Below, piece after piece: positions 1-64,000 of a stretch of DNA of 64,000 nucleotides. The notes beneath the pieces were generated by a model. It worked only from the letters and a program-made list of their open reading frames with translations, did no database searches and was not told the origin of the DNA. Each line of letters opens with the position of its first letter. Position 1 is the stretch's first letter. This stretch comes from Sphaerisporangium siamense (lineage in GTDB: Bacteria > Actinomycetota > Actinomycetes > Streptosporangiales > Streptosporangiaceae), in NCBI RefSeq assembly GCF_014205275.1, contig NZ_JACHND010000001.1:1178001-1242000 (forward strand), given 5' to 3'. The position numbers and the translations under genes were made by a program.

Positions 1-1044
1 CTGCCCGAGTCCATGGTCATGAAGGACGCGGTGGACGCCGGGGAGCTGACCCGGCTGGACCTGCGCGACGTCGAACGCCGTTACGGCCACCCCTACCTGG
101 TGATCCATCGCAGCGACCTGCACGGCATCCTGCTGCGCGCCTGCGACCGGGCGGGCGTCGAGCTGCTGACCGACGCCCGCTGCACGTCGTACGAGAACGT
201 CGCCGGCGGCGCCCGGGTCCGCTTCGCCGACGGGGGAACCGACGAGGCGGAGGTGGTGATCGCCGCGGACGGGCTGCACTCGGTCGCCCGTGAGCTGCTG
301 GTCCGCGACGAGCCGGTCAGCTCGGCGTACGTCGCCTACCGCGGCGCCGTGCCGTTCGAGAAGGTGGCCGGCAACGATGTCCACGAGAAGGACGTCGTCG
401 TGTACGTCGGCCCGCGTTGCCATTTCGTGCAGTATCCGCTGCGGGGCGGCGAAATGTTGAACCAGGTCGCCGTGTTCGAGTCGCGGAAGGCACGGGCCGG
501 CGAGGAGGACTGGGGCACCCCGGACGAGCTGGACGCGGCGTTCGCGGGCACCTGCGCCCCGGTCCAGAAGGGGTTGCCGTCCATGTGGCGCGACCGGTGG
601 TGGCGGATGTACGACCGCGACCCGATCATGACCTGGGTGACCGGCAGGATCGCGCTGCTCGGCGACGCGGCGCACCCGCCCCTGCAGTACATGGCGCAGG
701 GCGCGATCATGGCGATCGAGGACGGCTGGGTGCTCGGCGAGCACGTCGCCGCCCAGGGCGCCCGGCGGACCGGGCACGGCTCGGGCGTCGACTGGGACAA
801 GGTGCTCGCCGCCTACGAGGCGGTGCGGCCCGAGCACTGCCGCCGGGTCGTCACCACCGCCCGGGCGTGGGGCGACCTGTGGCACCTCGACGGCGACCGG
901 AGGCTCCGGCGCAACGCCCTCCTCCACGGCCGCGACGTCCACGACTACACGTTCGTCGACTGGATCTTCGGCCCCACCGCACTGACCCCCGAGGACGAAC
1001 CGGAGATGTTCCGCCCCATCCCCCTCGACACCGTGCCCCTGTGA
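1..1044 (+). CDS. FAD-dependent aromatic-ring monooxygenase, 5' end outside the window
   Basis: A class A flavoprotein hydroxylase of the salicylate / 3-hydroxybenzoate 6-hydroxylase group, which uses NAD(P)H and O2 to hydroxylate an aromatic acid. Seen: the DG motif region (AADGLHSVARELL) and the C-terminal FAD motif GDAAHPPLQYMAQGA followed by AIEDGWVLGEH. The reading frame is open to base 1 and the N-terminal GxGxxG dinucleotide fold is absent, so the true start lies upstream; the in-frame ATGs at 13 and 19 are internal. It ends 3 bp from a convergent methyltransferase gene, leaving no room for a terminator. The substrate cannot be read from the sequence, and membership of the NRPS locus 9 kb away is unproven. 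Confidence 0.85.
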   Translation: MPESMVMKDAVDAGELTRLDLRDVERRYGHPYLVIHRSDLHGILLRACDRAGVELLTDARCTSYENVAGGARVRFADGGTDEAEVVIAADGLHSVARELLVRDEPVSSAYVAYRGAVPFEKVAGNDVHEKDVVVYVGPRCHFVQYPLRGGEMLNQVAVFESRKARAGEEDWGTPDELDAAFAGTCAPVQKGLPSMWRDRWWRMYDRDPIMTWVTGRIALLGDAAHPPLQYMAQGAIMAIEDGWVLGEHVAAQGARRTGHGSGVDWDKVLAAYEAVRPEHCRRVVTTARAWGDLWHLDGDRRLRRNALLHGRDVHDYTFVDWIFGPTALTPEDEPEMFRPIPLDTVPL

Positions 1045-1047
1045 CCC

Positions 1048-1830
1048 TCAGGGGCGGGTCGCGGAGGCCAGGAACATCGGGACGGCGAGGAACAGGCGTC
1101 CTCGCCGTCCGCGTTCCGCCTGTTCCTCGATCCAGCCTCGCGCCTGACGGGCGGTGACGGCTCCCGCGCGCCGCGCGGCGTCGGCGACGCCGGACAGCAT
1201 GGGGAGCAGGGGGAACATGGCCGTGCCGGTGAAGACGCCCGTGTGGACCTCGACCGCCACGTCGGTGAAGCCGGCGTCCAGCAGGAGGTTGCGATACCCG
1301 CGGGCGGCGCGGGGGTTCGTCACGGCGTCAGCCCGGGCGTGGACGATCGTCCGCGTCAGCGACCAATCGTCGGAGTCGATCACGAAGGTGTCCCAGTCCT
1401 GGCCGACGAGGACCACGCGCCCGTCGCGGCCGAGCACGCGCCGCGCCTCGGCGAGGGCCCGCGCCGGGTCGGCGAGCTCGTGGTAGACCTTGTCCGCCCG
1501 GTACCCGGCCGCCTGCCCGTCCTCAAGCGGCAGGTCGCCGGCGTCGCCGAGGCGGACGTCCAGCTCCGGCCCGCGCCGCCGCGCCGCCTCGACCATCCGC
1601 CCGGCCGCGTCGACGCCGATCGCCCGCATGCCTCTGGCGTTCAGCTCGGCGACGGCCCGTCCGGCGCCACAGCCCACGTCCACCACGCACGCCCCGGGAG
1701 CGAGCCGCAACAGCTCGTAGGACCGGTCACGAAGCTCCTTCGCGCCCGGCTGCGCGTCCACGGCGTCCAGCAGGGCGACCAGCGAGGTGACGGGGTCGCC
1801 GGAGGCGCCCGGTGAGGTGTGCGTCGACAT
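1048..1830 (-). CDS. Class I SAM-dependent methyltransferase
   Basis: Small Rossmann-fold methyltransferase of the Methyltransf_11/25 type, about 260 aa. Motif I is clear (VVDVGCGAGRAVAEL), followed by GVDAAGRMVEAA and a DKVYHELADP post-motif typical of the family. The substrate is unknown. I chose the ATG at 1830 (MSTHTSPGASGD); a longer frame to 1923 exists but would run through the divergent regulator's start and the palindrome at 1843-1857. It is divergent from the MerR gene next door and is the probable target of that regulator, a common pairing in actinomycetes. Confidence 0.8.
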   Translation of the reverse strand: MSTHTSPGASGDPVTSLVALLDAVDAQPGAKELRDRSYELLRLAPGACVVDVGCGAGRAVAELNARGMRAIGVDAAGRMVEAARRRGPELDVRLGDAGDLPLEDGQAAGYRADKVYHELADPARALAEARRVLGRDGRVVLVGQDWDTFVIDSDDWSLTRTIVHARADAVTNPRAARGYRNLLLDAGFTDVAVEVHTGVFTGTAMFPLLPMLSGVADAARRAGAVTARQARGWIEEQAERGRRGRLFLAVPMFLASATRP

Positions 1831-1842
1831 GCGCCCCAGCTT

Positions 1843-1868
1843 CCGACTTAATGTCGGCATGAAGTCAA
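1843..1868 (-). promoter_or_regulatory. Candidate MerR operator and -35 between methyltransferase and merR
   Basis: A perfect interrupted palindrome, CCGAC-TTAAT-GTCGG (1843-1857), lies in the divergent gap. Read leftward it is preceded by TTGACT (1868-1863), a good -35, so the dyad falls where MerR proteins bind, between -35 and -10. No convincing -10 is visible (GAAGCT at 19 bp spacing is poor), and the methyltransferase ATG would be nearly leaderless. Inference from position and symmetry only. Confidence 0.4.
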
Positions 1869-1915
1869 GCGGTGATTCCTCTCCTCCGGTCCCGTCCGTG
1901 CCCAGGGAGCGGGCG

Positions 1916-2314
1916 ATGAGCATCGGGGAGATCGCGGCACGGTTCGGCCTGGCGCCGCACGTGCTGCGCCACTGGGAGTCCGTCGGGCTGCTCTCCCCGT
2001 CCCGCGTGGCCGGCGACCGCCGCCGGTACGGGCCGGACGACCTCTACCGGATCGCGGTCATCCTGCGCGCCAAGGAGGCCGGCCTGAGCCTGGACGACGT
2101 CCGGCGGATGATGACGTCCCGCGACGCGCGGCGCCGGCGTGCCCTGCTGGAACGCCACAGGACGGACCTGGTCCGCCGCATCGCGGAGGCGCGGGCGTCG
2201 CTCGACCTGATCGACTGCGCCCTGGAGTGCGACCACGAGGACTTCTCCTCCTGCCGGCACTTCCAGACCATGGTCGAGGAACGGGTCGGCCTCCCGGCAC
2301 CGCCACGGGCATGA
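1916..2314 (+). CDS. MerR family transcriptional regulator
   Basis: DNA-binding regulator with an N-terminal winged HTH (MSIGEIAARFGLAPHVLRHWESVGLL, RRRYGPDDL), then a long dimerisation helix and a Cys-rich tail (CALECDHEDFSSC). The tail resembles the CPHxDFxxC ending of many actinobacterial MerR proteins and may sense a metal or a thiol-reactive ligand, but this is not shown. Start: ATG at 1916 has AGGGAG about 7 bases upstream; ATG 1859 would add about 19 residues but lies inside the candidate operator. It probably regulates the divergent methyltransferase and itself. Confidence 0.8.
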   Translation: MSIGEIAARFGLAPHVLRHWESVGLLSPSRVAGDRRRYGPDDLYRIAVILRAKEAGLSLDDVRRMMTSRDARRRRALLERHRTDLVRRIAEARASLDLIDCALECDHEDFSSCRHFQTMVEERVGLPAPPRA

Positions 2315-3137
2315 GACCACCCAGGCCCGGCCGAGCGGGCCCCGGCTGCGGCGCGCGGGCGGGCGGGGGCGCGGCTGAGAGCTTTTTCGCCGAATACGAC
2401 CGAACTCCGTTTAGTCACCCCGGCCGCCTCCTTATCGGGCCGGTCCGATAACGCCGGACCCAATTCCGGAGGGCGACCGGTTCGTGACGGAGGTCCCCGG
2501 ATTCGGCGATCCACAGGCGCGCGTCCGGTTCCGAGCGTACGGGGTGTGGAATATCGCGGACCCAAAACCCTCCCGTCCCGATCATCGGTACGGCGCCGGC
2601 GCGGTTCCGCACATCGCGTCGCCGAATACACACGCGCCGGAGCGGCGCCCGGTCCGGGAGAGCGGCACCGGCGGCCGATTCGCGCCGGTAATCGCAGACC
2701 AGCGGCCGGGCCACCGGACTCGTCCCTGGTCGGAGGGGCCGGGCCGCCGCGAATCCGTTCTCCCGGCGGTCCGCGTCACCGTCCCTCACATGAACTCGTC
2801 ATCGGGTGTGAAATGGACACCGCACGGTCGGCCGCAACCAATGGTTCCGGGCCGATCGGATGGCCGCCCCCGTGCTTCCGGCCCGTTTCATAATCCGGTG
2901 AAGGTCTATTGCGCCGCATATTCGTCTGACCAATTCACAAGCCAGCGCCACTGACGGTGAGGACATTCTCTGCCACGTAGCGCGATGTGACGAAGGTCAT
3001 AATTCCCTACGCAGTTGGACGCCGGCGGCCATTCATGCCCACCCTTCGCGTCAACCCCTATGCCCACGGTGACGATACTGACCGCGAAGGTAAGAAGCGT
3101 CCTACCCCGGCGGCGTACACCACTGCCCCCGACAGGC
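2315..3137. other. Gene-poor stretch upstream of the S1 protease
   Basis: About 0.8 kb with lower GC than its surroundings and no convincing gene on either strand. Short open frames exist in several phases, but none has a recognisable motif, a consistent codon bias or a good ribosome binding site. It is probably upstream regulatory DNA or decayed sequence. Confidence 0.5.
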
Positions 3138-3196
3138 ATTCCGCCATGATCCGTTCAGAAAGTAAGAGCGCCATAAAGAATGGCGGAATGGCGCTC
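3138..3196 (+). promoter_or_regulatory. Interleaved inverted repeats (possible switching leader)
   Basis: Four related blocks: ATTCCGCCAT (3138-3147), GAGCGCCAT (3166-3174), ATGGCGGAAT (3180-3189) and ATGGCGCTC (3188-3196). Block 1 is perfectly complementary to block 3 and block 2 to block 4, so the two stems interleave and exclude each other, while CGCCAT (3169-3174) can also pair with ATGGCG (3180-3185) as a tight hairpin. The array lies about 220 bases before the secreted S1 protease start. It could be an attenuator-like leader or a multi-site operator; there is no U-run for a plain terminator. Confidence 0.4.
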
Positions 3197-3415
3197 TGAC
3201 AAACGTGTTTGCAAACCGATGTGCGGCTATGTACTGTCACTTTCGGGACGGCGGCCTTTAGGCAGTCGAACGGCTAATGTCGGGGAGTGTTCATCTGAAA
3301 TCCATTGTTCGCACCGCCTTCCACGAGTACGTCGCCCCGCGCGACGTATCAGCGGGAAGACGGAATCCACCGCACGGTGAAAAGACCCGCACACGGCACT
3401 CCGAAAGGAATACTC

Positions 3416-4609
3416 GTGCGTAGAAGGTTGAGTTTCGCCCTTGTCACGCTGGCCACCACGGCCGGGCTCGCCCTGCCGATGGGCAGCGCGATGGCGCAGA
3501 GCCCCGAGCCCGGCGCGAAGAACGCGCCGGCCTCCACCTACCACCTTTCCCGTCCCGCCAAGACCGCACTGGAGGACCGGACCGAGGTCTCCAAGGCCGC
3601 GAAGATCATTCGCACCGCCGTGGAGAACGGCGCCAACAGCGGTTACGGCAACATCGTCGTGACCGACGACGCCGTTCAGCTCTTCTGGAAGGGCGCCCTG
3701 CCCGCGTCGATCAGCAGCGCGCTGACCGACGCGCGGGAGAGCGTGACGGTCGAGGTCCTGCCCGCCGACTACTCGCTGGCCGAGCTGGAGAGCCAGGCGG
3801 AGATCATCGCGCAGGACATCAGGTCGGACCTGACCGGCCCGGTCATCGGCGTGCAGCTCGCCCCTGACTCCAGCGGTCTGATCCTGCGCATCCGCAAGGA
3901 CGCCAACCCGGGCCAGCTCGGCGTCCCCTCGGTGAACGTGCCGTACACCACCCAGGAGTCCGAGGTTCCCACCCTGACCTCGCGTCAGGTGGACACGGCC
4001 CCGTACTCGGGCGGCATCGTCCTCACCAACCAGGACCCCGGCGTGCAGTACTCGTGCTCCAGCGGGTTCGGCGTCACGAAGAACAACGTGAAGTACCTGC
4101 TGACCGCGGGTCACTGCGGCCAGGTCGGCAGCCAGTTCCGCAACAGCACCACGACCGTCGGCTCCGCGACGCAGAAGCACTCGTCGCATGACCTGCTGCT
4201 GGTTTCGGCCAACGCGGCCGGGACCATCTACGACGGTCCGGTCACGACCACGGCCAAGAAGGGCGTCGTCGGCTGGGACTACGTCTACTCCGGTGACATC
4301 GTGAAGTCCTCCGGGGCCACCAGCGGCACCGTCCCCAGGCTGTGGGTGACCGGCAACGTCTACGCGCTCGTCGTCAACGACGTCTACGGCAACAGTGTGG
4401 TCATCACCAACCAGATCGAGACCGTTCAGCTCGACGGCCTGACGCCGGCCGCGGGCGGCGACAGCGGCGCCCCCATCTTCGTCGACTACGGCACGACGGG
4501 GAAGGTGGTCGCCAAGGGTTCCGCGTCCGCGGTCAGTGGCACCAGCCTGTTCTTCCAGCCCTTCTCCTCGGCGGTCGTGGACTTCGGCGTCGCCCCGATC
4601 CCGGGCTGA
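3416..4609 (+). CDS. Secreted S1 family serine protease (alpha-lytic/streptogrisin type)
   Basis: Chymotrypsin-like secreted protease of 397 aa. A Sec signal peptide (hydrophobic core at residues 8-26, AMA cleavage motif) precedes a pro-region to about residue 195. The catalytic domain carries His233 (LTAGHCG), Asp259 (SSHDLLLV) and Ser350 (GGDSGAP). A Cys pair brackets the His loop as in streptogrisins. Start: GTG 3416 has GAAAGGA about 6 bases upstream and places the signal peptide at the N-terminus; a longer in-frame ATG at 3305 would bury the signal. It is a stand-alone gene, convergent with the S8 protease and ending at a strong terminator. Likely role: extracellular protein degradation. 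Confidence 0.92.
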   Translation: MRRRLSFALVTLATTAGLALPMGSAMAQSPEPGAKNAPASTYHLSRPAKTALEDRTEVSKAAKIIRTAVENGANSGYGNIVVTDDAVQLFWKGALPASISSALTDARESVTVEVLPADYSLAELESQAEIIAQDIRSDLTGPVIGVQLAPDSSGLILRIRKDANPGQLGVPSVNVPYTTQESEVPTLTSRQVDTAPYSGGIVLTNQDPGVQYSCSSGFGVTKNNVKYLLTAGHCGQVGSQFRNSTTTVGSATQKHSSHDLLLVSANAAGTIYDGPVTTTAKKGVVGWDYVYSGDIVKSSGATSGTVPRLWVTGNVYALVVNDVYGNSVVITNQIETVQLDGLTPAAGGDSGAPIFVDYGTTGKVVAKGSASAVSGTSLFFQPFSSAVVDFGVAPIPG

Positions 4610-4700
4610 CCGGCGCCCGGCGCGCGACGCCGGGCACCGGCCGCACATAGCACCGTCCCCGACGCCACATAGCCAGAAGACCGGCCGTTCCCAATGATGT

Positions 4701-4745
4701 GAAAGCCCCGGCGGGTACCTCTCCCACTCGCCGGGGACTTTCTCA
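4701..4745. terminator. Bidirectional terminator between the two secreted proteases
   Basis: GAAAGCCCCGGCG (4701-4713) faces CGCCGGGGACTTTC (4729-4742): a long GC-rich stem with one bulge, A-rich on the left and T-rich on the right (followed by TCATTTCCCTTTCTT). It sits between convergent genes ending at 4609 and 4816 and would serve both. Confidence 0.8.
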
Positions 4746-4815
4746 TTTCCCTTTCTTCATCGCAGGCTCCGGCTTCCCGGTGTTTCAGAGAGGACACCCG
4801 GAAGCCGGCCCGGAA

Positions 4816-7800
4816 TCAGTCCGTGAGCCCGTACGCCCGGATGACCGTCTGGCTCACCCGCATACCGCCGGTCGCGGTCGCCGTGACGCGCAGGGACACG
4901 AAATCCCCCTTGGCGGACGGTTTCACCACGGCGGAGTATTGCCACTCGGAGCCTTTCCGTACCGTGGCCGGCTGCCAGGTCGCGCCGTCGTCGTACGACG
5001 CCTCCACCGTCAGATGCTTCATCTGTAAATAGGGGGCCATCGGGATGCGGTCGATGCTGATGCCGACCGGGATGTTCACCGTGCGCTTCGCCCGGTTCAG
5101 CGTGTCGAGCCCGGTCGGGGAGATCCGCGCGGCCAGACGCGAGATCGGCATCGGCCACGCGGCGGTCTCGGAGTCGAACGTCCAGCTCGTCTCCACCCGG
5201 GTCGCGAGCGAGGCCCACGGCACGTTCCGCGTGCTGACCTCCGTCAGCGTGTAGGAGGCGGCCTTCCCGGGCAACGTCGCGTCGAGGCCGCACGAGATGC
5301 CGCCCCTCGGCACCACGCAGGTGGTGTGCCCGAGCACCTTGCCGCCCGACGTGAGCGTCGCCTCACCCTCGCTGTACATCTCCATGCCGATCCGGCCGGG
5401 CTCGGGGTCGGCGTACTGCCATCCGCCCGCGAAGCTCAGCTCATCGCCCTCTCTGACCAGGTCGCCCGGCTGAAGGCCGGGCCCGTAGGCGGCGCGGCCC
5501 CAGACCTCGCTGTAGGACCTGTCCACGACGTACCGGCCGACGCTCAGCACGTTCTGGCCGGGCCCGAGGTGCAGCACCGTGTCCCAGGCGAGGCCGGGCT
5601 GGTAGGTGCGGTAGTTGACCAGCGTGCCGGGCAACACGATTCGCGTCGACACGAACGGGCTCCCCGACGGCGCCGCCGCGATGGCTCCCGGCACCTCCAG
5701 GCCCGCGCCGCGGTTCGCCATGGTGATCTTCGCCAGGTCCTTGACGGCGGCGTTGTAGACCGGGTTGTCGGGCAGGCCGTCCCGGTACACCTTGACCAGG
5801 TCATAGCGGACGTTGTCCCCGTTGTCCCCACTGCTCTTGTACCACACGTTGTGGACCTGGTACATGGCACCCGGCACACGTGAGGGAATGACATAGAGAT
5901 CCCCCACCGGAGGTCCCGTGACCGAACCGGCGAACAGCGACCGGAACACGCGACCCCCCGCCTGGTGGGTGATGGCCGAGATCGCGGTCGGCTCCTGGAG
6001 GGCGTCCGGATCGTCCAGGGTGACGGTGACCTTCCGCCCCTTCCGCGCGTCCAGCACCACCTCCTTGTGGCCGGCGTCCACGTGGACCACCGTGTGGGCG
6101 ATGGCGCTGTAGGCGTCGCGCCAGGTGAAGTCGGTGTTGACCATGTACCCCTGTACCGTCCAGTCTCCGGCCGGCAGCCTGGCCTGGCCGACGCCCTCGT
6201 AGAGCGCCACGTTCTCCAGCCAGTCCCGCTCCAGGTCGTAGACCAGGGCGCTGCTGTTCACGGCGGGCTCGCCGTTCCTGTCGAGCACCTTGAACGTGAC
6301 GTCGTACGTCTCGGGCTCGACGTAGGCGCCGGCCAGGGTGCGCAGCACCACGTCGTCGCCGGCCGAGGCGACGAGCACGCCGGGGTACTCGCCCGGGTCG
6401 GCGTCCGAGGCGGCCATGGCCAGCGTCACCGAGGCCTGCCCGTGCGCGGGCACCTTGAGCCGCTGCGACGCGAGCTTCAGCAGCCCGCGGGGCAGCGTGA
6501 CGCCGGGCCGCGCGCTCTCCATGCGCAGGTCGAGGATGAGCGACGCGTCACCCGAGTTGGTGTAGGTGACGGTCCTGGTCACCGTGGCGTTCTCCGCCTC
6601 GCCGTACGGCAGCGTCGTCCACAGGTTGCCGGGCGTGGCCGTCACCTGCCGGCCGGTCGCCGCCGCCACGTCGACGCGCCCGGCGCCCTGCTCGTAGGGG
6701 CCGAGTTCCGCGCTGGGGACGGCGGTCCCGATCAGCGCGCCCTTCAGTTCCTCCGCCTTCCAGTCCGGATGCGCCTGGGCCAGGATCGCCGCCGCGCCCG
6801 CGACGTGCGCCGCGGCCAGCGACGTGCCGCTCTCCGGGGTGTACATGCCGTTCGGGTCGAGCCCGATCGACGTCCCGGCGGTGATCGCCACCCCGGGCGC
6901 GGTGATGTCCGGCTTCACCGCGTGGTCGCCGGTGCGCGGCCCCCGGCCGGAGAAGCCGGCGAGCATGTCGCTCTTGTTGACCGCGCCGACGGTGAGCGCG
7001 GCGTCCGCGGTCCCGGGGCTGGAGAGCGTGGCCCTGCCCGGCCCGTCGTTGCCCGCGGCGACGACGAACAGCGTCCCGTAGAGCTCGGTGAGGGTGTTGA
7101 CCGCCTCCTCCAGCGGGTCGGACTGCTGGCTGTCCCACATCGTGCCGAGGCTCAGCAGAGCCACCTTGGCCTTGACCTCGGCGGCGGCCCAGTCCATCCC
7201 CCTGAGGATGGAGGAGTCGCTGTACCCGGCGAGGACGCCGGCCACCTTCCCGATGGCGAGCTTGGCGTCCGGCGCCACTCCCCGGTACTTGCCGCCCGAC
7301 CCCTTCCCGGACCCGGCGATCACCGAGGCCAGGTGGGTGCCGTGCCCCATGCCGTCCATGAGGTTGCCCTCGCCGGAGAAGTCGGCCGTGTCGGCGACGG
7401 CGTTCTGGAGGTCCGGATGCCGGGAGTCGTAGCCGTTGTCGAGCACGGCCACCGTCACACCCTTGCCGGTCAGGCCGCGCTTCCACGCGACCGGCGCGCC
7501 GATCTGCGGCACGCTGCGGTCCAGGTACGGGGTGCGCTTGCCGTCCAGCCACACCTTGGTGACGCCGCCGGCGAGCGAGCGGCCCGCCGAGCCCGCCGAG
7601 CCCGCCGTCAGTTCCTGCCACGCCTGCCCCGCGCCGCTCTTGGCGACCTTCATCGCCGACAGCTTGAGCGCGTCGCTGCGCCAGCCGCCCGCGGCCGCCT
7701 TCGCGGCGAGGCGCGGCGGCGACGACGACCGGACGATCAGCGGCACTTCCTTGCTGTGGCCGTCGTCGTAGCCCCACGCCACCAGTTGCGTGATGTCGAA

Positions 7801-8232
7801 CAGGCGCCTGTCCATGAGGCCGCGCGCGACGAGCGGCAGCGCGTCGACGGGGAAGACGCTCAGGTGGCCGTCGCGTTCCTGGGCGGTGAACTGCATCTTC
7901 TCGCGGCCCGGGCCGCGCTCGATCTCGTAGGTGGGGCCCGAGGCGCCCTGCGCGTACAACGTGATCCGGTCTCCGGTCACCAAGGTGACGACGGCGGCCC
8001 TCGGCACGCGCCCGGCGCCGCGCGCCTTCTTCCCGGCGGTCCCGCGCGGGCCGTCCGCCGATATCGGCGCCCCGGCTTTCCGCGCGCCGGGCGAATAATT
8101 CGATACGCGGGCGGAATCGCTTTGTGCGCGCTCGACTCCATTCGGTGCGGACGCATTCGCGGCGCCGAGCGGCAGGGCCAGCCCGAGCGTGGCGGCCAGC
8201 CCGAAAATCGTGGTCTTTCTTTTCCAGGTCAT
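4816..8232 (-). CDS. Large secreted S8 (subtilisin-like) serine protease
   Basis: Secreted 1138-aa subtilase. Order: signal peptide (1-28, AANASA cleavage region), a long propeptide-like segment to about 240, and the peptidase domain with Asp265 (VAVLDNG), His297 (GMGHGTH), oxyanion Asn395 (AAGND) and Ser471 (GTSLAAAHVAG). About 600 further residues form beta-rich domains, starting with a Fn3-like region near 540-620 (VTYTNSGDASLILDL) of the kind seen in large actinomycete subtilases. All catalytic residues are present, so it should be active. The ATG at 8232 gives a proper signal peptide. It is monocistronic with a long leader that carries a candidate operator. Confidence 0.92.
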   Translation of the reverse strand: MTWKRKTTIFGLAATLGLALPLGAANASAPNGVERAQSDSARVSNYSPGARKAGAPISADGPRGTAGKKARGAGRVPRAAVVTLVTGDRITLYAQGASGPTYEIERGPGREKMQFTAQERDGHLSVFPVDALPLVARGLMDRRLFDITQLVAWGYDDGHSKEVPLIVRSSSPPRLAAKAAAGGWRSDALKLSAMKVAKSGAGQAWQELTAGSAGSAGRSLAGGVTKVWLDGKRTPYLDRSVPQIGAPVAWKRGLTGKGVTVAVLDNGYDSRHPDLQNAVADTADFSGEGNLMDGMGHGTHLASVIAGSGKGSGGKYRGVAPDAKLAIGKVAGVLAGYSDSSILRGMDWAAAEVKAKVALLSLGTMWDSQQSDPLEEAVNTLTELYGTLFVVAAGNDGPGRATLSSPGTADAALTVGAVNKSDMLAGFSGRGPRTGDHAVKPDITAPGVAITAGTSIGLDPNGMYTPESGTSLAAAHVAGAAAILAQAHPDWKAEELKGALIGTAVPSAELGPYEQGAGRVDVAAATGRQVTATPGNLWTTLPYGEAENATVTRTVTYTNSGDASLILDLRMESARPGVTLPRGLLKLASQRLKVPAHGQASVTLAMAASDADPGEYPGVLVASAGDDVVLRTLAGAYVEPETYDVTFKVLDRNGEPAVNSSALVYDLERDWLENVALYEGVGQARLPAGDWTVQGYMVNTDFTWRDAYSAIAHTVVHVDAGHKEVVLDARKGRKVTVTLDDPDALQEPTAISAITHQAGGRVFRSLFAGSVTGPPVGDLYVIPSRVPGAMYQVHNVWYKSSGDNGDNVRYDLVKVYRDGLPDNPVYNAAVKDLAKITMANRGAGLEVPGAIAAAPSGSPFVSTRIVLPGTLVNYRTYQPGLAWDTVLHLGPGQNVLSVGRYVVDRSYSEVWGRAAYGPGLQPGDLVREGDELSFAGGWQYADPEPGRIGMEMYSEGEATLTSGGKVLGHTTCVVPRGGISCGLDATLPGKAASYTLTEVSTRNVPWASLATRVETSWTFDSETAAWPMPISRLAARISPTGLDTLNRAKRTVNIPVGISIDRIPMAPYLQMKHLTVEASYDDGATWQPATVRKGSEWQYSAVVKPSAKGDFVSLRVTATATGGMRVSQTVIRAYGLTD

Positions 8233-8404
8233 CGGCGCCGTCCCTTCTCCGGACGGCTTGATCTAGGTGTTCCGGTACGTGTCGTACGAGATGTCGGCAG
8301 CGTGAACGCGCTCGCTGCCGACGCCGGGTTCTGTGGGGGGTGCGTCACAGATCCTCCTGTCGGCTCGTCTGGGCCGCCATTCGGCAGGCGACGCCTCCAC
8401 TCCT

Positions 8405-8452
8405 AGCACAAACCCGATCAATAGTCATGAAGTGCGTAGTAATCCCACTTCA
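8405..8452 (-). promoter_or_regulatory. Candidate promoter and operator for the S8 protease
   Basis: A perfect inverted repeat TGAAGTG (8428-8434) / CACTTCA (8446-8452) with an 11-bp spacer lies about 200 bp before the protease start. Just downstream in the leftward direction are ATGACT and, 17 bp later, TAGGAG, a plausible actinomycete -35/-10 pair, so the repeat sits directly upstream of or over the -35. The rest of 8233-8580 shows no gene. Confidence 0.4.
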
Positions 8453-8580
8453 CCCTGTCAAGGACCGGCCGACCCCGCCTCTCACCGCCGTTTTCCGCGG
8501 TGTTCAACCGGCGGGCGCCGGCCTTTTCCGTGACACTTTATGGTGCGGTCGCTCGGCCCTTTTCGGGCAATAGCAGGCGA

Positions 8581-10017
8581 TTATCTATTCCGTGAAATGG
8601 CACCGGCGGGCTCGGCGCCGGCCGTGGTCGCCGCCTTCGGCGCGCGCATCAGCAGAAGGCTCAGCACGGCGCCGCCCGCCGCGATGATCCCCGCCCCGAC
8701 GAAGGCCGCCTGGAAGCCGCCGGTGAGCCGGGCCGCGTCACCCAGCTCCGCGGCGCCGCGCGAGGTCGCGACCGCCGTCATGACGGCGAGGCCGAGAGCC
8801 GAGCCCACCTGGTAGGTGGTGTTGACGATGCCGGAGGCCAGGCCGCTCTCCTCCGGCCGCACTCCCGACATCGCCGACATCATCGCGGGGATGTAGGCCA
8901 GCGACATGCCGGCGGCGGCGACGAGCGAGGCGGGCAGCACGTCGGCGGCGAACACGCCCTCGGCCCTGACCAGGGACAGCCCCGCCACTCCCGCCGCCAG
9001 GACCAGCAGGCCGACGACGATCAGCGGCTTGGCGCCGAAGCGGCCGAGCAGGCGGGCCGTGACGCCGATCATGAAGATCATGATGGTCACGGTCATCGGG
9101 AGCAGGGCCGCGCCGCCGGCGAACGCGCCGTACCCTAGGACCTGCTGAAGGTAGAGGTTGAGGAAGTACCACATCGGGATCCAGGCGGCGCCCAGCAGCG
9201 CCATCGCCAGGTTGGCGGTGGCGAGGCCGGGAGTGCGCCAGACGCCGAGCGGCATGAGCGGCGCGCGGACCGTCCGCTGAACGAGCAGGAACAGCGCGAG
9301 CAGGGCGACCGCCCCGGCCAGTTCCAGCAGGGTCGCGGCCGAGCTCCAGCCCTGCCCGGGCGCCCGCACGATGGCGAACACCGCCAGGGCGATGCCGGCG
9401 GTGACCGCGACGGCGCCGAGGACGTCGACCGTGCCGCGCCTGCCGCCGACCGCCGGCAGCAGGGCGGGGACGGCCAGCAGCGTCGCCACGCCGATGGGGA
9501 TGTAGATGATGAAGACCCACGGCCAGCTCAGGTATTCGGCGATGACGCCGCCGAGGAAGACGCCGGCGGTGCCGCCGGCGGGGGCGGCGGCACCGTACAG
9601 GGCCATGGCCTTGCCGAGTTCGCGCCGGTCGTGGCCGAAGAGCATCATGAGCAGGGTCATCGAGGCGGGCGCGATCAGCGCGCCGCCGACCCCTTGGACG
9701 CCGCGGCCGGCGATCTCGACCCAGGCGTCACCCGCCGCGGCGGCGACGGCCGACCCGGCGATCAGGATGACCCAGCCGGCGACGAAGACCTTGCGGGCGC
9801 CGAGGAGGTCGGACAGCCGGCCGCCGAGCAGCAGCAGGCCGCCGAAGGCGATGACGTAGGCGTTGAAGACCCATTGCAGACCGCTCTGGGTGAAGCCGAG
9901 GTCGCGTTGGATGTCGGGCAGCGCGACGCCGATGATCGAGGTGTCCATGATGACCATGAACTGCGCGGCGGCGAGCACGATGAGTGCCCGCCATCTGCGC
10001 GGGCTGATGGCGTCCAT
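8581..10017 (-). CDS. DHA2-type MFS drug exporter
   Basis: Proton-driven exporter of the EmrB/QacA (14-TM) group, 478 aa, inner membrane. Typical motifs: the N-terminal AAQFMVIMDTSIIGVALPDIQ, the motif-A region GGRLSDLLGARKVF, and ALYGAAAPAGGTAGVFLGGVI (motif C). It is hydrophobic throughout with about 14 segments. Start: ATG 10017 (MDAISPRRWR) has CAGGAG 8 bases upstream; the frame stays open to 10116, but that extension overlaps a perfect palindrome. No TetR or MarR repressor is adjacent, which is unusual for the family, but several operator-like palindromes lie upstream. It could export the NRPS product or serve general resistance. Confidence 0.88.
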   Translation of the reverse strand: MDAISPRRWRALIVLAAAQFMVIMDTSIIGVALPDIQRDLGFTQSGLQWVFNAYVIAFGGLLLLGGRLSDLLGARKVFVAGWVILIAGSAVAAAAGDAWVEIAGRGVQGVGGALIAPASMTLLMMLFGHDRRELGKAMALYGAAAPAGGTAGVFLGGVIAEYLSWPWVFIIYIPIGVATLLAVPALLPAVGGRRGTVDVLGAVAVTAGIALAVFAIVRAPGQGWSSAATLLELAGAVALLALFLLVQRTVRAPLMPLGVWRTPGLATANLAMALLGAAWIPMWYFLNLYLQQVLGYGAFAGGAALLPMTVTIMIFMIGVTARLLGRFGAKPLIVVGLLVLAAGVAGLSLVRAEGVFAADVLPASLVAAAGMSLAYIPAMMSAMSGVRPEESGLASGIVNTTYQVGSALGLAVMTAVATSRGAAELGDAARLTGGFQAAFVGAGIIAAGGAVLSLLLMRAPKAATTAGAEPAGAISRNR

Positions 10018-10104
10018 GCGGAAACTCCTGTTCCCCGCGTCCACGCCGAGTGGCAGGATGCGGGAGGGGGTGGGTGTGATCTCGAAACAGACCGGCCCCT
10101 GCGA

Positions 10105-10132
10105 GTGGGCGTGCATGCCGGTGCACGCCCAC
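10105..10132. repeat. Perfect 11-bp-arm palindrome upstream of the MFS gene
   Basis: GTGGGCGTGCA (10105-10115) and TGCACGCCCAC (10122-10132) are exact reverse complements around a 6-bp centre, TGCCGG. The element ends 88 bp before the exporter start. It is not followed by a T-run on either strand, so an operator or a 5' leader hairpin is more likely than a terminator. Confidence 0.6.
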
Positions 10133-10234
10133 CTTTCATGTCAGCGGCCGGAAGGCGCCTGACGCGCCGCCGCCCACGTGACCATGCCGTCGGCGGCACC
10201 CCGCGCCCGCGCCTCGGTGTCCCTTCCGTTCTGA

Positions 10235-10293
10235 ATACCCCTAGGGGGTAGGTGTATCGGACGGCAGGACGTTAACATACCCCCCAGGGGTTA
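10235..10293. promoter_or_regulatory. Two CsoR/CstR-like operator boxes
   Basis: ATACCCCTAGGGGGTA (10235-10250) and ATACCCCCCAGGGGTTA (10277-10293) match the ATACCCC-n-GGGGTA(T) pattern known for CsoR-family repressors (copper CsoR, persulfide CstR). Their centres are about 42 bp apart, four helical turns. They lie between the leftward SDR (ends 10305) and the leftward MFS gene, so they should control the MFS gene. No CsoR-family gene is in the window. Confidence 0.5.
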
Positions 10294-10304
10294 GCAAGCA
10301 GGTC

Positions 10305-11177
10305 TCAGCGGGCGCTGTAGCCGCCGTCCACGGTGATGACGCTGCCGGTGACGCCGCGGGACTCGTCCGAGGCGAGCCAGAGGCAGGCGTTCGCGACGTC
10401 GTACGCCGAGACCAGCCGCCGGGTCGGCTGGCCGTCCACGAAGACCTGCTCCTGGCGCTCGGCCGGGATGCCGAGGGCGTCGGCGATGCCGCCGAGCATC
10501 CGGCCCTCCAGCTCCGGCTCGTCGCGGACCGATCCCGGGCACAACGCGTTGACCCGGACGCCGGACGTCGCGTAGTCCAGCGCGGCGGCGCGGGTGAGCC
10601 CGACGAGCCCGTGCTTGGCCGCCGTGTAGTTCGCGAAGTGCGGGTAGCCGACCACGCCCGCGGTCGAGGCGACGTTGACCACGCTGCCGGCCCCGCGGTC
10701 CAGCATGTGCGGGACGACCAGGCGCATCATGCGCCAAGCGCCGGTCAGGTCGACGTCCACCATGAGCCGCCACTGCTCCTCGTCCAGCCCGTGGGCCGGG
10801 TGGCCCGCGGGCGTGGCCAGGCCCGCGTTGTTCACCAGGACGTCGGCGCGTCCGAGCCGGTCCAGCGTGTCGCCGACCGCCGCCGCGAGGTCGTCCGGGG
10901 AGCGCACGTCGGCGTGGCAGGTGACGACGGTCGCGCCGCGCTCCTCGCACAGCCGGCCGGTCATGCGCAACTGGGCCGCGGTCCCCAGCGGGTAGGTGGC
11001 GCCGGGGATGTCCGCGGCCACGTCGATCAGGGCGAGGTCGGCGCCTTCCGCCGCGAGCGCGAGCGCGCAGGCGCGGCCGATGCCGCGAGCGGCGCCCGTG
11101 ACGATCGCGACCCTGTGGTCCAGGCGGCCGGCGCGCCGGGGTGAAGTCGTCGTCACAGCACCTTCCTCGTGGGTCAT
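10305..11177 (-). CDS. SDR oxidoreductase with a mycofactocin-type insertion
   Basis: Short-chain dehydrogenase, 290 aa. Seen: TGAARGIG cofactor motif, NNAG, the catalytic Ser-Tyr-Lys set (NVASTAGVVGY, YTAAK) and a C-terminal ASDESRGVTG. Between beta2 and beta3 it carries an extra segment (YPLGTAAQLRMTGRLCEE) like that of the mycofactocin-coupled SDR/carveol dehydrogenase group, whose NAD(H) is held tightly. The ATG overlaps the NRPS stop (ATGA), so translation is coupled and the enzyme probably acts on a residue or product of this pathway. It ends the leftward EH-TE-NRPS-SDR operon. Substrate unknown. Confidence 0.85.
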   Translation of the reverse strand: MTHEEGAVTTTSPRRAGRLDHRVAIVTGAARGIGRACALALAAEGADLALIDVAADIPGATYPLGTAAQLRMTGRLCEERGATVVTCHADVRSPDDLAAAVGDTLDRLGRADVLVNNAGLATPAGHPAHGLDEEQWRLMVDVDLTGAWRMMRLVVPHMLDRGAGSVVNVASTAGVVGYPHFANYTAAKHGLVGLTRAAALDYATSGVRVNALCPGSVRDEPELEGRMLGGIADALGIPAERQEQVFVDGQPTRRLVSAYDVANACLWLASDESRGVTGSVITVDGGYSAR

Positions 11178-14155
11178 GCCGGACGGGCCTGCCGCCGCAG
11201 CACCGCCGCGAGCCCGCGCACGGTGGGGTTGAGGTAGATCTCGCGGGGCGGCAGCTCGGCCAGCCCGTGTTCGGCCATCACGGTGAGCAGGCGGATCGCG
11301 GTCAGCGAGTTCCCGCCCAGGTCGAAGAAGTTGTCGTCGGGACCGACGGGCGTCCGCAGGACCGCGGTCCACGCCGCCCGCACCGCCTCCTCGACGTCCC
11401 CGTTGACCAGTGCGGCCGGCGCGACCGGCGCGGCCGGGGCGGGTGCGGCCGTGGAGAGCTCGGCGAGCCGGTCCACGTCGAGCTTCCCGTTGGCGGTCAG
11501 CGGCAACGCCGCCACGACCGTGACCGAGGCGGGCACCATGTAGTCCGGCAGGACGCGGGCGACGCGGCGGCGGACCTCCTGCCCGGACGCGGCGTCCCCG
11601 GCGACGACGTAGGCGTCGAGCCGGGCGCTGTCCGGGTCCGGCCCCCGGCGGAGCACCACGGCGGCGGCCGTCACGGCGGGAACGGCCAGCAGCGCCGCCC
11701 GGATCTCCTCGGGCTCGATGCGGTACCCGCGCAGCTTGACCTGGTCGTCCAACCGGCCGAGATGTTCGAGCCGCCCGTCGGGGAGCAGCCGGCCGCGGTC
11801 GCCGCTGCGGTACATCCTGCCCGCCGTGAACGGGTCGGCCGCGAAGCGTTCGGCCGTCACCGCGGGAAGGTTGAGGTAGCCGTCGGCCACACCCGCGCCG
11901 CCCACCCAGATCTCCCCCGGCACACCGGGGGGCAGCAGCCGGCCCTCCTCGTCCATGACGTACACGTGCCAGCCGGGGATCGGCGGTCCGACCGAGCGGG
12001 ACCCGGTCAGCGCGTCCCACCGCGTCACCGTCTGCGCCGTCACGTGGACGGTCGTCTCGGTGATGCCGTACATGTTCACCACCCGGCACTCGTCCTCCGG
12101 GTGCCGGTCGAACCAGCGGAGCAGGACGCGGGGGTCGAGCGCCTCGCCGCCCAGGATCACCAGCCGGACGGCCAGCGGCTCCGGCCGGGTGTGGTCGTGG
12201 TCGATCAGGTGGGTGAGCGCCGAGGGCGTCTGGTTCAGGACCGTGACCCCCGTGCGGCGCAGCAGCTCGTGGAAGCTCGCCGGAGACCGGGCCACCAGGT
12301 AGGGGACCACGACGAGCCGCCCGCCGGTGAGCAGGCACCCCCAGATCTCCCACACGGAGAAGTCGAAGGCCGGCGAATGGAAGAAGGACCACACGTCCTC
12401 GGGCGACAGCCCGAAGTCCCGCTCGGTCGCCGCGATGAGAGCGGCCACGTTCCGGTGCGGCACCATCACGCCCTTGGGCCGCCCGGTGGACCCCGAGGTG
12501 TAGATGACATAGGCGGGATCGTCCGGCGTGACGCGCACGGGGTCGCCCGGGGTGCCGCTCACGGGGTCGGCGGGCGTGCCGCCGCCCTCGGCGAGCAGGG
12601 TCTCGACGGTCAGCACCGGCACAGCGCGGGCCTCGTCCCCGGCCGTGTCCCCGGCCTCGTGTCCAGCCTCGTCTCCGGCCTTGTTCTCGGCCGCGACGAG
12701 CAGCGCGGCGTCCGAGTCGCGGAGGATCGCGGCGATCCGCTCCGCGGGATAGCTCGGATGCAGCGGCACGTACGCGGCCCCGGCCTTGAGGACGCCGAGC
12801 ATGGTCGCGATGAGGTCCGGGGACGGGTCCAGGCGGACGCCGACCCGTGAACCGGCGGTGACGCCGCGCCGGCGCAGGCCGGCGGCGAGCCTCCCGGCGC
12901 GCGCGTCCAGTTCCCGGTACGTCAGCGACCCGCCGTCGTCCTCGACCGCGATCCGGTCCGGGTGCGCGGCGGCGCGGGCGGCCAGGGCCTCATGCACGCA
13001 GACGGCCGGCGCGTCCACCGCGTGGCGCGGGCGGCCGAGCCGGGCCACCCGCCGCTTCTCGGCGTCGTCGAGAAGCTCGACCTGGTCCAGAGGCGACGAC
13101 GGCGATGCGGTCAGCAGCCGCCCGGCCACGTGCAGGGTGTGCCCGACGAACCGCGCGGCGGTGTCGCGGCCGAACCGGTCGAGCCGGTGGTGGCACTCGC
13201 CGACGACGCGCCCGTCCGGCAGCAGGTCCACCGTGAGCGTCAGCGGGTAGAGCGGCGCCAGGTGCGGGACGTACGCGTCCTCGTCCCGCCGCGCCACCAG
13301 CACCCCGGCCGGGGCGCTCAGCACGTCGGGCAGCGCGGGATCACCGGACGGCTCCCAGGGCACCCCGGCGGCGAGCCGGTCGCGTACGCCCGACAGGTAC
13401 CGGCCGATGGTCGTCTCCCCCTTGGCGTCCGTGGGGACGAGGGTCAGCGTCTCGGCGCGCGCGGCGCCGTCCGGGGCGGTGGACAGGGCCGTGCCGACCA
13501 GCGCCCGATCGGTGCGCGCGTACCGGGCGAGCACCAGGCCGGCCGCCGCCACCAGGACGGCGTGCAGCTCGGCGGGTGACACGTCCGGCGCCACGGGCAC
13601 CCGGAACCGCCGTACCCCGTGCCCGGCGCCACTCTCCTCACGCCACGCCCGCGTCTCACCACGGAGGTCGCGGACGGCTCCGGCGAGCTCGTCCAGGTCG
13701 GCGTGCGGCCCGCCGGGCGGGGCCGTGACCTCGGCGCCGGTGAGGATCGACCTGGCGACGGGGCCGAGCAGCGCCCGTCCGATCCGGGCCCGGTGCGCGA
13801 CGACGACGAGGTCGGCGGCGCCGCCGGCGTACCGGAGGAGCACGGCCCGCAGCGGGGCACGGCCCGGGGCGAGTGGACGGTGCAGCTCGGCGGTCCTGCG
13901 GCGCCGGGCGAGCGGGCCGTCCGCCGCGCCGGAGACGTCCTCGGCCCACAGCCGCGGGGCCGCGTCGCCCAGGTCTCCCACGTCGTGCGCGTCGCCCACG
14001 GCGAGGAAGGGGTGATCCGCCGTGAGCCGGGCGAGATTCCGCGCCAGTGATTCGGCGGCCGGCGCGTCCGCGATCCGGAACGCGGCGGAGTGGCACAGCC
14101 GGGCGGCCTTCTCGGCCGCGGACAGGTGCGGCTCCCTGGGCGCCGGGTCACCCAT
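11174..14155 (-). CDS. NRPS, degenerate C - A(Thr) - PCP
   Basis: 993-aa NRPS protein. Residues 1-370 are condensation-like but degenerate: where HHxxxDG is expected the sequence reads HRARIGR (121-127), so it should not form peptide bonds. The A domain spans about 385-900 (YTSGSTGRPKG at 552-562, NGK 889-891). Pocket residues Asp598, Phe599, Trp602, Asn641, Ile667, Gly669, Met695, Val703, His704 and Lys891 give DFWNIGMVHK, the textbook threonine code. The PCP has Ser950 (LGGNS). There is no TE. It probably loads Thr in trans onto its own PCP for transfer to another protein. It overlaps the thioesterase upstream by 8 bp and the SDR downstream by 4 bp. Confidence 0.93.
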   Translation of the reverse strand: MGDPAPREPHLSAAEKAARLCHSAAFRIADAPAAESLARNLARLTADHPFLAVGDAHDVGDLGDAAPRLWAEDVSGAADGPLARRRRTAELHRPLAPGRAPLRAVLLRYAGGAADLVVVAHRARIGRALLGPVARSILTGAEVTAPPGGPHADLDELAGAVRDLRGETRAWREESGAGHGVRRFRVPVAPDVSPAELHAVLVAAAGLVLARYARTDRALVGTALSTAPDGAARAETLTLVPTDAKGETTIGRYLSGVRDRLAAGVPWEPSGDPALPDVLSAPAGVLVARRDEDAYVPHLAPLYPLTLTVDLLPDGRVVGECHHRLDRFGRDTAARFVGHTLHVAGRLLTASPSSPLDQVELLDDAEKRRVARLGRPRHAVDAPAVCVHEALAARAAAHPDRIAVEDDGGSLTYRELDARAGRLAAGLRRRGVTAGSRVGVRLDPSPDLIATMLGVLKAGAAYVPLHPSYPAERIAAILRDSDAALLVAAENKAGDEAGHEAGDTAGDEARAVPVLTVETLLAEGGGTPADPVSGTPGDPVRVTPDDPAYVIYTSGSTGRPKGVMVPHRNVAALIAATERDFGLSPEDVWSFFHSPAFDFSVWEIWGCLLTGGRLVVVPYLVARSPASFHELLRRTGVTVLNQTPSALTHLIDHDHTRPEPLAVRLVILGGEALDPRVLLRWFDRHPEDECRVVNMYGITETTVHVTAQTVTRWDALTGSRSVGPPIPGWHVYVMDEEGRLLPPGVPGEIWVGGAGVADGYLNLPAVTAERFAADPFTAGRMYRSGDRGRLLPDGRLEHLGRLDDQVKLRGYRIEPEEIRAALLAVPAVTAAAVVLRRGPDPDSARLDAYVVAGDAASGQEVRRRVARVLPDYMVPASVTVVAALPLTANGKLDVDRLAELSTAAPAPAAPVAPAALVNGDVEEAVRAAWTAVLRTPVGPDDNFFDLGGNSLTAIRLLTVMAEHGLAELPPREIYLNPTVRGLAAVLRRQARPA

Positions 14156-14912
14156 GGGACAGTCGCCCGACGAGCGCGAGGATCTCGGCCGCGGAGTCGA
14201 CCAGGTACATGTGCCCGCCGGGCAACTCGGCCACGTGGAACTCCGCGGCGGTGGCCGTGGCCCACCCCTCCAGCTCCGCCCGGGAGACGAGCCCGTCGTC
14301 GGCGCCGCGCACCGCCGTGATCGGCACGCGCAGCGGCGGGCGGGAGGCCGGCGGCCGGTAGTTCTCGTGCATCTCCACGTCGGCCCGCAGGCAGGGCAGC
14401 AGCAGCTCCCGCATCGTGGGATCCTCCAGCGCCGGATGCGAGTACCCGGCGAACTCCAGGACCCGCGCCAGGAATTCCTCGTCCGGCAGCCCGGTCGCCC
14501 GGTTCGCCCGCACCTCGGCGGGGCCGGGGGAACCGCTCACGACGAGGTGCGCGACGTCCGGACCGCCCGCGTCCTTGAGGCGGTGCGCCATCTCGTAGGC
14601 GAGGATCGCGCCCAGGCTGTGCCCGAAGATCACGACACGGGACCGCCCTGCCAGCTTTTCGAGCACCTCCCCGGCGAGGCCGTCGACCGCCTCGTGGACG
14701 TCCCGGTACGGGGTCTCGGTGAACCGCTGCTCCCGGCCGGGGAGCTGGACCGGGACGACCTCGACGGCCTCCGGGTCGTGGCCGCGCCAGGGCCGGAAGA
14801 ACCCGGCGCCCGCACCCGCGTACGGGAAGCACACCAACGTCGCGGGGTCCGCCTTCGTGCCTCGCATCGACCGCTGCTCCTTCGAGGGCTCGCCATCATT
14901 CGGAATCGTCAT
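14148..14912 (-). CDS. Type II thioesterase
   Basis: Stand-alone alpha/beta hydrolase thioesterase, 254 aa, of the GrsT/TycF editing group that frees mis-primed carrier proteins. Seen: LVCFPYAGAGAGFFRPW at the start, PVQLPGREQRF, the nucleophile elbow GHSLGA, and a late GGHMYL with the catalytic His. The start ATG 14912 overlaps the stop of the epoxide hydrolase (ATGA), and its end overlaps the NRPS start, so it is translated as part of this operon. Confidence 0.92.
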   Translation of the reverse strand: MTIPNDGEPSKEQRSMRGTKADPATLVCFPYAGAGAGFFRPWRGHDPEAVEVVPVQLPGREQRFTETPYRDVHEAVDGLAGEVLEKLAGRSRVVIFGHSLGAILAYEMAHRLKDAGGPDVAHLVVSGSPGPAEVRANRATGLPDEEFLARVLEFAGYSHPALEDPTMRELLLPCLRADVEMHENYRPPASRPPLRVPITAVRGADDGLVSRAELEGWATATAAEFHVAELPGGHMYLVDSAAEILALVGRLSHG

Positions 14913-16075
14913 CGCGCCGGCCGGCGTAAGGGGCGGAAGAACCGGCGGACGTCCTCGGTGAACAGTTCGGGCACCTCCAGCGCGGCGAAGTGGCCCCCGG
15001 TGTCGAACTCGGTCCAGGACGTGATGTTCGGGTTGGTGCGCTCGGCGAAGCGCCGGATCGGCGGCGCCACGTCGCCGGGGAACACCGCCACGCCGAACGG
15101 GACGGTCAGCGTCTCCGGCAGGCCGAAGGTCGCCGCCGAGTCCTTGTAGAGGCGGGCGGAGGACGCCGCGGTGCCGGTCAGCCAGTAGAGCATCACGTTG
15201 GTGAGGATGCGGTCGCGGCGCACCGCGTCCTCCGGGACCGCCGCCGGGCGGCTCCACTCCTTGAACTTCTCCACGATCCAGGCGAGCTGGCCGACCGGGG
15301 AGTCCGCGAGCGCGTGCGCGACCGTGTGCGGGCGATGGGTCTGCACCTGCGCGTATCCGGACAGCTCCGTGTTGAAGACATGAAGCCGGTCCACTCTCTC
15401 CATCTCGGCGGGAGTGAGCGCGGCCATGTCCCTGGGGTCGCCGGACGGGAAGGTGAGCAGGAAGTTCACGTGCACGCCGACGACGTGGTCCGGTGCGTGG
15501 ACGCCGAGCCGGCGGGAGATCAACGATCCGAAGTCGCCGCCCTGCGCGCCGTAGCGGGGGTAGCCGAGCAGCTCCATCAGCTCGGCCCAGGCGGACGCGA
15601 CCCGCGCGACGCCCCAGCCGGTGTCAGGGGTGGGCCCGGACAGGCCGAACCCCGGAATGGAGGGGATCACCACGTGGAAGGCGTCCGCGGGGTCGCCGCC
15701 GTGCGCCGCGGGATCGGTGAGCGGATCGATGACGTCGAGGAACTCCACCACGGAGCCCGGCCACCCATGCGTGATGACCAGCGGGAGCGCGTCCGGCTCG
15801 GGGGACCTGACGTGGAGGAAGTGGACGGTGGCGCCGGATATCTCGGCGGTGAACTGGTGGTGGGAGTTCAGCTCCGCCTCGGCCTTGCGCCAGTCGTAGG
15901 ACGTGCGCCAGTACGCGACGAGGTCCTTGAGGTAGTCGACGGGGACGCCGTCGTCCCAGCCGGTGCCGGCGGGCTGGCGCGCCCAGCGGGTGCGGGCCAG
16001 CCGGTCCGCCAGGTCGTCGAGGTCCGCCTGCGGGATGTCCACGCGAAACGGCCGGACAAGACCATCAGAGACCAT
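14909..16075 (-). CDS. Epoxide hydrolase (alpha/beta hydrolase fold)
   Basis: 388-aa epoxide hydrolase of the microsomal-EH-like group, with an N-terminal EHN region (FRVDIPQADLDDLADRLARTRW), the oxyanion motif HGWPGS, the nucleophile Asp in GGDFGS and the catalytic His in FDTGGHFAALE. It opens an epoxide to a diol, or in some natural product pathways cyclises by epoxide opening. It leads the operon EH-TE-NRPS-SDR and is divergent from a P450, which could make the epoxide. That pairing is inference. Confidence 0.88.
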   Translation of the reverse strand: MVSDGLVRPFRVDIPQADLDDLADRLARTRWARQPAGTGWDDGVPVDYLKDLVAYWRTSYDWRKAEAELNSHHQFTAEISGATVHFLHVRSPEPDALPLVITHGWPGSVVEFLDVIDPLTDPAAHGGDPADAFHVVIPSIPGFGLSGPTPDTGWGVARVASAWAELMELLGYPRYGAQGGDFGSLISRRLGVHAPDHVVGVHVNFLLTFPSGDPRDMAALTPAEMERVDRLHVFNTELSGYAQVQTHRPHTVAHALADSPVGQLAWIVEKFKEWSRPAAVPEDAVRRDRILTNVMLYWLTGTAASSARLYKDSAATFGLPETLTVPFGVAVFPGDVAPPIRRFAERTNPNITSWTEFDTGGHFAALEVPELFTEDVRRFFRPLRRPAR

Positions 16076-16230
16076 CGCTTCTCCTCATTGAACCCGCGCC
16101 GGGGAGCGGGTCACGAAAAGGCGGGCGGGCACGGCGGATTCCGGGCAGGGCCTCCGGCGCGGGCATCCGCGGCCCCCGCCGGCGTCACAGGCGAGCATAA
16201 ACAAGGTCCGCCGGAGAATCACGCTGTCCA

Positions 16231-16260
16231 TTGACGCTCTTCCCGCGGCCTCTCCATATC
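16231..16260 (+). promoter_or_regulatory. Candidate promoter for the P450 gene at 16374
   Basis: TTGACG (16231-16236) and CATATC (16255-16260) are 18 bp apart in the 298-bp divergent gap, about 110 bases before the P450 start. The -35 is good and the -10 weak. No other structure was found in 16076-16373. Confidence 0.3.
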
Positions 16261-16373
16261 TTGGACTCCTCGCGGTGACCCGGCACAATTGCCACCGACG
16301 AGTCGGGAAAGCGCCGCGCGCATGGCGGTCGCGACGGCATCCGAATGGCGCACCGCCCGGAAGGAGAAGTGGC

Positions 16374-17585
16374 ATGTCTTTCGGCGCGCACGGAGAATGG
16401 AAATCGCCGGATCTGTCCGATCCGTTGGTGTACACCGACGGTGACGCGGAAGCGCTTTGGGCGGCGCAACGCCGTCGCGAACCGGTCTTCTGGACCGACC
16501 GGGCCGCCGCGGAGGGTTTCTGGTCCGTGCTGAGCCACGCGCCCGCGAACGACGTCCTGAGGAACAGCGAGACCTTCGTCTCCTCGCGCGGCATGCGGCT
16601 GGACTCTCCCCCGGTCCCGACCGCCGACGCGGCGGGCAGCGTGCTCATCGTGAGCGACCCTCCGCGGCACGGCGTCCTCCGCCGGATCGTCAGCTCGGCC
16701 TTCACCCCGCGCACGGTCCGCCGGCTGGAGGCGACCATCCGCACGACGGCGGTGTCGATCGTCGAGAACGCCGTGGCCGCGGGCGAGTTCGACGCGGTCG
16801 AGATGGCGGCCAGGCTGCCCGTCTCGGTGATCTGCGACATGCTCGGCGTGCCGCCGCAGGACTGGGAGAGCCTGCTGAGGCTGAGCATCACGGCGTTCGG
16901 GTCCGGCGGCGACCGCGAGGTGGAGATCGAGGCGAACAGCGAGATCCTGCTCTACTTCGAGCACCTGGTGAAGCTGCGCAGGAAGGATCCCGGGGACGAC
17001 GTCGTCAGCGCCTTCGTCCACGCCGAGGTGGACGGCGTCCCGTTCACCGACGACAAGATCATCCTCAACTGCAACGCCCTTTTCTCGGCCGGGACCGAGA
17101 CGACGCGGCACGCGACGGTGGGCGGGCTGCTCGCGTTCATCGATTTCCCCGGCCAGTGGGCGCGCCTGCGCGAGAACCCGGACCTGATGCCCACGGCGGT
17201 GCAGGAGATATTGCGGTATTCAAGCCCTATCCTGCACGTGATGCGCACCGCCGTCACGGACACCAGGATCGGCGACCTGGAAATATCGGAGGGCGACCGG
17301 GTCGCGGTCTGGCTGCCCGCCGTGAATCGGGACGACACCGTTTTCGACGATCCGCTCGCCTTCGATATAGGCCGCGACCCGAACCGTCATCTCGCGCTTT
17401 CCGCGGGCCCGCATTTCTGTCTCGGATCGTCGCTCGCGATGACCGAACTCGGCGTGCTGTTCGAGGAACTGCTGAAGCGCGCCGGCCACGCCGGGCACGC
17501 CGGGGCGCCGCGCCGCATGCCGTCGAACTTCGTCTGGGGATTCGAGACGGCGCCGGTGCGGCTGACGCGGCGCGGCACGGGGTGA
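16374..17585 (+). CDS. Cytochrome P450
   Basis: 403-aa soluble bacterial P450. Seen: the I-helix oxygen-binding motif SAGTETTRH (238-246), ExxR in QEILRY (277-282), the PPRHGVLRRIVSSAF helix-C region, and the heme ligand Cys349 in LSAGPHFCLGS. The heme loop departs from FGxGxHxCxG at its first two positions (Leu-Ser instead of Phe-Gly); all other key residues are present. Start: ATG 16374 has AAGGAG 9 bases before it. The gene stands alone on the plus strand among leftward genes and ends 2 bp from the convergent hydratase. It probably hydroxylates or epoxidises a carrier-bound or free intermediate. Confidence 0.92.
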   Translation: MSFGAHGEWKSPDLSDPLVYTDGDAEALWAAQRRREPVFWTDRAAAEGFWSVLSHAPANDVLRNSETFVSSRGMRLDSPPVPTADAAGSVLIVSDPPRHGVLRRIVSSAFTPRTVRRLEATIRTTAVSIVENAVAAGEFDAVEMAARLPVSVICDMLGVPPQDWESLLRLSITAFGSGGDREVEIEANSEILLYFEHLVKLRRKDPGDDVVSAFVHAEVDGVPFTDDKIILNCNALFSAGTETTRHATVGGLLAFIDFPGQWARLRENPDLMPTAVQEILRYSSPILHVMRTAVTDTRIGDLEISEGDRVAVWLPAVNRDDTVFDDPLAFDIGRDPNRHLALSAGPHFCLGSSLAMTELGVLFEELLKRAGHAGHAGAPRRMPSNFVWGFETAPVRLTRRGTG

Positions 17586-17587
17586 GG

Positions 17588-18367
17588 TCAGGCCTGGATG
17601 GCGACCGTGCCGAGCCGGTCGAACTCGGCGACGAACCGGTCGCCGGGGTTCATGGGGACCGCGGCGTGCAACGCGCCGGTCAGGATCAGGTGGCCGGGCT
17701 CCAGGGCCACGCCGTGTTCGCCGAGCGTGTTCGCCAGCCAGGCCACCACCGCCACCGGGTCGCCGAGGGCCGCCGCCCCGGCGCCCGTGGCGACGACCTC
17801 GTCGTTGCGGCTGAACACCATGCCGATCAGGCGCGGGTCCACGGTCCGGGCGGGCACCGCCCGGCCGCCGAGCACCACGGCGCCGTTGGAGGCGAGGTCG
17901 GCGATCGTGTCGGCCAGCCTGATCCGCCAGTCCGCGATGCGGGAGTCGACGACCTCCAGCCCCGCCATGACGTCCGCGATGGCGGCACGGGCCTGGTCCA
18001 GGGTCACGCCGGGCCCGGCGAGCCCGGCGCCGAGCCTGAAGACGATTTCGGCCTCGACCTTGGGCGCGATGAACGCCTCACGCGGCACCCGGTCGCCGTC
18101 GGCGTACAGCGTGGACGCCAGGACGGGGCCGTAGTCGGGTGTGTCCACGCCGAACAGTCGCTGCATGGGGGCCGACGTCAGCCCCGCCTTGTACCCGATG
18201 ACGCGGTCGCCGTCGTCCACCAGCATCCCGACCAGGTCGCGCTGGACCGCGTAGCCGTCGGCCATGCCCATCGCCGGGTCGTCGTCGGTGAACGGCGCGA
18301 TCGGCACGCGGGTGGCCCTGGCCTCGTAGAGCGCCCGCGCCCTGGACCGGTGATCGGGACCGGACAT
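17588..18367 (-). CDS. 2-oxopent-4-enoate hydratase / oxalocrotonate decarboxylase family
   Basis: 259-aa member of the fumarylacetoacetate hydrolase superfamily, MhpD group. Seen: IGYKAGLTS, the metal-binding KVEAEIVFRLG, a MAGLEVVDSRI helix and the C-terminal LILTGALHAAVPMNPGDRF. Hydratases and 4-oxalocrotonate decarboxylases of this family cannot be separated by eye. In catabolism it makes 4-hydroxy-2-oxovalerate for the aldolase/dehydrogenase pair, and both partners lie just upstream here (19700-21615). The setting beside KASIII and ACP points to biosynthetic use. Confidence 0.85.
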   Translation of the reverse strand: MSGPDHRSRARALYEARATRVPIAPFTDDDPAMGMADGYAVQRDLVGMLVDDGDRVIGYKAGLTSAPMQRLFGVDTPDYGPVLASTLYADGDRVPREAFIAPKVEAEIVFRLGAGLAGPGVTLDQARAAIADVMAGLEVVDSRIADWRIRLADTIADLASNGAVVLGGRAVPARTVDPRLIGMVFSRNDEVVATGAGAAALGDPVAVVAWLANTLGEHGVALEPGHLILTGALHAAVPMNPGDRFVAEFDRLGTVAIQA

Positions 18368-18436
18368 GAGTACACCTGCTTTCTGTAGGGCCGGGCCGCG
18401 ACCGCGCGCCGGACCGGGAACGCCGCGCCGACGGTG

Positions 18437-18667
18437 TCAGGCCCGCGGGCTGCGCTCCTCCATCAGCCGCACGATGTCGGCGACGGTGGAGGCGCCCATC
18501 AGTTCGTCGTCGCTGATCTCGATCCGCAGGCGCTTGCTCAGGATCATGGACAGCTCGACCATGGCGAGCGAGTCCAGGCCCGCCCCCTCCCGGTCGACGT
18601 CGGGCCGCACGTCGACGTCGGAGAGCTGTAGATCCTCCACCAGTATCGTCTTGAGCACCTCGTACAC
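18437..18667 (-). CDS. Acyl carrier protein
   Basis: 76-aa free ACP with the phosphopantetheine site Ser33 in GLDSLAMVEL. It is acidic, with the four-helix spacing of a type II carrier. The GTG at 18667 has GGAG 6 bases upstream (GAGGAGACGGC) and fits the family length. It lies 52 bp after the KASIII gene and 69 bp before the hydratase. It probably carries the acyl or beta-ketoacyl group made by the neighbouring KASIII; no malonyl transferase, ketoreductase or dehydratase is nearby. Confidence 0.88.
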   Translation of the reverse strand: MYEVLKTILVEDLQLSDVDVRPDVDREGAGLDSLAMVELSMILSKRLRIEISDDELMGASTVADIVRLMEERSPRA

Positions 18668-18719
18668 GCCGTCTCCTCGTCTGTGTCGCGGTCGGTCCAT
18701 GGCACGGTCTAGGGCAGGT

Positions 18720-19703
18720 CTAGGGCACGGTCTCCAGGTCGGGCCAGACCACCGTGGTGGCGCCCCAGGTGAGGCCGCCGCCGAAGGCCGTGACCAGCAC
18801 CCGGTGGCCGGCCGCCAGGACACCGTCCGCCGTGGCCTGCCCGAGCAGGATCGGGATCGACGCGGCCGCGGTGTTGCCCACGTCGCGGATGTTCTGCGCC
18901 TGCCGGTCCGCCGGGAGTCCGAGCTCGGCCGCCACCGCCGCCGACACCCGGGCGTTGGCCTGATGGGCGACCATCCGGTCCACGTCGTCCATCGACCAGC
19001 CGGCCGCTCCGGCCGCGGCGCGCGCCGTCTCGGCCATCCGCTCCACGGCCTGCCGGAAGACCGCGCGGCCCTCCATGCGGAAGTAGCCGTCCTCGACGCG
19101 GATCAGGTCGCGGTTCTCGCCGTCGCTGCCGAGGAGGATCGGCCCGACCGCCCCCTTCTCCGTCGCGGCGCCGCGCCGCAGGACGACCGCGCCCGCGCCG
19201 TCGCCGAAGATGGGGACCGTGGTGCGGTCGAGCGGGTCGAGCAGGCTGGTGAACCGCTCGGCGGCCACCAGGAGCACCCGGTCGGCGTGCCCGGCGGCGA
19301 TGAAGCCGGTGGCGGCGGCCAGCGCGTAGAGGAAGCCCGAGCACACCGCCGAGACGTCGAAGGCGGCGACGCCGGTCAGTCCCAGCCGGGAGGCCACCTC
19401 GGGGGCGGTCGCGGGGCAGGCGCGGTCCGGCGTGGTGGTGGCCAGCATCAGCGCCTGGACCTCGTGGCCGCCGGCGGACTTCAGCGCCCTGGCGCCCGCC
19501 TCGGCGGCGAGGCCGGCGGTGGTCAGGTCCTCGTCGGCGACCCGCCGGGCGGCGATCCCGGTCCTGCTGAGGATCCACTCCTCGGTGGTGTCCAGCCGGG
19601 CGCACAGGTCCGCGTTGGTCACCACGCGCGGCGGCAGCCAGTGTCCGATGCCGCAGATCACCGCGGCGTCCCGGTCGGACGGCCGGGTCCCGTCGCCGGT
19701 CAT
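18720..19703 (-). CDS. Ketoacyl-ACP synthase III (FabH-like)
   Basis: 327-aa KASIII. The full catalytic set is present: Cys121 ([11 protein letters not shown]), His247 (VAHQAN) and Asn277 ([11 protein letters not shown]), with FGDGAGAVV and the final GFGGGLTWG-like [13 protein letters not shown]. It condenses an acyl-CoA with malonyl-ACP, or in some pathways transfers an acyl group. The start overlaps the stop of the aldolase (ATGA at 19703-19700), and the acylating dehydrogenase upstream could feed it acetyl- or propionyl-CoA. The next gene is an ACP. This looks like a pathway-specific starter unit rather than housekeeping fatty acid synthesis, which would sit with fabD and fabF. Confidence 0.92.
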
Positions 19704-20725
19704 GCGCGGCGCTCCGCCAGCTCCAGCGCGACGTCCACGATGAGGTCCTCCTGCCCGGCCACCGCCTGCCGCCGGCCCAGCTCGAAGAAGATGTCGCGGG
19801 GGTCCACGCCTTCCCGGCGGGCGATGTCGAGCACCGGCGTCTTGAAGCCGGAGAAGACGCCGGCCAGCCCGCTCACGAGGCTGACGGAGTCGATCGTCGG
19901 CGGCGCCGGCATCAGGGTCCGCGCGGCGAGGTCGGCCGCGTCCAGCAGGGCGTAGAGGTCGATGCCGGTCGCGAAGCCCATGCGCTCCAGCACCGGCACC
20001 ACGACCTCCAGCTGGGTGTTGCCGGCGCCGGCGCCGAAACCCCGGGCGCAGGCGTCGATGACCTGGGCGCCCGCCTGGGCCGCGGCGACCGAGTTGGCGA
20101 CGGCCATGCCCAGGTTGTTGTGCCCGTGGAAGATCACCGGCACCGAGACGGTCTCGACGATCGCCGTGATCCGCTCCGTGACGTCGGGCGGCAGGTAGTG
20201 GCCGGAGGAGTCGAAGATCCCGACCGCCGTCGCCCCGTACTCCTCCATGCGGAGGCACTCCTTGGCCAGCCGCTCGGCGTCGGCCATGTGGCTCATCAGC
20301 AACAGGCCCTGCGCCTCGACGCCCAGGTCCCGCAGGAACCCGAGGTGGCGCTCGGCGAGGTCGCTCTCGGTGCAGTGGGCGCCGAGCCGCACCACGTCCG
20401 CGCCGTGGTCCAGGGCCCGGCGCAGGTCGCGGGTCGTGCCCCAGCCGGGCAGCATGAACACGCCCATCTTGCTGGTGGGCAGCGCCTCGCGCACCACCGT
20501 CAGCATCTCGTCGTCGCTCAGCGCCGCGCGCCCGACCTGGAGCGAGGACGCGCCGAGGCCGTTGCCGTGGCCGACCTCCACCACCGGGACGCCGGCGGCG
20601 TCGGCGGCGGCCGCGTAACCGCGCAGCTGCTCGCGCCCGAGGACGTGGCGCACCGCGTGGTGGCCGTCGCGCAGGGTCGGGTCGTGGATGACGAGGCGGG
20701 GCCGGTCTGCGGAGAGCTGGTTCAT
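19700..20725 (-). CDS. 4-hydroxy-2-oxovalerate aldolase
   Basis: 341-aa DmpG/BphI/MhpE-type class II aldolase: 4-hydroxy-2-oxoacid to pyruvate plus aldehyde, reversible. Seen: [13 protein letters not shown] (Arg, metal-binding Asp and catalytic His), [12 protein letters not shown], the metal-binding [10 protein letters not shown], and the C-terminal communication domain ending [15 protein letters not shown] 20725 overlaps the dehydrogenase stop, as in true aldolase-dehydrogenase pairs that channel the aldehyde. Unusually, the next coupled gene is a KASIII. Confidence 0.92.
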
Positions 20726-21615
20726 GACACCCCCGTGGTGGCGATCGCCGCGTCGCTCAGCGCCCACCGCTCGGCGACGAGCACGGCCGCCGCGTTGATG
20801 ATGTCCACGTTGCCCATGTGCCGCGGGATGCGCTCGCCCGCGGCGGCGACCTCGACGGCGACGAACACCCGCTCGTCGGTCACCGTGCACGCCTTGACCG
20901 CGAGGCCGGGCGCGAACGCCCGCACCTGCGCGGCCGCGTTCTCCACGTCGGCGCGGACGGACTCGGCGTCGAACCCACCGCCCAGCAGCGACATCGCCAC
21001 GCGGAACATCGCCGGCGGCGACGCCGGGCTCAGGTTGACCATGACCTTGATCTCCGGCACGGCGGTGAACGTCCGCACGGCGTCCTGCGTCGTGTCGATG
21101 TACTCGTCGAGGTTCAGGCGGGTGGCCCGGCCCACGCTCGCGCTGGCCGCCGTGGTGACGACCTCGATGTACTCGGCCGGGTGCCGCCGGGTGAGCGCGT
21201 GCAGGATCGGCACCGCCGCCTGCCCCGTGCAGCTGATCAGGTTGACGTTGCGGTGGGACCGCGTGTCGGCCCCGTTCACGGTCGGCGCGACCATGTGCCC
21301 GACCATGCTCGGCGTCAGGTCGATGAGCCGGGTGCCCAGCGGTTCGAGGCGTTCCCAGTGTTCGACGTGGGACAGGGCGTTGCTCGCGTCGAACACGATG
21401 TCGAAGGGACGGTCGGCCGCGACCAGCGACCGGATCCCGTCCGCGGCGGTGGCGCAGCCGAGGGCGGCCGCGCGGCGCAGCCCGTAGGCCCTGTCGTCGC
21501 GTCCGACCACCAGCCGGCAGTCCAGGACGGCGGAACTCTGGACCTTCGTGAGGAGATCGATACCGATGAGTCCGGCTCCGAGAATGGCGACCCTCAGCGG
21601 TTCGCTTCCATTCAC
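20722..21615 (-). CDS. Acetaldehyde dehydrogenase (acylating)
   Basis: 297-aa DmpF/MhpF-type enzyme that turns acetaldehyde or propanal plus CoA and NAD into acyl-CoA, and can run in reverse. Seen: [13 protein letters not shown] nucleotide-binding motif, catalytic Cys129 in [21 protein letters not shown] and GHRIP-like [22 protein letters not shown] 21615 gives the family length and has a GGAAGAGAG purine run upstream; the frame continues to 21822 but that extension is unlike the family. It leads the AcDH-aldolase-KASIII-ACP-hydratase set. Confidence 0.9.
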
Positions 21616-21842
21616 AGGCAAGCTCTCTTCCGACGTGAGACGGCGTCCATGAGAGAAATAGAAAACGAAATGGCCCGAGCACGAATGACCGGTGACCCTG
21701 GATGCCGCCGGCGGCGTGGCCGCGCGGCGTTCCGATTCCCTGGTCGGCTCTGTAGGTACTTTCTCAATGGGCCCTGTCCATGTCCAGCCCGCCGGCCGGG
21801 GCCTGTGGACATGGGGTTTCACCGAAGCGGAGAACGCGGATA

Positions 21843-21866
21843 CCCGTGCACGATGAAAGGCACGGG
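21843..21866 (-). terminator. Second hairpin after the P450 gene
   Basis: CCCGTGC (21843-21849) and GCACGGG (21860-21866) form a 7-bp perfect stem with a 10-base loop, 50-75 bases beyond the leftward P450 stop and beyond the main terminator. It may be a back-up terminator or lie in the leader of the dehydrogenase operon. Nothing else was seen in 21616-21885 except the leader. Confidence 0.35.
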
Positions 21867-21885
21867 AAGCCTGGAGAAATGGGCG

Positions 21886-21915
21886 CGCGCCCGATCTCGA
21901 CGGAGACCGGGCGCG
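21886..21915 (-). terminator. Terminator hairpin after the leftward P450
   Basis: CGCGCCCGATCTC (21886-21898) pairs with GAGACCGGGCGCG (21903-21915) over a 4-base loop; the single mismatch in DNA becomes a G-U pair in the leftward transcript. It starts 4 bases after the P450 stop and is followed by a short U/C-rich run. It likely ends the long NRPS operon. Confidence 0.65.
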
Positions 21916-21918
21916 GGC

Positions 21919-23037
21919 TCAGGAAGTGACGCCGGATTCGCCGGTCAGCGTCAGGTACAGGTGCTCGAATCCGCGGTAGGTGCGGTTTCTGCGCCATCGA
22001 ACCTCGCGTACGCGCGCCTCGGGACAACGCCGGGCGAACAACGTGAGCACGGTGGTGGCCGTCAGGCGCGCGAGGGACGCGCCGGAGCAGTAGTGCATGC
22101 CGTGGCCGAACGCCAGGTGGTCGGCGTGGCGTCCTTCGTGGTGGGCGGCGGGCCGGTCGGACGCCGCCGGGGGTTCGAACAGGTCGCGGCCGTCGAGCGA
22201 GACCATGACCAGCTCGCCGCGTGCGATCCGGTGGCCGCCCAGCGCGGTGTCCTCGGCGGCCACCCGGGCCACGTGCCCGAGCGGGGCGTACAGGCCGAGG
22301 ACGCGTTCCACGATCGCGGCCGCCTCCTCGCCGGTTCGCGACGCCGCGACGCCGTCCTGCAGCCCGTTTTCGAGCATGTACCACAGCGCGAACGTGATGA
22401 GCGCGGCGGTGGTCTCCAGCCCGCCGAAGAGCATCATCGACGACGTGGCCAGCCGGTCGGTGTCGGTGTCGCCGGACCGGGCCCAGACGCCCTCGCCGTC
22501 CCCCTCCGGGAGGCCGTCGATGAACTCCTCCATCTCCCGGAGCGCCTCCTGGGCGCGCACCGCGTACTCGCGGCGGTAGGACGCCGCCAGGAAGTCGGCC
22601 AGCGCCCGCGCCCACCGCTGCTCGATGCCGGGCAGTTCGAGCACGTGGGCGACGGTGCGCGCCGAGATCGTGTCGGCCAGGTCCGCCACGGCGTCACCGG
22701 TCGCCGACTTCCCGAAGTCCGCCAACGCCTCCTCGACGATCGTGTGGACGACATCGCCGAGCGCGCGGGTCCGGCGGGGCGAGAACATCGGCTGGACGGC
22801 CCGCCGGGCGGTCTTGTGCCGTTCGCCGTCGAGCAGCGCGAACCACCGGCTCAGGGTGGCGATCAGGTGCGCGCACTGGTCGTGCATGTCGGCGGGCAGG
22901 TAGCTCAGGTTGGCGACCTCGAACGTCTCCGAGGACAGGCGCCGGTCCTCCAGCGCCTCCCGCGCGGCCTCGCCCCACACCACCCAGCAGGCCAGGTCGT
23001 CGTAGTAACGGACGGTGGACGTCCGGTCAGGCGGCAT
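21919..23037 (-). CDS. Cytochrome P450 lacking the ExxR motif
   Basis: 372-aa P450. The heme loop is canonical (FGHGMHYCSGASLAR, Cys317) and the I-helix reads FGGLETTAA (204-212). In the K-helix, where ExxR is expected, the sequence is AIVERVLGLYAPLGH (241-255), with no Glu-x-x-Arg. The N-terminus is also short, starting close to the first beta strand. ExxR-less P450s are known (Streptomyces CYP156/157) and are often of unknown function. The start has a strong GGGAGG, and the gene follows the MFS gene by 10 bp as the last gene of the NRPS operon. It may be a catalyst with altered redox or a binding protein. Confidence 0.88.
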   Translation of the reverse strand: MPPDRTSTVRYYDDLACWVVWGEAAREALEDRRLSSETFEVANLSYLPADMHDQCAHLIATLSRWFALLDGERHKTARRAVQPMFSPRRTRALGDVVHTIVEEALADFGKSATGDAVADLADTISARTVAHVLELPGIEQRWARALADFLAASYRREYAVRAQEALREMEEFIDGLPEGDGEGVWARSGDTDTDRLATSSMMLFGGLETTAALITFALWYMLENGLQDGVAASRTGEEAAAIVERVLGLYAPLGHVARVAAEDTALGGHRIARGELVMVSLDGRDLFEPPAASDRPAAHHEGRHADHLAFGHGMHYCSGASLARLTATTVLTLFARRCPEARVREVRWRRNRTYRGFEHLYLTLTGESGVTS

Positions 23038-23047
23038 CGTCCCTCCC

Positions 23048-24346
23048 TCACCCGCCGGCGAGAGCCGGTTCCGGTTCGTAGGTCTCCGGGAGGTCGCGCT
23101 CCTTGCGCATCGGGCTCAGCGCGAGGATGAGCCAGCAGACCGCGAGGACGCCCGTCATGATCCACATGGCTCCGCGGTATCCGACCACGTCGCCGAGGAC
23201 GCCGCCGAGCAGGGAACCGAGCGGGATCATGCTGTGGCCGATCGCCATGGCCGTCGCCACGACCCGGCCGAGCATGTGCGGCGGGCAGTACGCCTGCCGG
23301 AAGCTGCCGACCACGATGTTGGCCACGGCGACGCCGATGCCGACGAAGAAGCCGCCGAGCCCGAACAGCAGCATCCGCGGCCCCGGCCCGGCCATGGGCA
23401 TGAGCAGCGCGAACGGCGCGGTGGTGAGCTGCAGGAGGAGCAGGCCGCGGGCGGTGCCGACCCGCCGGGTGACCCTGGTGGTCACCAGCGCGCCGACGAT
23501 GCCGCCGACGCTGCCCGTGCTCAGCAGCACACCGACCGTGGCCGGGTTCAGCCCGACGGTGCGCACGAGGAACACGACCTGGACCGCCTGGTACCCCATC
23601 AGCGCCAGGTTCGTCACGGCGCCCCAGGTGACGATCGGCCGCAGGTAGCGGTCCCGGGCGACGAACCTGAGCCCCTCGGCGATCTGCCGGCCGAGGGGGT
23701 CGCGCCCCTCGCGGGAGGCGGGGGGCGGCTCGACCACGCGGATCCGGTGCAGGCAGAGCGCGGAGATCAGGAATGTCGCCGCGTCGGCCAGGAGCGCGGT
23801 GGCCGCGCCGAACGCCTGGGCGAGCAGGCCGGCCACGCCCGGCCCGGCGAACTGGGTGGTGGTCTCGCTGCCGTGCAGCTTGGCGTTGCCCTCCAGCAGG
23901 TCGCGGCCGTCGAGCACGGTGCGGACGTAGGCGTGGTAGGCGGGGTAGAAGCACGTGGCCGCGGTGCCGGAGATCAGCGCGACGGCGATGAGCTGGCCCA
24001 GGGTCAGCACGCCGAGCCACGCCGCCACCGGCACGCTCACGAACACCGCCGCGGCGACCAGGTCACACGCGATCATCAAGGGCCGCTTGCGCACCCGGTC
24101 CACCCACGCGCCCGCCGGCAGGCCCACGACCAGCCAGGGCAGCCACACCGCCGCGGCGAGGACGCCGACGGCGGTGGAGCTGGCGCCGAGGCTCACGACC
24201 GCGATCAGCGGCAGGGCGACCACGGTGATGCTGTTGCCGAGCTGGCTCGCGGTCTCGCCCGTCCACAACAGGCGGAAGTCCCGCTGGGCCAATACGCCCC
24301 ACCGCGACCGGGGCCGATCCGGGGTGTCCTTCGCCACGTCCGACAA
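23048..24346 (-). CDS. MFS exporter (EntS/MFS_3 type)
   Basis: 432-aa 12-TM major facilitator of the enterobactin-exporter-like group common in NRPS clusters. Seen: DFRLLWTGETASQLGNSIT at the N-terminus, AGAWVDRVRKRPLMI (motif A) and LLSTGSVGGIVGALV in the second half. It probably exports the peptide and gives self-protection. It lies 18 bp after the AsnRS-like gene and 10 bp before the P450 within the same operon. Confidence 0.9.
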   Translation of the reverse strand: MSDVAKDTPDRPRSRWGVLAQRDFRLLWTGETASQLGNSITVVALPLIAVVSLGASSTAVGVLAAAVWLPWLVVGLPAGAWVDRVRKRPLMIACDLVAAAVFVSVPVAAWLGVLTLGQLIAVALISGTAATCFYPAYHAYVRTVLDGRDLLEGNAKLHGSETTTQFAGPGVAGLLAQAFGAATALLADAATFLISALCLHRIRVVEPPPASREGRDPLGRQIAEGLRFVARDRYLRPIVTWGAVTNLALMGYQAVQVVFLVRTVGLNPATVGVLLSTGSVGGIVGALVTTRVTRRVGTARGLLLLQLTTAPFALLMPMAGPGPRMLLFGLGGFFVGIGVAVANIVVGSFRQAYCPPHMLGRVVATAMAIGHSMIPLGSLLGGVLGDVVGYRGAMWIMTGVLAVCWLILALSPMRKERDLPETYEPEPALAGG

Positions 24347-24364
24347 GATGCATCATCCCGTGAT

Positions 24365-25426
24365 TTATGGCCGAACGACGGCCGAAGGGAACTCCAAGGG
24401 CTCGTTTACCCGGGATATTACAGGAATATCCCGGATGTCGTCGTGGCGCAGCACCCACATCAGAAAACGCTCCACGCCCATGCCGAAACCCGAGGTCCGC
24501 CGCGGAAATGCCTCCACCATGCGCACATACCACGCGTAGTCCTCTTCCCTGACGTTATGAAGCGCCATGGACTTACGCAAGGTCTGGGCGTCCTCGTGCC
24601 GCTCACCCGAGCCGACGATTTCGCCCGGGCCGAAAAGCAGGTCCGCGTTCCGCGCGGTTCTCCCGTCCGGGTCCTCGAATGCCTGGTAAAACGGCACGGC
24701 CAGCGCGTCGTAGTGCCGCACCCACACGAATTCGCTCACCCGCTCCATCAGCGCCCGCTCGCCCGCGCGGGTCAGCGTCCGCCAGGTGCCCTCGTCGCGG
24801 ACACCGCCGTCCACGTCGGCCACCACGCGGGCCGCCTCGTCGAAGGTGAGCTGTTCGAACGACGCCCGGCCCGCCATCCGCTCCAGGTGGGAGACGTCGC
24901 CCCGGGTGGCCGCCAGACGTCCGCCGAGCCGTTCGAGGATGGCGCCGGACAGCGCGCCGACATAGCCGTCCACGTAGCCGGTCAGGTCGTCCAGCCCGCC
25001 GGGGATCTCCGCCTCGCTGTGCGTGTACTGGTTCAGGTGGGTCTGGTCGGCGGGCTCGCCGCGGAACGACGGCGCGATCACGAAGCATCCGTCCGGCGTC
25101 AGGCGGCAGCCGTACTCCAGGGCGAACTGGAGGGAGTCCGGTAAGTACGTGCGCACCCCCGCCACCGTCACCGGCACCGGCTCGGAGTCGCTGCCCAGAG
25201 CGGTCGGGCAGGTCACGGACCGGGTCGTCAGCGGCAGCGGGAACCCGCGGAGCCCGCGCGAGCGGGCGTACTCGCCGGTGGTCGCGAGGATCACGTCGTA
25301 CAACTCCGCGATCAGCGCGGTCCAGGGCGAGCGCAGCGCCGTGACGAACGCGTCCGGCTCGTTGCTGTCGAACACGGCCGGTGGCCGCACCAAGTTCTGG
25401 ACCGTGGTGGCCTGCGTCATGGTCAT
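24365..25426 (-). CDS. Truncated AsnRS/AspRS-like class II synthetase core
   Basis: 353-aa protein with the catalytic fold of class IIb aminoacyl-tRNA synthetases. Motif 2 is PSFRGE (119-124) with following HLNQYTHSEAEI, and motif 3 is GFGMGVERFLMW (313-324), both closest to AsnRS/AspRS. The N-terminal OB-fold anticodon domain is missing: the protein starts at the dimer-interface region and is about 80-100 residues shorter than an AsnRS. A distinct conserved-looking block, ALGSDSEPVPV and TYLPDSLQFALEYGCR, lies before motif 2. It should adenylate a carboxylic acid, perhaps Asp or an Asp-like acid, and pass it to an amine or carrier protein. Its ATG overlaps the oxidase stop (ATGA). Confidence 0.8.
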   Translation of the reverse strand: MTMTQATTVQNLVRPPAVFDSNEPDAFVTALRSPWTALIAELYDVILATTGEYARSRGLRGFPLPLTTRSVTCPTALGSDSEPVPVTVAGVRTYLPDSLQFALEYGCRLTPDGCFVIAPSFRGEPADQTHLNQYTHSEAEIPGGLDDLTGYVDGYVGALSGAILERLGGRLAATRGDVSHLERMAGRASFEQLTFDEAARVVADVDGGVRDEGTWRTLTRAGERALMERVSEFVWVRHYDALAVPFYQAFEDPDGRTARNADLLFGPGEIVGSGERHEDAQTLRKSMALHNVREEDYAWYVRMVEAFPRRTSGFGMGVERFLMWVLRHDDIRDIPVISRVNEPLEFPSAVVRP

Positions 25427-26802
25427 GTCCCTTCGGATGCGCTGGTCGTGGGCCGCGCGGCCGCCGGGATCCGGCCACCGCGCAGGACGTCGTCCGGGTC
25501 GTAGACCCGCTTCACGGCGGCCAGTCGCCGCAGCCGCTGTTCTCCGTAGATGTCCGGAGGCGCCCATTCCTCGTCCTGGACGTAGTTCACGTAGGCCCCC
25601 GGCATGCGCGGCCCGCTCAAGGAATGGACGGCGCGGCGGGTCCAGGCGACGTTCTCCTCGTCGTGCGCCGGGTCCGTCCACTGGGCCGAGGCCGTGACGA
25701 TGTAGGGCGCGTCGCGGTTGGGGAAGGCGCCGTCGCGCTCGGGCGGGCGCGCGATCGCGCCGCGCAGGTATTCGAAGTCGATGCTGGACAGGGTCGAGGG
25801 CATCTCCTGGGCGCCGCTCAGCATCGACGCCACTGCCTCGTCGGGCAGGCCGGTCAGGTAGCCGGACTTGGTGTAGTAGCGGTGCCCGTGCGGCTCGCTG
25901 AGATCACCCATCCCCTGGAGCTCCAGGTAGGAGATCACCCGCCCGGTCGCCGTCTCCGGCGGCGCGGCGTCGAGCAGGGGCGCGATCCGCCGCGGCCCGT
26001 CCTGCGGGTCCCCGAAGTACGCGCCGCCCAACCGCAGCACGACGCCGCCGCCGTCCGCGGCGGCGGGCACCCGTTTGAGCGCGCCCACCACGTGCAGGGT
26101 GTCGGGCTGGTGCTCGGCGAAGGACCGGTAGGCGGCCAGCGCCCGTGCCGCCGTCTCCAGCGGGTACTGCGCGACATGGTGGTAGAGCGGCCCCACCGGG
26201 CGCAGCCGGAGCGTGAACCGGGTGACGACGCCGAAGTTGCCGCCCCCGCCGCCGCGCAGCGCCCACAGCAGCTCCGGGTGCCCGGTCTCGTCGGCCTCGA
26301 CGATCGAGCCGTCCGCGAGCACCACCTGCGCGGCGAGGATGTGGTCGCAGGTCGGCCCCCAGGTGCGGGCCAGCCAGCCGTAGCCGCCGCCGAGGGCGAG
26401 ACCGCCGAGGCCGGTGTGCGACACCACCCCCGCCGGGCAGGCCAGGCCGTAGCGCACGGTGGCGGCGTCGACGTCGCGCAGCAGGCACCCGCCGTCGGCG
26501 TACGCCACCCTGGCGCCGGCGTCGACGAGCACCCCCCGCATCGGCGACAGGTCGATCATGACGGCGTCGTCCGCGACGGCCGCGCCGGCGACGTTGTGCC
26601 CGCCGCCCCGCACGGTCACCGGGTGCCCGTTCGCCACGGCGAACCGCAGGGCGTCGGACACCTCCTCCGCCGTCCGGCAGCGCGCCACGCACACCGGGCG
26701 GCGGTCGTGCATGGCGTTCCACACCGCGCGCGCCTCGTCGTAGCCGGGGTTCCCGGGGTACAGGAAGTGCGGCCGGGACGGCCGGGGGCGGGCGCCGTTC
26801 AC
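25423..26802 (-). CDS. Berberine-bridge-type FAD oxidase with bicovalent flavin
   Basis: 459-aa oxidase of the FAD_binding_4/BBE group. The PP-loop RGGGHN carries His69 and the later TCDHI carries Cys152, the two residues that attach FAD covalently in bicovalent members. Also seen: [13 protein letters not shown], the [12 protein letters not shown] substrate-domain motif and the C-terminal BBE segment ([23 protein letters not shown]). Such enzymes oxidise alcohols, close rings or form double bonds in antibiotic pathways. The GTG start overlaps the NRPS stop (GTGA), so it is coupled to the TE-bearing NRPS and is likely a late tailoring enzyme. Confidence 0.92.
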
Positions 26803-29800
26803 CGGGCCCCCCGCGCTCCGACGCCGGACCCGAGGGCGGCCGCGACCGCCTCGGCGATCAGCGTCCGCGGCTCGTCGGTCAGGACCTCCTCGTGGCGGCA
26901 GGGCAGCGAGGTCTCGGCCAGGTCGTCCACGTAGCGCTCCCAGTCCTCGGGTCTCGGCCAGTTCGGGCCGCGGCTGCGGGCCGCGGTGAAGAACAGCGCC
27001 GTCCCCCGGTACCGGGACGGCCGCCACGCCGCCGCCAGCCGGCTCGCGTTCACCCCGACGTCCACGAGCCGCTGGAGCACCCGCTCCTCCAGGCCCAGCC
27101 GGTGGAGCGCCGTGCCGCGAAGGGCGGCCAGCGCGTGCCGCAACCGGCCGGCGTCGTCCACCTCCTCCGGCGGCTCCTCGCCGAGCGTGGCCAGCAGGGA
27201 GAACTCGTCCCACTGGCTCTGGGTCGCGAAGGCGGGGTGGTTCCAGGTCTCGCCGGGGTAGGCGTCGATCAGGGCGAGCAGCTCGACCCGCTCCCCCTCG
27301 TCCTGGAACCGCGTGGCCAGCGCGTGGGCGATGTTGCCGCCCAGCGACCAGCCCAGCAGCCGGTAGGGACCGGACGGGCTGACCTGCCGGATCTCGGCGG
27401 CCATCCGGTCCAGCATCTCCTCGAAGGACTCCGGGATCGGCGCGCCGTCCCGCAGTCCGGGCGCCTGCACGCCGTACACCGTCGTGTCGGTGGCCAGTTG
27501 CCGGGCCAGGGCCCGGTAGCCCCAGGCCAGGCCGGAGGCCGGGTGCACGCAGAACAGCGGCGCCGGGTCCGCGCCGGTCCTGAGCGGCAGGAGGACGTCG
27601 AAGTCGTGCCGCGCGTCCTCACCGGCTTCGGCCGACAGGATGCCCGCCGGGGTGGGCGTCCGGAACAGGGTGCGGACCGACACGGTCAGGCCGAGGTCGG
27701 AGCGGATGTCGGCGATCAGCCGCATGGCCAGCATCGAGTGCCCGCCGAGCTGGAAGAAGTCGTCGTCCACGCCGACCTCGGGCCGGCCCAGCAGCCGGGC
27801 GAACAGGCCGCAGAGGATCTCCTCCCGCGGGGTCCGGGGCGCGGCGAGCGGACGGGCGGCCGACGGTTCGGGGGCGGGCAGCGCCGCGCGGTCCAGCTTC
27901 CCGTTCACGGTGCGCGGCAGCGCGTCGAGCACGACGAACGCGGTCGGCACCATGTACTCGGGCACCAGGTCGCCGGCCTGGCGGCGGAGCCGCTCCACCT
28001 CGACGTGCCCGCCGGCCAGTGCCGGGGTGACGTAGGCGATCAGCGCGCCCTCCGGGGAGGCCACGACCGCGGTCTGCCCCACCGAGGAGTCGGTCTCCAG
28101 CGCGGCCTGGATCTCGCCGGGCTCGGCCCGGTGGCCGCGGATCTTGAGCTGGTGGTCGGCCCTGGCGACGAACTCCAGCTCGCCGTCCCGGTTCCACCGG
28201 ACCAGGTCGCCGGTGCGGTACATCCGGGTGCCCGCGGGCCCGAAGGGGTCGGCCACGAAGCGTTCCGCGGTCAGCGACGCCCGGCGGGAGTAGCCGCGGG
28301 CGACTCCGGTGCCCGCGACGTACAGCTCCCCGACGACGCCGGGCGGCACCGGGCCCAGCCGGTCGTCGAGCACGTAGCACCGGGTGTTGGGCAGCGGCGG
28401 CCCGATCGGCGCGCGGGTGCTCCCGGCCACCGCGTCGGGGCGCAGCATCGCGATGGACACGTCATCGGTGCACTCGGCGGGGCCGTACACGTTGGCCAGC
28501 GGTATGCCGGGGAACCGGTCGTACCAGCGCCGGGCCAGCTCGCCGGGCAACGCCTCGCCGTGCACCAGCATCCACCGCAGGCCGGCGAGCCGGGCCGCCG
28601 CGGCGGGGTCGGCCGCGCAGGCGTTCAGGACGGCGTCGAGCACGGCGGGCACGATCTGCAGCACCGTGACGCCGTGCCGGGCCACGGCGTCCAGCAGGGC
28701 GAACGGGTCGCGCGTGGTGTCGTCGTCCATGACGTGCACCCGCCCGCCGACGGTGAGCATGGTGAGCGCCTGCCAGATCGCGACGTCGAACGTCAGCGGC
28801 GCGTTGAACGCCATCGTGTCGCGCTCGTCGAGCCCGTACAGGTCGGCGACCACCGCCAGGTGGTTCGCCAGCCCGCGGCGGGTGACGAGGACCCCCTTGG
28901 GCGTGCCGGTGGAGCCGGAGGTGAACACGCCGTAGGCGAGCGCGTCGCGCGGCGCCTCGACGGGCGGCTCCGGAGCCGACGATCCGCCGGGCGTCAGCAC
29001 CGTGACGGGATGGTCGCAGGCGGCCGCGATCGCCGCGGCCCGGTCCCGCAGGCCGGCGGCGGCGACGAGCACGCGCACCCCGGCGTCGTTGAGCATCCCG
29101 GCGGCGCGGCCCACCGGGATGCCCGGGTCGAGCGGCAGGTAGCCGCCCCCGCCGTCGAGCACGCCGAGCGCGGCGGCCACGAACCAGGGGCTGCGCTCGG
29201 ACAGCACCGCGGTCATGGTGTCGATCCCGGCTCCGGCGGCGACCACGTCCCGGCGGACGGCGGCGGCCGTCCCGGCCAGTTCCGCGTAGGTCAGCGAACC
29301 GTCCGCGGCGGACACCGCGACCGCGTCCGGACGCCCGTCCACCACGTGGCGCACCGCCGCCGGGACGTCGTGCTCGGGTTCGGCGCGGTCCGCGCCGTTC
29401 CAGTCCTCCAGCAGGCGCCGCCTCTCGTCCGGCGACAGCAGGTCGATCCCGCCGATCCGCAGGTCCGGGTCGGCGACCACGGCCTCCAGCATGCGGACGA
29501 TCCGGTCGCGGATCGCCACGACGGTGTCCCGGTCGAACAGGTCGGTCGCGTACTCCAGGACGACGCCGATCCCGGACGGCGCCCCCTGGGCGTCGCGGCG
29601 CTGGTCGAAGTCCACCGACAGGTCGAACTTCGCCGTCCCGGTGGACAGCGAGGACAAGGTGGCCTCGGCGCCGAGCAGCGGCTCGCTCTCGTTCATGAAG
29701 CCGTAGTCCAGGGCCACGAGGACCTGGAACAGCGGGTGCCTGCCGAGGGACCGCCGCGGGTTGCACCGTTCGACCACGAGGTCGAACGGCACGTCCTGGT

Positions 29801-32800
29801 GGGCGAAGGCGGCCAGTTCGAGGTCGCGGGTGCGGTGGAGCAGTTCGGCGAATGTCGGGTCGCCGGAGGTGTCGGCGCGCAGCACCAGCGTGTTGACGAA
29901 GAACCCGACCAGGTCGTCCAGCGCCGCCTCGGGACGCCCGGTGACCACCGTGCCGAGCGGGATGTCGTCGCCGACGGCGTATCGCCTGAGCACGGCCGCC
30001 ACCGCGGCCTGCAGGACGATGAACAGCGTGCAGTTCTGCCGCCGGGCCAGGTTCAGCAGCTCCCGGTGCAGGGCCGGGTCCGTGACGAGCTCGACCGTGT
30101 CGCCCCGGTAGCTGGGCACGGACGGGCGCGGCCGGTCGTAGGGCAGGTCGAGCTGCTCGGGCATCCCCGCCAGCGCGGTGGCCCAGTAGTCGAGGTGACC
30201 GGCCAGCACGCTGGACTCGTCGCGCTCGTCGCCGAGCGCCGTCCGCTGCCACACCGTGTAGTCCGCGTACTGCACGGCCGGCGGTTCGAGGTCCGGCCGG
30301 GTGCCGGCCGCCCGCGCCCGGTAGGCGTGATCCAGGTCGGCGAGCAGCGGGCGCAGCGACACGCCGTCGCAGGCGATGTGGTGCACCAGGACGAGCAGCA
30401 CGTGCTCGGGCTCGGGGCCGTCGGTGACCTCGAAGAGCACGCAGCGCAGCGGCAGGTCCACCGTGACGTCGAAGGCGTGCCGGCCGGCGCGGTCCAGCTC
30501 GGCGTCCACCTCGCTCCCGGCCACGCCGACGACCGGCAGGTCCAGGCTCACCTGGGCCGGTGGCATGATCCGCTGGTAGGGGGCGCCGTCGGCGGACGGG
30601 AACACGGTGCGCAGCGCCTCGTGCCGGGTGACCAGGTCGTGCAGGGCCGTGCGCAGCGTCGCGACGTCCAGCGCGCCGCGCAGCCGCACCACCAGCGGGA
30701 TGTTGTAGGTGGCGCTCGGCCCCTCCATCTGGCCGATGAACCACAGCCGCTGTTGCGCGAAGGACAGCGGGATCGGGTCGGGACGCGGCCCGCCTCCGGT
30801 CAGCGGCACGGGCGCCCGGTCCGGCTCGGCGACCTGGGCCAGCACCCGCGCGACTCCGGCGGGGGTGGGTTCCTGGAAGAGCTGGGCGAGGGCGAGGTGC
30901 GCGCCCAGCACGGAGCGGATCCGGGTCACCAGCCGCATGGCGATCATCGAGTGGCCGCCCAGCGCGAAGAAGCTGTCCTGCGGGCCGACCTGCTCGACGC
31001 CGAGCGCGTCGGCGAACAGCCCGCACAGGATGTCCTCCACCGCGGTGCGCGGCGCGGCGGCCTGCCGCGACGTGGCGGCGGCCTGCGCGGCGCGCTCGGG
31101 CTCGGGCAGCGCCGCCCGGTCCAGCTTCCCGTTGGGCGTGATCGGCAGCGCGTCGAGGGGCACGAAGGCCGACGGCACCATGTAGTCGGGCAGCCGGGCG
31201 GCCACGCGTTCCCGCAGGTCCGCGAGCGCGCCCCCGTCCGCGCCGTCGGCGGGCACCACGTAGGCGACCAGGCTGCGCTCTCCCGCGTCGTCCTCGCGGA
31301 CCACCACCGCGGCCAGCGCGACCGCCGGGTCGGCCTGGACCACGGACTGCACCTCGCCGGGCTCGATCCTGAACCCGCGGATCTTGACCTGGTCGTCGGT
31401 GCGGCCGGCGAACTCCAGGTCACCGGTCTCCGTGCGGCGCACCAGGTCGCCGGTGCGGTACATCCGCTCGCCGGGTCCGGCGAACGGGTCGGCGACGAAC
31501 CGCAGCGCGGTCAGCCCGGGACGGCCGACGTACCCGCGGGCCAGCCCGGCGCCCGCCACGTACAGCTCGCCCAGCTCCCCGTCCTCGACCGGCCGCAGCT
31601 CTTCGTCGAGCAGGTAGGCGCGCATGTCGTCGAGCACGCCGCCGATCGGCACGTTGTCCGGGAGCTCGCCGTCGGCGGGCACGAAGTACCGGGTCGCGAA
31701 GGTGGTGGTCTCGGTGGGCCCGTACCCGTTGACCACCTGGGTGCCGGGCCGGGCGGCGCGCAGCGTGCGGATGGCGCGGGCGGACACGGCCTCGCCTCCC
31801 GTCCACACCTCCTCCAGGACGCCGAGCGCGGCGTCCTCCTCCTCCACCATCAGGTTGAACAGCGACGTGGTCATCGCGGCCGCCGCGGGCCTGTGCTCCT
31901 CGATGGCGCGCGCCAGCGTCCGCACGTCGAGGTCGCCGGGCGGGGCGATCACGCAGCATCCTCCGTTGAGCAGCGGCACCCACATCTCGTAGGTGGAGGC
32001 GTCGAACGCGTAGGAGGAGTGCACCAGCACCCGCCGGTGCGCGGCGCCGGCGAAGGACCCGTCCCGCGCCAGCGCCAGGACGTCGCCGTGGGTGACCCCG
32101 ACGCCCTTCGGGGTGCCGGTGGACCCGGAGGTGAACATGATGGACGCGAGCTGGCCGGGGTTCCCGGACGTGCGCGGCAGCGGGACGTCGGGTGCGGACA
32201 TCGCGCCGGGCTCGACGACGAGGATCGCGGCCTGGTGGTCGAAGCGCACGCTCAGCGACGCCGCGTCCACCAGCAGCACCCGGGCCTTGGACTCCCGCAT
32301 CACGACGCCGTGCCGCGCCGCCGGGCTCCGCCGCTCCAGCGGCACGAAGGCGCCGCCCGCCTTCAGCACGGCGAGCAGCGACACGATCAGTTCGACCGAG
32401 CGGTCGACGAGCACGGCGACGGGCGCCTCCGGCCCCACGCCGAGGGCGACCAGGCGGTGGGCGAGGGCGGTGGCCCGCCGGTCGAGCTCCTGGTACGTCA
32501 CCTCCTCGCGCCCGGAGACGAGCGCTGGGGCGTCGGGCCGGCGGCGGACCTGCTCGGCGAACCGGTCCGGGATGCTCGCCGCGAGGGGCTCGCCGGGCGC
32601 GGCGCGCTCCGTCAGCTCCAGCCGGTCCAGGGTGAGCGCCGGGTCGTCGGCGACCTGGTCGAGGATCCGGACGAAGTCGGCCGCGAGCAGTTCGGCGGTG
32701 TCCCGGTCGAACAGCTCGACCGCGTAGTCCAGGAAGCCGGCGATCCCCTGCGGGACGCCGTCCGAGGCGGGCAGCTCGCGCATGCCCAGCCCGAGCTCGA

Positions 32801-34289
32801 ACTTGGCCGCCACCGTGCCGACGTCGTAGAGCTCGGCGTCCGGCAGGCCGCGCAGCACCTCCGCGTCGACCCCGGTCGCGCCGAATCCGAGGGACACCTG
32901 GACGAGGGGGCTCCAGCCACGCGAGTCGCCCGGGTTGACCGCCTCCACCACACGGTCGAACGGCACCTCCTGGTGGGCGAGCGCGGCCATGTCCGCGTCC
33001 CGCACCCGGTCCACCAGGTCGCCGAAGGCCGGGTCGCCGGAGGTGTCGGTGCGGAACACGAGCGTGTTGGCGACCAGGCCGACCAGCCCGTCCAGGTCGT
33101 CGTGGGACCGGCCGGCCACCGCCGCGGCGAACGGGATGTCCGTGCCGGCGCCGGCGCGGGTCAGCAGGGCGGCCAGCGCGGCCTGCATCACCATGAACAG
33201 CGTCGCCCTGCACCGCCGGGCCAGGGTGACCAGGCGGGCGTGCAGCGCCGCGTCGATGGTGAACGGCACCCCCGCGCCGTGATGGGACGGCACCGCCGCC
33301 CGGGGCCGGTCCAGCGGCAGCGCGAGCCGCCGCGGGATGCCGTCCAGCGCGCGCCGCCAGAAGTCGAGCTGGGCGGTCAGCACGCCGTCCGGCCCCGACT
33401 CCTCGTCGAGCAGCCGCCGGTACCACTCGCTGTACTGCCGGTAGGTCACCTTCAGCGGCGGGAAGCCGGGGGCGTCGCCGGCGAGGCGGGCCGCGTAGGC
33501 CGTGGCGAGGTCGCCGAGCAGCGGGCGGATCGACTCCCCGTCGGCGGCGATGTGGTGCAGCGACAGCAGCAGCACGTGCTCCGGCCCGCCGCCAGGTGCC
33601 GGTGTCACCTCGATGTCGGTGACCCGCAGCGGAACGTCGGTGGTGATGTCGAACGCCTCGCCGGCCGCCTCGGCCAGTGCGGCGGGCAGGCCGCCGTCCG
33701 GCACGGTGATCCGGCGCAGCAGGGGGCCCACATCGGCCATGTCCACGACGTGCTGGTACGGCACCCCGTCGACCTGCGGGAAGACCGTGCGCAGGGCCTC
33801 GTGCCTGGCCACCACGTCACGCAGCGCGGCCTCCATCGCCGCCGCGTCCACCGTGCCGCGCAGGCGCACCGCGACCGGCATGTTGTACCGGGGGGTCGGC
33901 CCTTCGAGCTGCGCCAGGAACCACAGCCGCTGCTGCGCCGACGACAGCGGGGCGCGCTCCGGCACGGCCACCTCGTCGAGCGTGGCCCAGAGTCGCGTGG
34001 CCGGGGCGCCGTCCGCGTCCTGCGCGAGCCTGCGGGCCAGCCCGGCCACCGTGGGCGACTCGAACAGCTTGCGCACGTGCGCCGCCGGTCCCAGCACGCG
34101 GCGGATCCGGTTCACCAGCCGCATCGCCAGCAGGGAGTCGCCGCCGAGTTCGAAGAAGTTGTCGTCGGGGCCGACCGACGGCAGCCCCAGCGCCTCGGCG
34201 AACAGGCCGCTCAGGATCTCTTCCTGGGGCGTGCGGAAGGCGTTGCCGCCCTGAGAGCCATGGGGGGAGCCATGGAGAGCAGACGTCAT
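26799..34289 (-). CDS. NRPS, PCP-C-A-PCP-C-A-PCP-TE
   Basis: 2496-aa terminal NRPS. Order: PCP (Ser52, LGGDS), C1 (HHIAADG 245-251), A1 ([11 protein letters not shown] near 719-729), PCP (Ser1114), C2 (HHIACDG 1303-1309), A2 ([11 protein letters not shown] near 1789-1799), PCP (Ser2185), TE (GWSLGG, Ser2315). No epimerase or methyltransferase. A1 pocket: Asp763, Ala764, Tyr767, Ala805, Trp829, Gly831, Gly855, Thr863, Phe864 = DAYAWGGTF, like Val codes but with Ala for Trp at the fourth position, so a larger hydrophobic pocket. A2: Asp1835, Val1836, Trp1839, Gln1878, Leu1908, His1910, Val1934, Asp1942, Asp1943 = DVWQLHVDD; the acids could bind a basic side chain. The first PCP has no A domain of its own. 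ATG 34289 has AAGGGAA upstream. Confidence 0.95.
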
Positions 34290-34306
34290 GGGGTTCCCTT
34301 CGCCGA

Positions 34307-35533
34307 TCAACGTGGTTCCTGCAGGAGACGGCGCAGCGCGTGCTGGAACCGGCCGGCCAGCTCGCGCACGTCCCCGGTGGTGAAGGACTCGGCCTCGGCC
34401 CGCAGCACGCCGCGGATGTTGCCGACCGTGCCCCAGGTGAACTCCCACAGCGCGGGCAGGTTCGCCCAGCGTGGCGCGATGGGCCGGGGCGAGGTGCGCA
34501 TCCCCGGCAGCGGCAGGTCCGGGAGCACGGTGTCGACGTTGACCACGTGCACGAGCAGCGGGTCGGCGCCGGGCCCGCGCGGGAGGCCGGCGGCCCGCAG
34601 GATGGCCGGGTAGGGCACGTCCTTGTGGGCCAGGGCGGCGTCCATCGACTCCGCGTGGACCCCGGCCAGGCCGGCGCCGCCCAGCCCGGCCGGCCACGTG
34701 GTGCGCACGGGCAGCGTGTTGATCAGCGGGCCCACCGTGGCCTGCGACGACGCGGTGTCGCGGATGGCGGCCGGCAGTCCCACGACCGACTCGCGCCCGT
34801 CGCCCGCCACCGCGACGCTCACCGCGGTGAACAGCACCGCGGCCGGCGACACCCGCGCGGCCCTGGCCAGAGCCCGGACGCCCCGGGTGTCGTCGGCGTC
34901 GAGCTCCAGGTCGGCCGCGTCGAACAGGCCGCGCCGCTCGTCGCCCGGCTCGGCCCGCGGCCGCGGCGGGACCGTCACGCCGCGCAGCCGTTCCCGCCAC
35001 CACGCGGCGTCCCAGCTCTGCTCCTGCTCCCACGCGGCGTGGTCGAAGAAGTCCGGCGCGGGGCCGAGGTCCGGCACGGCGCCGCGCACCGCCGCGCCGT
35101 ACGCCTCGCCGAGCTCGCGCAGCATGAGCGCCAGCGACCAGCTGTCCCCGGCGACGTGGTGGACGGCCAGCCCGAGGGCGTGCTCGTCCGGGGAGTCCGA
35201 CACCAGCACGGCCCGCACCGGCGGCTCGTCGGCGAGGTCGAACAGCGTGTCCCACAGCCCGGCCAGCTCGGGCGCGCCCGCCCGTGCGGGGCCGGTCACC
35301 CGGCGCAGGCCGGGGAGCCTCCCGGTGTACGGGAGGGCGACCTCGCCGTCGTAGGTGGACGACAGGACGGGATGCCGGCCCATGACGTGGTGCAGCGCGT
35401 GTTCGAGCGCTCCGGCGTCCACGCGGCCCGTGATGGAGAAGCACACCGGCATGGTGTACATCGGGCGGCCGGTCAGGGCCTCCTGCACCAGCATGGCCTG
35501 CTGCATGCCGGTCAGCGGTCGGGCGGCGGGCAC
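34307..35533 (-). CDS. Stand-alone NRPS condensation domain
   Basis: 408-aa free C domain: [11 protein letters not shown] (C1), the active-site HHVAGDSW (125-132) with both His and the Asp, [20 protein letters not shown] (C4/C5), and FxHxDVP-like [11 protein letters not shown]. The motif is intact, so it should be active. It lies 17 bp before the NRPS that begins with an unpaired PCP, so C plus that PCP probably form a split module served by an A domain in trans. GTG start 4 bp after the A-MT-PCP stop. Confidence 0.9.
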
Positions 35534-35537
35534 GAGA

Positions 35538-38210
35538 TCACGCCCTCACGGCGTCCGCGGCGCGCAGCACCTCGCCGGCCCACCCCGCGAAGCTCGTGGC
35601 GCGCAGGCACCGGCCCGGGCCGATGTCGGCGCCGGTCACTTCGCGGACCCGCGCGGTGACGCGGAGCGCGAGCAGCGAGTGCCCGCCCAGCGAGACGAAG
35701 TCGTCGTCGTCGTTGATCTGGTCCATGCCCAGCGCCACCCGCCAGATCTCGCGCAGGACCTCGCGCGGGGAGCCGTCCCCGCCCGGGACGACCGCGGTCT
35801 CGGGCGGCAGGTCCGGCGGGGGCAGGTCGCGGCGGGACACCTTGCCGTTGGGCAGCCGCGGCAGGTCCTCCAGGAACACGACGTGGCCGGGCCGCATCGC
35901 GGGCGGCAGCAGGGCGGCGGCGTGCCGGTGGATCTCGCGGGCCGTCAGGAGCTCCGGAGGGCGATTCGCGCCGCCGCGGGCCGGAGATGGCGGTGCGGCG
36001 ACGAGGGCGTCCGTCGCGGCCGGCAGGTGCGGCCCGTGCCGCTCGGTCGCGCGGTCGGTGGCCCTGGTGGCGTACACGTAGCTGACGTCGGCGTCGCGGC
36101 CGACCATCCAGTCGTGCTGGGTGTGCACCGTGAACCCGGCCTCCTTCAGGGCCGCCACGATCGGCGGTCCCGCGACGGTGCTGTGCTCGACCTCCAGGCA
36201 GACCTGCCGCACCCGCGCCCAGTGGTCGGGGCGGACGCCGCCGAGCACGCCGCCCTCCGCGCCCTCGACGTTGATCTTCAGCAGGTCCACCCGGTCCACG
36301 CCGTTCTGGTCGAGCACGGTGGACAGGTCGAGCGTCTGGACCGTGTACGTCGTGCCGCGCAGCCGGTCCTCGGTGTCCCGCCGCAGCTCCGCCATCTCGG
36401 CGGCCGGCACCGTGGCGGCGTGCGCGAGGTGCGACCGGACCAGGCCGGCCGCCTCCGCGCCGCGGTCCGCGCCGAGGCCGGACAGGTACGTGAGGCCGGG
36501 GAACGAGGTCAGCGTGGCGGTGCCGGCCCGGTCGGTGACCGCGACCGGGACCACCTGCGCGCGCACGTCGTTGAGGTCGAGGTTGACGCGCAGGTACGGC
36601 AGCACGTCCGGGTTGGGCTCCACCGCCACGACGCGCACCCCGGGGGCCTGGTCGTGCGCCCACAGGGCGAACAGCCCGACGTTCGCCCCGACGTCCACGA
36701 CCGTGTCGCCGGGCCCGATGCGGATGCCGAACCGCGCGTACTCGTCCTCCTCGAAGATCTGGCGGTACAGGAACATCGTCTCGTCGGGGGACGGCGTGGC
36801 CATCGGCCGGCCGTTCGGCAGCCGTATCCGCCGCAGCCCGTCGACCACGGGCGAGTTCGGCCGCCGCGCGGCCACGTACGCGACGAGCTGGACGCCGCCC
36901 GCGCCGTCGGGCACGCCGACGACGGCGGCGTCCCTGACGAGGGGATGCCGGCGGATCGCGCTGCTCACGCCCTCGGGTTCCACCCGGACGCCGCGCACCT
37001 TCACCTGGTCGTCGATCCGGCCGCGGAACTCCAGGTAGCCGGCCGGGGCGAGCCGGACCAGGTCGCCGGTGCGGTAGATGCGGCCGGGGCCCCACGGGTC
37101 GGGCAGGAAACGCCCGGCGGTGAGCGCGGCGTCGTCCAGGTAGCCGGTCGCCACCCCGGTGCCGCCGATCCACAGCTCGCCGGTCCGCCCGGCGGGCACC
37201 GGGGCGAGGTTCTCGTCGAGCACGTGGCAGGTGACGCCGTCGATCGGCCGTCCGATGGGGGCGATGGTCCCGTCGAAGGGCTCCCCGGCGTCCCACGTCG
37301 TGGCGTTCACCGACGTCTCGGTCGGCCCGTAGAAGTTGACGACGCGGCAGCCGAGCATGCCGCGCAGGCGCCGGACCAGGCCCATGTCCAGGGCCTCGCC
37401 GCCGCAGAACACCCGCCGCAGCGAGGTGCAGTACCGCAGTTCGTCCTCGTCCAGCACGTAGCGCAGCACCGAGGGGATGAAGTGCGCCGTGCTCACCTCG
37501 GCCTCGCGGATGAGCCGGACGAGGCCGCGGCTGTCGAACTGCAGGCCGGGCGGGGCGATGACGAGGGTGCCGCCGGCGACGAGCGGCGCGAAGATCTCGT
37601 GGATGGCGGCGTCGAACGCGGTGGAGGCCTTGTGGAGCACCCGGTCGCCGGCCTCGAAGGCGAAGACGCGCTGCCCCCACTCCAGCCGGTTGACGAGGCC
37701 GGCGTGGTGCAACACCACGCCCTTGGGCCGGCCCGTCGATCCGGAGGTGAACAGGATGATCGCCGGCTGGACGTCGGCGGCCGCTCCGCGCCACACGTCG
37801 CCGGGGGCCACCGGTCCGAGGTGGGCGCGGTCCTCGTCGAGGCGCAGCCAGGGCGCGGCGCCGGCGTCGGCGGGCGGGGCGTCCCCGGTGTGCAGCACCA
37901 CGCGGGGCCGGGCGGCGGCGCACATGCCGTCGAGCCGGTCGAGCGGGAACTCCGGATCCATGGGCACCGCGACCGCGCCCATGGTGGTGACCGCGAGCAG
38001 GGAGGTCACGTACTCGGCGGACCGCGGCAGGTAGAGGCCGACCCGGTCGCCGGGGCGCACGCCCGCGGACCGTAACTGCCTGACCGTGCGGCCGACCCGG
38101 TCCCACATGCGCGGGTAGGAGATCTCGCCGTTCACGTCGATGATCGCGGCGCGTCCCGGATCGTCCGCCGACGTGGTCCCGATCAGGTCGGGCAGGTATA
38201 CGGGCGGCAC
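35538..38210 (-). CDS. NRPS, A domain interrupted by FkbM-type methyltransferase, then PCP
   Basis: 890 aa. The A domain runs from 1 to about 450 (FTSGSTGRPKG 154-164, FYGPTE 293-298, TGDLVR 381-386, RGVRVEP 406-412). It is then split by an FkbM-family methyltransferase (about 470-715: GDTVVDVGANVGLFALWA, KINVEGAEGGVLGGV) before resuming at LLPPAMRPGHVVF and NGK (790). The PCP has Ser845 (LGGHS). Pocket residues Asp200, Ala201, His204, His243, Phe268, Gly270, Phe293, Val301, Asn302 = DAHHFGFVN, not a code I recognise. FkbM enzymes are usually O-methyltransferases. There is no C domain, so it is a loading or in-trans unit. GTG 38210 follows the upstream stop by 1 bp. Confidence 0.92.
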   Translation of the reverse strand: MPPVYLPDLIGTTSADDPGRAAIIDVNGEISYPRMWDRVGRTVRQLRSAGVRPGDRVGLYLPRSAEYVTSLLAVTTMGAVAVPMDPEFPLDRLDGMCAAARPRVVLHTGDAPPADAGAAPWLRLDEDRAHLGPVAPGDVWRGAAADVQPAIILFTSGSTGRPKGVVLHHAGLVNRLEWGQRVFAFEAGDRVLHKASTAFDAAIHEIFAPLVAGGTLVIAPPGLQFDSRGLVRLIREAEVSTAHFIPSVLRYVLDEDELRYCTSLRRVFCGGEALDMGLVRRLRGMLGCRVVNFYGPTETSVNATTWDAGEPFDGTIAPIGRPIDGVTCHVLDENLAPVPAGRTGELWIGGTGVATGYLDDAALTAGRFLPDPWGPGRIYRTGDLVRLAPAGYLEFRGRIDDQVKVRGVRVEPEGVSSAIRRHPLVRDAAVVGVPDGAGGVQLVAYVAARRPNSPVVDGLRRIRLPNGRPMATPSPDETMFLYRQIFEEDEYARFGIRIGPGDTVVDVGANVGLFALWAHDQAPGVRVVAVEPNPDVLPYLRVNLDLNDVRAQVVPVAVTDRAGTATLTSFPGLTYLSGLGADRGAEAAGLVRSHLAHAATVPAAEMAELRRDTEDRLRGTTYTVQTLDLSTVLDQNGVDRVDLLKINVEGAEGGVLGGVRPDHWARVRQVCLEVEHSTVAGPPIVAALKEAGFTVHTQHDWMVGRDADVSYVYATRATDRATERHGPHLPAATDALVAAPPSPARGGANRPPELLTAREIHRHAAALLPPAMRPGHVVFLEDLPRLPNGKVSRRDLPPPDLPPETAVVPGGDGSPREVLREIWRVALGMDQINDDDDFVSLGGHSLLALRVTARVREVTGADIGPGRCLRATSFAGWAGEVLRAADAVRA

Positions 38211-38211
38211 C

Positions 38212-39258
38212 TCACGACACCCTTTCCGCGACCGCCGCGAGCGCCATGCGCGGCACCTCGGCGACGCAATATCCGGACATTTCATGAACCGTTGGGCGGT
38301 GCGGCGTGTCCGAGGCGGCGCCGATGCGCGCCAGGTACGCCGAATGGTCGAAGATCTCCTCCAGCAGGCGCCAGGAGGACTCCTTCTCTCCGGCCATGAC
38401 CTGGTGGATGCCGTACATGTCGGCGACGTAGTCGCACATGCGGCGGCGCGCGGTCTCCGGGTCCCGTCCCCGCACCACGAGCGGGTCGTAGACGTCCACC
38501 ACACGCACGCCCGCCGGCAGTCGCTGGAACAGCGCCACCATGTCCTCGCGGGAGAAGTGCCGGTAGTCGTGGCCCGCCGCCGAGTGCGGATGCACCAGTT
38601 CGGCGAAGAACCGGGCCATGGGGCTGGCCTCGTCGAAATCGTGGATGACCACACGTCCCCCGGGGCGGGTGACGCGGAGCGCCTCCGCCATGGCCCGGGG
38701 CCGGTCCGCGGGGGCGATGTGGTGGGTGCCGTAGGCCAGCAGCACCGCGTCCACCGACGCGTCGCGCAGGAAGAGGTAGTCGGCCGCCTGGCGCACCGCG
38801 GGAAGGCCCATGGCCAGCGCCCGTTCGACCATCGTGCCGGAGATGTCGCCGGTCAGGACGGTCGGCGCCGCCGCGGTCCCGCCGGCGTTCTCGGCCACCG
38901 CGCGCGCGATCAGGCCGTCGCCGCCGAGCACGTCGAGCACCGTAACGTCGCCGGTCGCGCCGGCGGGCGTGGCGAGCCGCAGCAACCGCCGGGCCCCGGT
39001 CCACCGCACCGACACGTCCTGCTGCGCCTTGCGGTAGGAATCGCCCCGGCCGCTCGCGTCGGTCTCGAACTCGTTCACCGTGGACACCAGGGCCGACAAC
39101 CGGTCGGCCGACCGCATCCGCGCGTCGTCCAGCCTCGCGCGCAACTCCGGGTGGCGGACCGCCACCATGCGGAGGTATTCGTCAAGGGAGGCGGACGGAA
39201 GATATCGGTCCTTGGCCGGTGATCGCACAGCGGTTTCCAGGCGTGAGTTGACGGTCAT
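38212..39258 (-). CDS. SAM-dependent methyltransferase (class I)
   Basis: 348-aa methyltransferase with motif I VTVLDVLGGDGLIARAVAE, an acidic TGDISGTMV after strand 2, and GGRVVIHDFDE. An N-terminal helical extension of about 95 residues and a C-terminal cap surround the core. It is not closely recognisable as O-, N- or C-specific. It lies between mbtH and the A-MT-PCP gene in the operon, so it should act on this pathway. Confidence 0.85.
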   Translation of the reverse strand: MTVNSRLETAVRSPAKDRYLPSASLDEYLRMVAVRHPELRARLDDARMRSADRLSALVSTVNEFETDASGRGDSYRKAQQDVSVRWTGARRLLRLATPAGATGDVTVLDVLGGDGLIARAVAENAGGTAAAPTVLTGDISGTMVERALAMGLPAVRQAADYLFLRDASVDAVLLAYGTHHIAPADRPRAMAEALRVTRPGGRVVIHDFDEASPMARFFAELVHPHSAAGHDYRHFSREDMVALFQRLPAGVRVVDVYDPLVVRGRDPETARRRMCDYVADMYGIHQVMAGEKESSWRLLEEIFDHSAYLARIGAASDTPHRPTVHEMSGYCVAEVPRMALAAVAERVS

Positions 39259-39294
39259 GAAGCGCGGCTCCTGCTCGCTGGAGAGAACACCGGT

Positions 39295-39525
39295 CTACTC
39301 CGCGGGCCGCCGGGCGGATTCGTCCAGGGCGCGCGCCAGACTCGCCGGGCGCAGGTCGGTCCAATTGCGCTCGACATAATCCAGGCAGTCGGTTCTCGAT
39401 CCTTCGTGGACCACGTCCCATCCCGCGGGAACGTCCACGGAAGGCAGCCAGAGAGAATGCTGACGCTCGTGGTTGACGAGGACCAGGAACGCACCATCGA
39501 CATGGTCGAAAGGGTTTTCCGGCAC
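39295..39525 (-). CDS. MbtH-like protein
   Basis: 76-aa MbtH family chaperone that binds and activates NRPS adenylation domains. Seen: NPFDHVDGAFLVLVNHERQHSLW, DVPAGWDVVHEG and CLDYVERNWTDLRPASL. The usual SLWP reads SLWLP here. GTG 39525 has AAAGGGG upstream and gives the normal length. One copy probably serves all four A domains in the locus. Confidence 0.95.
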   Translation of the reverse strand: MPENPFDHVDGAFLVLVNHERQHSLWLPSVDVPAGWDVVHEGSRTDCLDYVERNWTDLRPASLARALDESARRPAE

Positions 39526-39610
39526 ACTGAGCCCCTTTGGCAGGAATAGGTGGGTCGGCCGATCGGCGGCCCGCGTCACGGAGCCCGTCCGGCGACGCGA
39601 ACGGAGCGGG

Positions 39611-40606
39611 TCAGCCGCCGGCCACGAACATGCGGCCGCCCGGCATGCGGTGCGGCACGGACGTGACGTCGGTGTAACCCGCGCGGCGGAACAACGCCAG
39701 CCATTGTTCTTCGGTGGGCAGCCGAACGTTCATCGACGTCCCGTGCAGATAGGTGAAAAGCGCGCTGAAGGCCCGTTCCCGGGACGCGGGCACGTACGGC
39801 ACCGCGTCGGTGACGATCAGGCGGCATCCTTTCGCCGTCGCCTCCCGGCAGGCGCGCAGGACCGCCGTGAACGTCTCGGGGTCGCCCACGACGTCGTGCA
39901 TGACGAAACCGGCGTGCACGACGTCGGCGTCCCGCACCGGCGAGGGGTCCTCCACCAGCGACTCGATCTTCCGGTTCACCACGGTGAGGCGGTCGGCCAC
40001 CCCGGCGCGCCGCGCGGCGCGCCCGGCCTCCTCGCAGGCCGCGGCGCTCATGTCGATCGCGGTGCCGACGCTGTCCGGGAGCGTGCGCAGCAGGTGGATG
40101 AGCAGGCCGCCCACGCCCGCGCCCAGGTCGGCCACCTTGGCCGGGCGGAGGTTCACGATCTCGGAGAAGGCGCGGGGATAGAAGCCCTGCGACCCGACCC
40201 AGCGCGACGACGTCGCCACCCATCGGCCGTCGCGGTCGTACTTCCTGGCCGCCCCGCCGGGATCCCTGAGAAACTCCGGCGCGTTCTCGATGTACGGCCG
40301 GTTGGCGTTCATGGCCCACAGCACGTACCCCGCCTCGTACCTGCGGTCGGCCATGTCAGGGCTGGGCTGGAACCGCTCGGAGTCGCCGACGCGATCGATC
40401 AGTCCCGCGGCCAGCAACGCGTTCACGAATTCGGCGCAGTTTCCCGCGGGAGCCGCCGCCGCGGTGGCGACGTCCTCGATCGTGAAAGGCTCCGCCCGGT
40501 CCAGCAACGGGGATATTCCGATTTCCTCCGCGATCTCCAGCAGAGCGGCGACCGCCGCCAGATCCGCGGCCGTCTCACCGGGATGAATGGATTGGTCGAT
40601 GCTCAT
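39611..40606 (-). CDS. Alpha-keto acid C-methyltransferase-like (MppJ/SgvM group)
   Basis: 331-aa methyltransferase with an N-terminal winged-helix dimerisation domain and motif I VADLGAGVGGLLIHL. The pair FVMHDVVGD and LHGTSMNVRLPTEEQW matches the positions of the two metal-binding His regions of MppJ, the phenylpyruvate beta-methyltransferase of mannopeptimycin biosynthesis, and related SgvM/MarI enzymes. It probably methylates C3 of a 2-oxoacid. A divergent aromatic-type aminotransferase next door (40831) would turn the product into a beta-methyl amino acid. Start: ATG 40606 has GGAG with a 7-base spacer. First gene of the long leftward NRPS operon. Plain O-methylation is the alternative. 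Confidence 0.72.
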   Translation of the reverse strand: MSIDQSIHPGETAADLAAVAALLEIAEEIGISPLLDRAEPFTIEDVATAAAAPAGNCAEFVNALLAAGLIDRVGDSERFQPSPDMADRRYEAGYVLWAMNANRPYIENAPEFLRDPGGAARKYDRDGRWVATSSRWVGSQGFYPRAFSEIVNLRPAKVADLGAGVGGLLIHLLRTLPDSVGTAIDMSAAACEEAGRAARRAGVADRLTVVNRKIESLVEDPSPVRDADVVHAGFVMHDVVGDPETFTAVLRACREATAKGCRLIVTDAVPYVPASRERAFSALFTYLHGTSMNVRLPTEEQWLALFRRAGYTDVTSVPHRMPGGRMFVAGG

Positions 40607-40742
40607 TGGTCGCTCCAAAGTCAAGGGCTGCGTCCAAAAAGAGGAGTATCGGCAGGGGTGTACCGGGTGGTGCCATCGTCAGGCCTGCGCCGCCGTCCAA
40701 TCAAGTAATCCCGTACCGCGATAAGAACGCGGCGGGCGTCGC

Positions 40743-40812
40743 GCGGACGAAGCGTCCGCCGTTCACGGCGCGCTGTCGCCGCCTCGGCGCGTTGGCTACC
40801 GTCGGAACCGAC
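40743..40812. promoter_or_regulatory. Palindromes in the divergent control region
   Basis: Between the leftward NRPS operon (first ATG 40606) and the rightward aminotransferase (ATG 40831) lie GCGGACG-AAG-CGTCCGC (40743-40759) and GTCGG-AA-CCGAC (40801-40812). This 224-bp gap must hold the promoter of the whole 18-kb operon, so these are candidate operators for the locus regulator. No clear -35/-10 was seen. Confidence 0.4.
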
Positions 40813-40830
40813 TTGGGATGAGGAGGATTC

Positions 40831-41943
40831 ATGGGAAAGCCGCGTTTCCGCTCTATATTCGATGGTCTGCCCGCCTATGAACCGTCGAGAGCCGTTCGGT
40901 CGGCGGCGGGCGATTCTCACCTTCTCGCGGCGAACGAGTCCCCGCACGAGCCGCTCACCGACATCGTCGCGGCGATCACCGAGGCGGCCCGGACGATCAA
41001 CCGCTATCCCGATTTCGGCGGGACGGAACTGACCGCGCGGATCGCCCGGGCGCACGGCGTCACCGAGGACCGGGTGGCACTGGGCGCCGGTTCCGTCGCC
41101 CTGCTCCAGATGCTCCTCCAGGCCGTCGCCGACGCCGGCGCCGAGGTGATGTACGCGTGGCGGTCGTTCGAGCTGTATCCGGTGCTCGCCGACCTCGCCG
41201 GCGTCCGCGGCGTCCGCGTCCCGCTGGTGGACGAGCGCCCCGACCTGAACGCCATGGCCGACCGCGTCGGGGAGAACACCCGGCTCATCCTGGTCTGCAA
41301 TCCGAACAACCCGACCGGCACCCTGCTCGGCCACGACGACCTGCGCGCGTTCGCCGACCGGGTGCCCGCGGACCGCCTGATCGCGGTCGACGAGGCCTAC
41401 TTCGAGTACGTGCGCCACCCCGGGGCGCGCAGCGCGATCGCCCTGACCGCCGACCGTCCCAACGTCGTCGTGCTGCGCACCTTCTCCAAGGCCTACGGGC
41501 TCGCGGGCCTGCGCGTCGGATATCTCGTGGGCCCGCCCGACGTCGTCGCCCTGCTGCGCAAGGCCTACCTCCCCTATTCGGTGAGCGCCGTGGCGCAGGC
41601 CGCGGCGCTGGCGGCGCTGGCCCGTCAGAAGGAGCTGTTCTCGCAGGTCGACGAGGTGGTCGCCGAACGGGCGCGGGTGCACGGGGAGCTGGCCGCCGCG
41701 GGGTGGGCCGTGCCGCGCAGCGAGTCCAACTTCCTGTGGCTGCGCATGGGCGCCGCCGCCGGCAAGTTCGGCGACCGGTGCGGCGACGCGGGGGTCGCGG
41801 TGCGGGTGTTCCCCGGGGAGGGGCTGCGGGTGTCGATCGGATCGCCCGCCGACAACGACGCGTTCCTGGCCGCGGCGGCGGCCTGGCGGGCGAAGAGCCC
41901 GTCACCGGAGGCCGACGGCCCGGCGAGGGTGTCCAACTGCTGA
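40831..41943 (+). CDS. Aromatic/histidinol-phosphate-type aminotransferase
   Basis: 370-aa fold-type I PLP aminotransferase, most like actinobacterial aromatic aminotransferase Pat (HisC paralogue). Seen: GAGSVALLQ, WRSFELYP, NPNNPTG, DEAYFEYVR and the PLP lysine in TFSKAYGLAGLRVGY. Strong GGAGG 6 bases before ATG 40831. It is divergent from the keto-acid C-methyltransferase, so the likely job is making a beta-methylated aromatic amino acid for the NRPS. A housekeeping Phe/Tyr role is possible but the position argues against it. Confidence 0.88.
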   Translation: MGKPRFRSIFDGLPAYEPSRAVRSAAGDSHLLAANESPHEPLTDIVAAITEAARTINRYPDFGGTELTARIARAHGVTEDRVALGAGSVALLQMLLQAVADAGAEVMYAWRSFELYPVLADLAGVRGVRVPLVDERPDLNAMADRVGENTRLILVCNPNNPTGTLLGHDDLRAFADRVPADRLIAVDEAYFEYVRHPGARSAIALTADRPNVVVLRTFSKAYGLAGLRVGYLVGPPDVVALLRKAYLPYSVSAVAQAAALAALARQKELFSQVDEVVAERARVHGELAAAGWAVPRSESNFLWLRMGAAAGKFGDRCGDAGVAVRVFPGEGLRVSIGSPADNDAFLAAAAAWRAKSPSPEADGPARVSNC

Positions 41944-41961
41944 CATCTGCAGTTGGACACC
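41928..41961. terminator. Perfect 13-bp-arm hairpin between aminotransferase and regulator
   Basis: GGTGTCCAACTGC (41928-41940) and GCAGTTGGACACC (41949-41961) flank TGACATCT, which contains the aminotransferase stop. It lies between convergent genes, so a bidirectional terminator is the simplest reading, though no T-run follows. The inner part GTCCAACTG-N10-CAGTTGGAC also resembles the StrR operator plan (GTTCGACTG-N11-CAGTCGAAC), and the next gene is a StrR-type regulator. Confidence 0.6.
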
Positions 41962-42012
41962 GTCAGGTCGTCCAACCGCGGACGTCGGCGGCCGGACACC
42001 CCGCCCGTCGTG

Positions 42013-43029
42013 TCACGCGCTCGGCTGGCTCGCCGCCTGGCTGCTGACCTGGTCGGCCAGCCGGGCCCAGTCTTCGGCGCACGATTTGGCGAGTTTCGCC
42101 ACCTGCTGCACCCGGTGGCTCGGCACGGCGCGCAGAATGTCGTCCCACTCCCGCACCGCCACCTGGGAGAGCTCCAGCCAGCGCAGCAGCAGCCGGCCGC
42201 CCGCCGAGAAGCGCAAGGACGGGTCCCGGCGCAACGCGTGGACGAGGGCCACCTGTTCGTCGTGGGACGCCAGCCCGTTCGGGATCCGCCCGACGACCCG
42301 GCCCGGTTGCGCGCGCGCATGGCCGGCGTCGTGCCGGGGGCGGCCGCCACCGCCGGACCGGGTGCGACGGCTCTGCGGCACCGGATCCTCGCCGCGCTCC
42401 ACCCGGTTCCGCACGTCGCGCACGGTCTCCGGCGAGATCCCCGCGATCTTCGCGATCTCGCGCAGCGACGCGTCCGGCCGCTCGGCGACCAGCCAGCCGG
42501 CGAGCTTGCGGCCGCTGGCCGCGTCGACCGGCCGCGCGCGCCCGTCGCGTCCGAGCCGTACCTCTCCCGCCCTCCGCAGGGAGTCGCTCGCGGACCGGAT
42601 CTCGGCCACCGTCTTCGGCGACAGCCCGACGACGGCGGCGATCCGCCGGTCGGACCAGTCCGGGTGGGACGTCATGATCCTCGCGGCGGCGGTCCTGCGC
42701 TCGGCCGCGGACAGAGGCAGTCCGTGTCTGACGTTCTCCTCGACCGCCCTGACGAACGCGCTGTCCTCGCTGCCCTCGAAGAACCTGACCTCGACGGTGT
42801 CCCTGCCGACCAGCTGCGCGGCGCGCAGCCGGTGCATGCCGTCGATGACCCGCATGGTGCTGCGGTGGACGATTATGGGGGGCAGTTCCTCGACGACCTC
42901 CATCAGCCGCCGGGCATGCGTGACGTCCACCCCTGTTAATCGCGGACCGTCCCCCACCGCCAACAGCTCGATGGGCACCGAATGAGTATTGCTCTTATCC
43001 GCTCCCTCGCCCGATCTGAGCTCGCTCAA
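42013..43029 (-). CDS. ParB/StrR-type pathway regulator
   Basis: 338-aa regulator with an N-terminal ParB/Srx-like domain (IIVHRSTMRVIDGMHRLRAAQLVG, VRFFEG, ENVRHGLPLS) and two HTH segments (WSDRRIAAVVGLSPKTVAEIR; ASLREIAKIAGISPETVRDVR). This is the StrR/Bbr/NovG/Tei15 type that activates antibiotic operons. Start: TTG 43029 with GGAGGAG 6 bases upstream is far better than the distal ATG at 43143. It sits at the right end of the NRPS locus and is the best candidate for its activator. Confidence 0.88.
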   Translation of the reverse strand: MSELRSGEGADKSNTHSVPIELLAVGDGPRLTGVDVTHARRLMEVVEELPPIIVHRSTMRVIDGMHRLRAAQLVGRDTVEVRFFEGSEDSAFVRAVEENVRHGLPLSAAERRTAAARIMTSHPDWSDRRIAAVVGLSPKTVAEIRSASDSLRRAGEVRLGRDGRARPVDAASGRKLAGWLVAERPDASLREIAKIAGISPETVRDVRNRVERGEDPVPQSRRTRSGGGGRPRHDAGHARAQPGRVVGRIPNGLASHDEQVALVHALRRDPSLRFSAGGRLLLRWLELSQVAVREWDDILRAVPSHRVQQVAKLAKSCAEDWARLADQVSSQAASQPSA

Positions 43030-43673
43030 CTTCCGCTCCTCCCCCGTCGACCATCTGCGTGGAAACGTCAGGCCACCTCCCGGCGTATGGCGCGCGAGAA
43101 GAACACCGCTCGCGATCGGATCGTCTTCGCGCGCCGAAATCATCTATTGGGTTGGCGTCCGGGGATCATTCAACTAAGGGTTCGACCCCCATCGTCAATG
43201 GCAGCCGTGACGAAGACGAGCGCCCTCCACCGCGTGGGCCCCGTACCATTGAATTCGGAAGATGCCCCGCAGAGAGGGCATTACCCGCGGCGTGTCAGCC
43301 GAACGTGCCGCGGCACCTCAATGTGCGCTCGTCGCCCTCGATCACGGACCGGCTCCGAAACCGAGGCGGGAATCGGAACACCATTCACGAGTCGCACTCA
43401 CATTGTCGTCGGCCTTTGCTCGAACACCGGGCCGGAGCTGCCTGCACGACTGCGGGGCCGACGCTGCATGACAACTCCGATCGTCTCACGAAGGCACGCG
43501 GAACGGTTGTTAGTCGTTGATCAGCAAGATCTGATTATTGCGGAGTGTCCGGATGACTACAACCTCGACTGGACACCCTTTAGGGTTGGTCAGGATGCCG
43601 ACCTTCACCGGCTTTGGTGCGACCGCTTTGGGCGCCGGGGCCGCCGTCGTGACACCACCGCGTGCCGTGGCTC
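43030..43673. other. Long intergenic region upstream of the regulator
   Basis: About 640 bp with lower GC and mixed codon phases on both strands; no convincing gene. It should contain the regulator's promoter. A frame on the minus strand ending at 43510 reads KPVKVGILTNPKGCPVEVVV and looks protein-like, but lacks a good start unless GTG near 43605 is used (about 32 aa), with codon use unlike the genome. An ATCAG-CAAGAT-CTGAT dyad lies near 43521-43536. GGTTCGACCCC near 43180 mimics a tRNA T-loop but no tRNA folds around it. Confidence 0.4.
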
Positions 43674-45146
43674 TCACAGGTTGGCGACCAGCACCTCCGG
43701 GCGCTCGACACAGTCGGCGACGAAGCGGAGGAACCCCCCGGCGACTCCCCCGTCGCAGACCCGGTGGTCGAACGTGAACGACAGTTGCGTGACCTTGCGG
43801 AGCCTTATCTCGCCCTCGTGCGCCCACGGCCGGTCGATGATCCGCCCGACGCCGAGCATGGCGGCCTCGGGATGATTGATGATCGGCGTGGAGCCGTCCA
43901 CCCCGAAGACTCCGTAGTTGTTGAGGGTGAACGTCCCCCCGGTGAGCCGCCGCGGCGTGAGGGCGCCCGCGCGGGCCTGCTCCGTGCGCTCCCGCAGCCG
44001 GGCGGCGAGCTCGGTCAGGGTGAGGCGGTGCGCGTCGTGCACGACCGGGACGACGAGCCCCCGGTCGGTCTGCGCGGCGAAGCCCAGGTTGATCCGGGGC
44101 AGCCGCACGATCTCCTCGCGCTCGGTGTCCACGTAGGCGTTGAGCTCGGGGAACTCCCGCAGGCCCGCCACGCAGATCCGCGCGAAGAGCGCGAGCATCC
44201 CGACCCCGGCGTCCGGGCGGGCCCGGGCGATGCCGGCCTTGAGCTCCACCAGGGCGGAGGCGTCGACGTCGACCCAGGTCGTCGCGTCGGGGATCTCGCG
44301 CCTGCTCCGGGCGAGCTTCTCGGCGACGGCCCGCCGCACTCCCCGCAACGGGACCCGCACCGGCTCCCCCGCCTCCTCCAGCACCGAGGGCCCGGCCTGC
44401 GCCGGCACCACGGCGTCCGGCCTGCCCTTAACGGGCACCACGGCGTCCCGTGCGGTCTGGGCGGTCTGGGCGGTCTGGGCGGTCTGGGCGGTCTGGGCGG
44501 ACGCCGCGGCGTCGATGTCGCGGCGGAGCACGACGCCGCCGGGACCGCTGGGGGTCAGCCCGGCGAGGTCGACGAGACGCTCGCGCGCCAGGCGGCGTAC
44601 GACGGGAGAAATGACCCGCGGCACCTCCGCCCGCACCGGCACGCCGGCCGCCGCGGCGGGCCCGGACGACGCAGGCGAGACGGCACCGGACGGCGCGGAC
44701 GATGCCGTACCGGACGAATGGAACGAGCGGGCCGATGGGGACGACGCAGCCTTGGTGCGGCGCGCGGCGCGGCGGCGGGATCGGCGTGCCGGGCCGGTGC
44801 CGTAGCCGACGAGCACGTTGCCCGAGCCCGCGCGTTCCTCTTCCCGGTACCGCTCGTCCTTCCCGTCCCGCTCCTCCTTCCCGTCCCGCTTGCCGGCGGT
44901 CGTCACCGCGATGAGCGGCTCGCCCACGCCGACGACCGACCCCGGCTCGCCGTACAGCCGTGCGACCGTCCCGGCGACCGGGACCGGCACCTCGACGGCG
45001 GCCTTGGCCGTCTCGACCTCGACGACGATCTGGTCGACGGTGACGACATCACCGGCGGCCACCCGCCATTCCAGGATCTCGGCCTCCGTCAGTCCTTCCC
45101 CGAGGTCGGGCAGCCGGAAGATCTGCTCCGCGCCGGACGCGTTCAC
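43674..45146 (-). CDS. bkdC: Branched-chain keto-acid dehydrogenase E2 (lipoyl acyltransferase)
   Basis: 490-aa E2: an N-terminal lipoyl domain (FRLPDLGEGLTEAEILEW, lipoyl Lys in VETAKAAVEV), a long Arg/Ser/Ala linker, a peripheral-subunit-binding domain (ISPVVRRLARERLVDLAGL) and the catalytic domain ending FTFDHRVCDGGVAGGF (His and Asp of HRxxDG). The linker contains a five-copy 9-bp tandem repeat. GTG 45146 overlaps the E1beta stop (GTGA). The complex makes isobutyryl-, isovaleryl- or 2-methylbutyryl-CoA; no E3 is encoded here. Confidence 0.93.
   Translation of the reverse strand: MNASGAEQIFRLPDLGEGLTEAEILEWRVAAGDVVTVDQIVVEVETAKAAVEVPVPVAGTVARLYGEPGSVVGVGEPLIAVTTAGKRDGKEERDGKDERYREEERAGSGNVLVGYGTGPARRSRRRAARRTKAASSPSARSFHSSGTASSAPSGAVSPASSGPAAAAGVPVRAEVPRVISPVVRRLARERLVDLAGLTPSGPGGVVLRRDIDAAASAQTAQTAQTAQTAQTARDAVVPVKGRPDAVVPAQAGPSVLEEAGEPVRVPLRGVRRAVAEKLARSRREIPDATTWVDVDASALVELKAGIARARPDAGVGMLALFARICVAGLREFPELNAYVDTEREEIVRLPRINLGFAAQTDRGLVVPVVHDAHRLTLTELAARLRERTEQARAGALTPRRLTGGTFTLNNYGVFGVDGSTPIINHPEAAMLGVGRIIDRPWAHEGEIRLRKVTQLSFTFDHRVCDGGVAGGFLRFVADCVERPEVLVANL
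44452..44496. repeat. Five-copy 9-bp tandem repeat in the E2 linker
   Basis: GCGGTCTGG repeated five times without interruption, coding for a QTA repeat (AQTAQTAQTA...) in the flexible interdomain linker. The copy number may vary between strains without breaking the frame. Confidence 0.9.
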
Positions 45147-46168
45147 GCCACACCTCCGGCCAGGAGGTAGCGGGTATCCGGCTCGTCGTCGCGCTGCAGG
45201 CGGTCCAGCGCGTCCAGGATCCGGTCGACGCTCGGCAGGTGGTGGTGCTCCAGCATGGGCGGCGGGTAGGGGATGTCGAACCCGGTCACGCGCAGCACGG
45301 GCGCGAGCAGGCTGTGGAAGCAGCGCTCCTGCACCCGCGCGGCGATCTCGGCGCCGACGCCGCCGAACCCGGCGGCCTCGCTCAGCACCACGCACCGGCC
45401 GGTGCGGCGCACCGACGCGACGACGGTGTCGTCGTCGAAGGGCACGATCGTGCGCAGGTCGAGGACCTCCAGGTCCCAGCCTTCCTCCGCCGCGGCCTCG
45501 GCGGCCTCCAGGGCCACCGGCACGGCGGGCCCGTAGGCGACCACGGTCGCGTCCGCGCCGGGGCGGCGGATCGCGGCGCGGCCGAAGGGCTCGGTGCGCG
45601 CCGGCAGCGCGACCTGCGCCTTGGACCAGTACAGCTTCTTGGGCTCCAGGAAGATCACCGGGTCGGGGTCGTCGATCGCCTCGCGCAGCAGCGAGTACGC
45701 GTCCGCCACCGTGGCGGGCGTGACGACCTTCAGCCCCGGCGTGTGCGCGTAGTACCCCTCGCTGGAGTCGCAGTGGTGCTCGACCCCGCCGATCCCGCCG
45801 GCGTAGGGGATCCGGATGACGATCGGCAGCTCGACCCGGCCGCGGGTGCGGTTGCGCATCTTGGCCACGTGCGAGGCGATCTGTTCGAAGGCCGGGTAGG
45901 CGAACGCGTCGAACTGCATCTCGACCACGGGCCGGAAGCCGCCCATGGCCATCCCGACGGCGAAGCCGACGATCCCGGACTCGGCGAGCGGCGTGTCGAA
46001 ACAGCGGTCCTCGCCGAACTTCGCGGTCAGGCCGTCGGTGACGCGGAAGACGCCGCCGAGCGGGCCGACGTCCTCGCCGAAGACCAGGACGCGTTCGTCG
46101 CCGTCCAGGGCGTCCCGCAGCGCGGCGTTGAGCGCCTGCGCCATCGTCGTACCGGCCGCCGGGGTCAT
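45143..46168 (-). CDS. bkdB: Branched-chain keto-acid dehydrogenase E1 beta
   Basis: 341-aa E1 beta subunit of the thiamine-dependent 2-oxoacid dehydrogenase: VFGEDVGPLGGVFRVTDGL, FDTPLAESGIVGFAVGMAM, EHHCDSSEGYYAHTPGLKV and DLRTIVPFDDDTV. It forms the heterotetramer with E1 alpha. ATG 46168 overlaps the E1 alpha stop (ATGA). Confidence 0.95.
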   Translation of the reverse strand: MTPAAGTTMAQALNAALRDALDGDERVLVFGEDVGPLGGVFRVTDGLTAKFGEDRCFDTPLAESGIVGFAVGMAMGGFRPVVEMQFDAFAYPAFEQIASHVAKMRNRTRGRVELPIVIRIPYAGGIGGVEHHCDSSEGYYAHTPGLKVVTPATVADAYSLLREAIDDPDPVIFLEPKKLYWSKAQVALPARTEPFGRAAIRRPGADATVVAYGPAVPVALEAAEAAAEEGWDLEVLDLRTIVPFDDDTVVASVRRTGRCVVLSEAAGFGGVGAEIAARVQERCFHSLLAPVLRVTGFDIPYPPPMLEHHHLPSVDRILDALDRLQRDDEPDTRYLLAGGVA

Positions 46169-47277
46169 GCCGGCACCTCCTCGGCCTGGAGTTCGGACCG
46201 CAGGAGCGCGCGCTGCTCGGCCAGTTGCGGCGTCGGCTCCCGGTAGACGTGGGCGAACAGGTCGAGGGGGGCGAGGTCGGGGTCGGCGTTCATCCCGGCG
46301 CGCAGCCGGGCCGCGACCTCCTCGGCCTCGGCGGCGATCGCGGCCGCCTCGTCGTCGCCGAGCCGCCCGCTGCGGCGCAGGTACGCCTTCAGGCGGGCGA
46401 TCGGGTCGCGCCGCCGCCACTGTTCGGTCTCCGCGTCCGCGCGGTACCGGGTGGCGTCGTCGGCGTTGGTGTGCGGTTCCAGGCGGTAGGTGTGCGCCTC
46501 GACGAGGAACGGCCCTCCGCCCGAGCGCGCGTGCGCGACGGCGGCGCCGAGCACGGCGAGCACCGCCACGGCGTCGTTCCCGTCCACCTGCTCCGACCGC
46601 ACGCCGTACCCGATGCCCTTGTACGCCAGGGCGGGCGCCGCGGTCTGCCGCTCCAGCGGCACCGAGATGGCGTACCTGTTGTTCTGCACCAGGAACACCA
46701 CCGGCGCCCGGAACACGGCGGCGAAGTTCAGCGCCTCGTGGAAGTCGCCCTCGCTGGTCGCGCCGTCGCCGACGAAGACGAGCACGACGCGGCCGCTCCC
46801 CTTGCGCCGTTCGGCGTAGGCGAGACCGGCGGCGTGCACGGTCTGGGTGGCCAGCGGCGTGCACTGCGGCGCGACGTGGTGGCGGTGCGGGTCGTAGCCG
46901 CAGTGGGCGTCGCCCCGCAGCAGCGAGAGGACCTCGACCGGGGGGATGCCGCGGGTCACCAGCGCGACCGACTCCCGGTAGGTGGGGAACAGCCAGTCGC
47001 CGTCGTCGAGGGCGAGCACGGCGCCGACCTGGCACGCCTCCTGCCCCCGGCTGGAGGGGTAGACGGCGAGGCGGCCCTGCTTGGTGAGCGCGGTGGCCTG
47101 GGCGTCGAAGCGGCGGCCCACGACCATGCGCCGGTAGGCCCGCAGGAGCAATTCCTGATCGGGTTCGGGGTAGGGGTGACGGCCGCGCGCGGGCGTGCCG
47201 CCGTCGGTCAGGAAGCGGACCGGCCGCTCCGAGGGAAGCAGCGGCCCGGGGCGGCCGCCCTGGTGTCGATCCGTCAT
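46165..47277 (-). CDS. bkdA: Branched-chain keto-acid dehydrogenase E1 alpha
   Basis: 370-aa E1 alpha subunit with the TPP-binding motif (GDGATSEGDFHEALNFAAVF then VQNNRYAIS) and the phosphorylation-loop-like region AHTYRLEPHTNADDATRYR. Decarboxylates the 2-oxoacids of Val, Leu and Ile. First gene of the leftward bkd operon, divergent from an Lrp regulator 112 bp away. It may supply branched acyl-CoA for fatty acids or for the KASIII of the neighbouring NRPS locus. Confidence 0.95.
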   Translation of the reverse strand: MTDRHQGGRPGPLLPSERPVRFLTDGGTPARGRHPYPEPDQELLLRAYRRMVVGRRFDAQATALTKQGRLAVYPSSRGQEACQVGAVLALDDGDWLFPTYRESVALVTRGIPPVEVLSLLRGDAHCGYDPHRHHVAPQCTPLATQTVHAAGLAYAERRKGSGRVVLVFVGDGATSEGDFHEALNFAAVFRAPVVFLVQNNRYAISVPLERQTAAPALAYKGIGYGVRSEQVDGNDAVAVLAVLGAAVAHARSGGGPFLVEAHTYRLEPHTNADDATRYRADAETEQWRRRDPIARLKAYLRRSGRLGDDEAAAIAAEAEEVAARLRAGMNADPDLAPLDLFAHVYREPTPQLAEQRALLRSELQAEEVPA

Positions 47278-47319
47278 ACGGGCACCGACCTCCTTGCTCG
47301 GCCATCTGGGTAGGAATAT

Positions 47320-47374
47320 GAGCCAATACGGCCATATGTCTCAAGAGCTGGGATAAAGTCGGGATATTTGGCTC
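47320..47374. promoter_or_regulatory. Candidate Lrp operator between bkdA and lrp
   Basis: GAGCCAA (47320-47326) and TTGGCTC (47368-47374) are exact complements about 48 bp apart in the AT-rich divergent gap, a spacing suited to wrapping by an Lrp/AsnC oligomer. Both divergent promoters must lie here. Confidence 0.4.
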
Positions 47375-47389
47375 TGAGAGGCTGTTCTG

Positions 47390-47914
47390 ATGGACCATCT
47401 GTCGTTCCCCGCGTTGCCGGACGCCGATCCGGCGGGACGATCGGCGGCGCTCGACGACGTCGACCACGCGATCCTGCGCGAGCTGAGCGCCGACGGGCGC
47501 ATGTCGATGCGCGCCCTCGCCGAACGCGTGCGCGTCTCCCGGTCGAACGTCTACGCGCGGGTCGAGCGCATGGTCGAGGACGGGGTCATCACCGGGTTCA
47601 CCGCCCGCATCGATCCGGCCCGCGCCGGGCTCGGCCTCACGGCGTACGTCCTGGTCACCATCGACCAGAACGCGTGGCGGACGGTGTCCGGCACGCTGTG
47701 CGACGTGCCCTATGTCCAGCATCTGGCGTTCGTCGGCGGCGACGTGGACCTCATCATGCTGGTGCGCGCGCCCGGCACCGCCGCGCTGCGCGACATCGTC
47801 CTCGCCAGGATCCACGCGGTCGAGGGCGTCCGCTCCACCCGCACCTGGCTGGTCTTCGAGGAGCAGGCCGGGCCGCTCGCCCCCGGGGGAACGGCGTCGC
47901 ACGACGCCGTCTGA
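47390..47914 (+). CDS. Lrp/AsnC family regulator (BkdR-like)
   Basis: 174-aa regulator: N-terminal HTH (LDDVDHAILRELSADGRMSMRALAERVRVSRSNVYARV) and the RAM ligand-binding domain (AYVLVTIDQNAWRTV, YVQHLAFVGGDVDLIMLVRA). Divergent from bkdABC, as in BkdR systems where a branched-chain amino acid or keto acid controls the operon. GAGAGG lies 8 bases before ATG. A stem ACGGCGTCG/CGACGCCGT (47891-47910) at its 3' end may help termination. Confidence 0.9.
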   Translation: MDHLSFPALPDADPAGRSAALDDVDHAILRELSADGRMSMRALAERVRVSRSNVYARVERMVEDGVITGFTARIDPARAGLGLTAYVLVTIDQNAWRTVSGTLCDVPYVQHLAFVGGDVDLIMLVRAPGTAALRDIVLARIHAVEGVRSTRTWLVFEEQAGPLAPGGTASHDAV

Positions 47915-47953
47915 GCCGTCCGGCGAGCGCTCGCGGGGCGGGGGGTGAAGGGG

Positions 47954-48247
47954 TCAGGGGCCGCTGATGCGCCAGGGGGACTGGGGGTGGGTGGCGCGGG
48001 CCTCGGTCCGGACCTGGAGGGCGTAGGTGGGGCGTTCACCGGCGGAGACCGGGCCGAGGTAGGCGTGGCCGGTCAGGTGGCACCAGGCGGGCAGGTCGAT
48101 CGGCGCGGCCGGGTCGGTGGCGATCAGATGCACGACGGTGCCCGCGGGCAGCTCCGCGACCAGACGGCGCAGCTCGATCAGGAGTTGGACGCAGCGGCGG
48201 TCGCCACCATCCATCACCACGGGCGCGCCGCCCTGCCCGGCGGTCAT
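47954..48247 (-). CDS. TusA-like sulfurtransferase family protein
   Basis: 97-aa protein with the TusA/SirA fold pattern: MDGGDRRCVQLLIELRRLVAELPAGTVVHLIATDPAAPIDLPAWCHLTGHAYLG. The Cys of the usual CPxP active site is kept (RRC) but CPxP itself reads CVQL, and a second Cys lies in PAWCH. It may carry sulfur or be a divergent paralogue. ATG 48247 is assumed; the frame continues to 48361 without family similarity. It is a single gene between an Lrp and a GlxA regulator. Confidence 0.65.
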   Translation of the reverse strand: MTAGQGGAPVVMDGGDRRCVQLLIELRRLVAELPAGTVVHLIATDPAAPIDLPAWCHLTGHAYLGPVSAGERPTYALQVRTEARATHPQSPWRISGP

Positions 48248-48424
48248 GCCGCGGCCCCGGCCGCCAGGCGGCGCGTCGTACGACGTTCCGGCTTCACCAC
48301 AGACCTCCGATAATCCGGGAACAGCGTAGAAGACAGCAGGTGGCCGGACGGAACGGGACACGCCGGACCGGAGCCGCGGACGGCTCAGCGGAATCGGACA
48401 CGCCGGACCGGCGCCCTGGACGGT

Positions 48425-49363
48425 TCAGCGGAACGCGCGCCGGTAGGCGTGCGGGCTCACGCCCGTGACCCGCTTGAAGCGGTCCCGGAACGCGGTGGGC
48501 GAGGTGAACCCGACCTCGGCGCCGATGCGTTCGACCGTGTGATCGGTGCTCTCCAGCAGGTGCTGGGCCTGGCGGACGCGGGCCCGGTGCAGCCAGCGAA
48601 GCGGGGTCGTGCCGGTCTGCTCGCGGAAGCGGCGCAGCAGCGTGCGGGGGCTCATGCCCGCGTGGGCGGCGATGTCGGCGAGGGTCAGTTCGCGGGCCAG
48701 GGACTCCTGCAGCCAGGTGAGCAGGGGCTCGAACGCGGAGCCCCGCGGCATGGGCGCGAGGGGCTGGACGATGAACTGGGCCTGGCCGCCTTCCCGCTCC
48801 AGCGGCATGACCGACAGCCGGGCGGCGTCGGCCGCCACGGCCGAGCCGTGGTCACGGCGGATCAGGTGCAGGCACAGGTCCAGCCCGGCCGCGGCGCCCG
48901 CGGAGGTGAGGATCTGCCCGTTGTCGACGTAGAGGACGTCGGGGTCCACCTCGATGTCCGGGTACGTGGCGGCCAACCGGCCCGCCGCGGCCCAGTGGGT
49001 GGTGGCGCGCAGGCCGCCGAGCAGTCCCGCGGCGGCCAGCGTGAAGGTGCCCGAGCAGATGGAGGCGATACGGGTGCCGCGGGCGGCGGCGGCCCTGAGG
49101 GCGTGGCGGACGGCCGGCGACGGCGGGTCCGCCGGGTTCGCGGTGCCCGGGACGATGATCGTGCCGGCGTCCGCGAGGCCGTCCAGCCCCCACGGGGCGC
49201 GCAGCGTGAACACGCCCGCGTCCACCTCCGGACGCTCGGCGCAGACGCGCACCTGATAACCGGGACGGCCGTCCGGCACTCTCGTGCGGGTGAACACCTC
49301 GATCGGGGTGGACAGATCGAACGGGATCACCTGATCGAGCGCCAGCACGGCGACAGTGTGCAT
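48425..49363 (-). CDS. GlxA-type AraC regulator with DJ-1/PfpI domain
   Basis: 312-aa regulator: an N-terminal class I glutamine amidotransferase-like (DJ-1/PfpI) sensor domain (VAVLALDQVIPFDLSTPIEVF, SICSGTFTLAAAGLL) and two C-terminal AraC HTH motifs (LTLADIAAHAGMSPRTLLRRF; VERIGAEVGFTSPTAFRDRF). The ligand is unknown. Its first 55 codons and upstream region are duplicated directly upstream (see 49373-49564). Confidence 0.9.
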   Translation of the reverse strand: MHTVAVLALDQVIPFDLSTPIEVFTRTRVPDGRPGYQVRVCAERPEVDAGVFTLRAPWGLDGLADAGTIIVPGTANPADPPSPAVRHALRAAAARGTRIASICSGTFTLAAAGLLGGLRATTHWAAAGRLAATYPDIEVDPDVLYVDNGQILTSAGAAAGLDLCLHLIRRDHGSAVAADAARLSVMPLEREGGQAQFIVQPLAPMPRGSAFEPLLTWLQESLARELTLADIAAHAGMSPRTLLRRFREQTGTTPLRWLHRARVRQAQHLLESTDHTVERIGAEVGFTSPTAFRDRFKRVTGVSPHAYRRAFR

Positions 49364-49564
49364 GCCCGAAAGCTATCCACCTCCCCCTCCACCCACCGTC
49401 CCCGCGTCCACCTCCGGACGCTCGGCGCAGACGCGCACCTGATAGCCGGGACGGCCGTCCGGCACTCTCGTGCGGGTGAACACCTCGATCGGGGTGGACA
49501 GATCGAACGGGATCACCTGATCGAGCGCCAGCACGGCGACAGTGTGCATGCCCGAAAGCTATCC
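49215..49564. repeat. Tandem duplication of the 5' end of the GlxA-type gene
   Basis: Bases 49215-49378 and 49401-49564 are almost identical (164 bp, 186-bp period; one difference seen, GATAAC versus GATAGC). The repeat includes the start codon, the first about 50 codons and about 15 bp upstream. Confidence 0.92.
49373..49549 (-). pseudogene. Duplicated 5' fragment of the GlxA-type regulator
   Basis: The upstream copy starts with the same ATG (MHTVAVLALDQVIPFDL...) and matches the intact protein for 50 residues to PEVDAG, then reads TVGGGGGG and stops at TAG 49375-49373, 10 bp before the intact ATG at 49363. It has no DNA-binding domain. If transcribed from a duplicated promoter it would act as a 58-codon upstream ORF coupled to the real gene. 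Confidence 0.8.
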
Positions 49565-49961
49565 GCCACCCCCGTCCACCCACCGCCCCCGCCCCACCTC
49601 CCCATCCCTCCAGTACCCCGTCCTCCGGGCCCCCTCTCGGAATCCCCGCCCCTCTGGCACTCGTCCCTCCGGGCCCTCCTCCGAGCACTCCCGCCCCCTG
49701 GCACTCCGCCCCTCCAGCACCCCCGTCCGTCCGGTGCTGTGGACCCGCGCCGGGGACGGGGGCCGCTCCCATGCGCGTCCCGGCCCTGGCCGCCCGGCTC
49801 CATGCGCGCCGGGCGTATGGCGGTATCCCGTTGGGAGGTGTCGGAAACGCCACTGGGGCGCGGCCGGGCGGCCCGGCTAGCGTCGGGGGCGCTCTCCGGG
49901 GCTCGATGAAAGCCCGGCCCGTCCACATCCGCGTCGGCACGCGACGCACAGGGGTACTGAA
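49565..49961. other. Pyrimidine-biased intergenic region
   Basis: No gene found. About 49560-49730 is strongly C/T-rich on the plus strand, with imperfect repeats of CCCTCC and CTGGCACTC. The right part should hold the promoter of the DUF6010-like gene. Confidence 0.5.
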
Positions 49962-50372
49962 ATGATCATGACTGTCGTCCCACCGATATTGATCGGCCTG
50001 CTCTACGCCGTGGTGACGTCACTGATTCCCGAGCCGAACCGGCGCCGTTTCAACGCCGTCATGGTGGCGGGAGCCGGAGCCGCGTACCTCAGCGGCGGCG
50101 GCCTCGGCGGCTGGGAGTTCGCCTTCACCGCCGCCGTCACCTACTGCGCCTACCGCGGGCTGGAGTCGTGGACGTTCATCGGCGTCGGCTGGCTGCTGCA
50201 CACCGCCTGGGACGTCGTGCATCACCTCAACGGCAACCCGATCATCCCGTTCGCCTTCGACTCCTCCCTCGGGTGCGCGATCTGCGACCCGGTCATCGCC
50301 CTGTGGTGCCTGGCCGGCGGGCCGTCGCTCATGGAGTTCGCCCGCCGCCGGGCGACAGGTCTGCGGAGCTAG
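49962..50372 (+). CDS. Small membrane protein, DUF6010-like
   Basis: 136-aa protein with four hydrophobic segments (ILIGLLYAVVTSLI; VMVAGAGAAYLSG; FAFTAAVTYCAY; VIALWCLAGGPSL) and conserved-looking GWLLHTAWDVVHHLNGNPIIPF and GCAICDPVIA, which I recall from DUF6010 integral membrane proteins. Function unknown. Its last 44 bp overlap the convergent glycosidase-like gene. Confidence 0.72.
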   Translation: MIMTVVPPILIGLLYAVVTSLIPEPNRRRFNAVMVAGAGAAYLSGGGLGGWEFAFTAAVTYCAYRGLESWTFIGVGWLLHTAWDVVHHLNGNPIIPFAFDSSLGCAICDPVIALWCLAGGPSLMEFARRRATGLRS

Positions 50373-51525
50373 CCGGTTCGCTTCGGTGAACGCCGCCGGC
50401 CGCCCGGGCGAAGTGCCGGGCCACGGTGTGGAAGGACTCCTTCGGCGCCCAGTGCCAGGACGGCGTCGGGGCGTCCCGGCTCTTCCATATCGCCTTGGTC
50501 AGGCTGTAACCGGCCATGTCGAGGTCGTGGCGCGGTTCCCGGCGGTGCGGCGCGTCCGGGGTGACGAACTGGTACACCATCGCCGCGTGCAGGTTCATCC
50601 GCTCGAACACCTCCAGCACCTGGGCCAGGTACCGGGCCTGGACGTGTTCGCCGCGCCTCAGGTCTCCCCGGATCTCCGGCTCGGGCCCGCCGTAGTCGAC
50701 GACGTCCCAGCCCATGCCGCCGGCTTCGGGCGCCCCCTCGAAGGTGCAGGTGCCGCACTCGGTGACGGCGACCGGCTTGCCCCACTTCCGGTACGGCGCC
50801 AGCTCCTTGACGTACCCGGCCGGATCGGCGAAGTAGGAGTAGTAGTTGACGCCGACGATGTCGAACAGGCGCCAGTCCACGGTGTCGCCGTGCCCGGCGC
50901 CGTAGGTCAGCGGACCGGTGAAGACCCGGCGTCCGGTCCTGGCCGCCTCGGCGATGAAGCGGTCGAGCAGCCGCTGCGCCTTCTCGGGGTCCCAGTTCCC
51001 CTTGATCATGTTCTGGATCCGCTCGACCGCGGTGTCTCCGGGGACGATGCCGGGCACGAACAGCACGAACTCGCAGCCGACACTCAGGTGTACCCGCGCG
51101 CCCTGGCGGCGCAGCCGCTCGGCCCGCCGGCCGGTCTCCGCCAGGTGATCGAGGATCTCGCGTTCGGGACGGTCACCCAGGCGCGGCTGGAGCCATACGT
51201 GCATGCCCTGCCCGGCCGCCTCGGTCGCGGTGGCCGTCATGCGGTCGACGCCGGTGCCGAACACCACCACCGAGTTGGCGTGCAGCCGCCGCCTGATCGC
51301 CCGCATGTCCGCCCGCATGCGGGCGCGGTCCCACCCGGTGTGCGGCGTCTCGCCGTCCGCGCACTCGTACATCACCCCCCGGTAGGTCAGCCCGCGCCGG
51401 GGTGACGCCGGTCCCCGCCGCGCGGTGGCGGGCGCCCCGGCCGCCGGCGCCGCGGCCAGGAGCGTCCCGGCCGCCGCCGCGGCCCCGGCGAGGAAGCGCC
51501 CCCTGCTGATCACCTTGTTCCACAT
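50329..51525 (-). CDS. Secreted glycoside-hydrolase-like TIM-barrel protein
   Basis: 398 aa. N-terminal signal with a twin-arginine-like SRGRFLAGA (one Arg replaced by Gly) and an Ala-rich core. The mature part looks like a (beta/alpha)8 glycosidase: DIVGVNYYSYF and PVAVTECGTCTFEG, where Glu fits a clan-A nucleophile, with SVGCEFVLFV at the position of the acid/base Glu. No family can be set by eye. Homologues are sometimes labelled abortive infection protein, without support here. Confidence 0.6.
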   Translation of the reverse strand: MWNKVISRGRFLAGAAAAAGTLLAAAPAAGAPATARRGPASPRRGLTYRGVMYECADGETPHTGWDRARMRADMRAIRRRLHANSVVVFGTGVDRMTATATEAAGQGMHVWLQPRLGDRPEREILDHLAETGRRAERLRRQGARVHLSVGCEFVLFVPGIVPGDTAVERIQNMIKGNWDPEKAQRLLDRFIAEAARTGRRVFTGPLTYGAGHGDTVDWRLFDIVGVNYYSYFADPAGYVKELAPYRKWGKPVAVTECGTCTFEGAPEAGGMGWDVVDYGGPEPEIRGDLRRGEHVQARYLAQVLEVFERMNLHAAMVYQFVTPDAPHRREPRHDLDMAGYSLTKAIWKSRDAPTPSWHWAPKESFHTVARHFARAAGGVHRSEPASSADLSPGGGRTP

Positions 51526-51693
51526 TCGCCCGCTCCAACCGCCGCCGTCTGATCGCCTCCAGGCTCGGTCCGGGCGCCCGCGGTGCTCAATCGTTCATCG
51601 GTCTACCGGCCACGACGAAAGTAGGAACCCGCGCCGTCGCGAGCGCACACCCGCCCCCCATCATCGGGAGCCGTCGGCGAGGGGGTGTGCCTC

Positions 51694-52575
51694 CTACGAC
51701 TCGGCCGTGTGGGCGAGGATGGCGGCGGCCAGGTCCTCGTGGACCTCGGGCGGCAGGGTGTGGCCCATGCCCGGCACGATCATCAGCCGCGCTCCCGGGA
51801 TCCGCTCGGCGATGACCGCGCCGTGGCCCGGCTTGACCGGCTCGTGATCGCCCTCGATGACCAGGGTGGGGGCCTTCACCTGGTGCAGCGCGCCCACGGG
51901 CTCGAAGTCGGGCTTGGCCATGGCGGCCAGCCGGTGGTTGGCCGCCGCCGACAGGTCGCGGGCCCGGTCGTAGATCCGTTCCTGCAGGCGCCGCGCCGCG
52001 TCCTCGTCGAACGGCAGCCCGGTGCCGTGCAGCACGCGCTGCTCGGCGATCATGCCGTCGATCAGCGCCCGCCGGTCCCGCGGCGGCGGGGCGGCCATCA
52101 GCGCGCGGAAGTGGGCCACGAACTCGGGCGCCGGCTCCGGCAGGCCGCCCTCCGGCTGCGGCTGCCCCGTCAGCGCCCGCACGAGCACCTCGCCCTCGCC
52201 GCCGCCGAGCGGCGAGGAGGCGATGACGGTCAACGAGCGGACCCGCTCCGGCCGCTCCACGGCGGCGAACTGGCCGAGCAGGCCGCCCGCCGAGTGGCCG
52301 ACCAGGTGCGCGCTCTCCAAACCGTGGGCGTCCATCACCCGGTAGACGTCGTTCTTGACGTCGTCCCAGGTGTACGGCTCCGCCGCGAAGTCGACGGTGC
52401 CCGACATGCCGGTGTCACGGTGGTCATACCGGATCACCCGGCGGCCTCCGGCGGTCAGGCGGCCGACGAGCTCGTCCGGCCACAGGATGCCCTGCGACAT
52501 CGAACCCATGATCAACAAGATCGGCGCGTCGGTCCCGGCGCCGAACTCTTCACTCCAGATGGTGACCTTTCGCAT
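51694..52575 (-). CDS. Alpha/beta hydrolase
   Basis: 293-aa hydrolase related to the RdmC/methylesterase-like group: oxyanion region LLIMGSMSQGILWP, YDHRDTGMSG, nucleophile elbow GHSAGG, an Asp in VIEGDHEPV and the catalytic His in GMGHTLPPEVHEDLA. Substrate unknown. It lies 18 bp after the LAL regulator and may be its target or partner. Confidence 0.85.
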   Translation of the reverse strand: MRKVTIWSEEFGAGTDAPILLIMGSMSQGILWPDELVGRLTAGGRRVIRYDHRDTGMSGTVDFAAEPYTWDDVKNDVYRVMDAHGLESAHLVGHSAGGLLGQFAAVERPERVRSLTVIASSPLGGGEGEVLVRALTGQPQPEGGLPEPAPEFVAHFRALMAAPPPRDRRALIDGMIAEQRVLHGTGLPFDEDAARRLQERIYDRARDLSAAANHRLAAMAKPDFEPVGALHQVKAPTLVIEGDHEPVKPGHGAVIAERIPGARLMIVPGMGHTLPPEVHEDLAAAILAHTAES

Positions 52576-52593
52576 GTCCCTCAGCTTGTCGTC

Positions 52594-55347
52594 TCAGGTC
52601 ACGGGCGCCTTCCGTAGAACTACCAGCCGCGCCAGGTCCGTACGGGAGCCGATGCCCAGCTTCGGATAGATCTTGTACAGGTGGTACTCGACCGTGCGCG
52701 GGCTCAGGAAGAGCTGGGCGGCGATCTGCTTGCTGGACAATCCGTCGGCGACCAGGCCCGCGATGCGCAGTTCCTGCGGGGTCAGCGCGTCGAGCACGGC
52801 CGCGGGCGGGGCCTGCCCGCTCTCGCCCGCCGCCCGCAGTTCCTCCCGCGCGCGCCGCGCCCACGGCCGGGCGCCCGCCTGCTCGAACGTCTCCCAGGCC
52901 GTGCGCAGATGGGCTCGCGCCTCGCCGGGCCGTTGCGCGCGACGCAGGCGCTCCCCCAGCAGCAGGGCCGTCCTGGCCGCCTCGAACGGGTTGGTGTGCA
53001 GCCGCAACGCCTCGGCGAGCGCGTCGTCGGAGGAGCCGGCCAGGCCGCGGCAGCGGGCCAGCAGCGCGCGGGACTCGGGCGTCGCGGCGTGCGCCGACCA
53101 CCGTTCGTACGCCTCCAGCGCCGCCCGCGCGCCCGCCTCGTCGCCCGCGGCCACGGCGGCCTCGACGTGGTCCGGCGCGGCCCGCCACGCCACGGCCGGG
53201 TGCCCGGCGCCCGGTCCGGCCGCGGCGATGGCCGTGAAGCGGTCGTGCGCCGCCGCGTAACGGCCCAGGCACAGGTCGAGCGTCGCCAGCGCGTACGCGG
53301 CCACACCCGCGCGCAATCCCACCCGGTGCGGGATGGCGATGGCCAGCGCCTCGCGGGCCTGCCGCTCGCAGGGCTCCTCCTCGCCGCGCAGCGCCGCCAC
53401 CACCGCCAGGTTGGCCAGGTGCGCGGCCACCGTGTTCTCGTACCCGGCCTCCCGGGCCAGCGCCAGGCCCTCCTCGGAGATGGCCTGGCTGCGGGCCAAC
53501 CGACCGGCGATGCGCTCGGCGGTCGCCACGAACTCCAGCACGACCGGCAGTTGCCCGGTCATCCCCGACACCCTGGCCACCTGTCCGGCCCGGGTGGCCA
53601 TCTCGGCGGCCAGATCCGACTCGCCGAGAGCGCTGGCCGCGGCCGCCGCCCACAGGTACCCCGCCGCGTCCTCCAGCTCGCCGGCCCGCGCCAGTGCCCG
53701 CCGCAGCAGGCCAGGCCCGGCGTCGTCGCCGTCCATCGTCAGGCCGATCCCGGCCACCGCGTCGCGCAGGAACCCCTCGGGGTGCGCCGCCGCCCTCCGG
53801 CCGAGCTCGGCGACGGCGGCGGTGTCGCCGACGTACGCGGCCGCCTCCGAGGCGTCGGCCAGCATGTCCAGGCCGTCGCCCGCCGCCAGGATCCGCAGGG
53901 CCTCGGCGGCGTTGCCCGAGTTCAGCGCGAACCGGCCCCGGAGCTGAGCGATCTCCATGGCGAGGGTGGCGTCCTCGCCGCCCCGCTCGCGCGCCTCGGC
54001 CAGCAGCGACTCCGCCTGTCCCGGCCGGCCGCCGAGCCAGGCCGCGACCGCGGCGTCCTTCAGCCGGACGGCGCGGGCGCGCGGCTCGGGGGTCAGCTCG
54101 GCGGCCCTGGCCAGGGCCGTGGCGGCGGTGCCGTACCCGCCGCGGTCGCGCGCCCGTTCCGCGGCGGCCACCAGCGCGGCGGCGACCCGCTCGTCCTGGC
54201 CCAGGGCGGCCGCGGCCAGGTGCCAGGCGCGACGGTCGTCCCCGGTCAGCTCCGCCAGGACGGCGTGCACGCGGCGGACGTCGGCGGGGGTGGCCGCCTC
54301 GTGGACCGCGGATCGGATGAGCGGATGGCGGAAGCGCACGCGCGTGCCGGACACCTCGGCCAGCCCGGACTCCTCCAACTCGGCCACCGCCACCCGCCCC
54401 GCCCCGGCCTCCATCCCGGATCCCACGTCCCTCCCGGATCCCGCGTCCGTCGCGGGCCCGGATGAGGCCGCCCGGTGCGCGTTCGCGTCAGAAGGGTTCT
54501 CGGCGAACAGCCGGTCGGTGGCGCGAAGGATCAGGTCGAGGTCGGCCTCGACGGCGGCGACCAGGGCGACCAGCCGGGCGGTGGCCGGCAACGCGGCCAC
54601 CCGGTCGCCGAAGAGCCGGGCGCCGCCGGGCAGCGGGTCGGGCAGCGGGTCGCGTCCGGCGAGCTGCGCGGGCGTCAGGCGGGCGGCGATCTCGCCCAGG
54701 GCGAGCGGGTTGGCGCCGGTCAGCGTGACGAGCTCCCGTCTCACCCGGGCGGGCAGCCCGCCGTGGCGGGACTCCAGCAGCTCGGCCGCGGCGGACTCGG
54801 GCAGGCCGCGCACGTCCACCGTCAGCGGCACGCCCTTCACGGGAGCGTCCCCGCGCACGGCGAGCAGCATCGCGACGCGTTCCGTCCCGAGCCGCCTGGC
54901 GGCGAACAGCAGCGCGTCGGCCGAGGCGCGGTCGACCCACTGGAAGTCGTCCACCACGCAGATCAGCCCTTCCGGCGTGGCGGCCTCGGCCAGCAGTGAG
55001 AGCACCCCGGCGCCCAGCAGGAACCGGTCGCCCGCGCCGCCGGCGGCCAGCCCCAGGGCCGCGCGCACGGCGAGGCTCTGCGGCTCGGGCAGCGCGCCGA
55101 GCGAGCCGGTCACCGGCCACAGCACCTGGTGCAGCGCCGCGAACGCGAGGTCCGACTCGGACTCGACGCCGGTGGTCCGCAGGACCCGCATCGCGCCGCC
55201 GCGCCCCGCCGCCGCGTCGAGCAGCGCGGTCTTGCCCGTCCCCGCCTCGCCCCGCAGCACCACCGCCCCGCCGTGGCCGTCGCGAGCCCGCGCGATCGCC
55301 TCGTCGAGCGCGCTGATCTCCGCAGACCTTCCGTAAAGCACGGACAC
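52594..55347 (-). CDS. LAL-type LuxR family ATPase regulator
   Basis: About 917-aa large ATP-binding LuxR regulator (MalT/LAL class): N-terminal Walker A (LRGEAGTGKTALLDA), Walker B (LICVVDDFQWVD), a long alpha-solenoid/TPR-like middle, and a C-terminal LuxR HTH (LTPQELRIAGLVADGLSSKQIAAQLFLSPRTVEYHLYKIYPKLGI). Start taken as GTG 55347 (VSVLYGRSAEI), where family similarity begins; no strong RBS is visible, so a nearby GTG is possible. It probably activates the downstream hydrolase and other genes. Confidence 0.88.
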   Translation of the reverse strand: MSVLYGRSAEISALDEAIARARDGHGGAVVLRGEAGTGKTALLDAAAGRGGAMRVLRTTGVESESDLAFAALHQVLWPVTGSLGALPEPQSLAVRAALGLAAGGAGDRFLLGAGVLSLLAEAATPEGLICVVDDFQWVDRASADALLFAARRLGTERVAMLLAVRGDAPVKGVPLTVDVRGLPESAAAELLESRHGGLPARVRRELVTLTGANPLALGEIAARLTPAQLAGRDPLPDPLPGGARLFGDRVAALPATARLVALVAAVEADLDLILRATDRLFAENPSDANAHRAASSGPATDAGSGRDVGSGMEAGAGRVAVAELEESGLAEVSGTRVRFRHPLIRSAVHEAATPADVRRVHAVLAELTGDDRRAWHLAAAALGQDERVAAALVAAAERARDRGGYGTAATALARAAELTPEPRARAVRLKDAAVAAWLGGRPGQAESLLAEARERGGEDATLAMEIAQLRGRFALNSGNAAEALRILAAGDGLDMLADASEAAAYVGDTAAVAELGRRAAAHPEGFLRDAVAGIGLTMDGDDAGPGLLRRALARAGELEDAAGYLWAAAAASALGESDLAAEMATRAGQVARVSGMTGQLPVVLEFVATAERIAGRLARSQAISEEGLALAREAGYENTVAAHLANLAVVAALRGEEEPCERQAREALAIAIPHRVGLRAGVAAYALATLDLCLGRYAAAHDRFTAIAAAGPGAGHPAVAWRAAPDHVEAAVAAGDEAGARAALEAYERWSAHAATPESRALLARCRGLAGSSDDALAEALRLHTNPFEAARTALLLGERLRRAQRPGEARAHLRTAWETFEQAGARPWARRAREELRAAGESGQAPPAAVLDALTPQELRIAGLVADGLSSKQIAAQLFLSPRTVEYHLYKIYPKLGIGSRTDLARLVVLRKAPVT

Positions 55348-55526
55348 CCACTGTAGGGGGCCGTCGAGGGATGCGCGGCAAGCCTCCGGACCGCCCCTCA
55401 CCTGGCATTTGATCGGTTCTCGGCCAGGAAGATCGCTGGAGGTGAGTGCGCCGGCCCCGGCGGACCGGTTCCGCTCGTGGAGCGGAGAGCGCGGTCCACC
55501 GAGGCCGGCGGAGTGATCTCGTAGGG

Positions 55527-57158
55527 TCAGCCGACCTGGTTGCTGGTCCAGCGCTGGGTCGGCGCCGAGGAGTTGCAGGTGGCGAGGACCAGGGTGGTGC
55601 CGGCTCCGGTGCCGCCGCCGTTCGCCTGGACGCACTGGTTGGTGCCGACGCCCGCCTTGATCTGGTAGGTCAGTCCGGAGATCGAGGGGAACGTCCACTT
55701 CTGCGCGGTGGCGCCGCTACAGGTGACCTGGACCACGGCGGTCCCCGCGGTACCGCTGCCGCCGAGCGGGGTCAGGCACTTGCCGCTGTGCGCGCTCTTG
55801 ATCGTGTACGCCGAGCCGCCGGCCGTGTCCAGCCGCCACCGCTGGTTGTTGAGGCTGTTCTGCGGCCATTCCACGATGGAGGCGTTGTCGGCGGTGCTGA
55901 AGGAGTACAGGTCCATGGCCATGTTCGGCCCTGAGGAGTCCACGACGTCGTTGGTGAAGACCGTGGTGATCCCGTCCGCGACGGTGCCGGCGGGCACGCC
56001 GCTCGTCCCGGTCAGGACGATCAGCGAATCGGACTCGGCCGAGGTGCGGGTGACCCCGCCGTAGGTGATCCGCTCCCGGACGGTGTATCCGGCGCTGGAG
56101 TTGGACGGCAGGCCCGTCACCCGGACCGAGCGCTGCCAGATCGGGACCGTGGCCACGACCGTGCCGTTCCGCAGCACCTGGACCTCGCGGGTGACGCCCG
56201 AGCCGTACACCGTGGTGCTCGGCTCGTAGGTGAACACGATCTCGGTGCCTTCCACGTCCACGCCGGTGAACAGTTGGGGCGCCAGCGGCGGGATCGTCGT
56301 CATGGCCGGGACCGAGGACCCGTGCTCCAGGTAGAGGCTGTGGTTGGCGGCGTTCCAGTTGTTGGTCAGGTAGGTGCCGACCGGGGTGACGCCGAAGTAG
56401 TCGTCCTTGCCGCAGTCCATGAGGCGGACGGCCAGCGGGTCGGCGCAGACCACCGTGGCGCCGCCCTGGCAGAGCGTCTCGTTGGAGTCGCTGCAGTGAG
56501 CGCCCCCGCTGCGGTTGGGCGCACCCGGCAGGACGCCGCCCAGCGCGTGCGCGAGCTCATGGGTCATCTCGTGCCCCGTGGAACACCCCGGGGAGAGCGT
56601 GACCCAGGTGGCGTACTGATTGTGGCGGTTGCCGGTCCCGGCGGTGGCGTCGTCGGCGATCGGGCCGTCGCCCAGCGTTCCCCCGCAGCCGGTGCTGTTC
56701 TCGAAGTAGGCGATGTAGATGTGGTCGGTGTCGGTGTAGCCGAGGTTCTCCAGCGCCTCCTTCCACTGGCCGTTCGCCGAGCCCGCGGGGACCTGGACGG
56801 AGTCGATGTCCAGGTCGCAGCCGGTGGATCCGGTGGTCTCGAAGCGGATCCAGCGCTCGGCGCCGTCCCGGCGGGCGCTGTCGTTCACGTTCTCCTGGGT
56901 GACCCACGCGGCCTGCCGGATCAGCGGCTCCTTCTCGGCGAACCGGTCGGAGCCCGGCTCGTAGGCGTAGATCAGCTTGACCCGGTGGCCGCTGGTGCCG
57001 TCGCCCACGCAGTGGACCTGCGGAACGATGAGGGCCCCGCCGGTGGCGGCGGCGGGCGTCGCGGACACCACGCCCCCTAAGGCCCCTAACAACAGGGTTG
57101 ACAGCACGACGGCGAACGCCCGCGCCCACAAACCCTTTCTCACACCCGTCGATCTCAT
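55527..57158 (-). CDS. Secreted zinc metalloprotease-like protein with ricin-type lectin domain
   Basis: 543 aa. Signal peptide (1-38), then a catalytic-like domain with overlapping zinc motifs HEMTH (196-200) and HELAHALGG (200-208); the second fits HExxHxxG of metzincins but Leu stands where the third ligand His/Asp would be. Several Cys pairs suggest disulfides. An Fn3-like domain (about 275-375) follows, then a C-terminal ricin B-type beta-trefoil (about 395-543) with NNQRWRL, AQKWTF and TQRWTS (QxW repeats). It probably degrades or binds an extracellular glycan-protein substrate. Confidence 0.82.
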   Translation of the reverse strand: MRSTGVRKGLWARAFAVVLSTLLLGALGGVVSATPAAATGGALIVPQVHCVGDGTSGHRVKLIYAYEPGSDRFAEKEPLIRQAAWVTQENVNDSARRDGAERWIRFETTGSTGCDLDIDSVQVPAGSANGQWKEALENLGYTDTDHIYIAYFENSTGCGGTLGDGPIADDATAGTGNRHNQYATWVTLSPGCSTGHEMTHELAHALGGVLPGAPNRSGGAHCSDSNETLCQGGATVVCADPLAVRLMDCGKDDYFGVTPVGTYLTNNWNAANHSLYLEHGSSVPAMTTIPPLAPQLFTGVDVEGTEIVFTYEPSTTVYGSGVTREVQVLRNGTVVATVPIWQRSVRVTGLPSNSSAGYTVRERITYGGVTRTSAESDSLIVLTGTSGVPAGTVADGITTVFTNDVVDSSGPNMAMDLYSFSTADNASIVEWPQNSLNNQRWRLDTAGGSAYTIKSAHSGKCLTPLGGSGTAGTAVVQVTCSGATAQKWTFPSISGLTYQIKAGVGTNQCVQANGGGTGAGTTLVLATCNSSAPTQRWTSNQVG

Positions 57159-57418
57159 CGGAAATCAACCTCCCCCGCGACTTCCGGCCGTTTTCGCGCA
57201 CGCCGAACGGACCCCGTGCGATGGTGAAATGAATCGATGCGCGTCCGGCGTGGAAATACGTGCCGAAATTACTGGTCGCGATCCGTAGTGGTGAACCTCG
57301 CCCCCGTTGGCGTGATCGATTCCATACGATAACCGCTCGCGAATCACGCGGGAACAGGCCGACCATAACGGAAAAGAAACTTTACAGGTGTGCAAGAAGT
57401 GACGCATGCCGGGATAAT

Positions 57419-57469
57419 CCGATTCGCGGGACTCCTCGATTTGTCAAGCGAATTTAATTCCTCCGGCCG
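57419..57469 (-). promoter_or_regulatory. Candidate promoter region for the metalloprotease
   Basis: Read leftward, a perfect TTGACA lies at 57447-57442, inside an ATTCGC/GCGAAT inverted repeat; the nearest TA-rich -10 (GATTAT) is about 22 bp away, which is too far for a simple sigma-70 type promoter. The remaining 57159-57508 region is AT-richer than its surroundings and has no gene. Confidence 0.35.
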
Positions 57470-57508
57470 CCCGCGAACCGGGACGGCCACGCGCCCCGGC
57501 GAGGGGAT

Positions 57509-58357
57509 TCAGCAGGGACCGGGCCGGTCGCGGACGTAGTCGTCCAACGGCTTCAGCGGAGGCTGGGAGGACGGGTCCTGGACGGCGGCCGCGCCCACGG
57601 CGCAGGCCGCCGCGAGCGCCCGGTCGTGCGGCAGGCCGCGGCGGAGGGCCAGGACCAGGGCGGCGGTGAACGCGTCGCCCGCGCCGACGCTGTTCACCGC
57701 GCTCACCCGCGGGGACGCGGCCCGGGCCACCTCGGCGCCGTGGTCGAGCAGCGCCGCGCCGCGGGCGCCGAAGGTGACGGCCACGAGCCGTCCCCTCCGC
57801 AGCGACGGCATCGCCTCGTACTCCGACCGGTTGACGATGACCAGGTCCGCGCGCGCCAGCAGTTCCTCCGGCAGGGTCGTCGCGGGCGAGGCGTTGAGCG
57901 CGAAGAAACCCCGCGCCCTCTCCGCGAGGTCGAGCACGACGCGCATGTCGATCTCCAGCTGGGTGAGGACGGCCTCGCCGGGGCCGAACTCCATCTCCGT
58001 GAGATCGACGCGCGCGTTCGCGCCCGGGCAGACCGCGATCTGGTTCTCGCCCGACTCCTCCACCATGATCAGCGCGGTCCCGGTGGGGTCGGCGACGGTC
58101 CGGACCTTCGAGACGTCCACCCCGACGGCGGCCATCCGCCCGAGCAGGTCCCGGCCCTCGTCGTCGGCGCCCACGGCGCCGACGAACCGGACCGTCCCCC
58201 CGAGCCGGGCCGCCGCCACGGCCTGGTTCGCGCCCTTGCCGCCCGGGTGCCGCGACAGCACGCCGCCGCCCACGGTGACGCCCGGCGCGGGCAGCTCCGG
58301 CACCCGGGCGACCAGGTCGACGTTGACACTTCCCACGACGGTCAGCGTGTCGCGCAT
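57509..58357 (-). CDS. Ribokinase-like PfkB sugar kinase
   Basis: 282-aa PfkB family kinase with GSVNVDLVARV and HPGGKGANQAVAAARLGG at the N-terminus and the catalytic NSVGAGDAFTAAL at the C-terminus (base Asp). It probably phosphorylates ribose released by the nucleoside hydrolase upstream, 28 bp away. Last gene of the salvage operon. Confidence 0.9.
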   Translation of the reverse strand: MRDTLTVVGSVNVDLVARVPELPAPGVTVGGGVLSRHPGGKGANQAVAAARLGGTVRFVGAVGADDEGRDLLGRMAAVGVDVSKVRTVADPTGTALIMVEESGENQIAVCPGANARVDLTEMEFGPGEAVLTQLEIDMRVVLDLAERARGFFALNASPATTLPEELLARADLVIVNRSEYEAMPSLRRGRLVAVTFGARGAALLDHGAEVARAASPRVSAVNSVGAGDAFTAALVLALRRGLPHDRALAAACAVGAAAVQDPSSQPPLKPLDDYVRDRPGPC

Positions 58358-58385
58358 TCTCGGCTCCCTTGCCGGTCGGCCGTTC

Positions 58386-59336
58386 CTACAGGGCGAGCAG
58401 TCGTTCCATCAGGATCGGGGCCAGGGGCTGCGTCGTCGACAGGACCACGCGGCTGCGGACGCCCGGCTGCTCCGGGTAGTCCCGCCACTGGCCGCGCAGG
58501 TCGCAGATCGTCTGCCCGCGCCCCGGCCCGTGCGTGTCGTCGATGGTGACGGACACGCGCGGCGCGACCAGCGGCTCGACGCAGCCGATCGCCAGGGCCG
58601 CCGCCAGCGGGTCGTGCAGGGCGGCGCAGCGCAGGCCGTAAACCGACACGTAGAAGTCGAAGTAGCGGTTCAGGATCAGGCCCAGCGTCCGGGCGACGGG
58701 CCGCCCGGACTCCTCCAGCCGCCGCCGGTCGTCCTCGGTGAGCCGGTTGACCAGCGTGACGTCCAAGGGGACGAGCGTGATGTCCCACGGCGCGGCGAAC
58801 ACGCGCCGGGCGGCCTCGGGGTCGTTGCCGATGTTCGCCTCGGCCACCGCCGTGATGTTGCCCGGGCTGCGCGCCGCGCCGCCCATGACGGTCACGCTCG
58901 CGACCCGCTCGGGCAACGTGTCGTCCAGCTCGAGGGCCCTGGCCAGGTTGGTGAGCGGGCCGACCGCCACGACGTGGAGCCGGCCGGCGTGGGCGTGGGA
59001 GAGCCCGATCAGCAGTTCGGCCGCGCTCTCCGCCGCCGGGCTCTCCCCCGGGGCGGGCAGCAGGACGTCGCCGAGCCCGTTCGCGCCGTGGATGTGCGGC
59101 ACGGGGACGCTGGCGTTGCCGGCGCCGACCGCCACGGGAACCCCGGCCCGCCCGGCCAGGGCCAGCAGGGCGAGGGTGTTGGCGGCGGCCTGCTCGGCGC
59201 CGGTGTTCCCGCTCACCGTGCCGACCCCCACCAGGTCCGCTTCGGGGCTGGCCAGCAGCAGGGCGAGCGCGAGCGCGTCGTCGACGCCGGTGTCGCAGTC
59301 GAGGTAGACGGGCGTCGGCCGCGCCGAGGGCGTCAC
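58386..59336 (-). CDS. Inosine/uridine-preferring nucleoside hydrolase
   Basis: 316-aa nucleoside N-ribohydrolase: Ca-binding DCDTGVDDALAL, a GNTGAEQAAANTLALL helix, VAVGPLTNLARAL, VMGGAARSPGN and the late HDPLAAAL. Splits nucleosides to base and ribose. GTG 59336 overlaps the amidohydrolase stop. Confidence 0.92.
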   Translation of the reverse strand: MTPSARPTPVYLDCDTGVDDALALALLLASPEADLVGVGTVSGNTGAEQAAANTLALLALAGRAGVPVAVGAGNASVPVPHIHGANGLGDVLLPAPGESPAAESAAELLIGLSHAHAGRLHVVAVGPLTNLARALELDDTLPERVASVTVMGGAARSPGNITAVAEANIGNDPEAARRVFAAPWDITLVPLDVTLVNRLTEDDRRRLEESGRPVARTLGLILNRYFDFYVSVYGLRCAALHDPLAAALAIGCVEPLVAPRVSVTIDDTHGPGRGQTICDLRGQWRDYPEQPGVRSRVVLSTTQPLAPILMERLLAL

Positions 59337-60562
59337 GACGTCCTTCCGGACCCGGGGGCCGCGCCGGCCGTGAGGGCGCCGGAGCGGGCGACGATCTTCC
59401 CGCGCTTCATGACGAGCGTCCGCTGCGGCGGCGCCACGACGATCTCGCCGATCGCCTCGCCGGGCAGGACGACCAGGTCGGCGACGTCCCCGGCCTTGAG
59501 GTCGCACGCCTCGAAGCCGAGCGCCTGGCGGCCGAGGGTCGTGCCCATGGTGAGCGCGAACTCCAGGTCCTCGTCCCTGCGCCAGTAGCACTTGTAGGCC
59601 ATGAACATCGCCCTGGACAGGATGTCGCCCTCGCCCCACGGCGACCAGAGGCTGCGCGAGGAGTCCGACCCCAGGCACATCCGCACGCCCATCGCGTGCA
59701 GGGCCTTGACGTCGGGCACCGGCAGGAGCCCGTGGACGCCGACGGCGACGGTGATGCCCGCCTCGGCGAGCACCGATCCGAGGTGGGCGAGCTGCGCCGG
59801 CGTCGGGTCGGCCAGGCTGAACACGTCGCAGAGGCTGACCTTGTGCCGCATGCCGAGCGCCTTGACCCGCGCGGCGATCCGCTCGATGAGCCAGATGCCG
59901 AGCTCGCCGGACTCGTGCAGGTGGAAGTCCACCGGCACCTGGTACTTCTCGGCGAGGCCGAAGACGACGTCGAGCTGGCGGGACGCGTCGCCGTCGACGC
60001 CCGCGGGGTCGATCCCGCCGATCGCGTCGGCGCCGTCGCGCAGGGCCTGTTCGAGCAGTTCGGCGGTGCCCGGCTTCCTGAGCAGGCCGAGCTGCGGGAA
60101 CGCCACGATGCTCAGGTCGGTGAGCTCGGCCATCTCCTCGCGCACCTGGAGCATGCCGTGGACGCCGTCGAGGCCGATCTCCGGTGCCACGTCGGCGAAG
60201 GTCCTGATGGACGTGGACCCGTAGGTCACGCACTTGTCCAGGAAGGCGCGCGCCCGGGTGGCGACCGGGGTCGTGGTGGCCTCCCACTGCCGCAGGGTGT
60301 CCTCGAACATCTGCTCCATCGTGATCGGCGCCGACGTCCGCCGGGCCCACGGCTCGCCCCACATGCTCTTGTCCGCGTGGGCGTGGCCGTCGACGAAGCC
60401 GGGCAGGAGGATCTGCCCGCCGAGGTCCTCGACGTGGTCGGCGGGGCCGAGGTCGGCGGGCGCCTGCGCGCCGACGGACTGGATCCTTCCGTCGGCGACC
60501 GTGACGACCTGCGGGTCTCCCGCGCCGTTCACCCGGACGTTGGACAGGACAATTCTGGGCAT
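59333..60562 (-). CDS. Cytosine deaminase-like amidohydrolase
   Basis: 409-aa metal-dependent amidohydrolase: PGFVDGHAHADKSMW (first metal His pair, HxH), HLHESGELG, and GSDSSRSLWSPWG with the metal Asp. The pattern fits the CodA-like group that deaminates cytosine or related heterocycles. ATG 60562 (MPRIVLSNVRV) is the family-like start. It lies between a transporter and a nucleoside hydrolase, so a pyrimidine or a modified base is the likely substrate. Confidence 0.88.
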   Translation of the reverse strand: MPRIVLSNVRVNGAGDPQVVTVADGRIQSVGAQAPADLGPADHVEDLGGQILLPGFVDGHAHADKSMWGEPWARRTSAPITMEQMFEDTLRQWEATTTPVATRARAFLDKCVTYGSTSIRTFADVAPEIGLDGVHGMLQVREEMAELTDLSIVAFPQLGLLRKPGTAELLEQALRDGADAIGGIDPAGVDGDASRQLDVVFGLAEKYQVPVDFHLHESGELGIWLIERIAARVKALGMRHKVSLCDVFSLADPTPAQLAHLGSVLAEAGITVAVGVHGLLPVPDVKALHAMGVRMCLGSDSSRSLWSPWGEGDILSRAMFMAYKCYWRRDEDLEFALTMGTTLGRQALGFEACDLKAGDVADLVVLPGEAIGEIVVAPPQRTLVMKRGKIVARSGALTAGAAPGSGRTS

Positions 60563-60617
60563 AGTGATTCCCACGCTGTTCGAAGTTGCTGATACGTGAA
60601 TCGTTGGGATTTGTCGG

Positions 60618-62240
60618 TTACTCCAGGCGCCGGAGCGCGGAGTCCTCAAGAGCGCCGGCCAGGTGATAGGCCAGGAGCGAGGCGAGCAGGACGATGGCGA
60701 CCCCGCCCCAGACGAAGTCGTAGTCCGACAGAGTGGCGGCGACGGTCATCGACGCGCCGAGCCCGTAGCCGGTCGCGAGCCACTCCGCCACCATGGCCGC
60801 GCCGATGGACAGCGGCAGCGCGATCTTGACCGAGGCCAGCAGGGCGGGCAGCGCGTACGGGATCAGCAGCTTGGTCAGATGGTGCCACCGGCCGGCGCCG
60901 ACCGCGGTGAGCAGGTCCTTGGCGCTCCGCGGCACCGCCCGCATGGCGAGCAGGACGTTGACGAGGATCGGGAAGAACGTCATCACCGCGATCAGGACGG
61001 TGACGGCCAGCAGGCCCCGGCCGAAGATGAGCGCCAGCAGCGGCATCGCGGCCACGATCGGGATCGACCGCAGCGCGATCGACATGGGCATCAGCACCCG
61101 CTCGATCACCGGGAACTCGTGCGCGACCACGGCCATCGCCAGCGCGAGGACCAGCCCGACCACGAAACCGACGCCCGCGTCGCCGATGGTCTGCAGCAGC
61201 GACGTGAACATGTACGGCAGCGGATCCTCGGGCTCGCCCGAGGCGGTGACGAGCTGGGTGTCGCCGGTCAGGAAGTAGGACACGACCTCCACCGGGCCCC
61301 GCGCCACCGCGCCGCCGCCCGGCACCACGAGGACGAGCAGCCACCAGCAGAGCGCGACCCCCGCCACCGTGCCCGCCACCGTGCCCGCCGCCGCGAGCAC
61401 GCCGCGCCGGACGCGCGCGGCCTCGCCCCCGCCACGCCGGCCGCGGCGGGCCGCCCGCGCCCCGAGCACGGTGTCCATCGCGCGGGTCCACGGCAGCGCC
61501 GTCCGCGCGATCAGCGGCAGTGCCACGAACGCCACGGCGGCGACCAGCGAGGTCACGATGGCCAGGCCCCAGGCGCGGGGGATGTCGAAGGCGCCCTGGG
61601 CCTGGATCATCGCGACGCCCATGCCCTGCGTGCCGCCCATGTACTCGCCGATGATGGCGCCGAGGATGGCGGCGGGCGCCGCGACCTGGAGGCCGCCGAC
61701 GAAGCTCGGGATCGCCGCGGGCAGCCGGACCTTGCGGATCACCGTCCACTCCGAGCCGCCGCAGGCGCGGACCACGTCCACCGACGTCCTGTCCACGCTG
61801 TTGAGGCCGAGGATGGCGGCGACCAGGGTGGTGAAGAGCACGGCCTGCGCGGCGAGGATCACGCTCGGCACCTCGCCCCGGAAGGTGATCGCGAGGATCG
61901 GGGCGATGGCGATGAGCGGCAGCGCGATCGCGCCGACCGCGACCCGCTCGAACATGGCCTGGACGCGCGGGAACGGCAGCGTGCACAGGGCCAGGCCGAT
62001 GGCGAGGCCGTTGCCCCACAGGTAGCCCTGCAGCGCGGACGACATCGTGACGGACAGGTTCGGCAGGTAGTAGCCGGCGTCGTCCCGCATCTGCCCGAGC
62101 ACCTCGCCGGGCGACGGAACCAGCGTTCCGAGGCTGGTCAGCGACGCCGCCTGCCAGGCGAGGCCCACGACCACCACGGTCAGGAGCGGCGCGACGGCGT
62201 GCCGCGTGCGCAGGGGCAGGCCCCGGGCCACGGCGCTCAC
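60618..62240 (-). CDS. Fused ABC transporter permease (two permease domains)
   Basis: 540-aa membrane protein made of two BPD_transp_1 units joined head to tail: the first at about 15-265 with an EAA-like loop ([24 protein letters not shown]), the second at about 290-530 with [24 protein letters not shown]. About 12 helices in all. The family (SsuC/TauC/ThiX-like) usually has one domain per gene, so a single chain would form the whole channel. ATGA overlap with the ATPase gene. Confidence 0.9.
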
Positions 62241-63091
62241 CGGGACGTCCCGTCCCCGTGGCCGGCGAACAGCTTCTCCGACAGCTCATCGCAGATGGCG
62301 TGGAAGGCGGCGTCGTGCAGGATCTCGGGCGTGCGCGGCCGCGGCAGGTCGACGCGGACGACGTCCAGGATCGTTCCAGGGCGCGGCGACATCAGGACCA
62401 CGGTGTCGGAGAGCAGCACGGCCTCGGCGATGCCATGGGTGACCAGCACGGTGGTCGTGCCGCGCTCGGCCCAGATGCGCTGCAGTTCGAAGTTGAGCCG
62501 CTGGCGGGTCAGGTCGTCCAGCGCTCCGAACGGTTCGTCGAGGAGCAGGAGGTCGGGATGGGTGACCAGGGACCGGGCGAGCGACACCCGCTGGCGCATG
62601 CCCCCGGACAACTGCGACGGCCTGGCCTTCTCGAACCCGCTGAGGCCGACGAGCCGGATCAGTTCGGCGACCGTGTCGCCGTCGCGGCGGCCGGCCACCT
62701 CCAGCGGGAGCCGGATGTTGGCCTCCACGCTGCGCCACGGCAGCAGGCCGGCGTCCTGGAAGGCGATGCCGACGCCGTGCCCCTCCCGCAGCTCGCGCGG
62801 GGTGCGGCCGTGGACGGTGACCGTCCCGCCGCTGGGGGTCTCCAGGTCGGCCAGCACCCGCAGGACCGTGGACTTGCCGCATCCCGACGGCCCCAGCAGC
62901 CCGACGAACTCGCCGCGCCGGGACTCGAACGAGAAGTCGCGGAGCGCCTCGACCGACGCCCCCTTGTCCACGAAGGTCTTGGTCAGGCCCTGGGTGCGGA
63001 TGCCTTCCGACGCGCGCGTGTCCGCCGTGGCGTCGCCGGTCGCCGCCGTTTCGAGCACTGTTCTCTCCTCAGATCCGGTGCGGCCGGTCAC
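62237..63091 (-). CDS. ABC transporter ATPase (SsuB/ThiZ-like)
   Basis: 284-aa ATPase with Walker [10 protein letters not shown], a Q-loop, the signature [15 protein letters not shown], Walker [13 protein letters not shown] and the H-loop VTHGIAEAV. Nitrate/sulfonate/pyrimidine-importer subgroup. ATG 63091 overlaps the stop of the binding protein. Confidence 0.93.
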
Positions 63092-64000
63092 CCGAGCAGC
63101 TCGTTCGTGAACAACGACGCGTCGAGCTTGATCCCGATGCTGCTCAGGCTCGTGATCGTCTCCTGGATGAGGGCGTCGGACATCCAGAAGAGGCCCTTGC
63201 CGCCGGCGGCGTCGTCGCCGGTGACGTACGGCGCGATGGCGTCGAGCGACTTGATCTGCTCGTCGAGCTTCAGGCCGAGGTCGGCGCCGTACTTCTTGAT
63301 GATGACGTCGGCGCCGTGCTTGTGGTCGCGCAGCGCCGCCTCCCAGCCCTGCCTGCTGCCGGCCATGAACTTGCGGGCGTTCTCGCGGGCGGCGGGGTCG
63401 TCCAGTGTCTGCTGGGAGACGAAGAAGACGCTCTGCATGCGGTTGAACCCGTAGTCGGCCAGCGGCATCACGTGCGTCTCCACCCCGCGCAGCGCCAGCG
63501 ACACCGGCTGGTTGGAGGCGAAGCCCCAGATGGCGTCGACCTCGCGGGCGGCGAGGGGAGCCGGGTCGAACTGGATCGGGACGAGCGTGACCTTACTGAC
63601 GTCCACGCCGTTGCGCTTCATGAACACGAGCGCGGTGTTCTTGCCGGCCAGCGTGATGCCGAGCTTCTTGCCCTCGATCTCCTTCGGGCTCTTGACGGGG
63701 TTGTCCGCGAGCGAGATCCAGCACTCGGGGCTCTTCTGCAGCCCGGCACCGACGATCTTCAGCTTCGAGCCGCGGGCGACGGCGGTGGCGACGTTCTCCG
63801 GGATCGCCTCGACGCCGACGTTGACGCGGTTGGTGGTGACCATGGGGACGACCGCGGAGTTCGGCCCGCCCGGGAGGACGTCGACGGTGAGCCCCTGCTT
63901 GGTGTAGAAGCCGTCGTTGACGCCGACGAAGACGCCCGCGTACTCCACGTTCGGGATCCAGGCCAGTTTCACCGAGAGCCGGCTCGGCGAGGCGGCGGTC
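63088..64000 (-). CDS. NMT1/THI5-like ABC substrate-binding protein, N-terminus outside the window
   Basis: Periplasmic-type binding protein of the ThiY/NMT1 group: [76 protein letters not shown] and [15 protein letters not shown]. The frame is open to base 64000, so the lipoprotein signal and start lie beyond the edge. The ligand is probably a pyrimidine or a related base, given the operon's amidohydrolase and nucleoside hydrolase. Confidence 0.88.

Follow-up and report, generated by a model that had tools for sequence, protein, structure and literature searches.

The gene at positions 24365..25426 of the window, by which we mean the whole stretch of 64,000 nucleotides of Sphaerisporangium siamense DNA that was analysed, encodes a ligase with an asparaginyl-tRNA synthetase (AsnRS)-type core. 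By sequence comparison and structure modelling, this core was shown to carry ATP-handling residues and a predicted Asn-type pocket, and to have no anticodon-binding domain. Our best explanation, to which we give a probability of about 0.47, is that the ligase is a tRNA-independent class II enzyme of the AgnA family, which would make Asn-AMP (or methyl-Asn-AMP) and form an amide with an intermediate of its cluster, and would not charge tRNA for translation.

Gene, fold and family of the ligase

The ligase ORF (24365-25426, minus strand) starts with ATG and encodes 353 amino acids. Since its GC fractions at the three codon positions are 0.69/0.49/0.90, and dN is 0.018 against a dS of 0.121 in the comparison with a 97 % identical gene of the same genus, the gene is under purifying selection. 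The FAD-oxidase ORF ends at 25423 and thereby shares 4 bases with the start of the ligase ORF, whose ATG is at 25426; the MFS ORF begins 18 bases past the ligase stop codon, provided that its first TTG is the start. The first-pass annotation had described the gene as coupled between an FAD oxidase and an exporter in an NRPS cluster, and we found the same arrangement. The genes are as follows.

24365..25426 (-), AsnRS-like ligase, assigned to the AgnA family (ORF, Pfam/NCBIfam, model, pocket alignment)
25423..26790 (-), FAD-binding oxidase; 5' end approximate (long ORF to 27213, homology from 26778)
23048..24346 (-), MFS exporter
21919..23037 (-), cytochrome P450; homologues lie near the ligase in L028, L029 and L115
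26799..34289 (-), NRPS PCP-C-A-PCP-C-A-PCP-TE; first PCP without an A domain; codes DAYAWGGTFK and DVWQLHVDDK
34307..35533 (-), stand-alone condensation domain
35538..38654 (-), NRPS A-MT(FkbM-like)-PCP; code DAHHFGFVNK; gene start approximate
38212..39258 (-), SAM methyltransferase; conserved in the L115, L132 and L133 clusters (57-64 %)
39343..39579 (-), MbtH-like protein
39611..40624 (-), methyltransferase, weakly 2-ketoarginine-methyltransferase-like (below the model cut-off)
40831..41943 (+), class I/II aminotransferase
11174..14155 (-), stand-alone A-PCP with a long N-terminal part; code DFWNIGMVHK; likely supplier of the PCP without an A domain
14148..15257 (-), thioesterase-domain protein; type II, LgnA-like by context only; no NCBIfam match

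Pfam matched tRNA-synt_2 at residues 85-334 of the 353-residue product (E 8e-26), and no anticodon-binding domain was among the Pfam matches. None of the 14 NCBIfam models listed for the ligase reached its cut-off: the best, 'asparagine synthetase A', gave 198.4 bits (cut-off 322), and the two asparagine--tRNA ligase models gave 99.3 of 414 and 96.6 of 342.6 bits. The AF2 model, built from 60 family sequences (pLDDT 90.2, pTM 0.90), has no secondary structure in residues 1-25, and since its fold begins with a helix at residue 26, no space is left for an OB-fold. The modelled ligase is thus without the anticodon-binding OB-fold, in agreement with the earlier claim that this domain is gone. The top Foldseek match of the model was an AsnRS with bound Asn-AMP (1x54, E 1.2e-24, TM 0.79), which has the same pocket residues; the ligase differs from AsnRS in lacking the anticodon-binding domain, in a longer lid loop and in an Asp (D97) at the place of a Gln.

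Counting the own genome each time, 4 of 297 genomes at the level of the taxonomic family carry a close homologue of the ligase; for the class the figure is 4 of 394, and for the phylum 2 of 396. The own genome holds three tRNA-synt_2 genes including the ligase; the other two exceed their NCBIfam cut-offs, one as a bacterial AspRS and one as an 'aspartate--tRNA(Asn) ligase', and GatB is present. An indirect Asn-tRNA route fits, because AspRS, aspartate--tRNA(Asn) ligase and GatB are all there, and the ligase is not a housekeeping enzyme. A LysRS identity for the third tRNA-synt_2 gene was considered and rejected, NCBIfam assigning that gene to aspartate--tRNA(Asn) ligase with 416 bits (cut-off 353).

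An eight-member alignment was run against named genomes and found 114 relatives; 80 loci were retained. The first-pass annotation had proposed a profile search to define the family and its gene neighbours; the result here was the AgnA family in two settings. The hosts include Actinomycetota, Bacillota, Pseudomonadota, Myxococcota, Chloroflexota and candidate-phylum bacteria, among others. In a quick tree of 99 rows with SH-aLRT support only, from which L011, L019 and L023 were left out and in which L013 stood in a wrong frame, the 85 rows of what we call family A form one group (SH-aLRT 85), and the window ligase lies within a clade of 17 rows (SH-aLRT 100), the window clade. Family B, a second AsnRS-like family, falls outside family A.

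Kim et al. 2006 reportedly recognised AgnA as a truncated AsnRS. A plasmid search returned this protein, the 'Agrocin84-synthetase' of pAgK84, with 38.5 % identity over 91 % of the query (E 6e-58), and the tree places it at the base of family A (SH-aLRT 85), although its branch is long and this placement unsure. AgnA is the nearest characterised relative of the ligase, and like it has a truncated AsnRS core, an Asn-type pocket and a place in a biosynthetic cluster; the consulted part of PMC4392301 describes it as a truncated AsnRS homologue without an anticodon-binding domain that serves antibiotic synthesis. By its sequence, the ligase belongs to a broad bacterial AgnA family, and this homology, together with the AsnRS-type core, speaks for the earlier proposal of a biosynthetic ligase core.

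It is very unlikely that the ligase charges a tRNA through the acceptor end alone, for a tRNA-dependent step, or that it is a leftover AsnRS. It does retain the catalytic motifs of an aaRS, and in four window-clade loci which have no FAD oxidase (L033, L035, L036 and L040) a YbaK-type aminoacyl-tRNA editing domain sits just upstream of the ligase, in two of them within one open frame (L040:9398-11032, L035:9431-11071); such a domain would fit a tRNA ester as the product. However, the anticodon-binding domain is missing, the NCBIfam AsnRS scores (97-99 bits) stand against cut-offs of 342-414, and no tRNA-dependent transferase was recognised among the window cluster genes scanned.

Catalytic residues and side-chain pocket

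Class II motifs 2 and 3 had been noted as intact, and they are: motif 2 reads FRGE, with R122, E124 and H130, and motif 3 reads GFGxGxER, with R320. Position 124 is Asp instead of Glu in 2 of the 17 window-clade rows, and S98, Q100, R122, H130, E269 and R320 are kept across all family A rows. A check of key residues for lost ATP binding, in which R122, H130, E269 and R320 were all found kept, is consistent with retained ATP handling. The AlaRS-like AcmF of ascamycin is likewise a truncated class II aaRS-like enzyme, in its case from a nucleoside antibiotic cluster, but the part of PMC12945691 consulted has it without most of the ATP-binding residues that the window ligase keeps.

The extra block that had been taken as a hint of a distinct subfamily stood in part. 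The subfamily is distinct, and ALGSDSEPV sits in a loop that exceeds its counterpart in the T. thermophilus and P. horikoshii AsnRS alignments by 5-6 residues; G78, S79 and D80 are invariant across 80 aligned sequences, and the alignment would place the block at the expected mobile lid over the amino acid, in a region of lower model confidence (about 69 at residues 61-80). The second half, YLPDSLQFALEYGCR, is no insertion: it aligns to the AsnRS element YLSQSAQLYLE, and an invariant Asp of this region (D97) replaces the AsnRS Gln.

For the pocket, family A was aligned with P. horikoshii AsnRS and Asp-type relatives, the misread L013 being dropped, and we took the roles of the positions from E. 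coli AspRS and archaeal AsnRS structures. On this assumption, L103, H136, E138 and R276 correspond to Lys198, Gln231, Asp233 and Arg489 of E. coli AspRS, while S98 and Q100 are presumably the alpha-amino ligands. The AsnRS-like residues L103, E104, H136, E138, E140 and R276 are found in 17/17 window-clade rows, in 67/67 other family A rows and in AgnA, so that the ligase has L103, H136 and E138 in place of the Asp-binding set Lys198, Gln231 and Asp233 (E. coli AspRS numbering). The family B rows (7/7) have K, Q, Q and D at positions 103, 104, 136 and 138, an Asp-type pocket. The 80 loci were fetched with two peptide patterns (residues 93-101 and 136-144), at least one match being required per locus, and the patterns themselves account for part of the conservation at 97-100 and 136-140, which they cover; L103, E104, R122, R276 and R320 fall outside them. 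Judged by these residues, the pocket is of the AsnRS type and not of the Asp type. A third AsnRS-like family, family C (L008 and L009), also has an AsnRS-type pocket. The pocket type may not tell the final product, because AgnA keeps this pocket though agrocin 84 carries a methylpentanamide (the latter from PMC4392301).

These residues bear on the idea that the ligase amidates in the manner of asparagine synthetase A, adenylating an acid of the cluster and adding ammonia. Asparagine synthetase A is its best NCBIfam match and the annotation of some relatives, and the AsnRS-like SlgZ serves the biosynthesis of the streptolydigin tetramic acid (PMC5357945, in the part consulted). We nevertheless consider amidation unlikely: the score stays under the cut-off, the AsnRS set replaces the Asp-binding Lys/Gln/Asp, and Streptomyces sp. 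NBC_00829, whose homologue is 68 % identical to the ligase and lies in the same cluster core, has a separate Asp-type gene beside a methylaspartate mutase. SlgZ itself, an AsnRS-like enzyme of a natural-product cluster as the ligase is, matches family B by gene context; the pocket of that family is Asp-type, and its place in the tree is outside family A. The archaeal AsnRS-like asparagine synthetase A (3p8t/3rex), which had been offered as a parallel, shares the class II core without the anticodon domain, its structure 3rex giving a TM of 0.68 to the ligase model. It is not supported as the parallel: its pocket is Asp-type, the asparagine synthetase A score of the ligase stays under the cut-off, and AgnA is nearer.

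Cluster genes, the unpaired carrier protein and family neighbours

The cluster runs A-MT-PCP, C, PCP-C-A-PCP-C-A-PCP-TE, FAD oxidase, ligase, MFS exporter and P450, with the MbtH-like protein and methyltransferases upstream. The A domain at 27882-29354 carries the code DVWQLHVDDK, which recurs in nine window-type loci (WIN, L108, L028, L029, L031, L032, L048, L111 and L138); a peptide prediction from the A-domain codes was abandoned, as this one could not be assigned a residue. Between the two NRPS parts lie genes of the catechol meta-cleavage type (17588-18367 and 20722-21822; 2-oxopent-4-enoate hydratase-like and acetaldehyde dehydrogenase), which are 92-94 % identical in a genome of the same genus.

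The first PCP of the large NRPS has no A domain, and a PCP profile search found no free-standing PCP in the window. We take DFWNIGMVHK to be a Thr code, and a Thr A-PCP with a thioesterase accompanies a PCP without an A domain in the window, L028/L132, L029/L133, L031/L134 and L048. For legonmycin, an A-PCP/TEII cassette has been shown to deliver Thr to a carrier that has no A domain and stands in a C-T-C arrangement (PMC8748450, part consulted); positions 11174-15257 of the window resemble this LgnB/LgnA cassette, the likeness to LgnA being one of context, without the LgnA sequence. Because the window holds such a cassette, as legonmycin does, the residue on its A-less PCP is by analogy likely Thr, possibly dehydrobutyrine. 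The window's unpaired PCP would then not need the ligase, a point that belongs to our best explanation and is as tentative as the rest of it.

As one possibility, the first-pass annotation had suggested that the ligase loads the free ACP or an unpaired PCP; loading of the unpaired PCP we do not favour for the window. Loading in trans has precedent in the aa:CP ligases, homologues of SerRS, AlaRS and GlyRS with a class II aaRS core that work outside translation without the tRNA domains (PMC9437257, in the part consulted), but these belong to other aaRS families than the ligase. The unpaired PCP of the window is itself an argument for loading, and so are L038 and L039, where the genes around the ligase provide two PCPs, one in a PCP-C gene and one free, but a single stand-alone A domain, and where no match to a TEII like that of the window was obtained; in these two loci, carrier loading by the ligase is possible. 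For the window ligase it is quite improbable. The Thr A-PCP and TEII stand beside the A-less PCP in the window, L028, L029, L031 and L048, the stretch of NBC_00829 read (37 kb) has no unpaired PCP, and an NRPS-type cluster is present in only 11 of the 66 loci outside the window clade. The ligase as the missing A domain for the window's unpaired PCP (PCP2) was rejected in view of NBC_00829, the Asn/Asp A domains described below and the Thr cassette. The order in L038 (5184-12525) is PCP-C gene, free PCP, ATP-grasp, FAD oxidase, ligase and stand-alone A domain.

Neighbours were counted at 79 loci, that is, the 80 without L030, which duplicates L029 at the opposite end of the chromosome. Gene clusters came from BLAST and Louvain grouping of simple ORF calls in flanks of up to 10 kb a side, and each took its name from the one or few representatives that were scanned; a gene anywhere in the flanks counts, some loci are cut off by the end of their contig, and the lack of independence among related loci makes Fisher tests on these counts a rough guide. 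Outside the window clade, an S66 (MccF/LdcA-type) peptidase is found in 47/66 loci (41 without ORFs outside 300-420 aa), a methyltransferase of cluster c2 or c7 in 47/66, and a further aaRS-like gene in 21/66, which includes c45 and c38 and rises to 30 if c12 and c17 are counted, some representatives of which match aaRS weakly or not at all. These extra genes are ProRS-, GlyRS-, HisRS-, LeuRS-, CysRS- or GluRS-like, and chance neighbours may be among them. HIT gene clusters occur in three and a nucleoside phosphorylase in two of the 66. The S66 background is sparse: about 59 Mb of sequence from nine whole genomes, eight of which belong to these loci, contains 23 such genes. The S66 proteins are not plainly LdcA, as 10/10 of those tested fell well under the NCBIfam cut-off for muramoyltetrapeptide carboxypeptidase; none of the ten matched an MccF model.

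These neighbours resemble the gene set of pAgK84, in which agnA is accompanied by a methyltransferase, a resistant LeuRS and an 'MccF-like protein', and, together with HIT and GNAT genes, the known self-immunities to microcin C-type nucleotides, MccF, GNAT and HIT (PMC7157772, in the part consulted). For this reason the analogy points to aminoacyl-nucleotide antibiotics for much of the AgnA family.

Sets like that of agrocin also occur elsewhere. L116 (9962-18612), L100, L082, L106 and L042, from Xenorhabdus, Providencia, a Clostridia bacterium, Micavibrio and Streptomyces, have an AgnA-like gene, a methyltransferase, an S66 gene and a LeuRS, some with an added nucleoside phosphorylase or ProRS-like gene; new LeuRS-targeting nucleotide antibiotics are a possible product. 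The row of Xenorhabdus bovienii comprises an AgnA-like gene, a methyltransferase, S66, nucleoside phosphorylase, two VOC-type genes, LeuRS and an 'aminoacyl--tRNA ligase-related' gene. On a Pantoea agglomerans plasmid (L114:8395-9990), a single gene joins a GNAT acetyltransferase to an AgnA-like ligase and has an MFS gene as its neighbour, under an annotation as GNAT only; the plasmid is the one read out of six matches.

The window ligase might itself act as AgnA does and build an aminoacyl-nucleotide (N-acyl phosphoramidate) warhead, asparagine providing both the amino acid and the nitrogen and the NRPS peptide forming the Trojan-horse part. Its homology to AgnA, the shared pocket and the S66, aaRS-like, HIT, nucleoside phosphorylase and fused GNAT genes near its relatives all lie on that side. 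We hold this to be improbable all the same, since the window clade has the S66, other aaRS-like and HIT clusters in 0/13 loci and no nucleoside-processing gene was among the window genes scanned.

The window clade also lacks the c2/c7 methyltransferase in its 13 loci (0/13), and it is tied to FAD oxidase, NRPS or ATP-grasp ligases. By gene cluster, an FAD oxidase adjoins the ligase in 7/13 window-clade loci against 0/66 elsewhere; by direct search, it does so in 12 of the 17 clade members, and the gene was found in no locus outside the clade. Of the other five members, four are the loci with the YbaK-type editing domain. AgnA differs in its partners, and the comparison says that the window clade has left the nucleotide-antibiotic setting for NRPS clusters.

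A possible methyl-asparagine supply and the proposed reaction

The view of the ligase as an Asn- or methyl-Asn-activating enzyme draws on the cluster of NBC_00829, which contains the methylaspartate mutase, a glutamate synthase-like gene and a family B gene besides the ligase homologue. In the 37 kb stretch there are two A domains and two PCPs, and we take neither A-domain code (DAHHFGQVNK and DALQMAGGFK) to be an Asn/Asp code. Streptolydigin tetramic acid biosynthesis uses the slgE1-E3 genes with SlgZ (PMC5357945, part consulted), a set that the mutase, glutamate synthase-like and family B genes of NBC_00829 resemble in gene context, without a SlgZ sequence comparison. By this analogy, the mutase and the family B gene would supply methyl-Asn, and since neither A domain in view is predicted to take it, the AsnRS-type ligase is its likely activator. 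It is because this supply leaves the ligase as the likely activator that we favour Asn-AMP or methyl-Asn-AMP.

Further observations stand against an Asn ligase. In the own genome, as in 8 others of the 16 genomes searched, there is no methylaspartate mutase, so a general supply of methyl-Asn was rejected; besides NBC_00829, the gene was found in the L034 genome, about 29 kb from the ligase. Another concerns A domains adjoining the ligase, with the code DLTKVGEIGK in L032 and L111, which we take to be Asn-type, and DLTKVGHIGK in L034, presumably Asp-type. Given the Asn-type domains next to the ligase in L032 and L111, Asn can also enter via the NRPS.

In the reaction that we propose, L-asparagine or an analogue such as 3-methylasparagine would react with ATP on the ligase to give Asn-AMP. 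The asparaginyl group would pass to a nucleophile made by the cluster, most likely an amine of the NRPS peptide, with an amide as the result, and the coupled FAD oxidase would then act on this product or on its partner. For the AgnA family as a whole, a more speculative scheme, to which we attach little probability, would make it the class II-synthetase counterpart of MccB: free asparagine would be adenylated, its side-chain amide would close to an aminosuccinimide, and the nitrogen would end up in the N-acyl phosphoramidate. S66 peptidases, whether for immunity or as amidases of the biosynthesis, and second aaRS-like enzymes of various kinds would protect against the nucleotide or re-acylate it, which would amount to a large family of aaRS-targeting antibiotics, and the window clade would have turned the Asn-AMP chemistry to NRPS peptides.

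AsnRS-like biosynthetic enzymes are already known in AgnA and SlgZ. In our searches of the open-licence literature, we found no paper on an NRPS- and oxidase-coupled AsnRS-like member and no assay of the reaction of AgnA. The present comparison says what the AgnA family should bind, namely asparagine, as predicted from its residues; it shows the family to be widespread in bacteria and singles out one clade in NRPS clusters. A tRNA-free Asn ligase, if the reading holds, would be a useful amide-forming catalyst.
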